Origin: Porodaedalea pini
Taxonomy: Eukaryota > Basidiomycota > Agaricomycetes > Hymenochaetales > Hymenochaetaceae
Assembly (NCBI GenBank): GCA_002794775.1
Contig: NBAY01000038.1
Location: 365,572 to 429,571 of the forward strand
Length of the DNA stretch: 64,000 nt
Direction: 5' to 3'
Below the pieces are notes generated by a model. The model searched no databases. It was not told the DNA's origin and worked only from the letters and a program-made list of their open reading frames with translations. Of the stretch, positions 1 through 64,000 are shown in pieces (positions within the stretch are counted from its first letter, which is position 1; each line of letters opens with the position of its first letter). The position numbers and the translations under genes are program-made.

Positions 1-690
1 ACTGAAGCTGTTGTTCGAGATGCTGATTGGTGAGCTGGTTTAGACCTTCTCGATAGAACCGCTTCTGGTCTAGATCTGAAATGACTCCTTCTTGAACCAG
101 ATATGAAATAATATGCATAAAGCCCTGATGGTATTCTCCCAGGGCAGCCATGCTCATCAAAACTTTGTTGGAGTTCTCAGCAACAAAGTTGATTAGATCC
201 CCATATGTGTATCTTATCATTGCTGCCAGATAGAAGCCCAGGGTGGCTGTTTTAAATGATGCAAAATCATTTTGTCATGCCTGTGAGAGAGTCAACCATA
301 GTAACTCCTCATGTACCAGTGCGTAGTAATGTGCCCAATTGATTTTCTGTAGATTGGTGATTCCTGCATTCAATCCTAAGATGTTAACCTCTTTGAAGAA
401 TCACAGGATCCCTTCTGGTTCTACATCCACATTCATTGCTGGTGCTCATTTGTTGTGTCTGTTCAGTATTGTTGCTCCTGGGACTGGAGGGTTTAGTCTG
501 GTGATCAGGAGATTTCTGGACTCGGCCAGGTCTGGGAGAGGATTTGTTATGTTCGGTATGGGTTGCACTGGTGGTACTGTTATCACAATGCAGACTCTTT
601 TGAGGACTGAATGGTCGACTCAAGGGCAAATCTATATTCTTCCCAAGGGAGACTGCGGTGACTTGATAGTTGAGGAAAGACAACCAAATA
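1..690 (-). pseudogene. Retrotransposon gag fragment, cut by window start
   Basis: Read on the minus strand, this stretch gives a Gag-like segment (for example residues reading GFMHIISYLVQEGVISDLDQ near 75-140) of the type seen in agaricomycete Ty3/gypsy Gag N-terminal domains. It is broken by at least two in-frame stops. The same strand and style of sequence resumes at 2030-3060, next to an LTR-like block at 3118, so I read 1-3660 as one minus-strand element interrupted between about 690 and 2030. There is no intact start and no zinc knuckle in view. The family assignment is by eye only. Confidence 0.45.
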
Positions 691-2029
691 GGAATGGAGT
701 AATTGAATGTTCAAAATGGTGGCTCTACTAATCCAAAGGCTTTGCCAAAGTGCTCAAATCCATCAGAATCAAGCTCCCAATGCAGACTCTGTGGCTAGAG
801 TGATTGAAATCTGAAGTTGAGGTAGGTGTGGAACTGTAACAAGCTTCCCTGAGTGATTCAAACATGCATTTGGTACTTGTCGAGCATTCGAACGCACTCA
901 AAAATGCACTCAAAACCTTCCACACATGTTACAACATACTCGAGTGCCTTCTTAATAGGTAGCAAACATGTGATGCAGTTGAGATATGCAGGTATGGCCC
1001 CCCATTGTGTGTATCTGGTGCTTGAAACCTTGGAATACCGATTTCGAGTATATGTGATGAGTCGAATGCATTGTTCAAGCAGTCAAGGGAGCTTAGTAGA
1101 ACTGAGGAGAGATGATCTGAAGGTGCAAATGACTTATTGGACTCAAAATGTGTACAGTAGAGCAAACTGGGGTTGTATTCCCTCTGCAGAACAAGTACAA
1201 AGTTGTGCACTATTTATGCTATAGGCAAAATGAGCTTGGTACTGAAGTCGAGCGTACATATGGAGGTAGAGGAGTGTGTGCAGTGTGTGTTCGAGTCAGA
1301 ATAGTCATGTGTTAGGGATGGAATGACTCGAGAACATGATAAATCATGAACCCAAAGGGGAATAATGGTTCAACATCAACAAAAAGACCAATAAATACCA
1401 AGAAACTTATCATGTGTGCTTCCAAACAGCTCCATTTTAACATCTCCAAATGTCCCAAGGGTGTGATGGCTACCAATGCACATCATGGAAGTGATAGATG
1501 ATGATAAATAATGCTCAAACTGCATGGAGAATGTGGGGAACAACAGACTCCGGTTGTTCGAGTGTGATACATTGAGTGTTGATGGCCCAAGGACCGTTTC
1601 GAGCAACCCATGCTTGGATCCAATGCTTTCCCTGACCCCAATCACATGATCTGGCTGCATTACAAGTGTTCAAATGAGTGAATATGAAGTGGAAAGAGTG
1701 CTCAAGTGCATATATAGCAAGATATGAGATGAATATAAAGAAAATGAAGCATTCGAGTGTGAATAGGAAGTGGTATGAGTGTTCGAATGGGTGTATGAAA
1801 GTATTCAAACATATGTCTGAGGTCACTACAGGATAATATGAAAGATTCAAAGGTATACTTATGCTCAAATGGGCGAGTGCAACCATTTGAGCACATGAAA
1901 TGTGAAGCATAAGATAGAAAGTGATGAAATGAAGTGCTTGACTGTTTTTATGAGGTTTGTGTCTGTATATTATAATAAATAAAGTGGGTGGTATGCTGGG
2001 ATGGCTGACGCCTAAGCACAAATCGAGCA
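690..2029. other. Gene-free stretch with recurring TTCGAGTG-like words
   Basis: No convincing coding signal on either strand. The words TTCGAGTG/CACTCGAA and variants recur (for example around 870-950, 1550 and 1750-1880), and similar words occur in the 1.1-kb insertion at 31775-32871. This may be an insertion of a related LTR that splits the gag sequence on either side. Long minus-strand open stretches here are low complexity and were not called. Confidence 0.35.
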
Positions 2030-3060
2030 CTACACCATTGGTGGAGCTTGTGAAGGTCCTTGGCTCGATCCTTGTATAGTAGAATTGGCCATGACTGCTC
2101 TAATTATTAGTAGCGCCATGATATGGAGAGTTGGTGGAGCTGGTATAGGTACTTGTGGGGGTGGAGTTGGTGTCCTTCTTAGTTGTTCCAGAGTTGAAGG
2201 GCAAGTTTCTAGGTATGGGTCCACAATTCTTGATATTGCAACAGGTATCGATCCTTTCAGAGTTGGTAGTGATGCTGGCAGGAATAGTTCTTCCTCTAAT
2301 GTCTCAGACTGAGTTTGTGGTGATCCTGGGGTCGATTGTTCTTCTTGGTTGGGGGTAGGATTCTTAGGTTTGAAGTCCCATTCTGTTGGTCCTTCTATTG
2401 GTCCTCCTGTTTGGATTGGAGGTTCATTGAGTCACCTTCTGATGGCTGGCCTGCTCCAATTAAGTGGTGACCTGGGTCTTTGGGGTGACAATGATCCTAA
2501 TGACTGGTTTTAATACAGTGTTGCTAATTCTCATGGTCCTGGTGATACTAATCTCCTGACTACTTCTTCAGATCTGGAGCAACTTTGTTCCCTTGTTGGA
2601 CTCCTGTATCCTTCAGGGCCTGGGTTCCCTTCCTCACTTTTGGGTGTTTCTCTGGGTTGTTGTGTCTATTGATTGAGTGGTGTACTGGCAATGCTGAGGT
2701 GAGACCTGTTGCTAGTTATGAAACTTCCTGGGATACAAAGTGATATTGGAGTATCAATGAGATCAGGTAGGATCCTTCTAGGTTCAACCAGTTGTTCTCA
2801 TTCTTGTGTGGGTTCTGGTTTGGCTACTGAGGGTGGCTGTTGTTGTTCAGTGTCCTGAGGTGTGTTTCCTGGTTTGGTAGTTCCAGATCAGTGAAACGGT
2901 AATGATAATGCTTCTTTGGGAGCATGTAAGATTTGAGGGGTGGCTGTGGCCATTAGGCATCCTCTTGGTCTTCCTCAGCCTCATCCTCTGGGTGGCAGTG
3001 GTGAGTTGCTTGGTTCTTTCTAGACCTTTGCTTGTATGCATGTAGAGTGCTGAGGAGCTT
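2030..3060 (-). pseudogene. Degenerate proline-rich gag N-terminal region
   Basis: The minus strand can be read with a handful of stops as a proline/glutamine-rich protein (PTPPPQVPIPAPP near 2100-2190). It lies immediately downstream of a primer-binding-site-like and LTR-like block on the same strand. This is the expected place for Gag in the same kind of element as element 5. It is probably the upstream half of the gag seen at 1-690. Confidence 0.4.
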
Positions 3061-3117
3061 CAGATGTCAACCTGATACTTAGGCAAGGCATCTTGTCCCC
3101 CTTGTAGTAGGCTCCAA

Positions 3118-3660
3118 TGTGTAGAAGTACAGACTCTTCTAATCCAAAGGGTGATCCAGGCTAGCACTTGTATTCAACACAAGGGGGACTGCAGTGACTT
3201 GGTATACTGAGAGAGACAACCTAAGTAGAGCAAAGTTCAAGATATGAAGACTCGGCAATATAGATATGTGTGGGATTCCAGTTGGGCCAAGACTCAGTTG
3301 AGTAAGGGTCAGCACTTTAGATAGCGGAGTGGTCAGGTGTCAGAGTTCTAAGAGTTGATGGTAGAGTTAGCATGTATTGTTTCAGAGTAAGAGTTAGTCA
3401 AATAGTGTGTAGAACTGCATATAGTAGATTGCTGTTGTCTAGAGGTGGAGAGGGAACTTGTCTGTCTCTACTCTCTCCTCTCTGTCTGCCTACAAACTAC
3501 TGCAAATTTATACTAAACTGAAGCAGAGAAAGTGGTGCAAGACTCAGCCAAGTTTGTGTGAACAGATGTGAAGGTGAGTCAACAATCAGCCTGCACACAT
3601 CATGCAGCTGATTGTTACAGAGTGATGTTGTAGTGCCCAACCTGCCCTCTCATCTCCTAC
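3118..3660 (-). repeat. LTR-like block with PBS-like GGCTCCA, minus orientation
   Basis: The left edge reads GGCTCCAATGTGTAG, closely matching the internal/LTR edge of element 5 (GGGCTCCACTTGTAGATCC at 44314). A TGG primer-binding site directly precedes the LTR in both, implying a tRNA primer ending GGCTCCA. Inside, a TTTATAC word and a GAACTTGTC/CTCT-rich segment resemble the element 5 promoter area. A diverged 60-80 bp piece (GACTGCRGTGACTTG) also occurs at about 640-690. The right end is not defined. Confidence 0.4.
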
Positions 3661-4425
3661 CACTGCACAACCATATCCCATACCCTTGTCCTACTCACCT
3701 AATTCTTTCTACCTGTGCCCACGAGAGTTGGTCATCCATGTGCTGATTGAGTTTATATGGTATCTGTCCATCCAGTCATGTCTATACCAAGAATTATAAT
3801 AAAGAGTCAGCCACTGATTATGAAAGTATCAATAGTAATGTTTGGCGGCTGGTAATGGGTGTTACAGGAGTAGTGTAAGTGAAGGGAGAAAGACTCGGCC
3901 AACGCATAGGTGATGGTTAATTGCTATACCTGTTCTAGATCCTAGAGGCCTACTCAGCCTTACTGAGAAAATGAGGAGTCATGGGCCACCTGAGCCATAA
4001 AAATATTGATACCTGTCAGGAGACTCCCTAATGGTAATGCAAGCTGAAGGAAGTGGTAGTAGGTGGGTAATCCCCAAATATGCAAGGTGAAAGCTGTAAC
4101 CGACCATCAGTGCCTTATCATGGGTCAACTGAAGTACAGAGGAGGGATCTCCTTACCATATTGGAAGTGATCATATCCATAGGCAAAAGAGCAATCTTTT
4201 TGCACGCATTTGTAACTAAATAGTGGCTGATGTGTGTAATAAATGCATGCAAAAAGAAAAAAAAAAAAGCCAACTTTATGTTGAAGGTTATGAGTATGCT
4301 TCTTGTATCAAAGAAGTGAGAGTGGACTAACATGATTGTACAGCCATCTAAGAATGTAGAGGCTTAGGATATATCATGGAAAGAAGAAACTGCAATGTAG
4401 AGGACTTACAAGAGAAAAATGTGAA
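3661..4425. other. No gene recognised
   Basis: AT-rich sequence with an A12 run at 4257-4268. A short minus-strand open frame (4118-4333) could be a decayed 3' exon of the neighbouring transporter pseudogene, but I see no motif in it. Confidence 0.4.
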
Positions 4426-6303
4426 TCATACTGCAGAGTTTAGCACAAAGGGAGGAGGCCTCAGTAAGGCCTTTATGAGACTTATATTGCTTAAATAACT
4501 CCATGGCTTGAGTTCTTCAATGAAACTCTTCGGTTTTGAAGTCTCCTGAAATGTAGCTGACAAGCTTAGAGTCTTTGGTATTTTCTCAGTTTCTCCATCA
4601 GCTACCTCTCCATTGCATATATCTGAGCCCAAAGGACAGGCTTTTGCATCCAGTTCAACTATATCTTCAAGATTGCTGTTGTAGTCAGCATTGTATGTAC
4701 TGCCATAATTATACTTAGGTAAAAAATGAGAATAAATCAGGCAAGCTTATTTGAAAGGAGATAAATAATAGTACTATCATTTCAGGCATAAGAAAAATTG
4801 ATGTAAGCAGAGTGACTCCAAACATGACCATAATTATCCAAAATGTCCACCTAAGGAAAGGAGGGTCAGAGTGTTGCATTGAATAAGTGTGTGGTTCTTT
4901 CACCTTTACCCAAGGCTGTTTATAACAGGACTATTAATAATCAGTGTTATCTTCAATGTATCAATGATTGCTCCTTTGAGAGTGCTGTATTGGCATGCTT
5001 ACCATGATACCTCCTGTAAAATAATAAGAACACATTGAATATGATCTCAGGAGACAGAATCTACAAACCTCTGATAGTGAAATTCTAGATAGCTATATGC
5101 TTTCCCCTTTTATAAACCTGGGCAGAACTGAGATGACTGGAAGGGAAGATATCCAGAACTGTACCAACAAAAAAGACATCCCCTATACTAGCTGCTGCAA
5201 GAGCCTCATAGGGAGCCATTCTGAAGCCTGCGAGAACAATTTTTTTAGAAATACAGACAAAGCAGCAGCAGCAGAAAACTGTACCTTGAAATACTCAGGC
5301 AGCTTTAAATGAGTTGATATTTGCTGATCTGGGGACACATCAAACTCTCTAGTAGGCTGTTCCCTAGAAGTCTCAAACCTTATGGCCCAGATACCTTGAG
5401 GGATAGTAAAAGTAGAGAGAATCTAGGTCATTAATCTTTCCGTTCAGATGATTATCCCTGTTCAAAGAGCTTACATGTGAAAAACTGGCATGCTGAAGCA
5501 AACAAGAAGACAGGCCGACAACCAATCTTGATGCTCAGAGAGCCTTGAAGAAGAGTAAAAATTCTGAAAGCCAGTGATAGGTCTGCATTAGTTCCTGCTA
5601 CAGTATCGACAGAGACATCCCATTTGGTGGTGATGTCTTTAAACCCAGCACTGTATAAGCAATGAAGAGAGTTTTAGAGTCAGAGCATGATTTATACCTC
5701 AGACATGCACTTGAGAAGATGCCCAATAGATCCACTCAATGTCACAAATAAAAATCAAATAATGACAAATCCAAAAGCATAGAAAAACCCTACACAAGAC
5801 CAGCAGCTAGACAGAGACTGTTGAGAGTAAGAAGGTGGAAGTAAATAATTAGATAATCAAAAGCAACCATCCATGGGAAATTAGGTTCTACCTCTAATAA
5901 TGGCACTCAATTTTCTACTGCAGCCAGTTCAATGGGTCCTTCAGTGCACAAAAGATTCCAGTGGGGTTGTCAACATTACTGCAACTTCAGCACACCTTTG
6001 GATCATCTGAAGGCTGCAGAATAAGCACAATATTCTTGTTGCTTTGTCTGTTGCAAGGGGGTGAGCTGTTCATTCACATCTGAGTTTGAAGTTGCACTGA
6101 TATTTTACTCACCCAACTGCATGCTTTAACTGAAAATATGTGATAGCGGTGTCAGAATCCAAGAGTGTCTTCTCACTGAGGAGTGCCATCCCAGGAACCT
6201 GTCCACATGGCAAAACAATGTCAAGATGTCTTTCTCTCACTCATTCCAAGCATTCACTCACATGCTGTCCAAGCTTTTTGTCTTTGAGCACTCCGAAGGC
6301 CAT
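4426..6303 (-). pseudogene. MFS transporter (SVOP/multidrug type) pseudogene
   Basis: The minus strand holds the exons of a fungal major-facilitator transporter in order. The N-terminus MAFGVLKDKKLGQH starts at the ATG at 6303. A VPGMALLSE segment follows after a GT-AG intron, then QPSDDPK and DPLNW near 5930-6010, the helix segment FRIFTLLQGSLSIKIGCRPVF near 5560, the GFRMAPYEALAAASIGDVFFV motif near 5200, a transmembrane stretch at 4790-4860 and an EELKPWS loop near 4500. Such proteins export drugs or metabolites through the plasma membrane. This copy has stops in conserved positions (LQ-stop after DPLNW, IAI-stop after KRGKH) and lacks the last six helices, so it is dead. No neighbour explains a function. 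Confidence 0.7.
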
Positions 6304-6599
6304 GCTAGTAAGAGGATGAAGTTGACCTAATGGAATCTGAATAGAATATATGCTCAGTTGGATGTAGTGTACACAACTCTGATTGGTATACCTGAATAGA
6401 ATATGCTAGGTAGTATGAATGAATATAGGAAAGTAGAGAATATATTGAGATGATCACCTCAGTTGGATATAGTGTACACAATTGAGGTGGCAGAGTGAGC
6501 AGCTGGCAGAATATATGCTCAACCAGAAAAGGAAATTCGGACTGAAAGGAGGCTGGGAATGACTAAACTACTTAAATGAGCAACTAGCTGAAGTCCCGA

Positions 6600-7050
6600 C
6601 TTCGCCGGGACTTCGCTTCAAATGCAGTGCTTAGATCCATCCCGGCTTCGCCAGGACTTGTTTTTAAAATGCAATGTTTAGATCCATCCTGGCTTTGCCC
6701 GGACTTGTTTTTTTAAATGCAATGCTTAGATCCATCCTAGCTTTGCCAGGACTTGTTTTTTTAAATGCAATGCTTAGATCTATCCTGGCTTCGCCAGGAC
6801 TTGTTTTTTTAAATGCAATGCTTAGATCTATCCTGGCTTTGCCAGGACTTGTTTTTTTAAATGCAATGCTTAGATCCATCCTGGCTTCGCCAGGACTTGT
6901 TTTTTTAAATGCAATGCTTAGATCCATCCTGGCTTCGCCAGGACTTGTTTTTTTAAACGCAATGCTTAGATCCATCCTGGCTTCGCCAGGACTTGTTTTT
7001 TTAAACGCAATGCTTAGATCCATCCTAGCTTCACCAGGACTTGGGTTTAA
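6600..7050. repeat. 48-bp minisatellite with a hairpin in each unit
   Basis: Eight to nine copies of a 48-bp unit (spacing measured from TTAGATC at 6678, 6726, 6774 and 6822). Each holds a perfect stem TCCTGGC-TTC-GCCAGGA and a T7AAATGCAATG linker. Because 48 is a multiple of three, long open frames with 16-residue repeats exist on both strands; I take these as artefacts. The stem resembles the terminal hairpin of the Helitron that surrounds it. Confidence 0.85.
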
Positions 7051-7090
7051 ACACAGTGCTCATATTTATTCTGGCTTTATCTGAGTTCTA

Positions 7091-7213
7091 CAGATAATAT
7101 ACAGGTGGGTGTAAGTGATGGCTGAGTCATGTGCAAGCTTTATGCAGCAACTCCCAGCCAAACTGGTGCACATGACTTAGCCTTCACTTACACCCACCTG
7201 TATTATCTTAGTC
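7091..7213. mobile_element. Short palindromic MITE
   Basis: Arms of about 45 bp (CAGATAATATACAGGTGGGTGTAAGTGA at 7091 and its reverse complement ending at 7213) flank a 30-bp centre. The element interrupts the Helitron-like sequence: homology to Helitron A stops at its right edge. It has no coding capacity. Target duplication not resolved. Confidence 0.65.
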
Positions 7214-7290
7214 TGTCTGGAAGAAACTTGAATTTTATTGTGAAATTCTAATTACACTAAAGCCCCACTAAATACAATATTGGTTGTCAC

Positions 7291-8380
7291 ATTATGTCAG
7301 TTGCCCATGTGTAAGGACAGGTGTAGTAAGCTTATGACTAATATGTACAATCTTTTCTTTTGTTTCTGCACATTTCTGCTTAACTTGCAACTTCTACAGT
7401 TATAGACAGCCATATTGTAGATCTCTCTTCCTCAATGTTTTCTGGAATGATGCTCAGTGCTGTATGATGAGGATCATGTAGGAATTCAATGCTTAAACAA
7501 AGATTTCCCTTGCTGACTTTTTCTCTGGAGGCTCTGACTTACTCACTCAGAGTACTGCTTTCAACCTTACATTGTACTTCACTGCAATCTTCAGTCTGGC
7601 TGCGAGTTATGCTCCTATGTTCTCAGCTTTATGTATCACCTTATTTTTCCTTGGGACATCCATTGGAGTGAGTCCTAATATAATATAAAGTGTAAGTCTG
7701 CCAGAGTGTTCTTACCACAGCTGACATGACACCAACTGTCTGGATGTTGTGTCATGACTTGGAGTACTGAGTCTACACCACAATACCAAGTCTACACCAT
7801 AACCATGCTGAGTCTGAGTCTGAGTGCCAAGTCTCATGATCGTGCCAAGTTTGAGCCCAAGTGCCGAGTCTGGTGAATGTACTGAGTCTGAGCCTGAAGA
7901 CTGACTCTGAGCCTAAAACTTAGTGGCAGCATAGCCTCAGGACCTTCAGAGCAGTGCACGTTACATTCTATTTATATCCTTTTAATATTCCCTTCACTCC
8001 CCAACCCATCTGAAGCTAATGTGAACTTGTCCGATGCTTATACACACTCACACTGAGTCAAGTGATCCTTCAGCATGCAAATGCTGAGTTACATATTCCA
8101 AGAGCAATTCTCAATGGATTCCTTTCAGACTGGTACTGTATAGTTCATATTATATAATCCTTTCTATTTGAACCCTTTCTAATGCCTTTGTTGCCTCAGT
8201 CTATCTGACAGCAACAAAGGTGAGTAGACAATTTTCCTGTATATATTTCCAGTCTATCTGACAGCAACAAAGATTGTTTTGTCCTGTCTGTCTTGTGGGC
8301 TCAAGTGTTGGCACTACCCAGGTGCCTTCCATAAAGGTCCTGTGCTGTCTTATATATGCAAACTATTTTTTCATCATCAA
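7291..8380. other. No gene recognised; short GAGTCTGAG-type repeats
   Basis: Around 7760-7920 there is a run of imperfect GAGTCTGAG/CCAAGTCT words. A CAGTCTATCTGACAGCAACAAAG word occurs twice, near 8194 and 8251. No open frame with recognisable features. Confidence 0.4.
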
Positions 8381-8647
8381 GAAAGCTCAAATTAGTTGAT
8401 GTGATGTGGCAATTTATACACCAATACTCATGGGGAAGATGGCATATTAAATTTCCAATTAGATTTAAATTTTTAATGATTTTTCCGATTTTGTTTAATA
8501 GTAAAGTAAGCAATCTATTCATGCACCATCAGGAAAGCTCAAATTAGTTGATGTGATGTGGCAATTTATACACCAATACTCATGGGAAAGATGGCATATT
8601 AATTTTCTAATTAGATTTAATTTTTTAATGATTTTTCCGATTTTGTT
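8381..8647. repeat. Direct duplication of about 117 bp
   Basis: The block starting GAAAGCTCAAATTAGTTGATG at 8381 recurs at 8531 with a few changes (GGGGAAGATGG versus GGGAAAGATGG), separated by about 33 bp. No coding meaning seen. Confidence 0.8.
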
Positions 8648-8741
8648 CAAGTGAGAAATGGGTTATTTGAGCTCAAAGTGTTGTGTATATGCTGCCGCTT
8701 TGAGTGATCTGCGGAGTTGCCACTTTTGGGGGGTGCTGTGA

Positions 8742-10596
8742 TCTTAATATACAAATGCAACCCCCTACTTTTACATAGCCACAAGCTGACTAAATTCGGA
8801 CTTTGAATTGTTTGATGCTTCCTTTTTCCTTCTTCAGTCATTGCATCACATGCTCCTGCTCCAGCCAGCTCCAAAATATTTGATAGCTCAAAGCGGCAAC
8901 ATGCAGATCATCACATGATGTCCACACATGTGCACACATCCGTGAGCAGACCGGTCTGTAGCCTCAATCAACCCATTTCCCATATGAAAAAAAATTGTAA
9001 AAAATATGAAAAAAATTGCAAAAATCAGGGAAAACCTTTATAATTAGAACATGCTCTTCTCTCAAAAATTTGATGACTACAAGTGGTAATTCCAAAGCAG
9101 CAGCATGCAAATCATCTACAATCAATTTTATACTCTGAGCTCAAACAACTCACACAGCAAGAAAATCTGGGGTTTTCCATGAGGGAGGAGTATATCACAG
9201 AGTGTTTAGTGGGGCTCATATAATTTCAGCCAGAAAAGCCTTACATGGATTATAGATTCTCAATCAATCAAATTTTGTAGAAATTATGCTTTATGTATCT
9301 AAAATTAATAGCCATCAAGAAAAGTATTTCTGAACTCAGTGTCTGCAATCTGCTTTGCCAAAGGATAAGATAATTCTGGGATTCTAAATCTGATAACCAC
9401 TATTCTCTTGATTTACTGATAATGGAGATTCAGAATCCCAGAATTATCTTATCCTTTGGCAAAGTAGATTGCAGACACTGAGTTCAGAAATACTTTTCTT
9501 GATGGCCATTAATTTTAGATACATAAGGCATAATTTCTGCAAAATTTGATTGATTGAGAATTTACAATCCATATAAGGCTTTTCTGGCCAAACTTATATG
9601 AGCCCCACTAAACACTCTGTGATATACTCCTCCCTCATGGAAAACCCCAGATTTTCCTGCCATATCATTCCTCACATGAAAAAGTTAGGAAAAATGCTGA
9701 AAAAAATAAGTCAATTAGAAAATATTTTGCTATCTTCTCCATGTGTATTATAAAATAAATTTCAGTAGAAAATCAACCAATAGGAGTCCATTGAGAGTTA
9801 CTCTCAGGATATGTAAATCATTGGTCTGGCTCATGCCAGATTATACATAGCACAACTCAGTATGAGTGCATATAAGCTTTGGATAAGTTGGGAAGTAAAG
9901 AGAATGTGAAAATGGCATGAACTGAACATAATGTGCCAGACTCCAAAGGTCTGGAGGCTCCTACTGAGTCTCAGACTTGGACACCTCATAACTGTGATAC
10001 AGCTACATGGTTGTGTTTTAGAGTTTGTGTCTTGGAATGTCAGACACTCAATACATCAGAGTTAAGTCATGATGTTTAGGAAGTCAGCAACATGTTAGAA
10101 GTAGTGAGAGTACTCTAGCAGGCCTACACCTATAGCCTTTTATGAATATGATATAAGGTGTCCTAACATAGTATCTATATTGTATAAAGAATATCCTTTC
10201 TATTTTAAATGAAGACATGAGAAGCAGGTATTATGCACTATGTCTCTCCATTGAAGGAGACTTACTCTATCTTCAGGTTCTCAACAACCAATATTGTACT
10301 TAGTGAGGTTTTGTTGTAAATAGAATGTCATACAATAAAAATTCAGATTGCTTTCAAGCATGTGTATGTGAGATATATAGTTTTGCAATTAAAGAATCAT
10401 GTGAACTAAGATGAAGCATTGTTCTAAGAGCTTAGACTAATGGCCAGCAAGGAACTTTGAATAGGTATAGCTTTTAGAGTGAGAAATTGCATTTTTTAAA
10501 TCTGAAGAAACAAAAAAACTTAGATTAAGCAATGCCTAAAAAACTCGGATTGATGGCCAGCAGAGTTCCCGGCTTCGCCGGGAACTCCAGGGCTGG
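8742..10596 (+). mobile_element. Non-autonomous Helitron A
   Basis: The 5' end is TC at 8742 after a host A. The 3' end has a perfect hairpin CCCGGC-TTC-GCCGGG (10568-10582), then AACTCCAGGG and CTGG at 10593-10596 before a host T. There is no target duplication, as Helitrons insert between A and T. It is about 1.35 kb without the nested foldback at 9151-9664 and matches Helitron B (54041-56224) nearly end to end. No Rep/helicase coding, so it must be mobilised in trans. Confidence 0.75.
9151..9664. mobile_element. Foldback element nested in Helitron A
   Basis: Two arms of about 240 bp meet near 9410. The outer ends read GCAAGAAAATCTGGGG and CCCCAGATTTTCCTGC. Helitron B lacks this block at the same place (CTCAAACAACTTATTCCTC at about 55285), which is an empty-site comparison. 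A partial copy of one arm is at 57556-57647. Non-coding; its transcript could form a long hairpin. Confidence 0.75.
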
Positions 10597-10775
10597 TAAA
10601 AGGTGCAAAAGCGGCAGAGAGAAGGCTGATTAATAGTGACTAATAGTGACTAATTCTGACTAATTTTAGTCAGTTTTAGTCAGAATTTGTCAGAATTTGT
10701 CATATCTGATGGTGGCTGTGGGCAAAAGGGCCTTTGTCGGTTCAATATTAAGATGTCGATCGTATACTCTCAACA
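10597..10775 (-). repeat. Copia-type LTR remnant
   Basis: Read on minus, the edge is GAGGGGGAG followed by TGTTGAGAGTATACG, a polypurine tract joined to an LTR start typical of Ty1/copia elements. The LTR is cut off on its other side at Helitron A. Inside is a perfect palindrome CTGACTAATTTTAGTCAG (near 10660) flanked by further TGACTAAT/TAGTCAG copies. Confidence 0.55.
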
Positions 10776-10869
10776 CTCCCCCTCATTGCGACGTCTGGTG
10801 ATAAGATAGAAATAAAGTAGAAACATAGAAAGAGTAGCAAGGATGTGAAAGAATTGGGTACGTCTTTTT

Positions 10870-10998
10870 GCGGTCAACGGTGGACTGGTTGCTTGGTGTT
10901 CGCGAAAACAAACCGTCATTGCTAAATCTACGGCGGAAGCTGAATATCTTGCAGTGGACTTTCAAATCAACGACAGCTATAGTTGTGGCATCCTTTGA
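10870..10998 (+). pseudogene. Copia RNase H fragment
   Basis: One frame reads GGLVAWCSRKQTVIAKSTAE followed by AEYLA, the C-terminal RNase H signature of Ty1/copia polyproteins, ending at a stop near 10998. A weaker GYTGIFADSNYRK segment at about 11183-11222, resembling the upstream part of the same domain, lies downstream rather than upstream, so the fragment is rearranged. It is also on the strand opposite to the LTR remnant next to it. Confidence 0.6.
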
Positions 10999-11382
10999 GC
11001 AACTTCTTTTCAACACAAATAGCTATCTAGTCTGGGAAGCAGGGCGATTGGGTGACCTGTTCGAAGCATGTCCAATAAAGCCTTCTACTCGCTTTCCAAG
11101 TTCTGGTACTCAGTCAAGAACCAAAGAAGAAATGGACTCGTGTTCAAGATACTTCGTCGAGTCACAAGCGTCGAATTGATCCCACAGTTGGATATACGGG
11201 TATTTTTGCCGACTCCAACTACAGAAAAATCAGATGCCACGGCACGTATCTTTCAACTATCAGCTGATGGAAGGGACTTTGTATTCATGCAGAACAATTA
11301 TGCATGACAAGGTAAAAACGATACGATTCAGCTTTATAATCACACTTCCGTCTCTGACCACCCTCCGGACTTACTGCACGCC

Positions 11383-12925
11383 ATGGCCGCTGATCAGACA
11401 AACGGACACACTAATGGTGTCAACAAGCAACTCAAACGCGGGCCTCTCGTCTACAGCGGGAGCCTAGACACGTTCGAGTCATTTGATGTCACAACAGTCA
11501 TCGGACGCGAATTCCCTGATGTTCAGTTGACCGATCTCATGAAGTCCCCGGACGCGGACAGGCTCCTCAGGGACTTGGCGATAACAGGTGAGCTCTTCGC
11601 GCGGCTAAGCTGCCACTTGATATTCACGTTGCTCGAATTCTAGTCAGTCAGCGCGGCGTGGTGTTCTTCCGCAACCAGGATATCGATCTTGAAAGTCAGA
11701 AGGAGATTGCTCAGAGGCTTGGTGAACTGGCTGGCAAGCCAGATACGTCAAAGCTCCATGTCCATCCCTTTTTCAACTCACCGGACAATACTTCGCTCAA
11801 TGATCAAGGAGCAATGGATCCTCACGGTGGGCACCGGGGCCTTGGGATTCACAGCCGAATCTAAATTGTTCAATCATTAGTCTATGTCATCTCTTCAAAG
11901 AGCCAGGGAAAGCTGTACAAATCCTTGGCGCACATGCAATCGGCCGCACCAGCTTCGGCAGGATGGCACTCCGAGTGCATATTCTCTGACTCATGACGTA
12001 CTGTCCTTCGCTGACAAAAATTTATCAACAGCCTGACTTATGAGAACGTCCCATCGGATTATGCGTGTCTTAAGCTCACAAACACGCCGCCCACTGGAGG
12101 AGATACAGTGAGACTGGCCTCTACGCCTTGCAATTACGTAATGCGCTGAACTGGTTGTTTTTAATATAGTTGTGGGCGTCAGGCTACGAGGTTTACGACC
12201 GCATCTCGCCCTCCATGCGTGAATACCTCTCAACTCTGACCGCGAGACACGCCCAACCCGTCTTCAAACGTTCGGCTGACGCTGTCGGATTTTCAGTCGT
12301 CTCTCCGCGCGGCGCTCCAGAGAACGTCGGTGACGCGTGCGAGGTGTCCCACCCGGTCGTGCGCACGAACCCGGTTACAGGCTGGCGCAGCATTTATGCG
12401 GTCGGACTTCACTGTCGGGAGATTAACAACGTCACTACATACGAAAGCAATAAGATCATGGAATACTTTGAGTACCTGATTACGCAGTACGTGGCTCTTT
12501 GATTACATCGCTGACTTTGATCTGTGTTTACAAATTTATCTAGCAATCATGACCTGCAAGTACGATTTAGATGGAAGCCGAATGATGTCGCTATTTGGGA
12601 CAAGTGAGACTTTATATTTTTAGAATTACTTCTTGACTGATCTTACATTTCTCGGTGAACCATCCAGCCGCTCGGTCTATCACAGTGCAACGTCAGTTTT
12701 ACCCCTGCTCAACCCTTTCAGCTAGTCAAATAACTTCTATCCATAGCCGCGATCTAGTTGGTGATAGAGAAGGCCGACGGACCGCATCTGTCGGGGAGCG
12801 CCCATACTTCGACCCTGCGGTGCGTCCCGTCATTTTCCTTGCTAGCTCTCCTCTCAGAAATTCATGTCCCTCAGTCTACGTCGAGACGCGAGGCTCTGTC
12901 TAAAGGTATCGCTGCTTCGGCCTAA
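11383..12925 (+). CDS. TauD/TfdA-family 2-oxoglutarate-dependent dioxygenase, nine exons
   Basis: Members oxidise sulfonates such as taurine, or related acids, with Fe(II), 2-oxoglutarate and O2; the substrate cannot be read here. ATG 11383 has a good context (CACGCCATGG). Exons inferred: 11383-11587, 11644-11826, 11881-11974, 12032-12107, 12170-12486, 12544-12603, 12668-12691, 12747-12823 and 12858-12925. All introns are GT-AG, and together they give 1104 nt, an open frame of 367 residues, normal for the family. The iron triad is visible: His and Asp in GWHSD (joined across the 11975 intron) and the distal His in RSVYHSA; a 2-oxoglutarate Arg candidate lies in EGRRTASVGERPYFD. The C-terminus STSRREAL also fits. 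The weak point is the last intron (34 bp, 12824-12857), which could instead be a frameshift. It stands between copia and palindromic repeats, yet no stop is needed. Confidence 0.8.
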
Positions 12926-13187
12926 ACAACAGTGTGAGCCCAATAACAGAAATGAGATCGAGGGGATGATATTGTCCTTTCTCGCAGAACACTTTATGAC
13001 CATGTACTACAATGTATTGAGACCAGAAATTATGATTTCGACGAAAATGTAAATACAGAGGAATTTTGGAGCCCAGTTGTTGAAGTGAGTCCCTGATGAA
13101 GTCAAGACGCTATTACCGTCATGGACCGGTCCTTGAAACAGCACTTTTAATTTTAAATTTTACACCATTTTTTCACTGATTTTCTTA
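12926..13187. other. 3' flank of the dioxygenase gene
   Basis: No gene. Probably 3' UTR followed by T-rich sequence leading to the palindromic element. Confidence 0.4.
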
Positions 13188-14036
13188 CAGCCTTTTTCAT
13201 AAGTCCTGCGACACGTGCATGTCACATGAAGTGAGATGCATCAGAGCCAAAGTGTCAAAAAATTAGAATGAATGCCTATTTTCTCTGTGAATTCTGCACA
13301 GTACCTGCTCATTAAGTACTCAAAAAAAAGGCATGGTTCTCAGGAGAAGAAATACGTAAAATATGGAGCAATAAATTGACTGTGTAGGCAGGTGGAGATC
13401 AAACAAGTGCAGCTGGTCTGTTCTCTCACCCATTTCCACTGAGATTCAAAAATTATGGCTCCCCTACATCTACCTATAAAATTCTTTCCTGTGTCTGTAA
13501 ATTAAGTATATGACTATACCAACATCTCCTGAAAGTTTGAAGCCAATCCATTCAGTATTCATGGTCCAGCAGCAAGATTTGTGTTCCACTTCAAGCTCTT
13601 TCCACCCTCCTTTTCTCACAACAGGTCTTGCAGTGTAGAACACAAATCTTGCTGCTGGACCATGAATACTGAACGGATTGGCTTCAAACTTTCAGGAGAT
13701 GTTGGTATAGTCATATACTTAATTTACAGACACAGGAAAGAATTTTATAGGTAGATGTAGGGGAGCCATAATTTTTGAATCTCAGTGGAAATGAGTGAGA
13801 GAACAGACCAGCTGCACTTGTTTGATCTACACCCACCTACACAGTCAATTTATTGCTCCCTATTCTACATATTTCTTCTCCTGAGAACCGTGCCTTTTGT
13901 TTGAGTACTTAATGAGCAGGTACTGTGCAGAATTCACAGAGAAAATAGGCATTCATTCTAATTCTTCGACACTTTGGCTCTGATGCAGCTCACTTCACGT
14001 GACATGCACGTGTCACAGGACTTATGAAAATGGCTG
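13188..14036. mobile_element. 849-bp palindromic element, copy 1 (TA target)
   Basis: Two arms of about 400 bp (CAGCCTTTTTCATAAGTCC at 13188 and its complement ending GGCTG at 14036) flank a unique centre of about 45 bp near 13590-13635. TA dinucleotides abut both ends, as for Tc1/mariner-type insertions. Copy 2 at 54277-55125 has exactly the same length. There is no transposase, so it is non-autonomous. The right edge truncates element 3 a few bases further on. Confidence 0.8.
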
Positions 14037-14038
14037 TA

Positions 14039-14332
14039 ACCTGGACGTGGGTAATGCTGCGAGTACAGTCATTGACGTTGTTGTTAATTGTTATCTCCAT
14101 CACATCCTTCCGTCTGATCATCAACATCGCCGATGAACCTGTCCAATGTTAGCGTAACCCCAGATTGAACACACAACCAATCTCCATCCCCCCACTGTTG
14201 TCAACATAGATCTCACTGATGAACAATGATGGGCCCTCCCTGCATCAGCGCATTGGGATCCAGAGAGACCAGGCTATGTCACAACCAACAATAGTGGCAT
14301 CATATATGACATCTGGTGGGGTGAAATCCAGC
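14039..14332 (+). other. Element 3 leader, left part
   Basis: This is the reverse-oriented counterpart of element 2 sequence 23440-23730 (GGACGTGGGTAA, CGATGAACCTGTCCA, GACATCTGGTGGGGTGAAATCC), that is, untranslated sequence between the 5' LTR and gag. It is cut at 14332 by the LTR of element 1. Confidence 0.75.
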
Positions 14333-14818
14333 TGTTAGGCAGAAGTCTGGGTGGACCTCAGACTAGGCAACCTCAACATGCGGCACCTGATGGTGATGCA
14401 GACGTTGTCTGGGACGGGCTGTATCTCAAACGCGAAGTTCGGGCAGCGGGTTTACTCAGACTGGACGATGTGGAGGTAAGAGGATTAATACAAGTCTAAC
14501 TAATACAAGGGGGACGGGTCTCACCTGGACAATGTGGAGGTAAGAGGAAAAGCAGAACAGGGGGCTTCTGCGATTCCTCCTCCCTCTATGTAACGTTGTC
14601 CGTGGGATTGTATTATCTAAGTACTGTATAGTTTACATAACTAGAAATGGAATGAATGAAGGTTGGGTCGTACTAAGTGAGTGTGGGAATGATTGTGTAT
14701 GACATAAGAATGGGAAATGATTATGAAAGAAGGTTAAATATAATGGAAAGGAGTGGTTAAAAGAAAGGAAATGGTAAAAGGGAAAATAAAAGAAAAGGTA
14801 AAAGTTTGAGTCCTAACA
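14333..14818 (-). repeat. Element 1 3' LTR
   Basis: TGTTAGGCAG...GTCCTAACA on plus (TG...CA ends). It is followed at 14819 by TTACCCTCCCCTCAAGG, the complement of the polypurine tract. Same family as the element 2 LTR but diverged. Confidence 0.9.
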
Positions 14819-17800
14819 TTACCCTCCCCTCAAGGTTGGGTGTCCCGACCAACCAAGATCGAGGTCATCTGGTTCGGTGTCGACGAAGTGTGGGCAAAGT
14901 CGTTGGCAAGGAATGTCGAGTTTTCAAGGGGCGCCGGGATGTTTTCAATAGGATTCAGCGATCGCCTCCTTTGCGTTCTCGCCAAAGTCCATCTCGGGCT
15001 GCCAAGTCAGTTCATTGTAGCCAACCCACTTGACGAGGTACTGTAGCTTTCCTCGGTGCAGATGTGAGTCTAGAACTTCCTCGATCTCATACTCCTCCTC
15101 ATTGTTGACAATGTCAGGTGGTGGTGGTGCTGGTTGTTTCTGGCTCTCGAAGGATGGTTCGACGGTGGGCTTTAGCAGGGCCTCGTTGAAGACCAGGTGG
15201 ACCTTCTTCCATTGCTTGGGGAGCCTGAGTTTGTATGCACTAGCTCCCACCTTGTCAACGATCTTGAAGGGACCATACCATTTGTCAGCGAGTTTCTTTG
15301 TTGGCGAATCTGTGCTGATGTTTTTCCCGTCGAGGAAAACCTTGTCTCTAACCTTGTACTCCACCGAAGTCCCTGCTGTCTGGTTGTGGTAGCGCTTCAT
15401 GTCGTCCGCCGCCTTGACCAAGTTGTCCTTCACAACGTGATGAGTCTCCTTGATGTGCTTCGCGAATTCTTCCGCCGACATGTTGGCAGACGAGGTTTGT
15501 GTTGTGTCAAAGCTCAAGAGGTGACGTCCTGTGTTCGCATAGAAGGAGGACATTTTCGTCGCCGAGTGTTTGTGGTTGTTGTATGCAAACTCCACAAGGG
15601 GGAGCCAGTCCTTCCAGTCCGATTGACGATGGTTAACGAAGAGTCGAAGGTACTGTTCAAGCTCCTGGTTAACACGTTCCATTTGACCATCTGTCTGTGG
15701 GTGATACGCCATCGATGGGTTGCCTTCGATGTGTAGGAGTTTGTACAGTTCCTTCATCATCAATGCGTCGAACTGCGTGCCTTGGTCATGGATGATCTTT
15801 TTTGGCAAGCCGTGGAGGCAGAAGACGTGGTCATGGTACAGCTGAGCCATGCCTTCCGCTGACAACTTTGTCGTCGTCGGGATAGCGTGCATCTGTTTTG
15901 AGAACCTATCAATGAAGACACAGATTGCGTTGTGCCCCTTGGAGTCCGGGAGCTCTCCGATGAGGTTGACTGTGACGATTTCCCAGGGGCCTTCAGGGAC
16001 TGCATTTGGGTGGAGTGGCCTTGACCTCGATGCCCTCAGAGCTTTTGTTCGCTGACAGCGATCACACCCTCAGACATATGCTCAGACGTCGGAGAACATC
16101 GACGTCCACCAGAAGTCTCGACGGACAAGCTCCACCATTTTCGATGCTCCTGGGTGTCCAGCCAGTACCGAGTTGTGACATTCCCGCAATACGACCTCCT
16201 TCATCGTCGACAGCATGTACACCTTGCCTCTCATCTGCCACAACCTGGCGACTTCCATCATACCCGTCGGCCTCTCCAACCCATCCTGCACCCTCTGCGT
16301 GTCACCCACTCATTCCAACACCTCATCACGCAATGTTCGCACCACCCCGTGGTTCAACCACTTCTCCTTGATGAACATGACGCCCTCATTGTCATCCTTG
16401 CCTTGGTCATACCCAGCCTTGTGCGACAGCAGGTTGGCCTTGCCCATTGTCTTTCCTGACTTATACTCAAGGTAGAAGTTGAATTCTTTGAGTTCAGTCC
16501 GCCAGCAAGCTTGACAATAGCTCAGCTTCTGCGCTGATCAAAAATAGGTGAGGTTAGCATGGTCGGACCAGATTTCAATCTTGTGTCAGGCGCCGAGGAG
16601 GTATTGTCGCCACTCCTTGAGCACCGAAACTATTGCGAGCATCTCCTTATCATAGATCTCGTAGTTTCATTCCACGGGTAGGAGTGCTTCTGACCTGTAG
16701 GCCACCACCCTCCACTTGCCCTCCTGCTTCTGCAACAACACGCCACCAAGCGCAAAGTTTGACAAGTCCGCTTCTACATGGAAAGGGCCCTTGTCGTTGG
16801 CAATAGCCAGGACTGGAGGTGAGCAGAGATGTCGTCTCAGCTCCTCGAATGCTTCCTGCTGTTCAGTCTCCCATACCCAGTCCTTCTTGCCCATCAGCGA
16901 GGTCAGTGGGTGGACTACCTTGCTGTAGTCCTTGATGAACTGTTGCAGCCAGTTGCCCATGCCGAGGAATTGTTGCAGCTGTTTGAGGTTTCGTGGGACT
17001 GGCCAGTCTGCGATCGCCTCTGTCTTCGCCAGGTCAGCCCTGATTTTGCCATTGCCGATGATGTGGCTGAGGTATTTCACGGTCTTGGCATCAAACTTGC
17101 ATTTTTCTGGCTTCAGGTACAGGCCGTTCTCTCACAAGATCTGAAGGACGCACCTTGATGTCTCGATATGCTCCTCAAGAGTTTGTGAAAGAATGAGGAT
17201 GTTGTCGAGATAGACGATGACCAGGTTATTGTAGATTAGTCCCTTAAAGATGTGGTTGATGAAGGCTTGGAATGTTGCCAGTGCATTGCAAAGACCAAAG
17301 AACATGACCGTCGGTTCAAAGAGACCCATATTCGTGTGAAAGGCTGCCTTCCACTCATCGCCTTTGTGGATCCGGATGTTGTAGTATCCCCAGCGAAGGT
17401 CAAGCTTAGTGATGTACTTTGCTTTCTTGACCTTGTCAATGAGTTCGTCGATAAGAGAGAGGGGATACTTGTTCTTGATTGTACCGTCATTGAGCTTATG
17501 GTAATCCTGGATCGGGCATAGTGACTTGTCGGCCTTCTTGATGAAGAAGAAGGGCAATGCCATGGGCGATATTGATCGTCGGATACGACCAGACTTCAAG
17601 TTCTTGTCGAGGAAGTCCTTTAGCGATTGTTGCTCAGTTGGTGTGAGTGGATAGATCTTGCAATCGCTAGGTTTGAAGTCGGGTTTCAAGTTGATGATGT
17701 GGTCCCAGGGTCGATGTTCTGGCAGCTTCTCGAAGCCTTTCTCGCTGAAGACGTTGGCGTAGTCGTTGAGGTATGCGGGCCAGGATGTCTTGTCCATTCG

Positions 17801-18122
17801 CACCTCTCTCACCCTCCTCATCTCTTCCACGGCCTTTTCCACCTTCCACACGTCTTCTTCCACAACCCTCTCGACCGCACATTTGCTTGGACAGTGGGTG
17901 AAGTTGAGTGTACCCGTCTTCCAGTTGACCTCAGGATTGTGACGTCGAAGCCAGTCATACCCTAGGAATATGTTAGACAATGCCAGCGAGGTTACCGCAA
18001 GGACGATCCGTTCCATATGGTGGCCGATTGTAAGTTCAACGTCGACGTACTTCTCGATCAACCCGGCCTCGTTGTGCGTACCGTCAGCATTGAGCACCGC
18101 AAGGGGTTGGATATAATGTTTT
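14819..18122 (-). pseudogene. Element 1 pol, 3' portion (RT-RNase H-integrase-chromodomain)
   Basis: A single minus frame carries the tail of protease, reverse transcriptase (YLDN at the active-site position at 17213-17202, where element 2 has YLDD), RNase H, integrase and chromodomain (EYEIEEVLDSHLHRGKLQYL near 15050). Stops interrupt at about 16060-16075, 16310, 16540, 16670 and 17130. Most correspond to CGA in element 2 now read as TGA (for example the two stops around AYV before GCDRCQR). The second Asp of the RT motif is Asn, a G-to-A change. The 5' part of this pol is at 24379-24720, beyond element 2. Confidence 0.85.
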
Positions 18123-18545
18123 TGTTAGGCGGAAGCCCGGGAGACGGCTCGGACTGGGCAGGCCTCGGCTGACTGTCGTCTGGGACGTGCTATACTCGAG
18201 CGTAGACTCGGGACACGCTTACTCAGGCTAGGTCGACGCGGAGGTAAGAGGATTAATACAAGACTAGACTAATACAAGGGGGACGAGTCTCACCTAGGTC
18301 GACGCGGAGGTAAGAGGAAAAGCAGAACAAGGAGTTCATGCGATTCCTGAGACCTTATATAGCGACGACCGTGAGACTATATTACCTAACATTACATAAC
18401 GAGTGGGAATGGAACGAATGAAGGTCGTGTAGAGGGAGTGTGGGAAGTGATTGGAAAGATGACTAAAGATAATGAAAAGGAGCAATTAACAGAAACGAAA
18501 AAGGAAAAGGGGAAATAAAGAAAAGGGGAAGTTCGAGTCCTGACA
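18123..18545 (-). repeat. Element 2 3' LTR
   Basis: TGTTAGGCGG...GTCCTGACA, 423 bp. It contains on minus a TATATAAGG box (18353-18361) and downstream GTTCTGCTTTT (18318-18328). The phrase AGGTCGACGCGGAGGTAAGAGGA occurs twice inside the LTR. Confidence 0.95.
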
Positions 18546-21500
18546 TTACCCCCCCCTCAAGGTTGGGCGTCCCGACCAACCAAGATCGCGGTCGTTTGGC
18601 TCGGTGTCGACGAAGAGCGGACGGAGTCGTGAGCGAGGGATATCGAGTTTGCGGGGAGCACCGGGGTGTTTGAGGTAGAATTCAGCAATTGCCTCCTTTG
18701 CGTTCTCGCCGAAGTCCGTCTCCGGTTGCCAGGTCGGTTCGTTGTACCCGACCCACTTGACGAGGTACTGTAGTTTACCTCGGTGCAGACGTGAGTCAAT
18801 GACCTCTTCAACCTCGTATTCCTCTTCGTTGTCGACGATTTCCGGTGGTGGCGGTGGCGGTAGCTTCTGGCTCTCAAACGACGGTTCAACGGCGGGTTTC
18901 AACAGGGCTTCATTGAAGACAGGGTGGACCTTTTTCCATCGCTTCGGGAGTTTGAGCTTGTACGCGCTCGCTCCTACCTTGTCGACGACGTCAAAGGGGC
19001 CGTACCATTTGTCTGCAAGTTTCTTTGTCGGCGAGTCCGTACTGATGTTTCGCCCGTCAAGGAAGACCTTGTCGCCAGCCTTGTATTCCACCGATGCTCC
19101 TGCCGTCCGGTCATGGTAGCGTTTCATGTCTTCTGCTGCCTTGACCAGATTGTCCCTTGCCGCGCGATGGGTCTCCTTGATGTGCTTCGCGAATTCTTCT
19201 GCCGACATGTTGGTAGAGGAAGTTCGTACGGCGTCGAAGCTCCTAGGGTGACGTCCAGTGTTCGCGTAGAAGGGTGACATCTTCGTCGCCGAGTGTTCTC
19301 GGTTGTTGTAGGCGAACTCTGCGAGAGGGAGCCAGTCTTTCCAGTCTGACTGCCGATGGTCAACGAAGAGCCGGAGGTACTGTTCGAGCTCTTGGTTGAC
19401 GCGTTCCGTCTGACCGTCCGTTTGCGGGTGATACGCCGTCGACGGGTTGCCTTCGATGTGTAGGAGTTTGTACAGCTCCCTCATCATTGATGCGTCAAAC
19501 TGCGTGCCTCGGTCATGGATGATCTTTTTTGGCAAGCCATGGAGACGGAAGACGTGGTCGCGGTACAGTTGAGCCATGCCTTCCGCTGACAATTTTGTCG
19601 TCGTCGGGATCGCGTGCATCTGTTTCGAGAACCTATCGACGAAAACGCAGATTGCGTTGTGCCCCTTGGAGTCCGGGAGTTCTCCGATGAGGTCGACCGT
19701 GACAATTTCCCAGGGACCTTCAGGGACCGCGTTTGGATGAAGTGGCCTCGACCTTGATGCCCTCAGAGCCTTCGTTCGTTGGCAGCGGTCACATCCTCGG
19801 ACGTATGCTCGGACATCGGAGAACATCGACGCCCACCAGAAGTCTCGACGTACCAGTTCGACCGTCTTCGACGATCCCGGATGTCCTGCCAGGGTCGAGT
19901 CGTGGCACTCCCTCAACACCGCTTCCTTCATCGTCGACGGCACGTACACCTTGCCTTTCATTCGCCACAACCCGTCGACTTCTACCATATTCGTCAGCCT
20001 TTCCGACTCGTCTTGTGCCCTCTGCGCTTCACCCACTCGTTCCAACACTTCATCCCGCGACGTCCTCACTATTCCACGATTCAACCACTTTTCCTTGATG
20101 AAGACGATGCCGTCGTTGTCATCCTGGCCCTTGTCGTAACCTGCCTTGCGCGATAATAGGTCCGCCTTGCCCATCGTCTTCCCCGACTTGTGTTCGAGGT
20201 GGAAGTCAAACTCTTCGAGTTCGGTTCGCCAGCGGGCTTGACGGTAGCTCAGCTTCTGCGCTGACCTGAAGTAGGTGAGGTTAGCGTGGTCGGACCAGAT
20301 TTCGATCGTGTGGCGAGCGCCGAGGAGGTATTGTCGCCATTCCTTGAGCGCCGAAACGATCGCGAGCATCTCCTTGTCGTAGATCTCGTAGTTTCGTTCA
20401 GCGGGTAGGAGCGCTTCTGACCTATAGGCAATCACCCTCCACTTCCCTTCCTGTTTTTGCAACAACACACCGCCGAGCGCAAAGTTTGACGAGTCCGCTT
20501 CTACGCGGAAAGGACCCTCGTCGTTGGCGATGGCTAGGACTGGAGGTGAGCAGAGACGTCGTCTCAGCTCCTCGAACGCTTCCTGCTGTTCGGTCTCCCA
20601 TACCCAGTCCTTCTTGCCCGTTAACGACGTCAGCGGATGGACCACCTTACTGTAGTCCTTGATGAACCGTCGTAGCCAGTTACCCATGCCGAGGAATTGT
20701 TGTAGCTGTTTCAGGTTTCGTGGGACCGGCCAGTTCGCAATCGCCTCCGTCTTTGCTGGGTCAGCCTTGATCTCGCCATTACCGATGATGTGGCCGAGGT
20801 ATTTGACGACCTTGGCGTCAAATTCGCACTTCTCCGGCTTCAGGTACAGGCCATTCTCTTGCAGGATCTGAAGGACACGTCTCGACGTGTCTATATGTTC
20901 CTCAATGGTCTCCGAGAGGATCAATATGTCGTCGAGGTATACGATGATCAGGTTAGCGTAAATCAGTTCCTTGAAGATGTGATTGACAAAAGCCTGGAAC
21001 GTTGCCGGGGCGTTGCAGAGACCAAAGAACATGACCGTCGGTTCGAAGAGGCCCATGTTTGTGCGAAACGCTGCTTTCCATTCGTCACCCTCGCGGATCC
21101 GGATATTGTAGTACCCCCAGCGAAGGTCAAGCTTAGTGATGTACTTCGCTTTCTTGACCTTGTCGACGAGTTCGTCAATGAGAGGGAGGGGATACTTGTT
21201 CTTGATCATACCGTCATTGAGCTTACGGTAATCCTGGATCGGGCGTAGCGATTTGTCGGCCTTCTTAATGAAGAAGAAGGGCGACACCATGGGCGATATC
21301 GACCGTCGAATGCGACCCGACTTCACGTTTTCATCGAGGAAGTCCTTGAGTGACTGTTGCTCTGTTGGCGTGAGCGGGTAGATTTTACAGTCACTTGGTT
21401 TGAAGTCGGGCTTCAAGTCGATGACGTGGTCCCACGGTCGGTGTTCCGGTAGCTTTTCGAAGCCTTTTTCGCTAAAGACGTCGGCGTAGTCGTTGAGGTA

Positions 21501-22189
21501 TGCGGGCCAGGACTCCTTGTCCATTCGCACCTCTCTCACCCTCCTCGTCTCCTCTGCTGCTCTCCACACCCTCCGCATACCTTCCTCGTCGTCCTTCTCT
21601 ACCACGCATTCACCTGGACAGCGAGTAAAGTCGAGTGTCCCCGTCTTCCAGTTGACCTCTGGATTGTGTCGTCGAAGCCAGTTGTACCCCAGGAAGATGT
21701 TAGAAGACGCCAATGAGGTTACTGCCAGGACGATCTGTTCCTTATGATGACCGATCGTGAGTTCAACGTCAACGTATTCCTCGATCAACCCAGCTTCGTT
21801 GTGCGTGCCGTCGGCATTGAGCACCGCAAGGGGTCGGATATACCGCTTCGTCTCTAGCCCATACCGTTCGATGAACCTCACGTCGATGCACGATCCTGTA
21901 CATCCCGAGTCCACGAGTGCGTGAGCGTCTACCTCCCTCACTTCACCTTTCACACTGTGTCCGACGTTCAGGAGAAGGTCCAGCTGGCGTCCGCCAGTTC
22001 CTCTCATGAACAACTGCTCGTACCCTTCACTTCTTTTCACACCGGTGGGGACTTCATACTCCGGAAAACCATCGACGTCGTTCGCATCTACGTGTTGTAC
22101 AGACGGTTGGTTATATTTTAACGAGTCCGGATTCAAAGTCCCTTGTTCTTCCCGGTCAGTCGCCCCGATGGCTACGCCTGACCACTCGC
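18546..22189 (-). CDS. pol: Element 2 Pol polyprotein (protease, RT, RNase H, integrase, chromodomain)
   Basis: The frame runs from the frameshift site to a TAA that directly abuts the LTR; the polypurine tract encodes the last residues (LRGG). Numbering from the TTG at 22136 (1196 residues): aspartic protease DSG at 76-78; RT with TKLDL near 334 and YLDD at 400-403; RNase H Asp/Glu/Asp/Asp candidates at 548, 589, 616 and 659; integrase HHCC zinc finger at His745, His752, Cys782 and Cys785; catalytic Asp815, Asp875 and Glu911 (35-residue spacing); chromodomain near 1095-1150 (EVEEVIDSRLHRGKLQYLVK). It copies the RNA into cDNA and inserts it; the chromodomain usually steers insertion to marked chromatin. 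There is no ATG at the head and the frame is open upstream into gag, so it is made as Gag-Pol. Likely functional. Confidence 0.93.
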
Positions 22190-22196
22190 AAAACCC
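22153..22196 (-). promoter_or_regulatory. Element 2 -1 frameshift signal (GGGTTTT plus stem-loop)
   Basis: On minus, the gag codons CAG-GGT-TTT contain G-GGT-TTT at 22196-22190, eight codons before the gag stop TAG. Slipping -1 leads straight into the open pol frame (TGC GAG TGG ...). After a 5-nt spacer, TGGTCAG (22184-22178) can pair with CTGACCG (22159-22153). The heptamer fits the X-XXY-YYZ rule. Confidence 0.75.
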
Positions 22197-23251
22197 TGCG
22201 AGTCAACGACCTCTTCGTCATTCTCTCCTTCCTCCACATAGTCCTCCACCGTCGACCTCCGAGTGTCTACGACTTCCTCGAAGGCTGACTCCTTCATCGC
22301 TCCGAGCTCGTCTGCGAGGATGCGGCGTTCGCCAGGGGCCATCAGTTCCAGCATACGCTGGATAATCGGTTTCCCCTGCGGGCACCTGTCCTTGAAGTGG
22401 CCTTCTTGACCACAGATCCAGCAAGCTCTTCTGCGACGTGCCTCGTTCATAGAGACGTCCATCGGTTGTCCGATACCTCCGAACGTGACGCCGGTCGCGT
22501 CGCGTTTGTCGACGTGCGGGGTTGCAACTTGGCGCCGAGCGGGGGGTGCCGGTTGTTGTTGGCGAGGTTGCGGTATGAACGGGCGGCCTCGTTGAATCGC
22601 GCGGATCTGCTGTTCTCCGCGATCGATCTCGATAGCTTTGTTCTTCCACGCCTCATACGTTGTCGGTACGGGCGTCGACCTCAGCACGCCGCGGACTACC
22701 TCGATGTTCATTGCTCGCTTGAGGCGGTCGCAGATAACGCTGTCGTCTTTCAGTTCCGCCCGCTTGATGATGACGTCAAGTTGTTGGAAGAATTTATCCG
22801 CGGTGAGGTCCTTCTGAACCTTCTCCCGGAAATCCTTCAGCGCAGCTTCCTTTCGGTTCGGATCGTCGAACGAGGCGTCGAGTCGTTCCTGGAATCTTTC
22901 CCAGCTGTCCGTGAAGGTAACAATTCCCGCCGTTGTCAACTCCTCGACGTAGTTCTGCGCCCACGTTGCCGCATTACCACCCTTCAGGTAGGAGAGAGCT
23001 ACGTAGATCTTACTCTCCGACGTAGGGTATCGGTTTGGGTTCGCGGACACGAAAAGAAGGACTTCGCGTCTGAAGTCAAGGTAATCGTCGCCACCAGTGA
23101 ATTCACGTGGTCGGGCGACGTCTATGTTGGGGGTCGGGGGGTTAGCGGCCGCGACCGGTGCTGGGGCGTTGTTCGCCTGATGGGCGAAGGCATTCGCAAC
23201 GATGGCCGCGATCTGCGCCATTTGCTGTTGGCTGAAACCTTCTGCTGACAT
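22172..23251 (-). CDS. gag: Element 2 Gag
   Basis: Structural protein of the virus-like particle, 359 residues, starting MSAEGFSQQQMAQ at 23251. The middle holds the retrotransposon Gag fold, with LSYLKGGNAATWAQNYVEE near residue 90 and the FDDPNRKEAAL segment. Near residues 274-287 is a CCHC zinc knuckle (CWICGQEGHFKDRC) that binds RNA, with a basic run before it. The C-terminus is acidic and ends in FASGQA. No stop or frameshift. It overlaps the pol frame through the slippery site. Element 1 has a near full-length homologue at 24706-25788. Confidence 0.93.
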   Translation of the reverse strand: MSAEGFSQQQMAQIAAIVANAFAHQANNAPAPVAAANPPTPNIDVARPREFTGGDDYLDFRREVLLFVSANPNRYPTSESKIYVALSYLKGGNAATWAQNYVEELTTAGIVTFTDSWERFQERLDASFDDPNRKEAALKDFREKVQKDLTADKFFQQLDVIIKRAELKDDSVICDRLKRAMNIEVVRGVLRSTPVPTTYEAWKNKAIEIDRGEQQIRAIQRGRPFIPQPRQQQPAPPARRQVATPHVDKRDATGVTFGGIGQPMDVSMNEARRRRACWICGQEGHFKDRCPQGKPIIQRMLELMAPGERRILADELGAMKESAFEEVVDTRRSTVEDYVEEGENDEEVVDSQGFASGQA

Positions 23252-23955
23252 CGCGGGTTCGGGTGTTGAAGGTTCTGGGGGAGTCGGCGGTGAGGGATCT
23301 CTGTTGGTCTCACGGTAAGGACCCGGAGTCGGTGGTAGGTTAACCGTAGATGTTGACGGTGCGGGTGACGATGGGGTAGCTGGAGGCCACCTTGCTCTCC
23401 TTCCTCGTTCGTCTGACGAATACCAGCCGTGCCGGATTTCACTCCACCAGATGTCGTGAGTGACGCCGCTGTTATTGGTCGCGACGTAGCCTGGTCGATC
23501 TGGATCCCAACGGGCTGAGGCAGGAAGGGCCCGTCGCTGTTCGTCGGTGAGATCTATCTTGACGTTGGCGGTGGGACAGGGATCGGTTGCGTGTTCGATC
23601 CGGGGTTACGCCAACGTTGAGCGGGTTCGTCAGCGAAGTTGATGACGAGGCGGTAGGATCCGAGTGAGATTACAAACGAGATTGTCGTCGAAGTTTGGAC
23701 TCGTCTGGTTACCCACGTCCACGTTAGGTGCGTGCTCCACCAGAGGCTAATTCGTAGAGCCAGGGTCGGGAGATGTCGGTTGATATGTTTACGTAATACA
23801 CGAACGTCCGAAAACGTCCGGGCAGGGTTAAGGGTTGTCGTTCAGGGGGTTTACACGTCAAATCCGTCGAGGGGAACGCTCCTCTAGACTGAGTGAAGGC
23901 GAGTCGACAGCGACGACGTACGCTGGGGATGAGCCTGGGTGGGGTTCTGCTTTTA
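23252..23955 (-). other. Element 2 leader (5' UTR)
   Basis: Untranslated sequence between the 5' LTR and gag, about 700 bp. It carries the primer-binding site at its head. Homologous leaders occur in element 1 (25789-26498) and element 3 (14039-14332 plus 26985-27174). Confidence 0.7.
23944..23954 (-). promoter_or_regulatory. Element 2 self-priming PBS
   Basis: One base inside the 5' LTR, the minus strand reads AAAAGCAGAAC. Its exact complement GTTCTGCTTTT is in the LTR (24161-24151), about 33 nt after the TATATAA box, where transcription should begin. This is the arrangement of Tf1-type self-primed elements, in which the 5' end of the RNA folds back to prime reverse transcription. Confidence 0.75.
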
Positions 23956-24378
23956 TGTTAGGCGGAAGCCCGGGAGACGGCTCGGACTGGGCAGGCCTCG
24001 GCTGACTGTCGTCTGGGACGTGCTATACTCGAGCGTAGACTCGGGACACGCTTACTCAGGCTAGGTCGTCGCGGAGGTAAGAGGATTAATACAAGACTAG
24101 ACTAATACAAGGGGGACGAGTCTCACCTAGGTCGACGCGGAGGTAAGAGGAAAAGCAGAACAAGGAGTTCATGCGATTCCTGAGACCTTATATAGCGACG
24201 ACCGTGAGACTATATTACCTAACATTACATAACGAGTGGGAATGGAACGAATGAAGGTCGTGTAGAGGGAGTGTGGGAAGTGATTGGAAAGATGACTAAA
24301 GATAATGAAAAGGAGCAATTAACAGAAACGAAAAAGGAAAAGGGGAAATAAAGAAAAGGGGAAGTTCGAGTCCTGACA
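23956..24378 (-). repeat. Element 2 5' LTR with promoter
   Basis: 423 bp, one difference from the 3' LTR. On minus: TATA box at 24194-24186 and predicted RNA start near GTTCTGCTTTT (24161). Transcription proceeds leftward into gag. Confidence 0.93.
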
Positions 24379-24720
24379 GTTTTGTTTCCAACCCGTACCT
24401 TTCGACGAACCTTACATTGATGCACGACCCTGTGCACCCCGAATCTATGAGGGCGTGCGCATCCACCTCCCTTACTTCACCCACTATGCTGTGTCTGATG
24501 TTCAGGAGAAGGTCCAGCTGGCGTCTGCCAGTTCCTCTCATGAACAGCTGTTCATACTCTTCATTTTTGTTCACATCGGTGGGGGCTTCATAATCGGGAA
24601 AGTCATCGATGTCGTTTGCATCTAAATATTGTACAGACAGTTGACTATATTTTGTCGAGTCCGAATCTGAAACCCCTTGTTCTTCCCAGTCAGTCGCCCC
24701 GATGGCTATGCCTGACCACT
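24379..24720 (-). pseudogene. Element 1 pol, 5' portion (protease)
   Basis: Reads MRGTGRRQLDLL...ALIDSGCTGSC on minus, with the protease DSG intact. It is then cut after GLETK by insertion of element 2; the continuation is at 18122 downward. Confidence 0.85.
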
Positions 24721-25788
24721 CGCAAAATCCTGCGAGTCGACGACCTCTTTGTCATCACCGTCTTCCTCCACATAGTCCTCCACAGTCGACCTCCGAGTGT
24801 CTACAACTTCCTCAAAGGCCGATTCCTTCATCGCACCCAGCTCGTCGGCAAGAAGGCGACACTCGCCTGGCGCCATCACCTGCAGCATGCGCTGCACAAT
24901 CGTCTTCCCTTGCAGGCACGTGTCCTTGAAGTGGCCGAGTTTACCACAGATCCAGCACGCCCTCCTCCATTGTGCCTCGTTCATTGAGACATCCATCGGC
25001 TGGCCGGCACCTCCAAAAGTAACACCAGTTGCATCACGTTTGTCGACATGGGGGGCCAGGATCTGTCGACGAGCCGGGGATGCCTGTTGTTGCTGGCACG
25101 GTGGAAGTGGGAACGCACAACCTCGTTGTATCATGCGGATCTGTTGTTTGCCATGATCGATCTCGATGGCCTTCTTCTTCCAGTCGTCGTACGTGGTCGG
25201 GACCGGCATCGACCTCAATACCCCTCGGACCACCTCGATGTTCATCGCGCACTTCAGGTGGTTGCAGATGATGCTGTCGTCCATCAGTCCTGCTCTCATG
25301 ATGATGATGTCGAGCTTCTGGAAAAACTCGTCAGTGGTGAGGTCCTTCTGAACCTTGGTTTGGAATTCCGCTAGTGCTTTTTCCTTCCAGTTCGGGTCAT
25401 CGAACAAGGCATCTAGGTGCTCTTGGAACCTTGTCCAACTGTCAGTGAAGGTCACGATTCCTGCTGTCGTTGACTCCTCCACATAGTTTTGCGCCCACGT
25501 CGCTGCGTTGCCACCCTTTAGGTAGGAGAGAGCGATGTAGATCTTGCTTTCAGATGTCGGGTACCAGCTTGGGTTTGCCGAGACAAAGAGGAGGACCTTG
25601 CGTTTGAAGTCCAGGTAGTCGTTGCCGCCAGTGAATTCACGTGGCCGGGCAATGTCGATGTTGGGGGTGGGGGCACTACCTTGGCCAGCACCCACCGGGA
25701 TTTGGGCTGCTGCGTGGGTGAACGCTCCTGCGACAATTGCCGCAATTTGTTCCAGCTGTTGCTGGCTGAAGGCTCCCGTCGACATCAT
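24706..25788 (-). CDS. gag: Element 1 Gag
   Basis: Open for 360 residues, MMSTGAFSQQQLEQ at the start. It has the same SYLKGGNAATWAQNYVEE block and a CCHC knuckle (CWICGKLGHFKDTC). Its partner pol is broken, so this Gag could at most act in trans. The frameshift heptamer near its stop is GGATTTT (24730-24724) instead of GGGTTTT, and the downstream TGGTCAG/CTGACTG stem is kept with wobble pairs. Confidence 0.85.
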   Translation of the reverse strand: MMSTGAFSQQQLEQIAAIVAGAFTHAAAQIPVGAGQGSAPTPNIDIARPREFTGGNDYLDFKRKVLLFVSANPSWYPTSESKIYIALSYLKGGNAATWAQNYVEESTTAGIVTFTDSWTRFQEHLDALFDDPNWKEKALAEFQTKVQKDLTTDEFFQKLDIIIMRAGLMDDSIICNHLKCAMNIEVVRGVLRSMPVPTTYDDWKKKAIEIDHGKQQIRMIQRGCAFPLPPCQQQQASPARRQILAPHVDKRDATGVTFGGAGQPMDVSMNEAQWRRACWICGKLGHFKDTCLQGKTIVQRMLQVMAPGECRLLADELGAMKESAFEEVVDTRRSTVEDYVEEDGDDKEVVDSQDFASGQA

Positions 25789-26498
25789 CGGTGCAGGTGT
25801 CTCGGGTTCAGGGGGGGTCGACGGTGAGGAGTCTCGTCAGGTTTCTCGGTATGGTCCCAGGATGGGTGGAAGAACGGTCGAGGTCAAAAGCGACGGTGAA
25901 GTCGGGTTTGTAGGTCCGGACGAGGGCGACCACTTCAGTCTTCTTCCTCCTTCTAATGTTGAGTACCACAGTCCCTTTTCAGCATGCCACCAGATGATAT
26001 ATTCAACACCTGATTGAGTGGCGGTGTACCAGGAACAACGTTCCTTGTTATACCAGGAGCAAGGTGGGAGGGCAAGGCGCTGTTCCTCAGTGAGATCTAT
26101 GTTGATGATGGCGGGGGAACAGGGATCGGTTGTGCATTTGATCTGGGGTTATGCCAACGTTGAACGGGTTCGTTGGCGAAGTTGATAATGAGATGGAAGG
26201 ACGCGGCAGTGATAACAATCAACAATGATGTCAACAACTGTACACGTAACGTCACCCACATCCAGGTTAAGTGGCTTCTCCACCAAAGGGAGATGAGGAG
26301 AGCCAGGGTCGGGAAAGGTCGGTTGCGAAGTTTACATAATACACGAACGTCCAAAAATGTCCAGGCAGGGTTGAGGGTTGTCGTTTAGGGGGTTTACATG
26401 TCAAGTCCATCGAGGGGAGCGCTCCTCTAGACTGAGTGAAGGCGAGTCAACAGCGACGACATACGCTGGGGATGAGCCTGGGTGGGGTTCTGCTTTTA

Positions 26499-26984
26499 TG
26501 TTAGGTGGAAGTCTGGGTGGACCTCAGACTAGGCAACCTCAATGTGCAGCACCTGATGGTGATGCAGACGTTGTCTGGGATGGGCTGTATCTCAAACGCA
26601 AAGTTCAGGCAGTGGGTTTACTCAGACTGGATGACGTGGAGGTAAGAGGATTAATACAAGTCTAACTAATACAAGGGGGACGGGTCTCACCTGGACAATG
26701 TGGAGGTAAGAGGAAAAGCAGAACAGGGGGCTTCTGCGATTCCTCCTCCCTCTATGTAACATTGTCTGTGGAATTGTATTATCTAAGTACTGTATAGTTT
26801 ACATAACTAGGAATGGAATGAATGAAGGTTGGGTCGTACTAAGTGAGTGTGGGAATGATTGTGTATGACATAAGAATGGGAAATGATTATGAAAGAAGGT
26901 TAAATATAATGGAAAGGAGTGGTTAAAAGAAAGGAAATGGTAAAAGGGAAAATAAAAGAAAAGGTAAAAGTTTGAGTCCTAACA
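26499..26984 (-). repeat. Element 1 5' LTR; PBS at 26487-26497
   Basis: 486 bp, near-identical to 14333-14818. The adjacent GTTCTGCTTTT (plus strand) again is the complement of an AAAAGCAGAAC stretch inside this LTR (about 26713), the self-priming pattern. Confidence 0.9.
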
Positions 26985-27174
26985 CCAGCATGGCTGGTAC
27001 TCGATGAACAAAGACAGGAAGAGAGCTCGGTGGCCCCCAGCCACTCTATCATTGCCTGCACCATCAATGTCAATAGTTACCTTATCTCCGACTCCAGGTC
27101 CATATTGCGAGACATGCAGGGATCCATCACCACCAACACCACCTGAACCCTCAACACCCACACCTGAGCCAGCG

Positions 27175-28692
27175 ATGTCAACAGTTTTCTCCCAATAACA
27201 GTTAGAACAGATCACGGCGATTGTCGCAGGTGCCTTTACCCACCAAGCCACAAATACTCCAGTTGGTCAAGGTGCCGCCCCAACCCCCATCATCGATGTT
27301 GCCTGACCATATGAATTCACTGGTGGCAACAATTATCTTGACTTCAGGCACGAGATCCTTCTCTTCGTCTCAGTGAACCCTATGAGGTACCTATTGTCAT
27401 TGAGCAAAATCTACCTCACCCTCTCATACCTCAAGGGTGGCAACATGTCGACATGGGCGCAGAACTACATCAAAGAATTCACAATGAGTGGCATCATGAG
27501 TTTCACAGATAGCTGGACCAGGTTCCAGGAATGACTGGATACTTCATTTGACGATCTGAACCGGAAGGAGAAGGCGTTGGCAGAATTCCAGACTAAGGTT
27601 CAGAAGGACCTCACTGCCAACAAGTTCTTCCAGAATCTTGATGTGATCATCACCAGAGCAGGCCTGACGGACAACAACGTCATCTGTGACCACCTAAAGT
27701 GTGCACTGAACATCGAAGTGGTTTGTGGTGTGTTGAGGTCGACACCAGTCCCAATAATGTATGAGGACTGGAAAAAGAAAGCCATCAAGATCAACCATGG
27801 TGAACAACAGATCTGTGTCATTCAATGAGGTCACATGTTTCCATGCCCGCCACGCCCGCAGCAGCAGCAGGCCCCCCCAGCTCACCACCAGATTGCACCC
27901 CCACATGTCGACAAACACAATGCAACCGGTGTCACCTTCAGGGGCACTGGCCAGCTGATGGATGTCTCTGTTAGAACTCGAACCTTCACCTTTTCTTTTA
28001 TTCTCCTTTTCACCATTTCTTCATTTTAATCACCCCTTTCTATTATATTTAATCGTCTTTTCAATCATTTCCCACACTCCATTCACCTGACCTTTATTCA
28101 TTCCATTCTGCTCCTTTATGTAATCTTAGATAATTGGGCAACCAGTTCTCATGAGGTGATCACTGTATATAAGGAAGAGGAATCGCATCTGAACACCTGT
28201 TCTGCTTTTCCTCTTACCTCTGTGATGACCTAGGTGAGACCGTGTTTCCCTCCTGTAGTAGAGTATATTGTATTGATCCTCTTACCTCTGTGACAACCTA
28301 GCCTGAGTACAATGTGTCCCAAGTCCCCACTTGAGTATAGCATATCCTAGACAACAGTCAGCCGAGGCCTGCCCAGTCCGAGTCATCTCCCGGACTCCCA
28401 CCTAACAGTCTCAATGAATGAGGTGCAACATTGATGAGCATGCTGGATCTGTAGCCAGCTAGGTCACTTCAAGGACAAGTGCCTGCAAGGGAAAACGATT
28501 GTGCAGCGCATGCTGCAGATGATGGCACCAAGCAAATGTTGTCTCCTCGCTAACGAGCTCAGCATGATGAAGGAGTCTGCCTTCGAGGAAGTTGTAGACA
28601 CTTGAAGGATGACTGTGGAGGACTATGTGGAGGAGGAAGGTGATGACAAAGAGGTCATCAACTCACAGGATTTTGCAAGTGGTCAGGCATAG
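27175..28692 (+). pseudogene. Element 3 gag, interrupted by a solo LTR
   Basis: The frame begins MSTVFSQ at 27175 and follows element 1 Gag through LSYLKGGNMSTWAQNY, with stops (FSQ-stop, FQE-stop, VIQ-stop) and a degraded zinc knuckle. After the solo LTR it resumes at 28413 and ends FASGQA-TAG at 28690. A GGATTTT heptamer is at 28668-28674. Inactive. Confidence 0.85.
27969..28407 (+). repeat. Solo LTR in element 3 gag
   Basis: 439 bp, TGTTAGAACTC...CACCTAACA, flanked by GTCTC at 27964-27968 and 28408-28412. Same LTR family as element 3, with TATATAAGG and CTGTTCTGCTTTTCC still present. Left by LTR-LTR recombination of a former full element. Confidence 0.92.
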
Positions 28693-31600
28693 CTATTGGG
28701 GAGACTGACTGAGAAGAACAAGGGGCTTCAAATAAAATATAGTCAACCATCTGTACAATACCTAGATGCAAATGATGTTGATGACTTTTCTGATTATGAA
28801 GTCCCCACTGGTGTGAAATAAAATGACAAGTATAAGCAGCTGTTCATGAGGGGAACTGGCAGATGCCAGCTGGACCTCCTCCTGAATGTCAAACACAGCG
28901 TAGCGGGTGGAAGGAGAGAGGTGGATATGCATGCCCTCATGGATTCAGGGTGTATGGGATTGTGCATCAATGTAAGGTTCATCAAATGGTATGGGCTAGA
29001 GACCAAGCGTTACATTCAACCCCTCACAGTGCTCAACACTGACAGCATGCACAACAAGGCAGGGTTAATCAAGGAGTACATCAACATCAAACTAGTGATT
29101 GGACACCACAAGGAAAGGATTGTCCTTGCAGTGACATCCCTGGCGTTGTTAAATATCTTCCTTGGCTATGACTGGCTTCAACGTCATAACCCAGAAGTTG
29201 ACTGGAAGTCAGGAACGATTGAATTCACTCGATGCCCGAGCGAAATGTGTGATGAAGGAGAGTGAGGTGGAAGAGATGAGGAGGGTGTGAGAGGTGCAAA
29301 TGGACAAGGTGTCCTGGCCCACATATCTCAATGACTACACTGACATCTTCTCAGAGAAGGGATTCAAGAAACTGCCGAAACACTGACCATGGGACCACGT
29401 TATTGACTTGAAACCCGACTTCAAACCCAGTGACTGTAAGATCTATCTGCTGACACTGATGAAACAGGAGTCGCTGAAGGATTTCCTCAAGGAGAACCTG
29501 AAGTTGGGCCACATACAAAAGTCGATTTCACTGATAGCATTGCCTTTCTTCTTCATCAAGAAGGCTGACAAATCTCTATGCCCAATCCAGGATTACTGTA
29601 AGCTCAACAATGGTACAATAAAGAACAAGTATCCCCTCCCCCTCATCGATGAACTTGTCAACAAGGTCAAGAAAGTGAAGTTCATCACTAAGCTTGACCT
29701 TTGCTGGGATACTACAACATCTGGATCCATGAAGGTGACGAGGAGAAGGCAGCCTTTTGCATGAACATGGGCCTCTTTGAGCTGATGGTGATGTTCTTCG
29801 GTCTTTGTAATGTGCCAGTGACGTTCCAGGCCTTTGTCAACCATATCTTCAAGGACTTGATCTACGTAAACCTGATTATCATTTACCTCGACGACATCCT
29901 GATCCTCTCAGAGACAATCAAGGAACACATCAATACAATGAGACGCATGCTTCAGATCCTTTGGGAGAACAGCCTGTACCTGAAACTGGAGAAGTGCAAA
30001 TTCAATGTCAAGGTTGTTAAGTACCTTAGTCACATCATTGGCAACAGTGAATTGAAGGCTGACCCGGCAAAGACAGAAGCAATTGCTAGCTGGCCCACCC
30101 TGCAAAACCTCAAGGGACTCCAGAAGTTCCTCGGCATAGGCAACTGGCTCTGATGGTTTATCCAGGACTATAGTAAAGTGGTCTGACCATTGACGTCGCT
30201 GACTGGGAAATTGGGCTGGAAATGGGAAGAAGAGCAGCAGGTGGCATTCAAGGAACTGAAGTGCTGGCTAAGCTCACCTCCCATCCTGGCGATCGTGAAC
30301 AATGAGGGCCCTTTCCACATTGAGGTGGACTCATCAAACTACATGCTTGGTGGTGTGCTGTTGCAGAAGCAGGAAGGGAAGTGGAGGGTAATTGCATACC
30401 AGTCAGAGGCACTTCTACCCATGGAACAGAACTACAAGATCTACAACAAGGAGATGCTCATGATTGTTTCAGCATTAAAGGAGTGGCAGCAGTATCTTCT
30501 CAGCGCCAAGCACAAGTTTGAGGTCTGGTCCAACCACACTAACCTAACATACTTCAGGTCAGCGTAAAAGCTGAGCTATTGTCAAGCTCACTGGTGGACG
30601 GAACTCAAGGAATTCAACTTCTACCTTGAACACAAGCTGGGAAGATGATGGGCAAAGTGGACCTTCTGTCACGCAAGGCTGGATACAACAAAGGCGGAGA
30701 TGACAACAACGGTATCGTGTTCATCAAGGAGAAATGGTTGAACCAGGAGGTGGTGAGAACATCATGTGATGAAGTGTTAGATTGAGTGGGTGAAGCACAG
30801 AGGGTGCAAGACGAGTTGGAGAGGCCGATGGGTATGGCAAAGGTTGATGGATTGTGGCAGATGAGAGGCAAGATTTATGTGCTGTCGACAATGAAGGAGA
30901 CCATATTGCAAGAGTATCACGACTCGGTGCTGGCAGGACATCCAGGAGCATCGAAGATGGTAGAACTCATGCATCGTGAATTCTGGTGGGCGTCAATGTT
31001 CTCTGACATCCGAGCGTATGTCTAAGGCTGTGATTGCTGTCAACACACAAAGGCACTTAGGACGTTGAGGTCAAGGCCCCTCCACCCAAATGTGGTACCA
31101 GAAGGTCCTTGGGAAATCATTACCACTGATCTCATTGGAGAACTCCCCAACTCGAAGGGACACAATGCCATCTGCATCTTTGTCAACAGGTTCTTGAAGC
31201 AGATACATGCAATCCCAACAACAATGAAACTCTTAGCAGAAGGTATGGCACAGTTATATCAGGATCACATCTTTCATCTGCATGGCCTGCCTAAGAAGAT
31301 CATCTATGACCGAGGGACACAGTTCAATGTGTCAATGATAAAGGAACTGTACAAACTCCTACACATCAAAGGCAACCCATCGACAGTGTACCACCCACAG
31401 ATAGATGGTCAAATGGAGCACGTCAACCAAAAGTTTGAACAATACCTTTGACTCTTCATTGACCATTGGCAATTGGACTGGAAGGACTGGCTCCCCCTCA
31501 CAGAGTTCACATACAACAACTGTGAACACTCGGTGACAAAGATGTCCCCTTTCTATGCAAATACAGGATGTCATCCTCGAAGCTTCAACACAATGCAAAC

Positions 31601-33386
31601 TTCCTCTGCCAACATGTCAGTGGAAGAATTTGTGAAGCACATCAAGGAGACTCACCACATCGTAAAAGACAACCTGGTCAAGGCAGCTGAGGACATGAAA
31701 CGCTACCATGACCAGACAGCAGGGGCATCAGTAGAATACAAGGCTGGGGACAAGATCTTCCTGGACGGACAGTGATAATACTGAGTTCCGGTTGTTAGTA
31801 AAGGGGAATCAGATGATTGAGTTTGAGGGAGACATGTCTAGTGGGTCAATACCCTTGTTTCAGTCGAGTTCTGTGGGTTCCGGATTGAAGGATTCGAGTT
31901 GTGTGCGTTCCAGCGTGTCAGGGGCAACAGAATCAGCAGAGCGCGCTAGTAGGGAAGTGTTTGAAGTGTAGCACTGGTGGAGCACTCGAAATGTGTGGGG
32001 GATCATCGGTGACTGTGTCAGAAGATGTGGAGATGCACTAACACTAGTGCGACTTCTCAGGCCGGGATTGTCCTTGGAATGGACAGCTGGTCCCTGTGCT
32101 CAACAGGACGTCATCTGAAATACCAGGGGGCGAGGCAATGTACAGAACTAAATCAGAAGATAAAAGATGAGAGGGGAGTGAGGTCAAGGTAATGAGAACA
32201 AAGTGGAATGAGGTGAAGATAGAATGGATAGAATGAGTGCAATGAGCACAACATGAATAAGATGAAGTCGAGGTGAGCGATTCGAGTCACTAAGGCACCA
32301 AAGTGTTCCTAGGGACCATCCTGAGAGATATCACACAGAATTAGGTGTCAAAACTCAGGGGTGAAATTGCTGTTCTATCTACAACATTTGGTGCTCTATA
32401 AATACTAAACAAGTGTCCTGCGTAAACATGAAAGGCAAAATAAAATGAGACGAGTCCTCTATTGTCCTACCACTGAGCCACCCGAGTGTTCCTTTGAGCA
32501 GCGCCACGATCCAGACAACTGAAAGGCAGGGGCGGTGCATGTTGACTTGGCATAGCATTGGTGAGCTTCAGGATCCTTTGTACAGAACCAGAACGACCAA
32601 TGCCAGGCTGCCACGTGTTTGTTAGACAAAGGCAAATGAACAAACCTTTGGCAGGGTCAAAGGGGCATGCACACAGATAAGTGCACCGGGGTTGGTCTGA
32701 GTTGCTGATGCATGCGATCCAGTTGTTGCATGCATTCTGTGTTCAGGTAATCACCACTGATCTGGGTGTACTGCTTAGCTCAATTGCTGAGTTGAGGCTC
32801 TTCGACTTTGTGATGTACATCACGTGCGTTCTGCTTGTTCCGTGCCCAATGATTCGGTTGGTGTTACAGTGGAACATCAGTACAGATTCACTGACAAAGA
32901 AGCTTGCCAACAAATGGTATGGCCCCTTCGACATTGTTGACAAGGTGGGAGCAAGTGCATACAAGCTCAAGCTCTCAAAACGATGGAAGAAGGTCCACCC
33001 AGTCTTCAATGAGGCCCTGCTGAAACCTGCTGTCAAACTGTCTTTCGAAAGCCAGAAGCAGCCACCACCACCACCACCACCACCACCTGATGTCGTCGAC
33101 AATGAGGAGGAGTACAAGATTGAGGAGGTTCTAGACTCATGCCTGCACTAAGGGAAGCTACAATACCTCATCAAGTGGGTCAGCTACAATGAACCAACCT
33201 GGCAGCCCGAGATGGACTTCAGCAAGAATGCAAAGGAGGTGATCACTGAATTCTATCAAAAACATCCCGGCGCCCCTTGTAAACTCAATATTCCTCACCA
33301 ACAACTCCATCCTCTCTTTGTTGACACTGAACCAGATGATTGCAATCTTGGTTGGTTGGGACGCCCAACCTTGAGGGGGGGGGGGT
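28693..33386 (+). pseudogene. Element 3 pol
   Basis: Homologous to element 2 Pol along its length: protease (MDSGCMGLCINV near 28940), RT YLDDILIL near 29890, RNase H, integrase and chromodomain tail to LRGGGG at 33386. Frames shift at least twice (between 29265 and 29408, and near 30600) and stops are frequent. C-to-T type changes abound (for example Arg codons turned to Cys, Gln or stop). A 1.1-kb insertion lies between integrase and chromodomain. Confidence 0.85.
31775..32871. mobile_element. 1.1-kb insertion in element 3 pol, probable solo LTR of another family
   Basis: Pol homology breaks after LDGQ and resumes at NISTDS. ACAGTG stands on both sides (31769-31774 and 32866-32871). Inside are no coding motifs, but promoter-like TCTATAAATACTAAAC (near 32395) and TTCGAGTC-type words like those at 690-2029. 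I infer a solo LTR of an unrelated retroelement; the exact ends are uncertain. Confidence 0.6.
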
Positions 33387-33388
33387 AA

Positions 33389-33829
33389 TGTTAGGACTCG
33401 AACTTCCACCTTTTCTTTTATTTTCCTTTTACCATTTCCTTTACTTTAATCACTCCCTTTTCATTATATTTAACCATCTTTTCAATCATTTCCCACACTC
33501 CCTTGCACCTGACCTTCATTCATTCCATTCTGCTCCTTTTATATAATCATTAGACAATTGAGCAACCAGTTCTCATGAGGTGATCACTGTATATAAGGAA
33601 GAGGAATCACCTGAACACCTGTTCTGCTTTTCCTCTTACCTCCACAATAACCTAGGTGAGACCACATCCCCCTCCTGTAGTAGAGTATATTGTATTAATC
33701 CTCTTACCTCCACGATGACCTAGTCTGAGTACAGCATGTCCCGAGTCCCCACTCGAGTATAGCATGTCCTGGACAACAGTTAGCTGAGGCCTGCCCAGTC
33801 CGAGTCATCTCCCAGACTCCCGCCTAACA
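33389..33829 (+). repeat. Element 3 3' LTR
   Basis: 441 bp, TGTTAGGACTC...CGCCTAACA, preceded by TTGAGGGGGGGGGGGTAA (polypurine tract plus pol stop). It contains TATATAAGG and GTTCTGCTTTT 31 nt apart. Confidence 0.92.
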
Positions 33830-34009
33830 GGACCCTGCCTCAAGCAACAAACAGAAATGTGGTGGTAGTGCATGTCGTGGGGCAGCCAGAAATGAGTTCA
33901 CTGGCAAGCAGCTCATGGAAATAGTCTGGATCGCTCTCGATATCAGCCTGATGGCCATGACGAGCAGGAAGAAGCAAGAAAAGTGGAAGGTATTTGTCCA
34001 GAAGGCCAC

Positions 34010-34634
34010 TGTAGATCCCGACTTAGGGGTGTCCAGGATCAGTGGTCCTTTTGGGGACGTGATCGCATTGTTCTGGGAGGTTAGGGGTTGACTGCAGAGG
34101 GATCACTCAACGTACCAGTACATGTCGGTATGCTTCAGTATGCGCCGGTACGAGTTGATATCGAGAACTAAGGTCGGGAACTCCTGTCGGGTCTGTACTT
34201 GACCGGTACGGGGTCGGTACGTGCAGGTAATCAACACTGGTACAATGTGATCATGACGAGCGACGAGGTTCAAGTTATGGAATAAGAGACTAGAGACGGT
34301 TTCAAGAGACGAGATGCTAAGACAAAGACAGAATGACAATGAGGTATACGAGAACTAAGACAGATTGCACTCAAGTTACCCTATCTGAGGGAGACTCTGC
34401 GGTAGAACTGACTTGTCCTCTACCTACGACATGGGGTGCATATTTATACTAAGTCCAAAGATCTATCTACAGTTAATAAATTCCATACAGGCATAATGTG
34501 CATATCAGTTGAAATGTAGAGATGTCAAAAGGAAAAGTCATAGGTCATAGAGGCATGCATAGAGAGCATAGAAATCAGAAGAACATAGGAAAAACATAAA
34601 TCATAATGAAGAAAAACGTCCGCATCGCATCTGA
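34010..34634. repeat. Older LTR of the element 5 family, left part
   Basis: TGTAGATCCCGACTTAGG... matches the first 625 bp of the 934-bp element 5 LTR and stops at CTGA exactly where element 5 begins. The remainder is at 45259-45572. GCCAC on the left (34005-34009) recurs 2 bp beyond the right end, a possible target duplication. Confidence 0.85.
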
Positions 34635-35568
34635 TGTAGATCCTGACTTAGGGGTGTCTGGGATCAATGGTCCTTTTGGGGACATGATCGCGTTGCTCTG
34701 GGAGGTTAGGGGTAGACTGCGGTGAGATCACTCGACATACCGGTATGCGTCGGTACGCTTCAGTACGCGCCAGTACGTGTCAATATCGAGAACAAAGGTT
34801 GGGAACTCCTGTCGGGTCTGTGGTTTGACCGGTACGGAGTTGGTATGCGCGGGTAATCAACACCGGTACGATGTGATCATGACGAGCGACGAGGTTCGAG
34901 TTACGAAGTATGAGACAAGAGACGGTTTCGAGAGACGAGATGCTAAGACAAAGACGGAACAACTACAAGATTACGAGAACTAAGATGGATCGCACTTAAG
35001 TTACCCTATCTGAGGGAGACTCTGCAGTAGAACTGACTTGTCCTCTACCTACGACATGGGGTGCATATTTATACTAAGTCCAAAGATCTATCTACAGTTA
35101 ATAATTTCCATACGGGCATACTGTGCATATCAGTTGAAACATAGAGAAGTCGAAAGGAAAAGTCATAGGTCATAGAGGCACGCATAGAGTGCATAGAAAT
35201 CAGAAGAACATAGGAAAAACATAAATCATAATGAGGAAAAACGTCCGCTTTGCGTCCGATCACACCGGTGCTCCACCAGAACTCAGATCGTCCAATCGGT
35301 ACGTGGCTCCCGTTGTCAGACAGCAGTCCGGTACGCGTCTTGGCTGTATGCTCCATGTGACCACGTCCCTAATCGTCGAGATAAGATCTCCGGTACGTTC
35401 CGGTATGCTTTCGGAGGTGTCGGAACGTGCTGATGATGCAATCGCGAGGTTCTGATTCGAGACCGGACCGATTGGGTTGAGTCCGGTACTGATTGGTACG
35501 CGTCGGAACCAGTTCTTGAATGCTTCTGGAGTGATCGGTGGTGATGGGACGATTGGCACGGCTCTACA
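34635..35568 (-). repeat. Element 5 3' LTR
   Basis: TGTAGATCC...GGCTCTACA. About 40 differences from 44325-45258, nearly all C/T or G/A. Read on minus, a TATAAATA box lies near 35075. The polypurine stretch GCCCCGGGAGA is next to it at 35569. Confidence 0.9.
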
Positions 35569-35729
35569 TCTCCCGGGGCATTTAAATTGTGACTGTCCCC
35601 AGTCACGCCTTCTCTTCTTCTGATATGCGCAAGAAGCTTGATCACGCTGATCACGCGCGTCGGAACATGCTAGAGAGGGTGTTGGAAAAGTGGTCGTACC
35701 GATGGGTTTTTCTCCTGCTTCTTCCAACC

Positions 35730-37911
35730 ATGTCGTCTCCGCACCGCGACAGCAGCAGCAACAGCAACAGCACAGCGCCGCCTCGGCTGGCGCGCAAGGC
35801 ACCCCGTGTACCGGGGTACATTGACAATGTCAGTGCCGTCGAGCACGAGAAGATCACGCAGGACGCCCGCAAGATCGAGCAACGGCTGGTCGACATCGAC
35901 CGGTATGTGCGACGCCGCCTCGGGCGGTACGTGAAACGGCAGGAGACGTTTCTGGTGGGGAGTCGGGGTCGCAAGATCGGCGAATGGTGGAAGTGGGCCG
36001 AGTGGGCATACGGCACGAAGGTGAGTCCTCGAAACTCGATCAAGCACGCGTACCGAGCTGACCAATTCGAAATAGCGCACCCTGGAGAGCTACTACCAGC
36101 TCTACTGGGACTCCGTGGTGCTGGTGAAGTGCCACCCGATCGCGTCCGATCTGCAGACGTACCTCCAGGTTGCGCGGGTCTGGAAGGAGATGCGGTGGGC
36201 GCTGGATGGGCTCGACAAGTCCACCGCCGACCGGCTCTACGGTTGGTATTTCGCCGACCACCAGACGGTCAACCTCACCAAGTACCGGGGTGAGGGATTC
36301 ATTGTACCGGTCGCGGACTGGCCGAACGACGTACCGTACATCGGCGGAGAGCTCGAGTGTGTACTCGTACCCGATGGGTATGGGTATAAGTTCGTCTACC
36401 CCGTGGAGCGTGAGGTGCAACCGCGCTTCATCGGAGTCCCATCGGCTGTACCGGCAGTCGAGGCATTCGTCGAATGTCTCGAAACGCCTGGTCCGCCTGA
36501 GGTCAAGGAGGTCATGAACGAGGAGGAGGAGTGCGCCGTCCCGTGTACCAATGGTACCACGTCTGCACAACAGCAACAGCAGATGGGTCCGCGTGAAGTC
36601 GAGGCGAGCACGATGCGCAAGGAGAGGTCTGGCGTACCGCGTACCGGTGACGCCCCGTCAGCACAACAGCAACAGCAGACGGGTGCTGACAAGTGGCGAT
36701 GGCGTATGACCGTCGAGATCGCGTCTGACGACGAGGAGGGAACGCGTACCGGACCACACGAGGAGCCGCTGCGGCAACAGCAGCAGCAACAACCCGCGCC
36801 GAGCGCGGCGTCAAGTGTCCCGCCCCCAGCGAATGCACCTGGGGGACTATTCTTCGAGATGGAGGTGGCCGCGGAGCACAAAGCCAAGCAGCGGGCGCAA
36901 GACGAAGCCGGTCTCGCTGCCATGTTAGCTGCTCAGGAAGAGGCTTGGAAGCAGGTGGAAGCGACGCGTCAGGCGCGTGAGCGCGGTCATCAGGAGAGTG
37001 GAGGAGGTGCGCGTCGAGCGTGTGAGCGAGGTCGTGGGGGCCCTCGCATGAAGCAATGCCGGGAGCCGCCAGTCGAAGAGGTGGAGGAGCATCTCGCTCC
37101 AGCTGAGCCCGCCCCTGTATCGATGGAGGCAGAGGGTGGTGGTTCGTCATACCACCACGCAGACGAAGGGCGTACCAACGGTACGTCAGGTCCCTCGGTC
37201 ACCGTGTTCGATGGGGTCGAACTGGTCAACCCGGCGACCGGTCGTCTATGGTGGGCGGGACCGCTGCCGGTCCCTCTCGAGGAGGCGTGTGCCAACTGCG
37301 CGCGTCGGGGGAGAATGTGTCAGGGGCAGCCCGGTAGGGCTTGCTTCCTCTGCACGGTCGTCTGGTGGACAGGGTGCTCGCTGGCGACCCAGGGACGTGT
37401 GAAGGAGGTCCGGGGCGGAAAGTCGGGTGGAAAGTGGAAACACGCCGCCCGTGATGAGGGCGTACCGCACGCTGCACCTAAGGCACCGCAGCAGCAGCAG
37501 CAGCAACAGCCGCAGCCGTCTGCGTCATCTGCGCCACCCGTGTCGGCTTCTCTGATCGTGGTGGACACGCCGTCCCCACCACCTCGTGTACCAAGGCCTG
37601 CTGCCGCACGCGTACCGCGGCAGCAGAAGCAGCAACAGAGGGGCCGCGCTGCCTCGCCGCCCGTCGCAGGTCCAAGCCAGTTCGCCGGCGCATACAAGGA
37701 CCCGCGCGAGCTCGTCTCAGAGCACGACTCTGAAGACGAGTTCGACCATGTCGTCGCGGAGCTCGTGCGCGACGTCCGCGAGCTCGAGCGTAGCTCGCGT
37801 CGACTCGCTGCGGAGGCAACTCATCAGGTGGCCAAAGCAGCCTCAATCCATGCACGCCTTGCGGCACTTGAGAAGGGGAAGTGGGGCGCAAGGGAGGAGG
37901 AGGAGGACTAG
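35730..37911 (+). CDS. Unrecognised antisense accessory protein of element 5 (two exons)
   Basis: ATG 35730; exon 1 35730-36020, GT-AG intron 36021-36075 (55 bp), exon 2 36076-37911; about 708 residues, no stop. Start MSSPHRDSSS with low-complexity Ser/Asn, then a basic helical region (HEKITQDARKIEQRL near residues 35-55). A compact Trp/Tyr-rich domain spans roughly 70-230 (WKWAEWAYGTK; LYGWYFADHQTVNL). Then come disordered stretches with CAG-encoded glutamine runs and acidic parts, a cysteine cluster near 500-535 (CANCARRGRMC then CFLC and a later Cys) and a charged C-terminal coiled coil. The cysteine spacing recalls zinc-binding clusters of agaricomycete proteins, so DNA or RNA binding is possible. 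It lies antisense to gag-pol; an intron readable only on this strand would survive retrotransposition of the other strand. Function unknown. Confidence 0.7.
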
Positions 37912-38585
37912 TCGGTATGCGTCGGTACGCGTCGGTACGACTCGGTCCTGCGGAAAGAAGAAAAGAAAAAAAAGAAAAAAATTACGAAGTGTAGTAATTT
38001 ATTTGTATATATTTTTGAATATGGATTTTTCTTTGTTTTCTTTAAGTTTTGGTGTGATAAAACGAAAGAACGAAAAGAATAAGAAAAGGAATGATCGTCC
38101 TTAAGTGTCCATTTGTGATTTTACTAATGTACCGAAAAGGGAAATCAAAGATAGGCCATATAGTTAATGTTTCGATAATCGAGAAAGTGTTCCGTATGAA
38201 AGAATGTAAATGGTTCCATGGTCAAAACATAAACGGGTCATAATTGATTAAAAGATAATAAAATAAAGAGGCGTCGGTACGTGTCGGTACGTGTACCGGT
38301 ACCTTGGATGGCGAACATAATCAGAAATCGCGACTAGGTATCCGAGTCCGACTCAGAGCCATCTTCTTCCACCAGGTCTTCCTTCATCATGCTATGTTCG
38401 TCGTCATCCTGTCGAAGGATTTCGTCAAGGGGAACAGAAATGTCAGATCAGGGAAAATAAGGAATGAGATGAAAAGCTGCAACCCGAATCCAGGAAACCG
38501 ATCCATCGAGTTCCGAGATGATATACGCTCCGGAACGTGTCCTACAGACGACGACGTACGGTCCTAAGTACCGGGCCTTCATCTT
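37912..38585. other. Non-coding spacer between accessory gene and pol
   Basis: Contains GTCGGTACG-type repeats at both ends (37915-37940 and 38270-38300) around an AT-rich middle, probably the 3' UTRs of the two convergent transcripts. Confidence 0.5.
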
Positions 38586-41500
38586 TCAGTCCAACTCCTT
38601 TTTGATCCGGGTGTTCCGTACAAGTACGAGTCGACCGGGCCGGAAATCGTAGTCCTTGATGACGTGCTTATGGACTTCGGTGAACTGTCGAGCGTACTTG
38701 TGTCGAGCATCTCGAACCAACTGCGTGATCCTATCAAGGTCTGCCAGACGCTTCTGTAACTGGCACGCCCAGGTCGCTATCAGTTCCTCGGTACACATCG
38801 GGGAATCCAACGGCGGAGTAAGATAAGTGGCCTCGGTGAGATTGAAAGGAAGTACCAGCTCGACTCCATGAACCATGTAGTACGGCGACATGCCGGTCGA
38901 TTTCTGGATTGTGATACGCTCGGCCCAGAAAACCGAGTAAGCGTGCTCATGCCACTTGGATGCGTTCCCGTCGGCTGCCTTGATCAAGGCTTCCTGGATG
39001 TCGTAATGCCGTTGTTTGACGATCCCGTTGGCCTGAGAATTATATGCCAAGATCTTGATGTGTGAAATGTGGTACCGATCCCGCAACCAATCAAGCGCAG
39101 CGATAAACAGAGTACCGTTATCGGTAACAAGTTCGGGACACGCGCCGTACCGACACAGTAATTCCTGAAAAATGAACTGCCTGATCATGTGACCAGTCTG
39201 CTTTTGTAACAGTCAGAACTCCGGGTAACTGGACAAGGAGCACCGCGCATGTATGATGTAGTGAAAGCCTCCTGAAGCGGGCATGTGCTTCGTGTCGATG
39301 TGGATCCGGGCGAACAATGTCGGTACGTCCGGTACCGATGGTGGTATCAACACTTTTGTGGTCTGGCACATCTGACAGATATGACACGTACACACGAAGT
39401 ATTTGACATCCTCCAAAATCGATGGCCACCAAAACCGATCCAGCAATCGAGCGCGTACCGAATACACCCCCTTGTGTCCGAGATCGTCGTGAGCCTGCTG
39501 GACGAGCAACCAGCGGCGTTCCTGTTCAACGACCAGCTGGGGATGCTCTCGTCGGGTCTTTTGCCAAAGCCGTCCTGCTCACACGAAGAATCCGGAGGCG
39601 TACCGGACGAACAAGGGAAAGCGCTTCTCGTCGATCTCCGGGGGCTTCCTTCCGTGTTCGAGGAGGTACCAAACCAACTCTAATTGCTTATCTTGTGACT
39701 TTACCGAATCCGAGGCCGGGAATCACTGCCCCTGAGGATCTGTGGCTGTACTGGACCCTTCTTTGACGTCGGTACTCAACACCGCTCCATACAAAAACAC
39801 ATACGCCGCATCGATCCATTCTTCATAGTCGTCTTCTTCCCGTGGGTCCTCTGGCGTGGCTCGCCGTCTCGACAGTCCGTCGGTACACGTGAATTCCACG
39901 GCCGGTACGTGGCGAAGCTCGAAGTCGAAAAGGAGAATTCCTGCGATCCACCGGTTTATCGTCGCGTTCGGCTGTAGATCCGGATTGTTAATCATCCCTT
40001 TGACGTATGCTGCGTCCATCTCGACCACCAGGAGCTTAACTCCATAAATAAACAACCTCACCGCCCTCAATGCCCTAAACAACCTGAACAACTCAATCTT
40101 CAGCTGGGAGTACGTCGCCTGTACCGAGTTCCAGTTGATCGACCCGAACCGATTAATCCTTCTCCTACCGTCTGGGTGATCCTGGCCCAACATCCACCCT
40201 ACTCCTATGATCAACGAATCCACCGCTAAGATAACCACTCTGTCCGACCCGTAGTCGATCGCGCACAGTGCCGGGCAGTCGATAACCGCTTCCTTCAACG
40301 TGTCCATCGAATCCTGCTCTTCTGGTCCCCAATCGAATATGTTGTTTTTACGCGTAAGTCGGGTCAATGGTCGAGCTTTCTTCGTGAAATCCTTAATAAA
40401 CACCCTCAACACTCCAACTGTACCAAGAAATCCTTTCACCTCCGTCACCGTTTGACATGGGGGCCAATCCTGCACCTTCTGAACCTTCGAATCGTCTGGT
40501 TCGTGCCCTCGGTACATGAGTTTATTCCCCAAAAATATCGCCGAATCGGTACACGCCTGGAATTTCTTCCTGGAAAACGTACCGCCCACTTTCCTCATCC
40601 TCTGCAGCACTCGATTTACATCGCACAAGTGTTTGTAGATGAACCGGCGGATGCCTGGGTTCTCGGGAATCGTTTTGAACCCCCCGTCGGTACGCTCGTA
40701 CCGTGTAAACCCTCCTTGCGTAATTACATCGTCCGCGAACAGCTGCGCCACCTTAGGAATTTCGTCGCTGAGAATAAACGTGACGTCTCCATGGAGAATC
40801 TGCAGCGAATTTGTGTATCCCATCGGTAACACCTTCAGTCAAAACGTACCGAGCGGGGTCTGGAACGTCGTTAAGTCTCAGGACCGTTCGTCGAGCATTC
40901 GCTGGTCGAAAGCAACAGCGAGATCAAGTACCGTGTAACACGCGTGCCCACTGCACACGTCTACTAGCATCTCGATGTCTGGCGGTATGGCCGAGTCTCA
41001 AATGGTCACTCCGTTCAGATCCTGCAAGTCGATAACGAACCGTAAGGACGCTCTGTCTTTCTTTACCACACAAAACCACCTCAAGCAGTACGACGAGTTT
41101 GACGGTTCAATAACTCCGGTGGCGATCTTCTCCCTGAGTATGTTTAGCGTCTTTTTGAGTATCCCAGGGGGGATCGGTATGTTCTTCCGCACCCACGGTA
41201 CATGCGCCACCGTCGGTATGCATACCAGATCGAAATACGTCGGATCTAAGGTCCCTCTCTCCGTCTCCGACCACGCAAACGCCCCTTCCTGCAACATGAT
41301 CAGATTCACCACCAACTTCTTCTCTTTGTCCCACAGAAATCTGCCTGGGTCCAAATCCATCACGTCCAGCCTTTCCTGCGTAAACTTTCCCGTCGGTACG
41401 AACGGTACCGGTTTCGTCGGTAACTTTGGCATGTCGGCCAATGGATCGGGATGTCGCCTTTGAACTATACGAAACTCCTCCGGTAACACTCCCGGTATGG

Positions 41501-41956
41501 GATGGACCTTCTGCGCCACCCGCTTGTATGCCAAAACACTTCCTTCATCCTCCGTTGAATCCAACACCACCGAACCAAAAGTGTCCGAAGAAGCGTCCAA
41601 AGCAACAGTGCAAGGTGATAAAAGAAAATTCAATCTCTGCGAATAAATAAACGGAGCTGGGGTATTCAAGGTAAAACTTGGGGAAACGTAACGGGAAATA
41701 GTTGAATCAGATTGATTTAAAACATTAGGGGACATTTGTTGAAAACTGTAAACGGGTTGAACGAATTGAGAATTAATTTTGGTTTGAGAAGGGGTTGGAC
41801 GACGAGATAAATAATCGGGGTCATTAAAATGCAAAGATAAAACATCTGTACATGAGCTCGGTACGCGTACCGACGGATCGACTCCGCGGCACGTCTCGCA
41901 TACCATCGGTTTCCACTCATCTCGCCGGCACCGCTGTGTCAGTTCCTCGACTTGTG
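38586..41956 (-). pseudogene. Element 5 pol (RT, RNase H, integrase)
   Basis: One minus frame, -1 to gag, carries RT (RFVIDLQDLNGVTI near 41010; LFADDVITQG near 40740, an FADD active site), RNase H, and integrase with zinc ligands (HDDLGH; CHICQMC) and DDE residues (HIDTKHMP; VTDNGTLF). The expected catalytic Glu after SQANG is Lys (GIVKQRH near 39015), a G-to-A type change. Stops near 40995, 40895, 40850, 39600 and 39205 are mostly TGA where CGA or TGG is expected. It is decayed, while the antisense gene next to it stays open. Ends at 38586 without a chromodomain. Confidence 0.82.
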
Positions 41957-42507
41957 AAAACCCGATTCCGGAGCGCGCCAGAACGCCCGGATACCGGTCG
42001 ACACCTTGCTCCTACGATTCCGATCTCGGGGATCCGTGATGGTTATATGCTGATCGCCCGACAAGAAATCCTTCGTTTCGCATTCGGTAAGAGCAAAAAA
42101 TGGTCGCCCCAACAATACTTCGAACGGTGCCACCGAAACCACCTGAACCTGCAACTTCAAATCCACACCCGCTACCCTGAATCTGGCATCTCGAATCCTT
42201 CCCAATGTCGATGACTTCCCCGCGTCTGCGGCTTCGAGCGTCATTGCGTGATCCGGATCTAAATGAATTCCTAGCTTCTCCCACACGTCTTCCCGAATGA
42301 TGCACACCACTGCCCCTTGATCGAGTATGGCTTCTGCTTCAACGGCGTCCTCGATCAATACCTTAATTACGCGGATGGGAAGCACATTGTGTGCCGCCGG
42401 TCCCGACTCTAAGAGAACCGGAGCCAATGACTCCGGTACCACTCGGTACTCCACGACTTCGCTCCCTTCCTGGTCCGACTCGACGAGGTTGACATTACCG
42501 ACCACGT

Positions 42508-42558
<51 letters not shown>

Positions 42559-44113
42559 TACCATGTTTTGATTCTCGATTGTTCCGGGGAATGTTCAGGT
42601 TACCCACTGGCTTCGGTACGCTCGGTTTCACATTCGAGGTCGTCGGTACGTTCGCTGGACCAGGTTTCGGTCGTACCGGTATCTCGACTCCATCGAACTT
42701 GGCTTTCTTTGCCGCCGACGCTCGCTTCTTCGCTTCGTTCAACAACGTTTTGTACTGCGCCACTTCCAACTCTTCGTCCGATACTTCCTCCACAATTTCG
42801 GCCATCATCGCTGGACCTTCTGACACTTCGGTGCCCATTGTTGTTGACATCGCCACCTCTATGAGGTTAACCGAGGCCGTACTGGTCTCCTGACGCAACA
42901 AGTCTATCTTTTCCATCAAATTATTACCCACCGCCGTGCTCAGTACGAACCCTCCATTCGGTAGCATCACCTTCCCATTCGCATCCCTCACACACTTGCC
43001 TGCCTGGATATACTCCAGCACCTTCGGGCATGACCTAATGTAGTGGCTCGTGTCGCCACAGAACGCACACCCGGGACTCCTCTGGGACGTCGTCGCTGGC
43101 AGCGGTCTTCGCCCAAGTGACTGTACCTGAACCTGAATGTTCTTGACTGCTTCCCACACCGTACCGATATCCACTTCCTTCGACTTTACCTTTGACTGAT
43201 TCGTCGGGTCGGGCGCTCGAGTCATCGGTACGTTGTCAAAAACCATACTGGCCAGGATGTAGTCCACGTGCTTTACCACCAAATCGATCGTATATGGTTT
43301 GCCTGGGGACGGGTCAGCCTCCTTCATTTCTAGGCGTTGCTGTAACCTGTCCTTCATCTTGCCCGTAAAGGCTTGAACGAACGCGCGTGCCGCTTCCTCC
43401 GCTGAAACGATTGAGTTACGTTCCAAATACTTCGACCTCACCATGAACTCTCTCTTATACTCTCCAAAATCCTCCCTCAACTGTATTCCTTTACTCCTCC
43501 AACCTTCGACGAGCCTGTCGAGGTCTTCCCAGGTGAAGCGCACGCCGGGCGCCAATGCCGGGTAGAACGCTATAATTGCCTCTTTCGCCTTCGTCCAATC
43601 GTTCGCTCCTGTACCAACACCATCGGCGGTATCCCACAGCTCAGCTACGGAACTCGAAGCGTAATACTTCATGTACCGGATCTTCGCCGCGTCATCTAAG
43701 TTGCAGTCGGTCGCGATATATTCGATATCCTTGAAGTACCGAGGAAGGTCTAACAGGTTGTGTCCATCAAAGAAGGGAGCGTCTCTGGCTCCGCAATGTG
43801 GAGGACGGTTTGACATGATTCTTACTGGGGGTACTGGCTGTGCCGGAGCTACTACGGTCGATGTCCGTGGCCGCGTAGCCTGTGTGTTAACTGGGTTCGA
43901 CGGAACTGACGACGTACCGACGGGTGAAGATGTCTGTCCCGGTACGGACGAACTAGGATCCGGTAAGACGAGCTGAGTGGTATCGTCTGGGTTGTCGCTC
44001 TCAAGCTCGGTTAGTGGTGACGAGCTAGTCGACGGGGCTGAGGGGACTGTCGACGGAACTGCGGACGAGCTGATTAATGAGAAGGGAGACTGCGCTCCGG
44101 AGTCGAATGACAT
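41939..44113 (-). CDS. gag: Element 5 Gag-protease
   Basis: The first ATG in the frame is 44113 (MSFDSGAQSPFSL), giving about 724 residues; the frame is open further up to the LTR but only from a GTG. A long Ser/Pro/Thr-rich N-terminus leads to a Gag core (RYFKDIEYIATDCNLDDAAK near 43700), a CCHC knuckle (CAFCGDTSHYIRSC near 43060), a glycine run encoded by a 49-nt homopolymer, and a retropepsin-like motif ILDQGAVVCII near 42320, so protease sits at the end of this frame and not in pol. It is open throughout but depends on the homopolymer length. The usual protease Ser/Thr after Asp is Gln here. Confidence 0.82.
41957..41963 (-). promoter_or_regulatory. Element 5 -1 frameshift heptamer GGGTTTT
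   Basis: On minus the gag end reads TCG GGT TTT CAC ... TGA, with G-GGT-TTT in the correct phase. A -1 slip enters an open frame (TCA CAA GTC GAG ...) that continues into RT. Confidence 0.7.
42509..42557. repeat. 49-nt poly-C (poly-G on the gag strand)
   Basis: Uninterrupted C run after GTAC. It encodes the polyglycine of element 5 Gag. It is prone to slippage and to assembly error; a G-quadruplex or triplex is possible on the coding strand. Confidence 0.9.
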
Positions 44114-44324
44114 GTTAAGTTGTTCTAAGTCCAAATCAAGGTAACGCTCTACGGACTCTGAATCCGAATCTGTAGCACGCTCTTTGATACGGCGTCTACG
44201 CTGCCAAGCGTTAGCGGTTCGATATGGATGAGGGGGTTCAATAGTCTGCTGAGATGTCCCACGCGACGAATGCGGTGGATGTGAGGATCGCGACACGTTT
44301 AACCCCCTCGCGGTGGGCTCCACT

Positions 44325-45258
44325 TGTAGATCCTGACTTAGGGGTGTCTGGGATCAACAGTCCTTTTGGGGACATGATCGCGTTGCTCTGGGAGGTTAGG
44401 GGTAGACTGCGGTGAGATCACTCGACGTACCGGTACGCGTTGGTACGCTTCGGTACACACCGGTACGTGTCAATATCGAGAACAAAGGTCGGGAACTCCT
44501 GTCGGGTCTGTGGTTTGACCGGTACGGAGTTGGTATGCGCGGGTAATCAACACCGGTACAATGTGATCACGACAAGCGACGAGGTTCGAGTTACAAAGTA
44601 TGAGACGAGAGACGGTTTCGAGAGACGAGATGCTAAGACAAAGACAGAACGACTACAAGATTATGAGAACTAAGACGGATCGCACTTAAGTTACCCTATC
44701 TGAGGGAGACTCTGCGGTAGAACTGACTTGTCCTCTACCTACGACATGGGGTGCATATTTATACTAAGTCCAAAGATCTATCTACAGTTAATAATTTCCA
44801 TACGGGCATACTGTGCATATCAGTTGAAACATAGAGAAGTCGAAAGGAAAAGTCATAGGTCATAGAGGTGCGCATAGAGTGCATAGAAATCAGAAGAACA
44901 TAGGAAAAACATAAATCATAATGAGGAAAAATGTCCGCTTCGCGTCCGATCACACCGGTGCTCCACCAGAACTCAGATCGTCCAATCGGTACATGGCTCC
45001 CGTTGTCGGACAGCAGTCCAGTATGCATCTTGGCTGTATGCTCCATGTGACCGCGTCCCTAATCGTCGAGATAAGATCTCCAGTACGTTCTGGTATGCTT
45101 TCGGAGGTGTCGGAACGTGCTGATGATGCGATCGCAAGGTTCTGATTCGAGACTGGACCGATTGGGTTGAGTCCGGTACTGATCGGTACACGTCGGAACC
45201 AGTTCTTGAATGCTTCTGGAGTGATCAGCGGTGATGGGACAATCGGCACAGCTCTACA
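44325..45258 (-). repeat. Element 5 5' LTR; PBS alongside
   Basis: 934 bp. On minus the sequence after the LTR is AGTGGAGCCCACCGCGAGG, a TGG-led site two bases in, as for a tRNA primer ending GGGCTCCA. TATAAATA promoter near 44765. Confidence 0.88.
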
Positions 45259-45572
45259 CCGACCATACCGGTGCTCCACCAGAACTCAGATCGTCCAATT
45301 GGTACGTGGCTCCTGTCGTCGGACAGCAGTCCGGTACGTGTCTTGGCTGTATGCTCCATGTGACCGTGTCCCTAATCATCCAGATAAGATCTCCAGTACG
45401 TTCTGATATGCATTCGGAGGTCTTGGAACGTGTTGCTGATGCAATCGCAGGGTTCTGATTCAAAACCAGACCGATCAGATTCAGTCCGGTACTGATCGGT
45501 ACACATTGGAACCAGTTCTCGAGTGCTTCTGGGGCGATCGGTGGTGATGGGATGACCGGCACGGCTCTACAC
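45259..45572. repeat. Older LTR of the element 5 family, right part
   Basis: Completes the LTR begun at 34010: it starts CCGACCATACCGGTG and ends GGCTCTACA. The two pieces sum to about one LTR length (625 + 314 bp including the duplicated 4 bp). Confidence 0.85.
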
Positions 45573-46757
45573 TGCCACCAGCAGAATGAATCATACACAG
45601 GAAGTATATAGGAAGAAATTGACACAAGTCATGAAATGACATGAGGTATGTAAAGTTTTGGAATCACGTACTCTGCTGATTCCAATCTTCTCTTTTATTT
45701 TGTTTAGGATCCATCTCAGATGACCAAGGTCATTCAGGAAGCACTTTCTGGTACAGAAGGAATAAACATCTCCACCCTCTTGGATTGCCTCTGTCATGAT
45801 CGTGATGTATACAAGGAGAAGACTGATGCAGAGAAAGCCAAGGCTGCAAAGGTAAGTATTCATGCTTCTGTCTTTATTCTCCTGCATATGGCCAGTTTCA
45901 TTTATTAATGCTGGTGTCTATCCCATCTTTGCTGCAATGACATTATGCTTTCATTCTATACTTATTTATTATTATACTATAGAAAGCCAATGAGAACCTC
46001 AAGGGTGGAGAGCTGATCTGTGCACAATCAATGAAGGGTCAATGCCACCATCCACTTGCTCTTGTCCAGACTAATGTTGAGCTGTCTGTCCACCCTTGCC
46101 ATGACAGTGAGATCAGTGACAGTGAAGACAAGGTGCAAACTAATCAGAAAAATAGTGAGGGATACTAATGATCAAATAGTATTGTGACTTATATAAGAAC
46201 CAGAGATGATGCATATCTCAAATGCCAGTAATTTGATGCACTCTTGTGATGATGCAGATGAAAGCAAATCTGAGGATAATACTATCAAAGATGCATCTGG
46301 CTCTCAGCATCAGACAAAATGGCAATGTCACAATAACGAGCTTAAGGCTATTAAGGTCCAGCTTGATGCAGATACAGCAAAAACCCGACTTTTTGAACCC
46401 GAGATGATTGAGAAGAGTACCAAACAAATCTCACTCATCAGGGAGACTTTGCATCTGTAAAAGCAGAGTTTGGAAGTATACAAGGACTCTTAGGACCGTC
46501 TCGCCATGTTCCATAACAACTTTATTAATCTTTTTGCACAGGTTGCAAACAAACTTGCTTTGCAAACATCATGATCATGTTCTGTCTGGGAAGCATGCAA
46601 TAGACATGATCTCCAATGCCTGCCTATCTCTTCAAATATACCCCTGCTTTCTTCGACTGCTTTCATACAATGCATAGACTAATCTTTAATATATTATTGA
46701 TGTAATGATGTGCATATTGTTATTCTTCTGTATATCTTTATAATTCAGCTATTTTCT

Positions 46758-47885
46758 GCTAGTCGTGAAAATATTCATGTAGGGAAGGAGGATCACAATT
46801 AAAATATTATGCTGTTTGATTAGGATGAAGGCAATTCAAAGCATTTGTTAGTATGACAGCCATACAGTAATAAACTCCAACAGGAGAGGAAAACAGCCTC
46901 ATCTTCAAGAATGCATTTAAAAATAGCCAGAAATTGACAATACCCCCAAAACCATGCTTGACCTCAATTTGTATAGCTGCCATGCATGCATTCCAATCCT
47001 GTTCCTGTGCTGTTCACTCACCTGCTCCTGAAAATAGACTGAGCATGATAGGAGAGACCCCATATGCTAGATCACCATATATCTGAAAATATTGATCCTC
47101 GACTGGAGTTCCATCTGTTGCATGGGAGACTCATGCATATTGCTCCAGCTTCTCCAAGAGCCTGCTATCAGCCAGTAAGGCTGGATCAGCCCATCTTCCT
47201 TTGATAGGACCATAGAGATGCCCAATAAGACCATTTGGAAGCATTAATGCCTGATATTTAAGCACATGATACTTCTTATGGCCATTATAAGCAACATGCT
47301 AAAAGAGGCATGGACGTGAGATGTGCCAAATAGTACAATCAATGAGTGCAATGAGTTGAGGAAGTGGGGTGCCACCTTCATTATGGAATGCATGTGCGTA
47401 CTTGACAAGATTTGCCTGTTTAAATAGGCCCACATGATTGAAATTGAGGAGATGTGACCAGCACTCATTGAGATATATGCACATAAAGTGCTTGTAGAGC
47501 ATGGTAAGAAGGTAGAGCTCTTCAGCAGTGCAAAATCTGGCAAGAAGCAGACAGAGGGCTTCAACTCCAGAGAAAGTATGATGTGCCTGTGTAACTACAA
47601 TCTCTGGAATATCAAGTGCACTTAGAAGTTGCTTTATATCTCAAAATGAAAAGCTTTAATTATAATTATTAAATGATTATTTATTGAAAAGACAAAATAC
47701 ACACCAGAAATGCTATCTACACTCTGACCTAGGCATCTTCTTCAACCATTTCATAGTAATATGCTGCCCACTAATACAGGGATATGCTCAGAAATGTGAG
47801 CTGTGATGATGCAAAGCATGTGCTATAAAAAGTGCCTTTAACTTGAAGAGCTTCGAAGAAGGTGACTTTATGGCTACAGAAGTTA
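46758..47885 (-). pseudogene. PIF/Harbinger-like DDE transposase, main part
   Basis: Minus strand, reading leftward: SALDIPEIVVTQAHHTFSG and ALCLLLARFC near 47560-47610, the first Asp motif ALIDCTIWHISRPCLF near 47330, YNGHKKYHVLKYQ, LYGPIKGRWADPALLADS (second Asp), YGDLAYG (third), and a C-terminal IVNFWLFL...AVILTNALNCLHP...YFNCDPPSLHEYF block typical of fungal DDE_Tnp_4 proteins. Stops occur at CGA-like positions (LF-stop-HVAYNG, YA-stop-VSHATDG), and the last acidic residue of the VEW-type motif is Lys. The N-terminus lies beyond element 4 (57065-57173). Convergent with the possible partner gene upstream. Confidence 0.75.
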
Positions 47886-48325
47886 TGTCATGGATGTTTT
47901 TTAATTATTTCATTCTCTTATCACTTTCCCTTATCTTATCTTATCTTATCTAGTATTACTAATCATGCTTATTCTTGCTTACTCCCTATTCATTATGATC
48001 CTTCTTACATTATCCTTACTCGCTGACTGACCCTATGATGCCATTGTTCTATGACATTCCATAATGTTCTTTCATATATCTGTATATAGCATCTAGTTCC
48101 CTAGTCTGTGCGCAGCCTCTGAAGGATATATAAGTAGGCAGTCCTCCTGTATTTATTGCTTAGTTTCAACCTGGTCAATTCTACCTGGCTACATCCAGAA
48201 GCTGTCTCTCCTCCTTGCACTGTGTCAGCCCTCCTGGCTCACTGCTCTCTCTCTCTCCTCCTCTCCTTTGACTGAGTTCCATGTGACCTGGTTACCTCTT
48301 GCATATCCATAGTCCATCGCTGACA
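47886..48325 (+). repeat. Element 4 5' LTR
   Basis: TGTCATGGA...CGCTGACA with a CTTAT microsatellite (about four units; about six in the 3' LTR) and TATATAAG near 48129. Some 35 nt later is AGTTTCAACCTGG. The PBS after the LTR (CAAGGTCAAAACT) matches its complement at 9 of 12 positions, a decayed self-priming pair. Confidence 0.88.
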
Positions 48326-49182
48326 CAAGGTCAAAACTTACCTCTACTGCCTTGCGCATTCTCAGTCATCAAACGCCAAGCTGGCTCTGAACATTTGCGT
48401 ATCCTACCAACAATGATCTCTTTATCGTGCTACCCTCTACACTCTTACCTGTACCCTGCAAATCACCTTCACCATCAAACTTTTCCTGATCTCCATCATC
48501 ATCACTCTTAATCCCTATCTTGTCCAACAACCTCAAAACCATCCACTACCTGTCCACAATCCTGAACTATAAACCAACAATTCTTATCCAACACATCCGA
48601 CGACTTGAACTGCAACCCCGACTACAATCACTTTGACCCACACCAGTTCTTAGATCGATCTCACGTGCATCAATCAGGCTGATATGTTGTTAAATCCTTA
48701 CTTTCATTATTACACTCACTCATTTTACAACCTGCCGTCCTCTTTCTATTTGATCAACCAGCGCTCATTTGAGAGGAGGTAACGTTGAGTCCAACCCACT
48801 CAAGAGTAACTACCAGGCCTTGGGGGTGATCTTTGGAAAGGTTCCTTGGTGCCCGTTGGAGTCTTCACAGAGGAAGATCTGGGTTTGATCAGCAAGTGAA
48901 AGTCGACCACCATATCTGGAGTTTTGTTACAGCTCTCAATCAGATCTGCAGGTGTCCGCACCACCTGTCAGCTGGCAGTGTTGTTTCTGATTTGAGCTGG
49001 CTCCACACCCATATAACTAAGTGTCAAGTTCAGCAGCACCCCGTTAGCATACCTCACCGGAAGATACTGCTGACACCATCCTCGAAAACCTACCACTGCT
49101 GACAGACGATGATCTCGTATGCCTAGACAATGAGTTACAAGCCCTCCAACTACCCCATTCACCACCAGCACCATCACCCAGC
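48326..49182 (+). other. Element 4 leader
   Basis: Untranslated sequence between PBS and gag; no open frame of note. Confidence 0.6.
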
Positions 49183-50274
49183 ATGTCAGAACCCCAAACT
49201 CCCATCATAGCAGCCACAGGAGCACCAGCAATCTCAAATGCGATGATGCAGGAAATCATCAACACACTGCATAGCCTGGGACTGTTGGCAACCCCCACGC
49301 CAGCAGCCTCAGCAGTACCTGTTCCCCCTCCCCAAACGACAAACAGTGGTGGAGGGAGATACATTGCCAAACCCAAGGTGTTCAATGGGTGAGACTACAA
49401 GAAGTTCGAATGTGCTATTACCCTATACATTAAAGCAAATGCAGGGGACTTCATGAATGACAAGGATTACTTCCTTTTTGTGTTATCATTCATGACAGAA
49501 GGCACGGCCACACTCTGGGCCCAGAACTTCTTAGAGAGCATCAAGATGGATGGATATCTGATCTTTTCACTTGTAAACTATCAGAAATTCAAAGAACAGC
49601 TAGAAGGGGCATTTGGAGACCCAAATGAGTGCCAAAATGCCATGCAGAAATTGGATAGCTGGAAGCACACCTGAGATATCACTGCCAACCAATTCTTCCA
49701 GCAGTTCAACATCTCTGACCGTGCAGCAGGATATGATGATGATGCCAAGAATGATGACACCCTCATCCACAAACTGACAAAAGCTCTGGATAAAGAAATC
49801 ATGTACCGAATCCACATGAGCGACCCAGCCCTGACCACATACAAGGGCTGGCAAGAGAAAGCCATTCGGTTTGACAATGCAAGACACCAGATGAGGGTGA
49901 TCGAACAAATGCACTCTGCTCCACCCAGACCTCAGGTACCCCCATCTAAACCCACTCCTTCATTTGCACCTAAGATCCCTGAAAGGCGCAATGCCACTGG
50001 AGTCACATATAGAGGTATGGGGAAGCCGATGGACGTATCGCTCAAAGAGCTAAGGAAGTCAGGAGTCTGCTACTACTGCAGAGAGCCTGGACATTTACAG
50101 AGGAATAGTCCAAAGAAAAATATAGTGATAAGGGCTGTGTTGATGGGGATAGAGCCACAAAAGAGAAAAGTCTGGGCAGACAAGACTGTGACACTCAAGG
50201 AGTCAGACTTCACAGAGGAAGAAGAGAAGGCATGCTTTGAGCAGGAGTTGGATTTTGCAGAGCCCCAGCAGTGA
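49183..50274 (+). pseudogene. Element 4 gag
   Basis: MSEPQTPIIAATG start, Pro-rich linker, Gag core (TEGTATLWAQNFLESIK near 49500; FGDPNECQNA) and a zinc knuckle CYYCREPGHLQRNSP whose last Cys is Ser. Stops at about 49390 and 49672, where Trp or Arg is expected. It ends at TGA 50272. GGATTTT at 50250-50256 is in phase for a -1 slip into pol. Confidence 0.85.
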
Positions 50275-53200
50275 ACACAGCACTGACTGGGATAGGTTCA
50301 GTTTTGGTTTTTCAAATGGCCAATTTTGATAATTCTATGGACTCAGTAAATAAAGTAGATAAAACACAAAAAAATGTAAAAAATAATGTCACTCGCAAAA
50401 ATACTCCTTCTATTCCTGTACCAGTAGTCAGTAGTATAGATATGCTGGCATGTAACAATATTCCCATCTTGTCATACAGTTCCATTTCTGCATCTGAAAA
50501 TCATGTAAAATCCTTTTCCCAAACTTTTAATTCTATTTCTTCCTTGGCCAGAACTGAACCAAAATCCGTGAAAAATGAAAACTCATTGAAACAAGCTGAG
50601 AGGAAATCCTGAAGAGACCGTCCTATCCTCTTTACTGCACCATGGGTTGTACGGCATCTCAAGGAGGATAAACTAAAAAATGCTTTGACAACCCTCCAAG
50701 TGTGAATGAAACAGCAGAGGCATGCTGAAGCAAATGAAGAGACAGTGCATCAGATCATTGCACTAGAAGAATCAGATGCTGTGGCAGCTGTTAGGGACCT
50801 GAGGGGTCCGAAACAGTTCATAAGAGGGTCTCGGGGGCAACAGCTCATGGTACCAATTCTCCTTCAAATGACCAACACCGGTAGTCAGTTCAAGGTAGAT
50901 GCGTTACTGGACAGTGGCTGCACGGGCTCATGTATCAACCAATCCTTCATCGAAAAACATCAGATCAGGACAAAAAAGACACCCATCCCAATCCGAGTTT
51001 ATAATGCTGACGGCACACTCAATAAGGACAGTTTGATCACAGAACTTGTGGAAATGTGCATGATGATTAAGGATCATTCAGAGTGTATCCACTTTGCAGT
51101 CACAGATCTAGGGAAAACAGATGTGTTCATTGGACACAAATGGTTAAAGCTGCACAATCCCAACATCGACTGGCAAAAGTCTACAATCAAATTTGATTGA
51201 TGCCCTAATGTATGTGGCTATATCTGTGGTCTAGAGGACATTGACGCAGATCCCAACAAAAACCTTGATCTGGTGAAACTTGAAGATGGTGATCAGCTCT
51301 TTCTCTTCAATTGGGACAGATTCATTAAGTCCGATCCAAGGAAAGCACTGAAGGTCAGGCAACAGGTGCTTGAAGAAGTCCCAGACTATGTAAAAGAGTT
51401 TGTGGACATATTCAGTGAACAGAAATTTGATCAATTACTAGAGAGATACCCTTGGGATCACACTATTGAACTCAAACCAGGTTCGAAGCTCTCTGACTGT
51501 AAAATCTACCTGCTCAGCTCATCAGAACAGGTAGCACTCAACAAATTCCTCACCGAAAACCTAGAAACTGGCCATATTCGCAACTCTCAATCTGAGATGG
51601 CATCCCCCTTCTTCTTCATCAAAAAGAAGGATGGCAAGCTTCGCCCTGTACAGGATTATCACAAGCTCAATGACATGACAGTTAAGAACAAATACCTGTT
51701 ACCGCTAATCCAAGAACTCATTGACAAGACAAAGCAGGCGAAATTCTTCACAAAACTTGACATACAATGGGGTTACAATAACATTTGGATTCGAGAGGGT
51801 GATGAGCATAAAGCCACCTTCAGGACAAACTGCGGTCTATTTGAACCAATGGTCATGTTCTTCGGTCTCACAAATTCACCGGCAACCTTTCAAGGATTCA
51901 TGAACGAGATCTTCTAAGAACTCATCAATGATAGACACGTCATAGTCTATATGGATGACATTCTGATCTTTGCATGAACTCACAAACATCATAACAAACT
52001 CGTCCGACAAGTTCTAGAAGTGTTGCGAGCAAACAAGTTGTTCTTAAAGCCAGAAAAGTGCAGCTTTACTCAAGAGACCGTGAACTATCTTGGGCATATC
52101 CTTGGCAATGGACAGATTTGTATGGATCCAGCCAAAGTGGCAGGTGTAAAAGATTGGCCAGTCCCTAAGAATAAGAAAGAACTATAGTCTTTCCTTGGGT
52201 TCTGCAACTACTACTGCCGCTTTATCCTAGCGTTCAGTCACTATGCAAAGCCCCTGACAGTATTGACCGGAGATGTAGAGTGGAAGTGGGAGGTGGAGCA
52301 ACAGGAGGCCTTTGAACATCTAAAGCAGAAGCTCTGTGAGGAACCCATACTCGCAGTGCCTACTGATGATGATCAATTTTGGGTGGAGGCCAATTTGTCG
52401 CATTTTGCTAATGGCGCCATTCTGTCTCAACTCATTGATGGAAAGTGGCATCCAATTGCATACTGATCGCAAGCACTTAGCCAAGCAGAGCACAACTACA
52501 AAATCTATGACAAAGAGATGTTTGCGATCATGTGTGCATTAGATGACTGGCGACAATATCTTCTAGGAGCAACACAGACTTTCAAAATCTGGTTGGACCA
52601 CCTCAACCTCCAGTATTTCCAAAAACCCCAGAAGATTAACCACCAACAAGCGAGATAGCTACAGGAGTTAGCAGACTATGACTTCAAACTGTTCCATAAA
52701 CCAGGTGCCCTGATGACTAAGGCTGACCTCCTCTTGAGATGAGTGGACCATGAGAGGGGGGAGAATGACAATATTGACATCATTTTGCTCAAGCCGGACC
52801 TATTCATAAACAAAACACTGCTAAAAGCACTGGATACAGACTTCGTTAAACAAATTAAAAGGGCACGAAACAACAGGGATAGAGCAGTTGTGAAGGCATT
52901 AGAGTGGAAGGAATGAGAGTGGAATGAGGAAGAAGAAGGTTTGCTGATGTGAAAGGGCAGGATCTATGTGCCAAAAGACCAAAAACTCCAAGAAGACATC
53001 ATTCAAAACCATCATGACAGCACACTCGCAGGACACCCAGGACACTATAAGACCCATAAGTTGATCACGTGCAACTACTGGTGGCCAGGAATCCAGCGAG
53101 ATGTTCAAATGTATGTTGAGGGATGTGACGCATGCCAACGTACCAAGGCACACCAAGCAAAACCACATAATTCTCTGAATCTGAATGAAATCCCAAAAGG

Positions 53201-54040
53201 TCCTTGGGAAATTGTCATGGCAGACCTGATCAGTGAACTCCCCGAGTCCAATGGGCATAATGCGATTTGTGTCTTCATTGACAGGTTCAGTAAACAGGTG
53301 CATGCAATCCCTACCTCTGTGAGTGTAACATTGCAAGGAATGGCGAGGCTTTACCGAGACCATGTCTTCAGGCTACATGGTATACTGGGCAAGTTTAATC
53401 ATGACAGAGGATCACAGTTTGAGTCCAAGTTCATGAACGAACTATACCAATTATTGGGCATCAAGGGAAACCCGTCAATGGCATATCACCCACAGATGGA
53501 TGGTCAGACAGAATGGATAAACCAAGAGATTGAACAGTACCTTCATCTCTTTGTTAACCACCATCAGTTGGACTGGGCAGAATGGCTGGCACTAGCAGAA
53601 TTTGTGTACAACAACAAGGAACAAATGTCAACAGGATCATCACCCTTCTTTGTCAACCATGGGAGGCACCTGTACAAGGGCACAAATCTCAGATGTGAAT
53701 TGACCAATGAATCTGCTAAGCAGTTTGCTGACCGAATGGCCAAGATCAGAGAGGAGACCAAATCAGCATTGAAACATGCGGCTGAAACCATGAAACGCTT
53801 CTACAACAGGACAAAGGGAGAATCCATTGAGTATAAACCTGGGGATAAGGTTATGCTCAAAGGAACTCACTTAAAGACAGATCATCCTATGAAGAAGTTG
53901 GGAGACAAACACTATGGGCCTTTCATCATTGAAAAGAAAATCAGTACATCAGCATATAGGCTTAAACTTCCACGTACATGGAAGAAAGTCTATCTGGTTT
54001 TCAACGAAGTACTCTTCTCCCTGTACAACGAGCCGCAGTA

Positions 54041-56224
54041 TCCTTATTATTAAATGCAACCCCCTACTTTTGACACAGCCACATGCTGACTAAATTCGGA
54101 CTTTTAATGTTTTGATGCTTCTTTTTTCCTTCTTCAGTCATCACATGCTCTGGTCAGCTCCGAAGATTTTGATGGCTCAAAGCGGCAGCATGCAGATCAT
54201 CACATGATGTCTGCCTATGGGCACACATCCATGAGCAGACCACTGTGTAGGCTCAATCAACTCATTTCCCCTATTACAGCCTTTTTCATAAGTCCTGCAA
54301 CACATGCATGTCACATGAAGTGAGCCACGTCAGAGCCAAAGTGTCAAAAAATTAGAATGAATGTCTATTTTCTCTGTGAATTCTATACAGAACCTGCTCA
54401 TTAAGTACTCAAAAAAAAGGCATGGTTCTCAGGAGAAGAAATATGTAAAATAGGGAGCAATAAATTGACTGTGTAGGCAGGTAGAGATCAAACAAGTGCA
54501 GCTGGTCTGTTCTCTCACCCATTTCCACTGAGATTCAAAAATTATGGCTTCCCTACATCTACCTATAAAATTCTTTCCTGTGTCTTTAAATTAAGTATAT
54601 GACTATACCAACATCTCCTGAAAGTTTGAAGCCAATCCGTTCAGTATTCATGGTCCAGCAGCAAGATTTGTGTTCCACTTCAAGCTCTTTCCACCCTCCT
54701 TTTCTCACAACAGGTCTTGCAGTGTAGAACACAAATCTTGCTGCTGGACCATGAATACTGAACGGATTGGCTTCAAACTTTCAGGAGATGTTGGTATAGT
54801 CATATACTTAATTTACAGACACAGGAAAGAATTTTATAGGTAGATGTAGGGGAGCCATAATTTTTGAATCTCAGTGGAAATGGGTGAGAGAACAGACCAG
54901 CTGCACTTGTTTGATCTCTACCTGCCTACACAGTCAATTTATTGCTCCCTATTTTACATATTTCTTCTCCTGAGAACCATGCCTTTTTTTTGAGTACTTA
55001 ATGAGCAGGTTCTGTGCAGAATTCACAGAGAAAATAGGCATTCATTCTAATTTTTTGACACTTTGGCTCTGACATGGCTCACTTCACGTGACATGCACGT
55101 GTTGCAGGACTTATGAAAATGGCTATAAAAAAATTGAAAAAAAAAATATGAAAAAAATTCGTAAAAATTAGGGGAAAAATAGTTTAATTATTTATTGCTC
55201 TTCTCTTGAAATTTTGATGGCTAGAAGCAGTAACTTCAAAGCAGCAGCATGCAAATCATCTACAATCAATTTTATACTTTGAGCTCAAACAACTTATTCC
55301 TCATATGAAAAAGTTAGGAAAAATGCTGAATAAAATAAGTCAATTAGAAAAATATTCTGCTATCTTCTCCATGTGTATTATAAAATAAATTTCAGTAGAA
55401 AACCAACCAGTTGGAGTCCATTGAAAATTACTCTCAGAACATGTAAACTATTAGCCTGGCTCATGCCAGAGTATACATAGCACAACTCAGTATAAGTGCA
55501 TATAAGCTTTGGATGAGTTGGGCAGTAAAGAGAATGTAAAAATGGCATGAACTGAACATAATGTGCCAGACTCCAAGGGTCTGAAGCTGCCACTGAGTCT
55601 CAGACTTGGACTCCTCATAATTGTGGTACAGCTACATGGTTGTGTTTCAGAGTTTGTGTCTTGAAATGTCAGACACTCAATACATCAGAGTTAAGTCATG
55701 ATGTATAGGAAGTCAACAGCATGTTAGAAGTAGTAAGAATACTCTAGCAGGCCTATACCTATAGCCTTTTATAAATATTATATAAGGTGTCCTAACATAT
55801 CTATATTGTGTAAAGAATATTTTTTTCTATTTTAAATGAAGATATGAGAAGCAGGTATTATGCACTATGTCTCTCCATTGAAGGAGACTTATTCTATCTT
55901 CAAGTTCTCAACAACCAATATTGTACTTAGTGAGGTTTTGTTGTAAATAGAATATCATATAATAAAAATTCAGATTGCTTTCAAGCATATGTATGTGAGA
56001 TATATAGTTTTGCAATTGAAGAATCATGTGAACTAAGATGAAGCATTGTTCTAAGAGCTTAGACTAATAGCCAGCAAGGAACTTTGAATAGGTATAGCTT
56101 TTAAGATGAGAAATTGCATTAATTAAGTCTGAAGAACCAAAAAAAACTCAGATTAAGCAATGCCTAAAAAACTCAGATTGATGGCCAGTGGAGTTCCTGG
56201 TGAAGCCGGGAGCTCCAGAGCTGG
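54041..56224 (+). mobile_element. Non-autonomous Helitron B in element 4 pol
   Basis: Starts TC at 54041 after A, ends CTGG at 56221-56224 before T. Removing it joins CAG TA to T ACA in the pol frame and leads on to the PPPPPE-chromodomain. The 3' hairpin is partly decayed (CCTGGTGAAGCCGGG). Without the palindromic element it is about 1.34 kb, collinear with Helitron A. Its 2184 bp is a multiple of three. Confidence 0.8.
54277..55125. mobile_element. 849-bp palindromic element, copy 2
   Basis: Same length and structure as 13188-14036, flanked by TA on both sides. Helitron A lacks it at the same position (near 8980, CCCATATGAAAAAAA), giving an empty site. Only scattered base differences from copy 1 were noticed. 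Confidence 0.85.
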
Positions 56225-56609
56225 TACATCACAAAAATGAGATCCTCCACCCCCGCCTGAGATCATTGACAATGTGCCAGAATATGAGGTCGAAAAGGTT
56301 GTTGACTCCAAGCTAGTGCGAGAAAAGCTCAAATACCTCGTACACTGGAAAGGGTACCCGAACAAAGAGTGCACCTGGGAACCAATTGAGAATTTGACGA
56401 ACTCTCAAAAGGCCATCAACGAATTTCATAAGTCAACTCTAAGTGCTCCTCATATCCTCAACACTTTAGAAATGTCACAACTAAAGTTCCGACCCATATT
56501 TGAGATGACAGAGCCTGAGAGACAGGAAGGAGTGGCACAGTGGTGGGCTGGTAAGTTCCAGGGTAGGGAACATGGGCGATTGGAACACTTGCCTTGAAGG
56601 AGAGGGTCA

Positions 56610-56655
56610 TGTCATAGACATTTTTTAATTATTTCATTCTTTTATCACTTTCCCT

Positions 56656-56686
<31 letters not shown>

Positions 56687-57059
56687 GTATTACTAGTCAT
56701 GCTTATTCTTGCTTACTCCCTATTCATTATGATCCTTCTTACATTATCCTTACTCACTGACTGACCCTATGACACCATTGTTCTATGACATTCCATAATG
56801 TTCTTTCATATATCTGTATATAGCATCTAGTTCCCTAGTCTGTGTGCAGCCTCTGAAGGACATATAAGTAGGCAGTCCTCCTGTATTTATCACTTAGTTT
56901 CAACCTGGTCAATTCTACCTGGCTATGTCCAGAAGCTGTGTCTCCTCCTTGCGCTGTGTCAGCTCTCCTGGCTCACTGCTCTCTCTCTCTCCTCCTCTCC
57001 TTTGACTGAGTTCCATGTGACCTGGTTACCTCTTGTGTATCTGTAGTCTATCGCTGACA
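56610..57059 (+). repeat. Element 4 3' LTR
   Basis: 450 bp, preceded by GAAGGAGAGGGTCA (polypurine tract). Ends CGCTGACA. Confidence 0.9.
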
Positions 57060-57064
57060 AGTTA

Positions 57065-57173
57065 CTTGAGAGGGAGGTAACAGTCCAGGAGGAGGTTGAG
57101 CAGTATCAGCAAGCAAGATAGGTGCTGCAAGAGTGAGCAGCTGCAGCAACTGAGGCAGTGAGTTGTCTGTCAT
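57065..57173 (-). pseudogene. Harbinger-like transposase, N-terminal part
   Basis: ATG at 57173 (minus) opens MTDNSLPQLLQLL and runs in frame to the element 4 insertion point, joining to the sequence at 47885. The link rests on frame continuity over the target duplication and not on a motif. Confidence 0.5.
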
Positions 57174-57555
57174 GGTGGCAGGAAACAAGATGACAGCATC
57201 AGACACGCATCTCTTATCACGCAGATCCATCATTACCAATTTGGATCTGTTCAAGTTTGTAGTATTCTTTGCACATTTTTTTGCATTTTATTTATCAGAA
57301 ATATCAGGAATTTATAGTAATGTATAATTAAGATCTTGTATATCAGTAATTTGAGAAAAGAGTGCCATAGATGCCACCAGAAGCAAAGCTAGAGCTACGA
57401 GATGTTAGCTATGGCACTGTCTTTCTCTAATAGGCAGGCTGTGATTCAGTGTGATGAACCATGGGAAATAATTTGCAATGCCGCCGCTTGATGTATTACA
57501 AATAAAGTTTACACTTGGCGTGGCTTACATCAGAAAGGGGGATGGAATGATTTGC
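57174..57555. other. No gene recognised
   Basis: Probable 5' flank of the transposase unit; AT-rich, no terminal repeat identified. Confidence 0.35.
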
Positions 57556-57647
57556 ACAGCAGGAAAATCCAGGGTTTTCCATGAGGGAGGAGTATATCAC
57601 AGAGTGTTTAGTGGGGCTCATATAATTTTGGCAGAAAAAGCCTTACT
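57556..57647. mobile_element. Partial foldback arm (family of 9151-9664)
   Basis: CAGCAGGAAAATCCAGGGTTTTCCATGAGG... matches the left arm at 9154-9245, then stops at the LTR fragment. Confidence 0.75.
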
Positions 57648-57726
57648 GTTAGGCAGGAGTCCGAGAGATGACTTGGACTGGGCAGGCCTCTGCTAACTGT
57701 CGTCTGAGATGTGCTATACTCGCACT
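57648..57726. repeat. LTR end fragment of the element 1-3 family
   Basis: TGTTAGGCAGGAGTCCGAGAG...GTGCTATACTCG matches the first about 80 bp of the 18123 LTR. It is truncated on the right. Confidence 0.8.
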
Positions 57727-57794
57727 TCAGGCTACCCCTCTGAGCAGACCAAGTAGGTCTATTCGTACACACAACTAATTGACCATTTAGGTAT

Positions 57795-58060
57795 TGAGCC
57801 TGGGCGTGCCCAATCCGCTGGGCACTCCCAGTGGGTGCGGGTTGGGTGTGCCCAATTTTTTTTACTGTGGGAAAGTTGGGTGCACCCAGATCATTTGGGC
57901 ACTCCCAACTGGGCCTGCCCAGTTTTGGGGCACTCCCAACCGGGCCTGCCCAGTTTTTGGGCACACCCAGTGGGAGTGCCCTGGGAGTGCCCAGATATGT
58001 CACTGTCACTGACTGTCTGGGGGACTTTTGGGCACACCCAATTTGTTTTTGCCATAAAAT
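57795..58060. repeat. GGGCACWCCCA-type irregular repeat cluster
   Basis: Irregular copies of TTGGGTGYGCCCAA and GGGCACTCCCA, related to the regular minisatellite at 58916-59370. All three plus frames stay open through it, which I regard as a consequence of composition. Confidence 0.7.
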
Positions 58061-58915
58061 CTAGGGGCTTTATAAATGTTGTATTTTATTGTTTTTGATC
58101 CTACAATTTAGTGATCTTGCTATTGACCATTGGCATGAATTGAATTTTGGTCAAGATTAGTCTGCATCAGACAGGAAAGAATGCTGAGCATGCTAGACAC
58201 ACAGGACAAAAAGATATTTGTTGCTATTAGAAAGACTAAGATAATAAAAATAATAGAGATAGTATTGAACAGTTCTATATACTGTAAGACAAATGGAGAA
58301 ATAGGGAAATTGTACAGCAGTATGAGAGAAATGAAAATAAATATGAGTCAGCTAAAAGTGTAATGACTACTTAAGAAATCATTAATGATATTCTAACATT
58401 AAACATTGGGAATCAAGCTCCAGCATTCTAACTATATTAGAGAGATTATATGTCATAGGCTCTATGAGAAGTTCTAACTAGAGTGACATAGCTGCACTGG
58501 ACACTTAAGTAGAGCAATTGAAAACTGAACAAGTGCAAAGGTCTGATACATTAGGATTAGTTTGAATGCCCAAGTAGAATAGAGAGTATAAACTAAGAGG
58601 GAAACTGAGATAGAAATGTAGAAAGAGTGTAAGCCCACTAGAGCATTCTTATCATTTCTAACATGTTGCTGACCTTCTGAACATCATAACATAACTTTGA
58701 GATACTAAGCATCTAACACTCTGAGATACACAAAGTATCAATACAGTGTAAAATCCTAGGATGAAGAGAACAAGAAAGGGAGGAGATTTGAAGTTAAAAT
58801 GAAAGAGAGACTTGAAAGCAGTCAGACTTGAGCTGTGCTCAAATATCAGGCCTGGACTACTAAGCTTAAAAGATTAGATATGACTAGTTGACTGTATCTA
58901 AATCTTTTACAGGTA
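58061..58915. other. No gene recognised
   Basis: AT-rich sequence between the two minisatellite clusters; no feature seen. Confidence 0.4.
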
Positions 58916-59370
58916 CCTAGTTGAGTATACTCAGTATACCCAACTATTTGGGAGTGCCCAATTATCTGGGGGTGCCCAATTGGGCACACCCAACTATCTG
59001 GGGGTGCCCAGTTGGGAGTGCCCAACTATCTGGGGGTGCCCAATTGGGCACACCCAACTATCTGGGGGGGCCCAGTTGGGAGTGCCCAACTATCTGGGGG
59101 TGCCCAGTTGGGTGCGCCCAACTATCTGGGGGTGCCCAGTTGGGTGCGCCCAACTATCTGGGGGTGCCCAGTTGGGTGCGCCCAACTATCTGGGGGTGCC
59201 CAGTTGGGCCTGCCCAACTATCTGGGAGTGCCCAGTTGGGCACACCCAATTATCTGGGGGTGCCCAACTGGGTGCACCCAATTATCTAGGGGTGCCCAGT
59301 TAGGTACATCCAATTATCTGGAGGTGTCCAGTTAGGTATACCCAAATGTCTGAGAGTACCTAGCTATATA
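58916..59370. repeat. 32-bp minisatellite, about 14 units
   Basis: Unit CTATCTGGGGGTGCCCAGTT + GGGTGCGCCCAA, containing the palindrome TTGGGTGCGCCCAA. Units at the edges are more diverged (TTAGGTACATCC), with homogeneous ones in the middle. Confidence 0.88.
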
Positions 59371-60624
59371 AGGTCTTTTTTGATTCCTGCCTTAGAATCA
59401 TTTTTTAAAATGCAAAAAATCATTATGTCATGAAAATTAAATAAGTCTAGAATGGAAGCCTTAATAATTCTATAGATAATTTCTCAAGCATTTTGTTCTA
59501 GACTCTGCATCTTGGCAGCTTTGCTCTGAAGACAAATCAATACACTACAATCATTGACCCGACACCAGAGCTTCCACAAGATTAAGGACAAGAAAGCATA
59601 AAACTTCATTTTGAAGAGATTACCACCCTGCTCCTCAATAGTGCTCTGTATCTTCTCAATTGCATGCTCAAGACACTCAATTGCTGCATACTACAAACTC
59701 AAAATAAGTATAGAGTGAGACAATTACAACAAACACAGCACACATTGTCAGTAGCATTTGTACCCAGCACACAGAGAGGCAGTGAAATGAGCTTTGCCTT
59801 GATAGGTACCACCTCAGTGCTCACCACCTCACCTGTCTGATAATATCAATGCCCATGTCCATATAGCACATTAACTCAATGTCTGCATGCAGCTTGATTG
59901 GCTACAGTAGTTGGCCACCACATGATCATCACCATCAGCTGTGCGAATGTTGCCAGTAACAGCAAGTTCAACAGCATTGTGAAGACCTTCTCCAGCTCCA
60001 TCAGTATGAGCTTGAATGCATCATACAGATGGCCATATGTCTTGCCTAGCAGCCACCATCACTATTTCCTTCTTGTCCTCACCTGTTGCCTCCAGTTTTG
60101 CAGGTGTGGTGCTGGACTGGCCCTCAGAGATCTCCTCTGACAAAAGTTTGGATGCAACATGTCATAATATGGATGCAACCATCTTCTCTTCACATTTTGT
60201 AATGTCCTCCAGTGATACACAACACTTACTCAGATCAAAGTATCCTTCAAGGATAACAAATGAATGACTGAGACTGATACAACAGATACAACAAGAGACA
60301 GACCCTTCCCCTTGTCCACATGTAGGATGACAATGATCTCTTTCCTTCCAACACAGATCAGCCTTTGAATTGAACAAGTTCACCTGCAAGAAAGCTCTGA
60401 GAGTAGAATCATCCCCTTGATGTTGTCACATTCAACCTGTATATATCATGAATGACAGTCAGTATTAAGTCGCATCGGCCTCTGACCCGACACTCAAGCC
60501 CAAGTTGGACAAATAGTTCAAATCTGTACTCCATGCGGGACTCCACACACCATTAGTACTGTTATTGAAGTTATAGCTATAATGATAGCTACATGACACC
60601 ACACACAGTATCTCAAGCATTGGT
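59371..60624. other. No assignable gene; coding-like patches on minus
   Basis: Short minus-strand stretches look codon-like (CYMDMGIDIIRQ near 59830; ECLEHAIEKIQSTIEEQGG near 59640) with possible GT-AG introns, but I recognise no family and cannot join them into a model. Confidence 0.3.
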
Positions 60625-61345
60625 TCACCAAGTGAGAGTGGCAAGTACAAAAAGCACACTGTCAGCTCTTCAAGTGGGACAGGCATCGGGTCAGACGACA
60701 ATGGTGTCTGATGGAAAGCGGAAAAAGCAATGTTCGTTGTGCACTGAGTGCCGCGTGCTGGTGAGCTGCAATGATCGTGAGAGGGCGGCACACTCCGCAC
60801 GGCTGCGCCATCTGGCAGCGTAGCAGCACACCTGAGCTCTGTTCGCGAACCCTGCCTTTGTCTGCGTACGGCCAAATTCCGGACTATTTGCATCGGACAA
60901 GGGTGGACTCGGGAAGTGCATCGCGTCGCGTGCTGCAGATTGTTGGCAGTGAACCAAATGCGATTGTTGATTCACCAAGTGAGAGCGGCGAGTACGACAG
61001 GCAGAATGTCAGTTTTTTGAGCGGAACGGGCATCGGTCAGACAACAATGGTGTCTGTGATGCAAGCGCGGAAGAAAGGAATGTTTGCTGTGCACTGAGCG
61101 CCGCAATGACCGCGAGAGGTGGACCAACAAACGAGAACGGCAACGATCCTGGGCATCAATAGTGGGGCAGCACGCTCCGCACGGCCGCATCACCTGGCAG
61201 CGTCGCAGCATGTCTGAGGTACTCCGTTTGCCATCCCTGCCTTTGTCTGCGCGCGGCCAGACTTCAGACTTGCGCCTGCATCTGGCAAGGGTGGACTCGG
61301 GAAGTGCCCCGCGTTTGTGCACTGCAGAAACCGGAGACGATCCAA
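60625..61345. repeat. Tandem duplication of about 350 bp
   Basis: CACCAAGTGAGAG...GACCAAATGC-type sequence at 60625-60972 recurs at 60973-61345 with about 15-20 percent divergence and an extra insertion in the second copy. It corresponds to the 3' tail of the cyclin pseudogene next to it. Confidence 0.75.
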
Positions 61346-62575
61346 ATGCATTCGTACCCTCGCTTTTCGTGCGTTGCATGTTGCGTGACTTCTCTTCCTG
61401 CGGCAGCGTAGTGCTCTTGCCGACCCAGAGACACCACCCTAGGGCATCGCCCAATGCGCGTTAGCAGCGTTCAACCACGCGTGATGGGACCGGAGAGCTT
61501 TGCCCATGCTCGATTCAAATAGCATCGATCCTGTAAGAATCTTGATACCACAACGAGTGCGGCGACGAAAGTGCGCCGCGGGCGAAGAAGCGGCGATGAC
61601 AGAGGTGACAGCGGTGTGAACGGTTTTCCAAGGATCTTACGACGCTCGTCGTTAGACTGCCCTTGAGTCTGCATCTGCTGAGTTAATGGAAGCGAAGTGT
61701 CCATATGGTAGACTGTCGGCACGCGCGATGTGTCGGAGGGGTCCATTGACGTCAGCTCTGTCGGAAGACCGCAGGGGTTGGACGTGTCCGAAGAGGTATT
61801 TGCCTTTGACGAGAGAGACGCCTCGCCTTCCCTCTTATCCAACTCCGGCTCGCCCCTCACTCCCGTGCTGATCTTCTCCTTCTCCGCGAGCCCCGTCACC
61901 TTCCCCCGCACCACCCCGATGTAGCAGAGCGCCGACTGCAGGACGCTACGTCTCGTGCGTGAACGGCGAGGCGAGTGCGATGCAGTGCGTATGCGACGAA
62001 GTGCGCAAGCGTATTCGGTATCACTGGTGCCCCTCCTGATCCTGCCGTTGCGGTAGCGGGGGAACGCGAGACGACTGCGGTCGAGGACGATGTGGAAGAG
62101 GTGGAGGACGACGGAGGAAGGATCTCGGGGCAGTCGAAGGTATGGCTGACGAAGCGCGCGCAGAGCTTGCTGATGTCTTCGTGCCCGTAGTAAGTGTCGA
62201 CTGCCGGTGGGGGTGCTGCCGGCGCGGGGTGGTGCGAGTGGTGTGCGCGCGGGACTGCCGATGACTGTTTTTTTTGTCGAGCGTTTTCGGCGCGGTCGGA
62301 GGGAAAAAAAAGTGATAGAGAAAAAGACACCGATCAACAGCCGCTCATCACTCAAGTATCAGAGATCGGGGGGAAAGAGGGGGGATGCTTACAGAACTCG
62401 AGGTAGACGCTGCGGCAGCGGCGGACGCAGAAGACGATTTCGCAGGTGGAGGCGGGGCGTACGTCGCGCGGTGCACGCGCCGGAAGGGCGAGTGGTTCGA
62501 GCTGGCACTCGACGGTGATATCGAATGCGGATGCGGATGGGGGTGGGGATGGCGCGGGGCGTGGACGGTGGCCAT
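61346..62575 (-). pseudogene. PCL-like cyclin pseudogene
   Basis: ATG 62575 (MATVHAPRHPHPHPHP), exon 1 62575-62393, GT-AG intron 62392-62265, then exon 2 from 62264: DTYYGHEDISKLCARFVSHTF, LAHFVAYALHRTRL, then in another frame SVLQSALCYIGVVRGKV, a Ser/Thr-rich loop, RPRRTFVAALVVVSRFLQD, CYLNRAWAKLSG and, in a third frame, RALGDALGWCLWVGK. This is the cyclin-box layout of fungal PHO85-type cyclins, which bind and direct a CDK. Frameshifts after HRTRL and after AKLSG, and a stop before RALGDAL, make it non-functional unless these are sequence errors. The tail runs into the tandem duplication. Confidence 0.7.
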
Positions 62576-62859
62576 ATTCGCTGCAGCGGGCTCTCTGGCT
62601 CTGGACGTTGACGAGCGTCTGTGAGCGTCGAAGGACAGGTGGAGTTGATGCGTGAGAAGAGGTCGCTGCGAATGTTTTGATCGGAACGAGATCCTTCTCG
62701 GACACAACGGTTGCGTCGCGTTCGCCGGACCGCTCAATGAGAAGGGCGGATGGGAAAACGGCTGACGTCGATGTTGAAGCGTGTGGATCGTCAAGGGGGG
62801 CAGGAGGAAGAGGCGAGGAACACGTGCTGCGTGAACAGGGCGAGGGAAGTTGAACCACA

Positions 62860-63102
62860 CCAGTGCGGCAGAGACGGAGGGAAGAGTGACCAGCAGAAAG
62901 GAGCACCCTGCTTCATCGGGAAGCCCTGCTTGTCGTTTCCGCCAGAGACGCGGAAGACGTAGCCCTTGAACTCATCACCGAGCAAGTCGCTGGGGACACC
63001 TGGGACATCTTCTTGCCGTGGAAAATGCGGTAACGACGCTCATCGTCGATGTTGATCGTCTTTTGCTGGCCCATCGCCAGGTCAGCGATGTCGACACTTC
63101 AT
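62860..63102 (-). pseudogene. Ribosomal protein eS6 pseudogene, 5' part
   Basis: ATGAAG at 63102, a one-base insertion, then [23 protein letters not shown], and after another shift [19 protein letters not shown] then QGFPMKQG, with a deletion leading to LLSAGHSS. These are the first about 90 residues of eS6 (small ribosomal subunit). No intron interrupts it. The rest of the gene is missing; sequence runs into the cyclin pseudogene's upstream region. Confidence 0.75.
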
Positions 63103-64000
63103 GGCCGGTGGTGTCTTGAGGAGCTCGTCGTGTTCTGTCCCTTCAGGCAAGCAAAAAAAATGATGAAAAGTAATTATTAGTATATTCAAATAGTTTTTAT
63201 GATTATTTTTTTTGCTTACCTTGAGTGTGTGGCTGGTGGGACAGCCGTGCTCGTCGTCGATGGTGAAGACGAAACGACACGAACAACGACGACGCGTTGG
63301 TTGTGTTGCCTGATTTGGCTGATCGCCGCGTCTCAAACAAGCAATCAAAACATTCCGATTCTTTCGGAAATCTCAAAAGTCTCAGCTGTTGGCCTCAGAC
63401 AAATTCTACGGACGCGTTTAAAAATACAAAAAAATATGGAATAGTTTTATTATGTATGTATCTATAGCATAGCTAAGAATTACGCGTCCAACGCGTTTTT
63501 TTATGGAGTCATAAATACAACAGTAATCTTGACATGCAGCACCAGGCCTCCAGAAGCATACACAAAAGTACAATATACCCTGAAAGGCCTGACACATATT
63601 CTATCATGAAGTAAGTGATACATTGTGTATGTATGCAAGGTTTCAAGCCAATCAGACAAGAACTGACTTCATGATAGAGAAGGAGGTGGTTTCATGAGAT
63701 CTTCTGAATCTGAGTGTTTTGTATATCCTGTTCCCAGTTTTTACTTTGAGGGCATATAAAATATTGAGCATATTTAGGGATATCGTTTTTATGTCTCTGT
63801 AAATTTACAGGTATCCAGCCTCAGTGGTTGGAGCTGGGGGAATTGCAAAACATCGAAAATCTTGGGTTTAAGAGGTTCAGAGAAAGCATATATTCATGTT
63901 GTTGCTTTATTCCAAAACTTCAGGAAGCTCTATAAAATAGATATTAGTACTTTATATGACTACAATAAATGTAATCAGGTGCTAGATCTCGGAGTTAGAG
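63103..64000. other. No gene recognised
   Basis: A minus stretch FVFTIDDEHGCPTSHTLK (about 63225-63280), followed by a GTAAGC intron-like donor, may be an exon remnant I cannot place. From 63440 on, AT-rich sequence without features. Confidence 0.35.

Follow-up and report, generated by a model that had tools for sequence, protein, structure and literature searches.

An intron-containing gene antisense to gag-pol in Ty3/gypsy-type retrotransposons of Porodaedalea pini, with a six-cysteine motif common to two element families and a probable accessory role

The locus described here lies in a stretch of 64,000 nucleotides from the basidiomycete Porodaedalea pini (contig NBAY01000038.1, positions 365,572 to 429,571 of the forward strand), referred to below as the window. 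It raises the question of why an LTR retrotransposon should harbor a long, two-exon open frame on the strand opposite to its own gag-pol. On the sequence comparisons presented below, the frame is probably a lasting, element-owned antisense accessory gene, the product of which would be a nuclear DNA-binding regulator of the element. The analysis supports this with the structure and position of the gene, a conserved intron, six cysteines, moderate constraint between subfamilies and a relative in a second element family. The features of the window copy are as follows, with the LTRs named relative to gag-pol.

34635 to 35568, minus strand: 3' LTR.
35581 to 35606, plus strand: TTTAAA box, with the inverted repeat GTGACT-N6-AGTCAC; both precede the antisense ATG and occur in family 2 too.
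35730 to 36020, plus strand: exon 1 of the antisense gene, 291 nt, 97 codons from the ATG, alignable in other copies.
36021 to 36075, plus strand: intron of the antisense gene as predicted from sequence, 55 nt, phase 0, GT-AG (GTGAGT ... CTGAC ... ATAG).
36076 to 37911, plus strand: exon 2 of the antisense gene, 1836 nt, 611 codons and TAG.
37288 to 37422, plus strand: stretch with the six-cysteine (C6) motif, Cys 502, 505, 512, 520, 523 and 531, within 37288-37377.
37912 to 38330, no strand: A+T-rich gap between the two converging genes, 35% G+C.
38586 to 44353, minus strand: gag-pol of the same copy, in several frames, with protease and RNase H matched.
44325 to 45258, minus strand: 5' LTR.

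An earlier note on this DNA had described a spliced frame of about 708 codons antisense to gag-pol and inside the LTRs, and this description is confirmed: the 291-nt and 1836-nt exons, joined across the 55-nt GT-AG intron, give a stop-free protein of 708 amino acids (35730-37911, plus strand). The gene is located between the pol/integrase end and the 3' LTR, on the strand opposite gag-pol, and thus has the position and orientation of an antisense open reading frame between pol and the 3' LTR (aORF-3R). The G+C content is 64% in the antisense gene, 53% in gag-pol and 35% in the intervening gap. The same note had seen several stops in pol; gag-pol of this copy is split over several frames on the minus strand, with matches to protease and RNase H. 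The two LTRs are alike at 892 of 934 positions; all 42 differences are transitions, with no transversions, which is decay of the deamination type and makes LTR dating unsafe, so that an LTR-based age estimate was dropped. No Rfam match was found over 33000-47000.

Several other repeats surround or interrupt this copy. The element is embedded in an older LTR from the same family: 34010-34634, to its left, corresponds to LTR positions 1-625 (89%), and 45264-45571, to its right, to LTR positions 627-934 (88%). A run of 49 C on the plus strand (42509-42557) lies within the gag frame of the same copy. A plus-strand gypsy element at about 29000-33300 has a piece of a second-family LTR inside it (31904-32868, 83% identity), and a neighboring minus-strand gypsy element (18549-22202) has an open frame of 1218 amino acids with matches to protease, reverse transcriptase, RNase H, integrase and a chromodomain.

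The antisense gene is repeated in the genome. Searches of the organism's own assembly, covering 53.3 Mb in 201 contigs, returned at least 44 matching pieces at the DNA level and at least 72 at the protein level, and in other copies the gene was again found opposite gag-pol, in the antisense position that had been proposed as a check. Nineteen copies were aligned, and 14 of these span the whole gene (L001-L008, L011-L015 and L021). Six of the 14 (L001-L006) are open from end to end and encode 705-714 amino acids, the other eight being broken; the frame survives the indels of the open copies (such as +18, or -2 combined with +11). A further copy, L010, has lost part of exon 1 and part of the intron, and its joined aligned exon columns read open for 688 codons. 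The gene thus shares with the aORF-3R class both its presence in many copies and conservation at the protein level, the constraint being moderate, and absent within the young subfamily A.

Three weak genome hits led to a second gypsy-type family (L059-L063) with a related antisense gene in the same place and orientation. In L062 the gene consists of exon 1 (1106-1279), an intron (1280-1330) and exon 2 (1331-2899), encodes 580 amino acids and lies opposite the integrase-side frame; the L062 intron, if retained, brings in an in-frame stop. The intron of family 2 is in phase 0, as in family 1, and measures 51-52 nt in the four copies that extend that far. Between the two families, integrase pieces show 57-62% identity. 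The kinship of the antisense proteins covers their C-terminal part, not the N-terminal halves, and there amounts to 30% identity over 213 columns, with an alignment score of 209, compared with 86.9 +/- 13.9 and at most 127 for 500 shuffled controls. Taken separately, the C6 part (71, shuffle maximum 50) and the sequence that follows it (171, shuffle maximum 125) also score higher than their controls. A genome search with the family 2 protein found at least 77 pieces, 20 of them from family 1. The best reading of these comparisons is that the antisense gene has been carried since before the two families split, within a lineage of Ty3/gypsy type.

The two families also have in common about 55 nt just inside the 3' LTR, made up of a purine-rich tract, TTTAAA and GTGACTGTCCCNAGTCAC with its 6-bp inverted repeat. 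In the window the purine-rich tract is on the gag-pol strand at about 35569-35578 and adjoins the block of TTTAAA and inverted repeat. The pattern of this start block has 70 matches in the genome and the reversed pattern none, and 53 of the 70 blocks are followed by a match to the gene on the same strand. Sorted by box, the hit lists place a gene match downstream of 52 of 58 TTTAAA blocks, of the single TTCAAA block and of none of the 11 TTGAAA blocks. These 11 loci, where no antisense gene match lies downstream, keep the purine tract and the inverted repeat. Two of them were read (L064, 1-801; L024, about 5880-6501) and are 96% alike over 622 nt; beyond the block, L064 has little in common with the gene region except for a 20-nt stretch, and the two look like a derivative without the gene. 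The TTGAAA group is probably one lineage and hence counts as one event. The retention of the inverted repeat in such derivatives weakens it as an antisense promoter; the repeat and the purine tract probably have a role in replication, and TTTAAA, as the better candidate box, may serve the antisense gene.

Of the 29 fetched copies spanning the junction, 28 have the intron, and precise loss is seen in none; the count comprises L001-L028, 26 of these 28 with the intron, together with L050 and L054. The copies without an intact intron are L010, with its deletion at the junction, and L028, which stops short of it. The intron is 54-56 nt long, starts with GTGAGT, contains C/TTGAC/T as a possible branch site and ends in AG; in L023 it measures 55 nt and adjoins foreign sequence. 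This persistence is as the earlier note had expected if reverse transcription uses only the complementary strand. The retained intron, the splicing of which is predicted, agrees with a gene whose mRNA does not serve as template for reverse transcription: we propose that it is not lost because the antisense mRNA would be neither packaged nor copied. Host RNA polymerase II would start near the inner edge of the 3' LTR, at the TTTAAA box, and transcribe against gag-pol; the intron would be removed from this transcript by splicing, and transcription would end in the A+T-rich gap that faces the end of pol. As such, the case shows how an intron in a retroelement can persist, by being located on the strand that is not reverse-transcribed.

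The nature of the protein is best approached through its cysteines. The window protein has 13, and the cysteine cluster noted earlier holds for six of them, which are common to other copies. Each of the six positions of the C6 motif is cysteine in every other copy that covers it, 27 or 28 in number (31 loci were given), and the remaining seven cysteines are missing in at least two thirds of the copies covering them, usually with Arg or His instead. Since the codons TGC and TGT are not CpG targets, cysteine invariance within a family is partly expected, and the stronger evidence for the motif is that family 2 also retains it, with all six cysteines in place. The spacing in both families is C-X2-C-X6-C-X7-C-X2-C-X6/7-C, which resembles the fungal binuclear zinc cluster and agrees with the six-cysteine spacing rule for that domain. 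The Zn(2)-Cys(6) cluster is usually N-terminal. The likeness to this domain (PF00172) lies in the six cysteines and their similar spacing, whereas the antisense motif is placed near the C-terminus and does not reach the profile cut-off: with Pfam Zn_clus, the C6 stretch of family 2 scores 16.8 bits (E 0.0077), below the cut-off of 21 bits, and neither the window protein nor its C6 stretch gives a match. The motif was therefore not filed under PF00172. Structure prediction from single window sequences was poor, with a mean pLDDT of 49 and two predicted helices in the model examined for a two-helix zinc fold, for which a fold search of the PDB gave no match at E 0.001, and a mean pLDDT of 33 in a second model. 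The window protein has runs of Q, P and S and looks low in order over most of its length. The coiled coil that had been proposed has a crude heptad score as its sole basis, the best stretch being residues 40-74, and the claim is softened to that extent; the glutamine runs and this coil score fit a regulator but prove nothing.

In the preferred reading, the antisense protein would enter the nucleus, where the zinc-cluster-like domain would bind DNA and regulate the element through LTR activity, chromatin state or target choice. A nuclear DNA-binding regulator is thus our first choice for the role of the gene, followed by a structural or trafficking protein and, in third place, by a role of the RNA itself. 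The second of these would have a real, selected gene in which the C6 motif forms a zinc knuckle or a fold for protein contacts, acting in particle assembly, RNA binding or nuclear import. It would account for the failure to reach the Zn_clus cut-off, for the C-terminal placement of the motif and for the low order of most of the protein, but the six-cysteine spacing in both families is near that of the fungal zinc cluster, and the match in family 2, sub-threshold as it is, is to Zn_clus; we regard this role as possible but rather unlikely.

How strongly the protein is selected bears both on the regulator and on a role for the RNA. The earlier note had set the open antisense frame against the broken pol, and the contrast exists, but it is weak evidence. 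In the ten copies of subfamily A, transitions make up 523 of 596 two-state exon columns (88%; 26 columns with more states were set aside). CpG changes there have occurred at 354 of 2583 silent cells (13.7%), 494 of 4156 replacement cells (11.9%) and 8 of 67 stop-making cells (11.9%), and only 7 possible CpG changes would create a stop. The transversion ratio in subfamily A is 1.85 (28 replacement and 4 silent, 32 events), that is, there is no constraint, and the pattern of these changes is that of decay under little or no selection. Because the young copies decay almost neutrally, their open frames were rejected as proof of selection. The dN/dS among copies, which had been proposed as a measure, is 0.41-0.67 in the 15 pairs of the six open copies, a blend of old constraint and neutral decay that was not used alone.

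The coding case rests instead on the comparison of subfamilies and families. In subfamily B the transversion ratio of the annotated frame is 0.45, below that of each of the five alternative frames (0.64-2.65), and for L021 it is 0.55 against 0.72-1.55 in the other frames. Between subfamilies, protein-guided pairing puts it at 0.38-0.64 for seven comparisons out of eight; it is undefined for the remaining one, L002, which lacks silent transversions. The corresponding transition ratio is 0.60-0.76. The excess of silent transversions has P values of 2.6e-6 (L050), 1.1e-4 (L054), 0.0034 (L015), 0.016 (L012) and 0.07 (L021), which are not independent, as the copies share ancestry. For pieces of integrase and RNase H, the transversion ratio, where it could be defined, falls between 0 and 0.28 (close pairs contribute few events), and the transition ratio between 0.24 and 1.15. 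In family 2 the antisense gene shows weak constraint, with transversion ratios of 0.52, 0.69 and 0.78 and one undefined. These ratios indicate that the antisense protein is under moderate constraint, loose and weaker than that on integrase.

Such loose constraint is what might be seen if the antisense RNA were the key product, pairing with gag-pol RNA and so feeding or limiting silencing, with the protein secondary; it has been proposed that antisense transcription of LTR elements gives rise to double-stranded RNA (PMC7264820). Against this, the frame, the intron, the cysteines and the C-terminal likeness between families need selection at the protein level, and the antisense gene lies outside gag-pol, so that its exons do not overlap pol. 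A primary role for the RNA is consequently improbable.

The preferred reading, a regulator owned by the element, also has to be weighed against an origin in the host. Database searches beyond this genome returned no homologue: the exon 2 protein had no relative at E 0.001 among the 7,976 candidates sharing most words that were scored, a search in which genuine relatives may have been displaced by glutamine runs; for the C6 stretch of family 2, none of 8 candidates qualified; 600 pattern matches in IMG/VR included none that was confirmed; and nothing related passed the threshold in searches of Pfam and of PDB sequences. A piece of pol from this element, run as a control, matched 432 proteins, and the 120 of these that were listed include fungal names, so the protein database does hold fungal proteins; the best named relative among the matches listed was from Sanghuangporus (62% identity), which fits a basidiomycete. 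Capture of a host gene, or nesting of an independent transposon within the element, would explain the G+C content of 64% against 53% in gag-pol and the presence of a spliceosomal intron. The gene is at the same place in two element families, however, no separate host gene was recognised among the inspected own-genome hits (most short hits fell outside the inspection), and no relative of the antisense protein was found in the protein database although relatives of pol were. The suggestion of captured host coding sequence is therefore not supported, the genome hits being two related families of element-borne genes, and we consider capture or nesting very doubtful, though an old capture before the two families parted may have occurred.

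The weakest explanation, a chance open frame in G+C-rich DNA, could draw on the other long frames that overlap the region and on the scarcity of CpG changes able to make a stop (just 7), but it is hardly credible, since the 611-codon run of exon 2 exceeds all 500 dinucleotide shuffles, whose longest runs over six frames average 202 (sd 44) and reach at most 394, the intron and cysteines are conserved and family 2 has a homologue, and the C-terminal score, silent excess, cysteine conservation and shuffle test jointly speak strongly against it.

An element-owned antisense gene would not stand by itself. Botrytis is an ascomycete. The Boty element of Botrytis cinerea carries an antisense gene, brtn (PMC7264820, PMC8365987), and this record contradicts the earlier note, whose author knew of none like this in fungi; what the two cases have in common is an antisense gene within an LTR element of a fungus. 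The class of antisense LTR-element genes is already known, fungi included, and antisense accessory genes of this kind have been described mostly in plants, with function unknown (PMC7264820). The aORF-3R genes of plant gypsy elements, which lie between pol and the 3' LTR, include gene23 of Grande and the antisense frames of RIRE2 and of Retand, the last being the TRP28 ORF (PMC7264820, PMC11963269). The gene23 of Grande is driven by a promoter of its own and its product is nuclear (PMC7264820, PMC11963269), and the Retand TRP28 ORF occurs in 97% of clusters and may bind DNA (PMC11963269). The fungal gene resembles these in place, in orientation, in its presence in most copies and in encoding a protein without clear relatives. 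It differs in its host, a fungus rather than a plant, in having the C6 motif where the plant proteins have TRP28 or Smc domains, and in its conserved antisense intron, none being reported for the plant cases in the portions of these sources at hand. In searches of the open-access literature, neither a C6 antisense gene in a basidiomycete LTR element nor a conserved antisense intron with a zinc-cluster-like motif common to two element families was found. A fungal case with a conserved intron, two comparable families and a motif of DNA-binding type makes the function of such accessory genes testable.

The studied retroviral antisense case is HBZ of HTLV-1 (PMC10186651). HBZ and the APH proteins are like the proposed regulator in being antisense, on the side of the 3' LTR, spliced, nuclear and of DNA-binding type, and in acting on their own LTR (PMC10186651), whereas HBZ belongs to a retrovirus and has a bZIP domain; the analogy is one of how the proteins work, and sequence kinship is not claimed. 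By this analogy a bolder and tentative version of the regulator can be put forward, in which a spliced antisense transcription factor of the zinc-cluster type, long carried by a fungal Ty3/gypsy lineage, might set the activity of the element via its LTRs and, since all copies would respond, exert control over copy number across the family. If the protein does act on the LTRs, it would form a system of self-control that arose independently of the retroviral antisense genes; and if it is indeed a zinc-cluster transcription factor, it would be the retrotransposon counterpart of HBZ.
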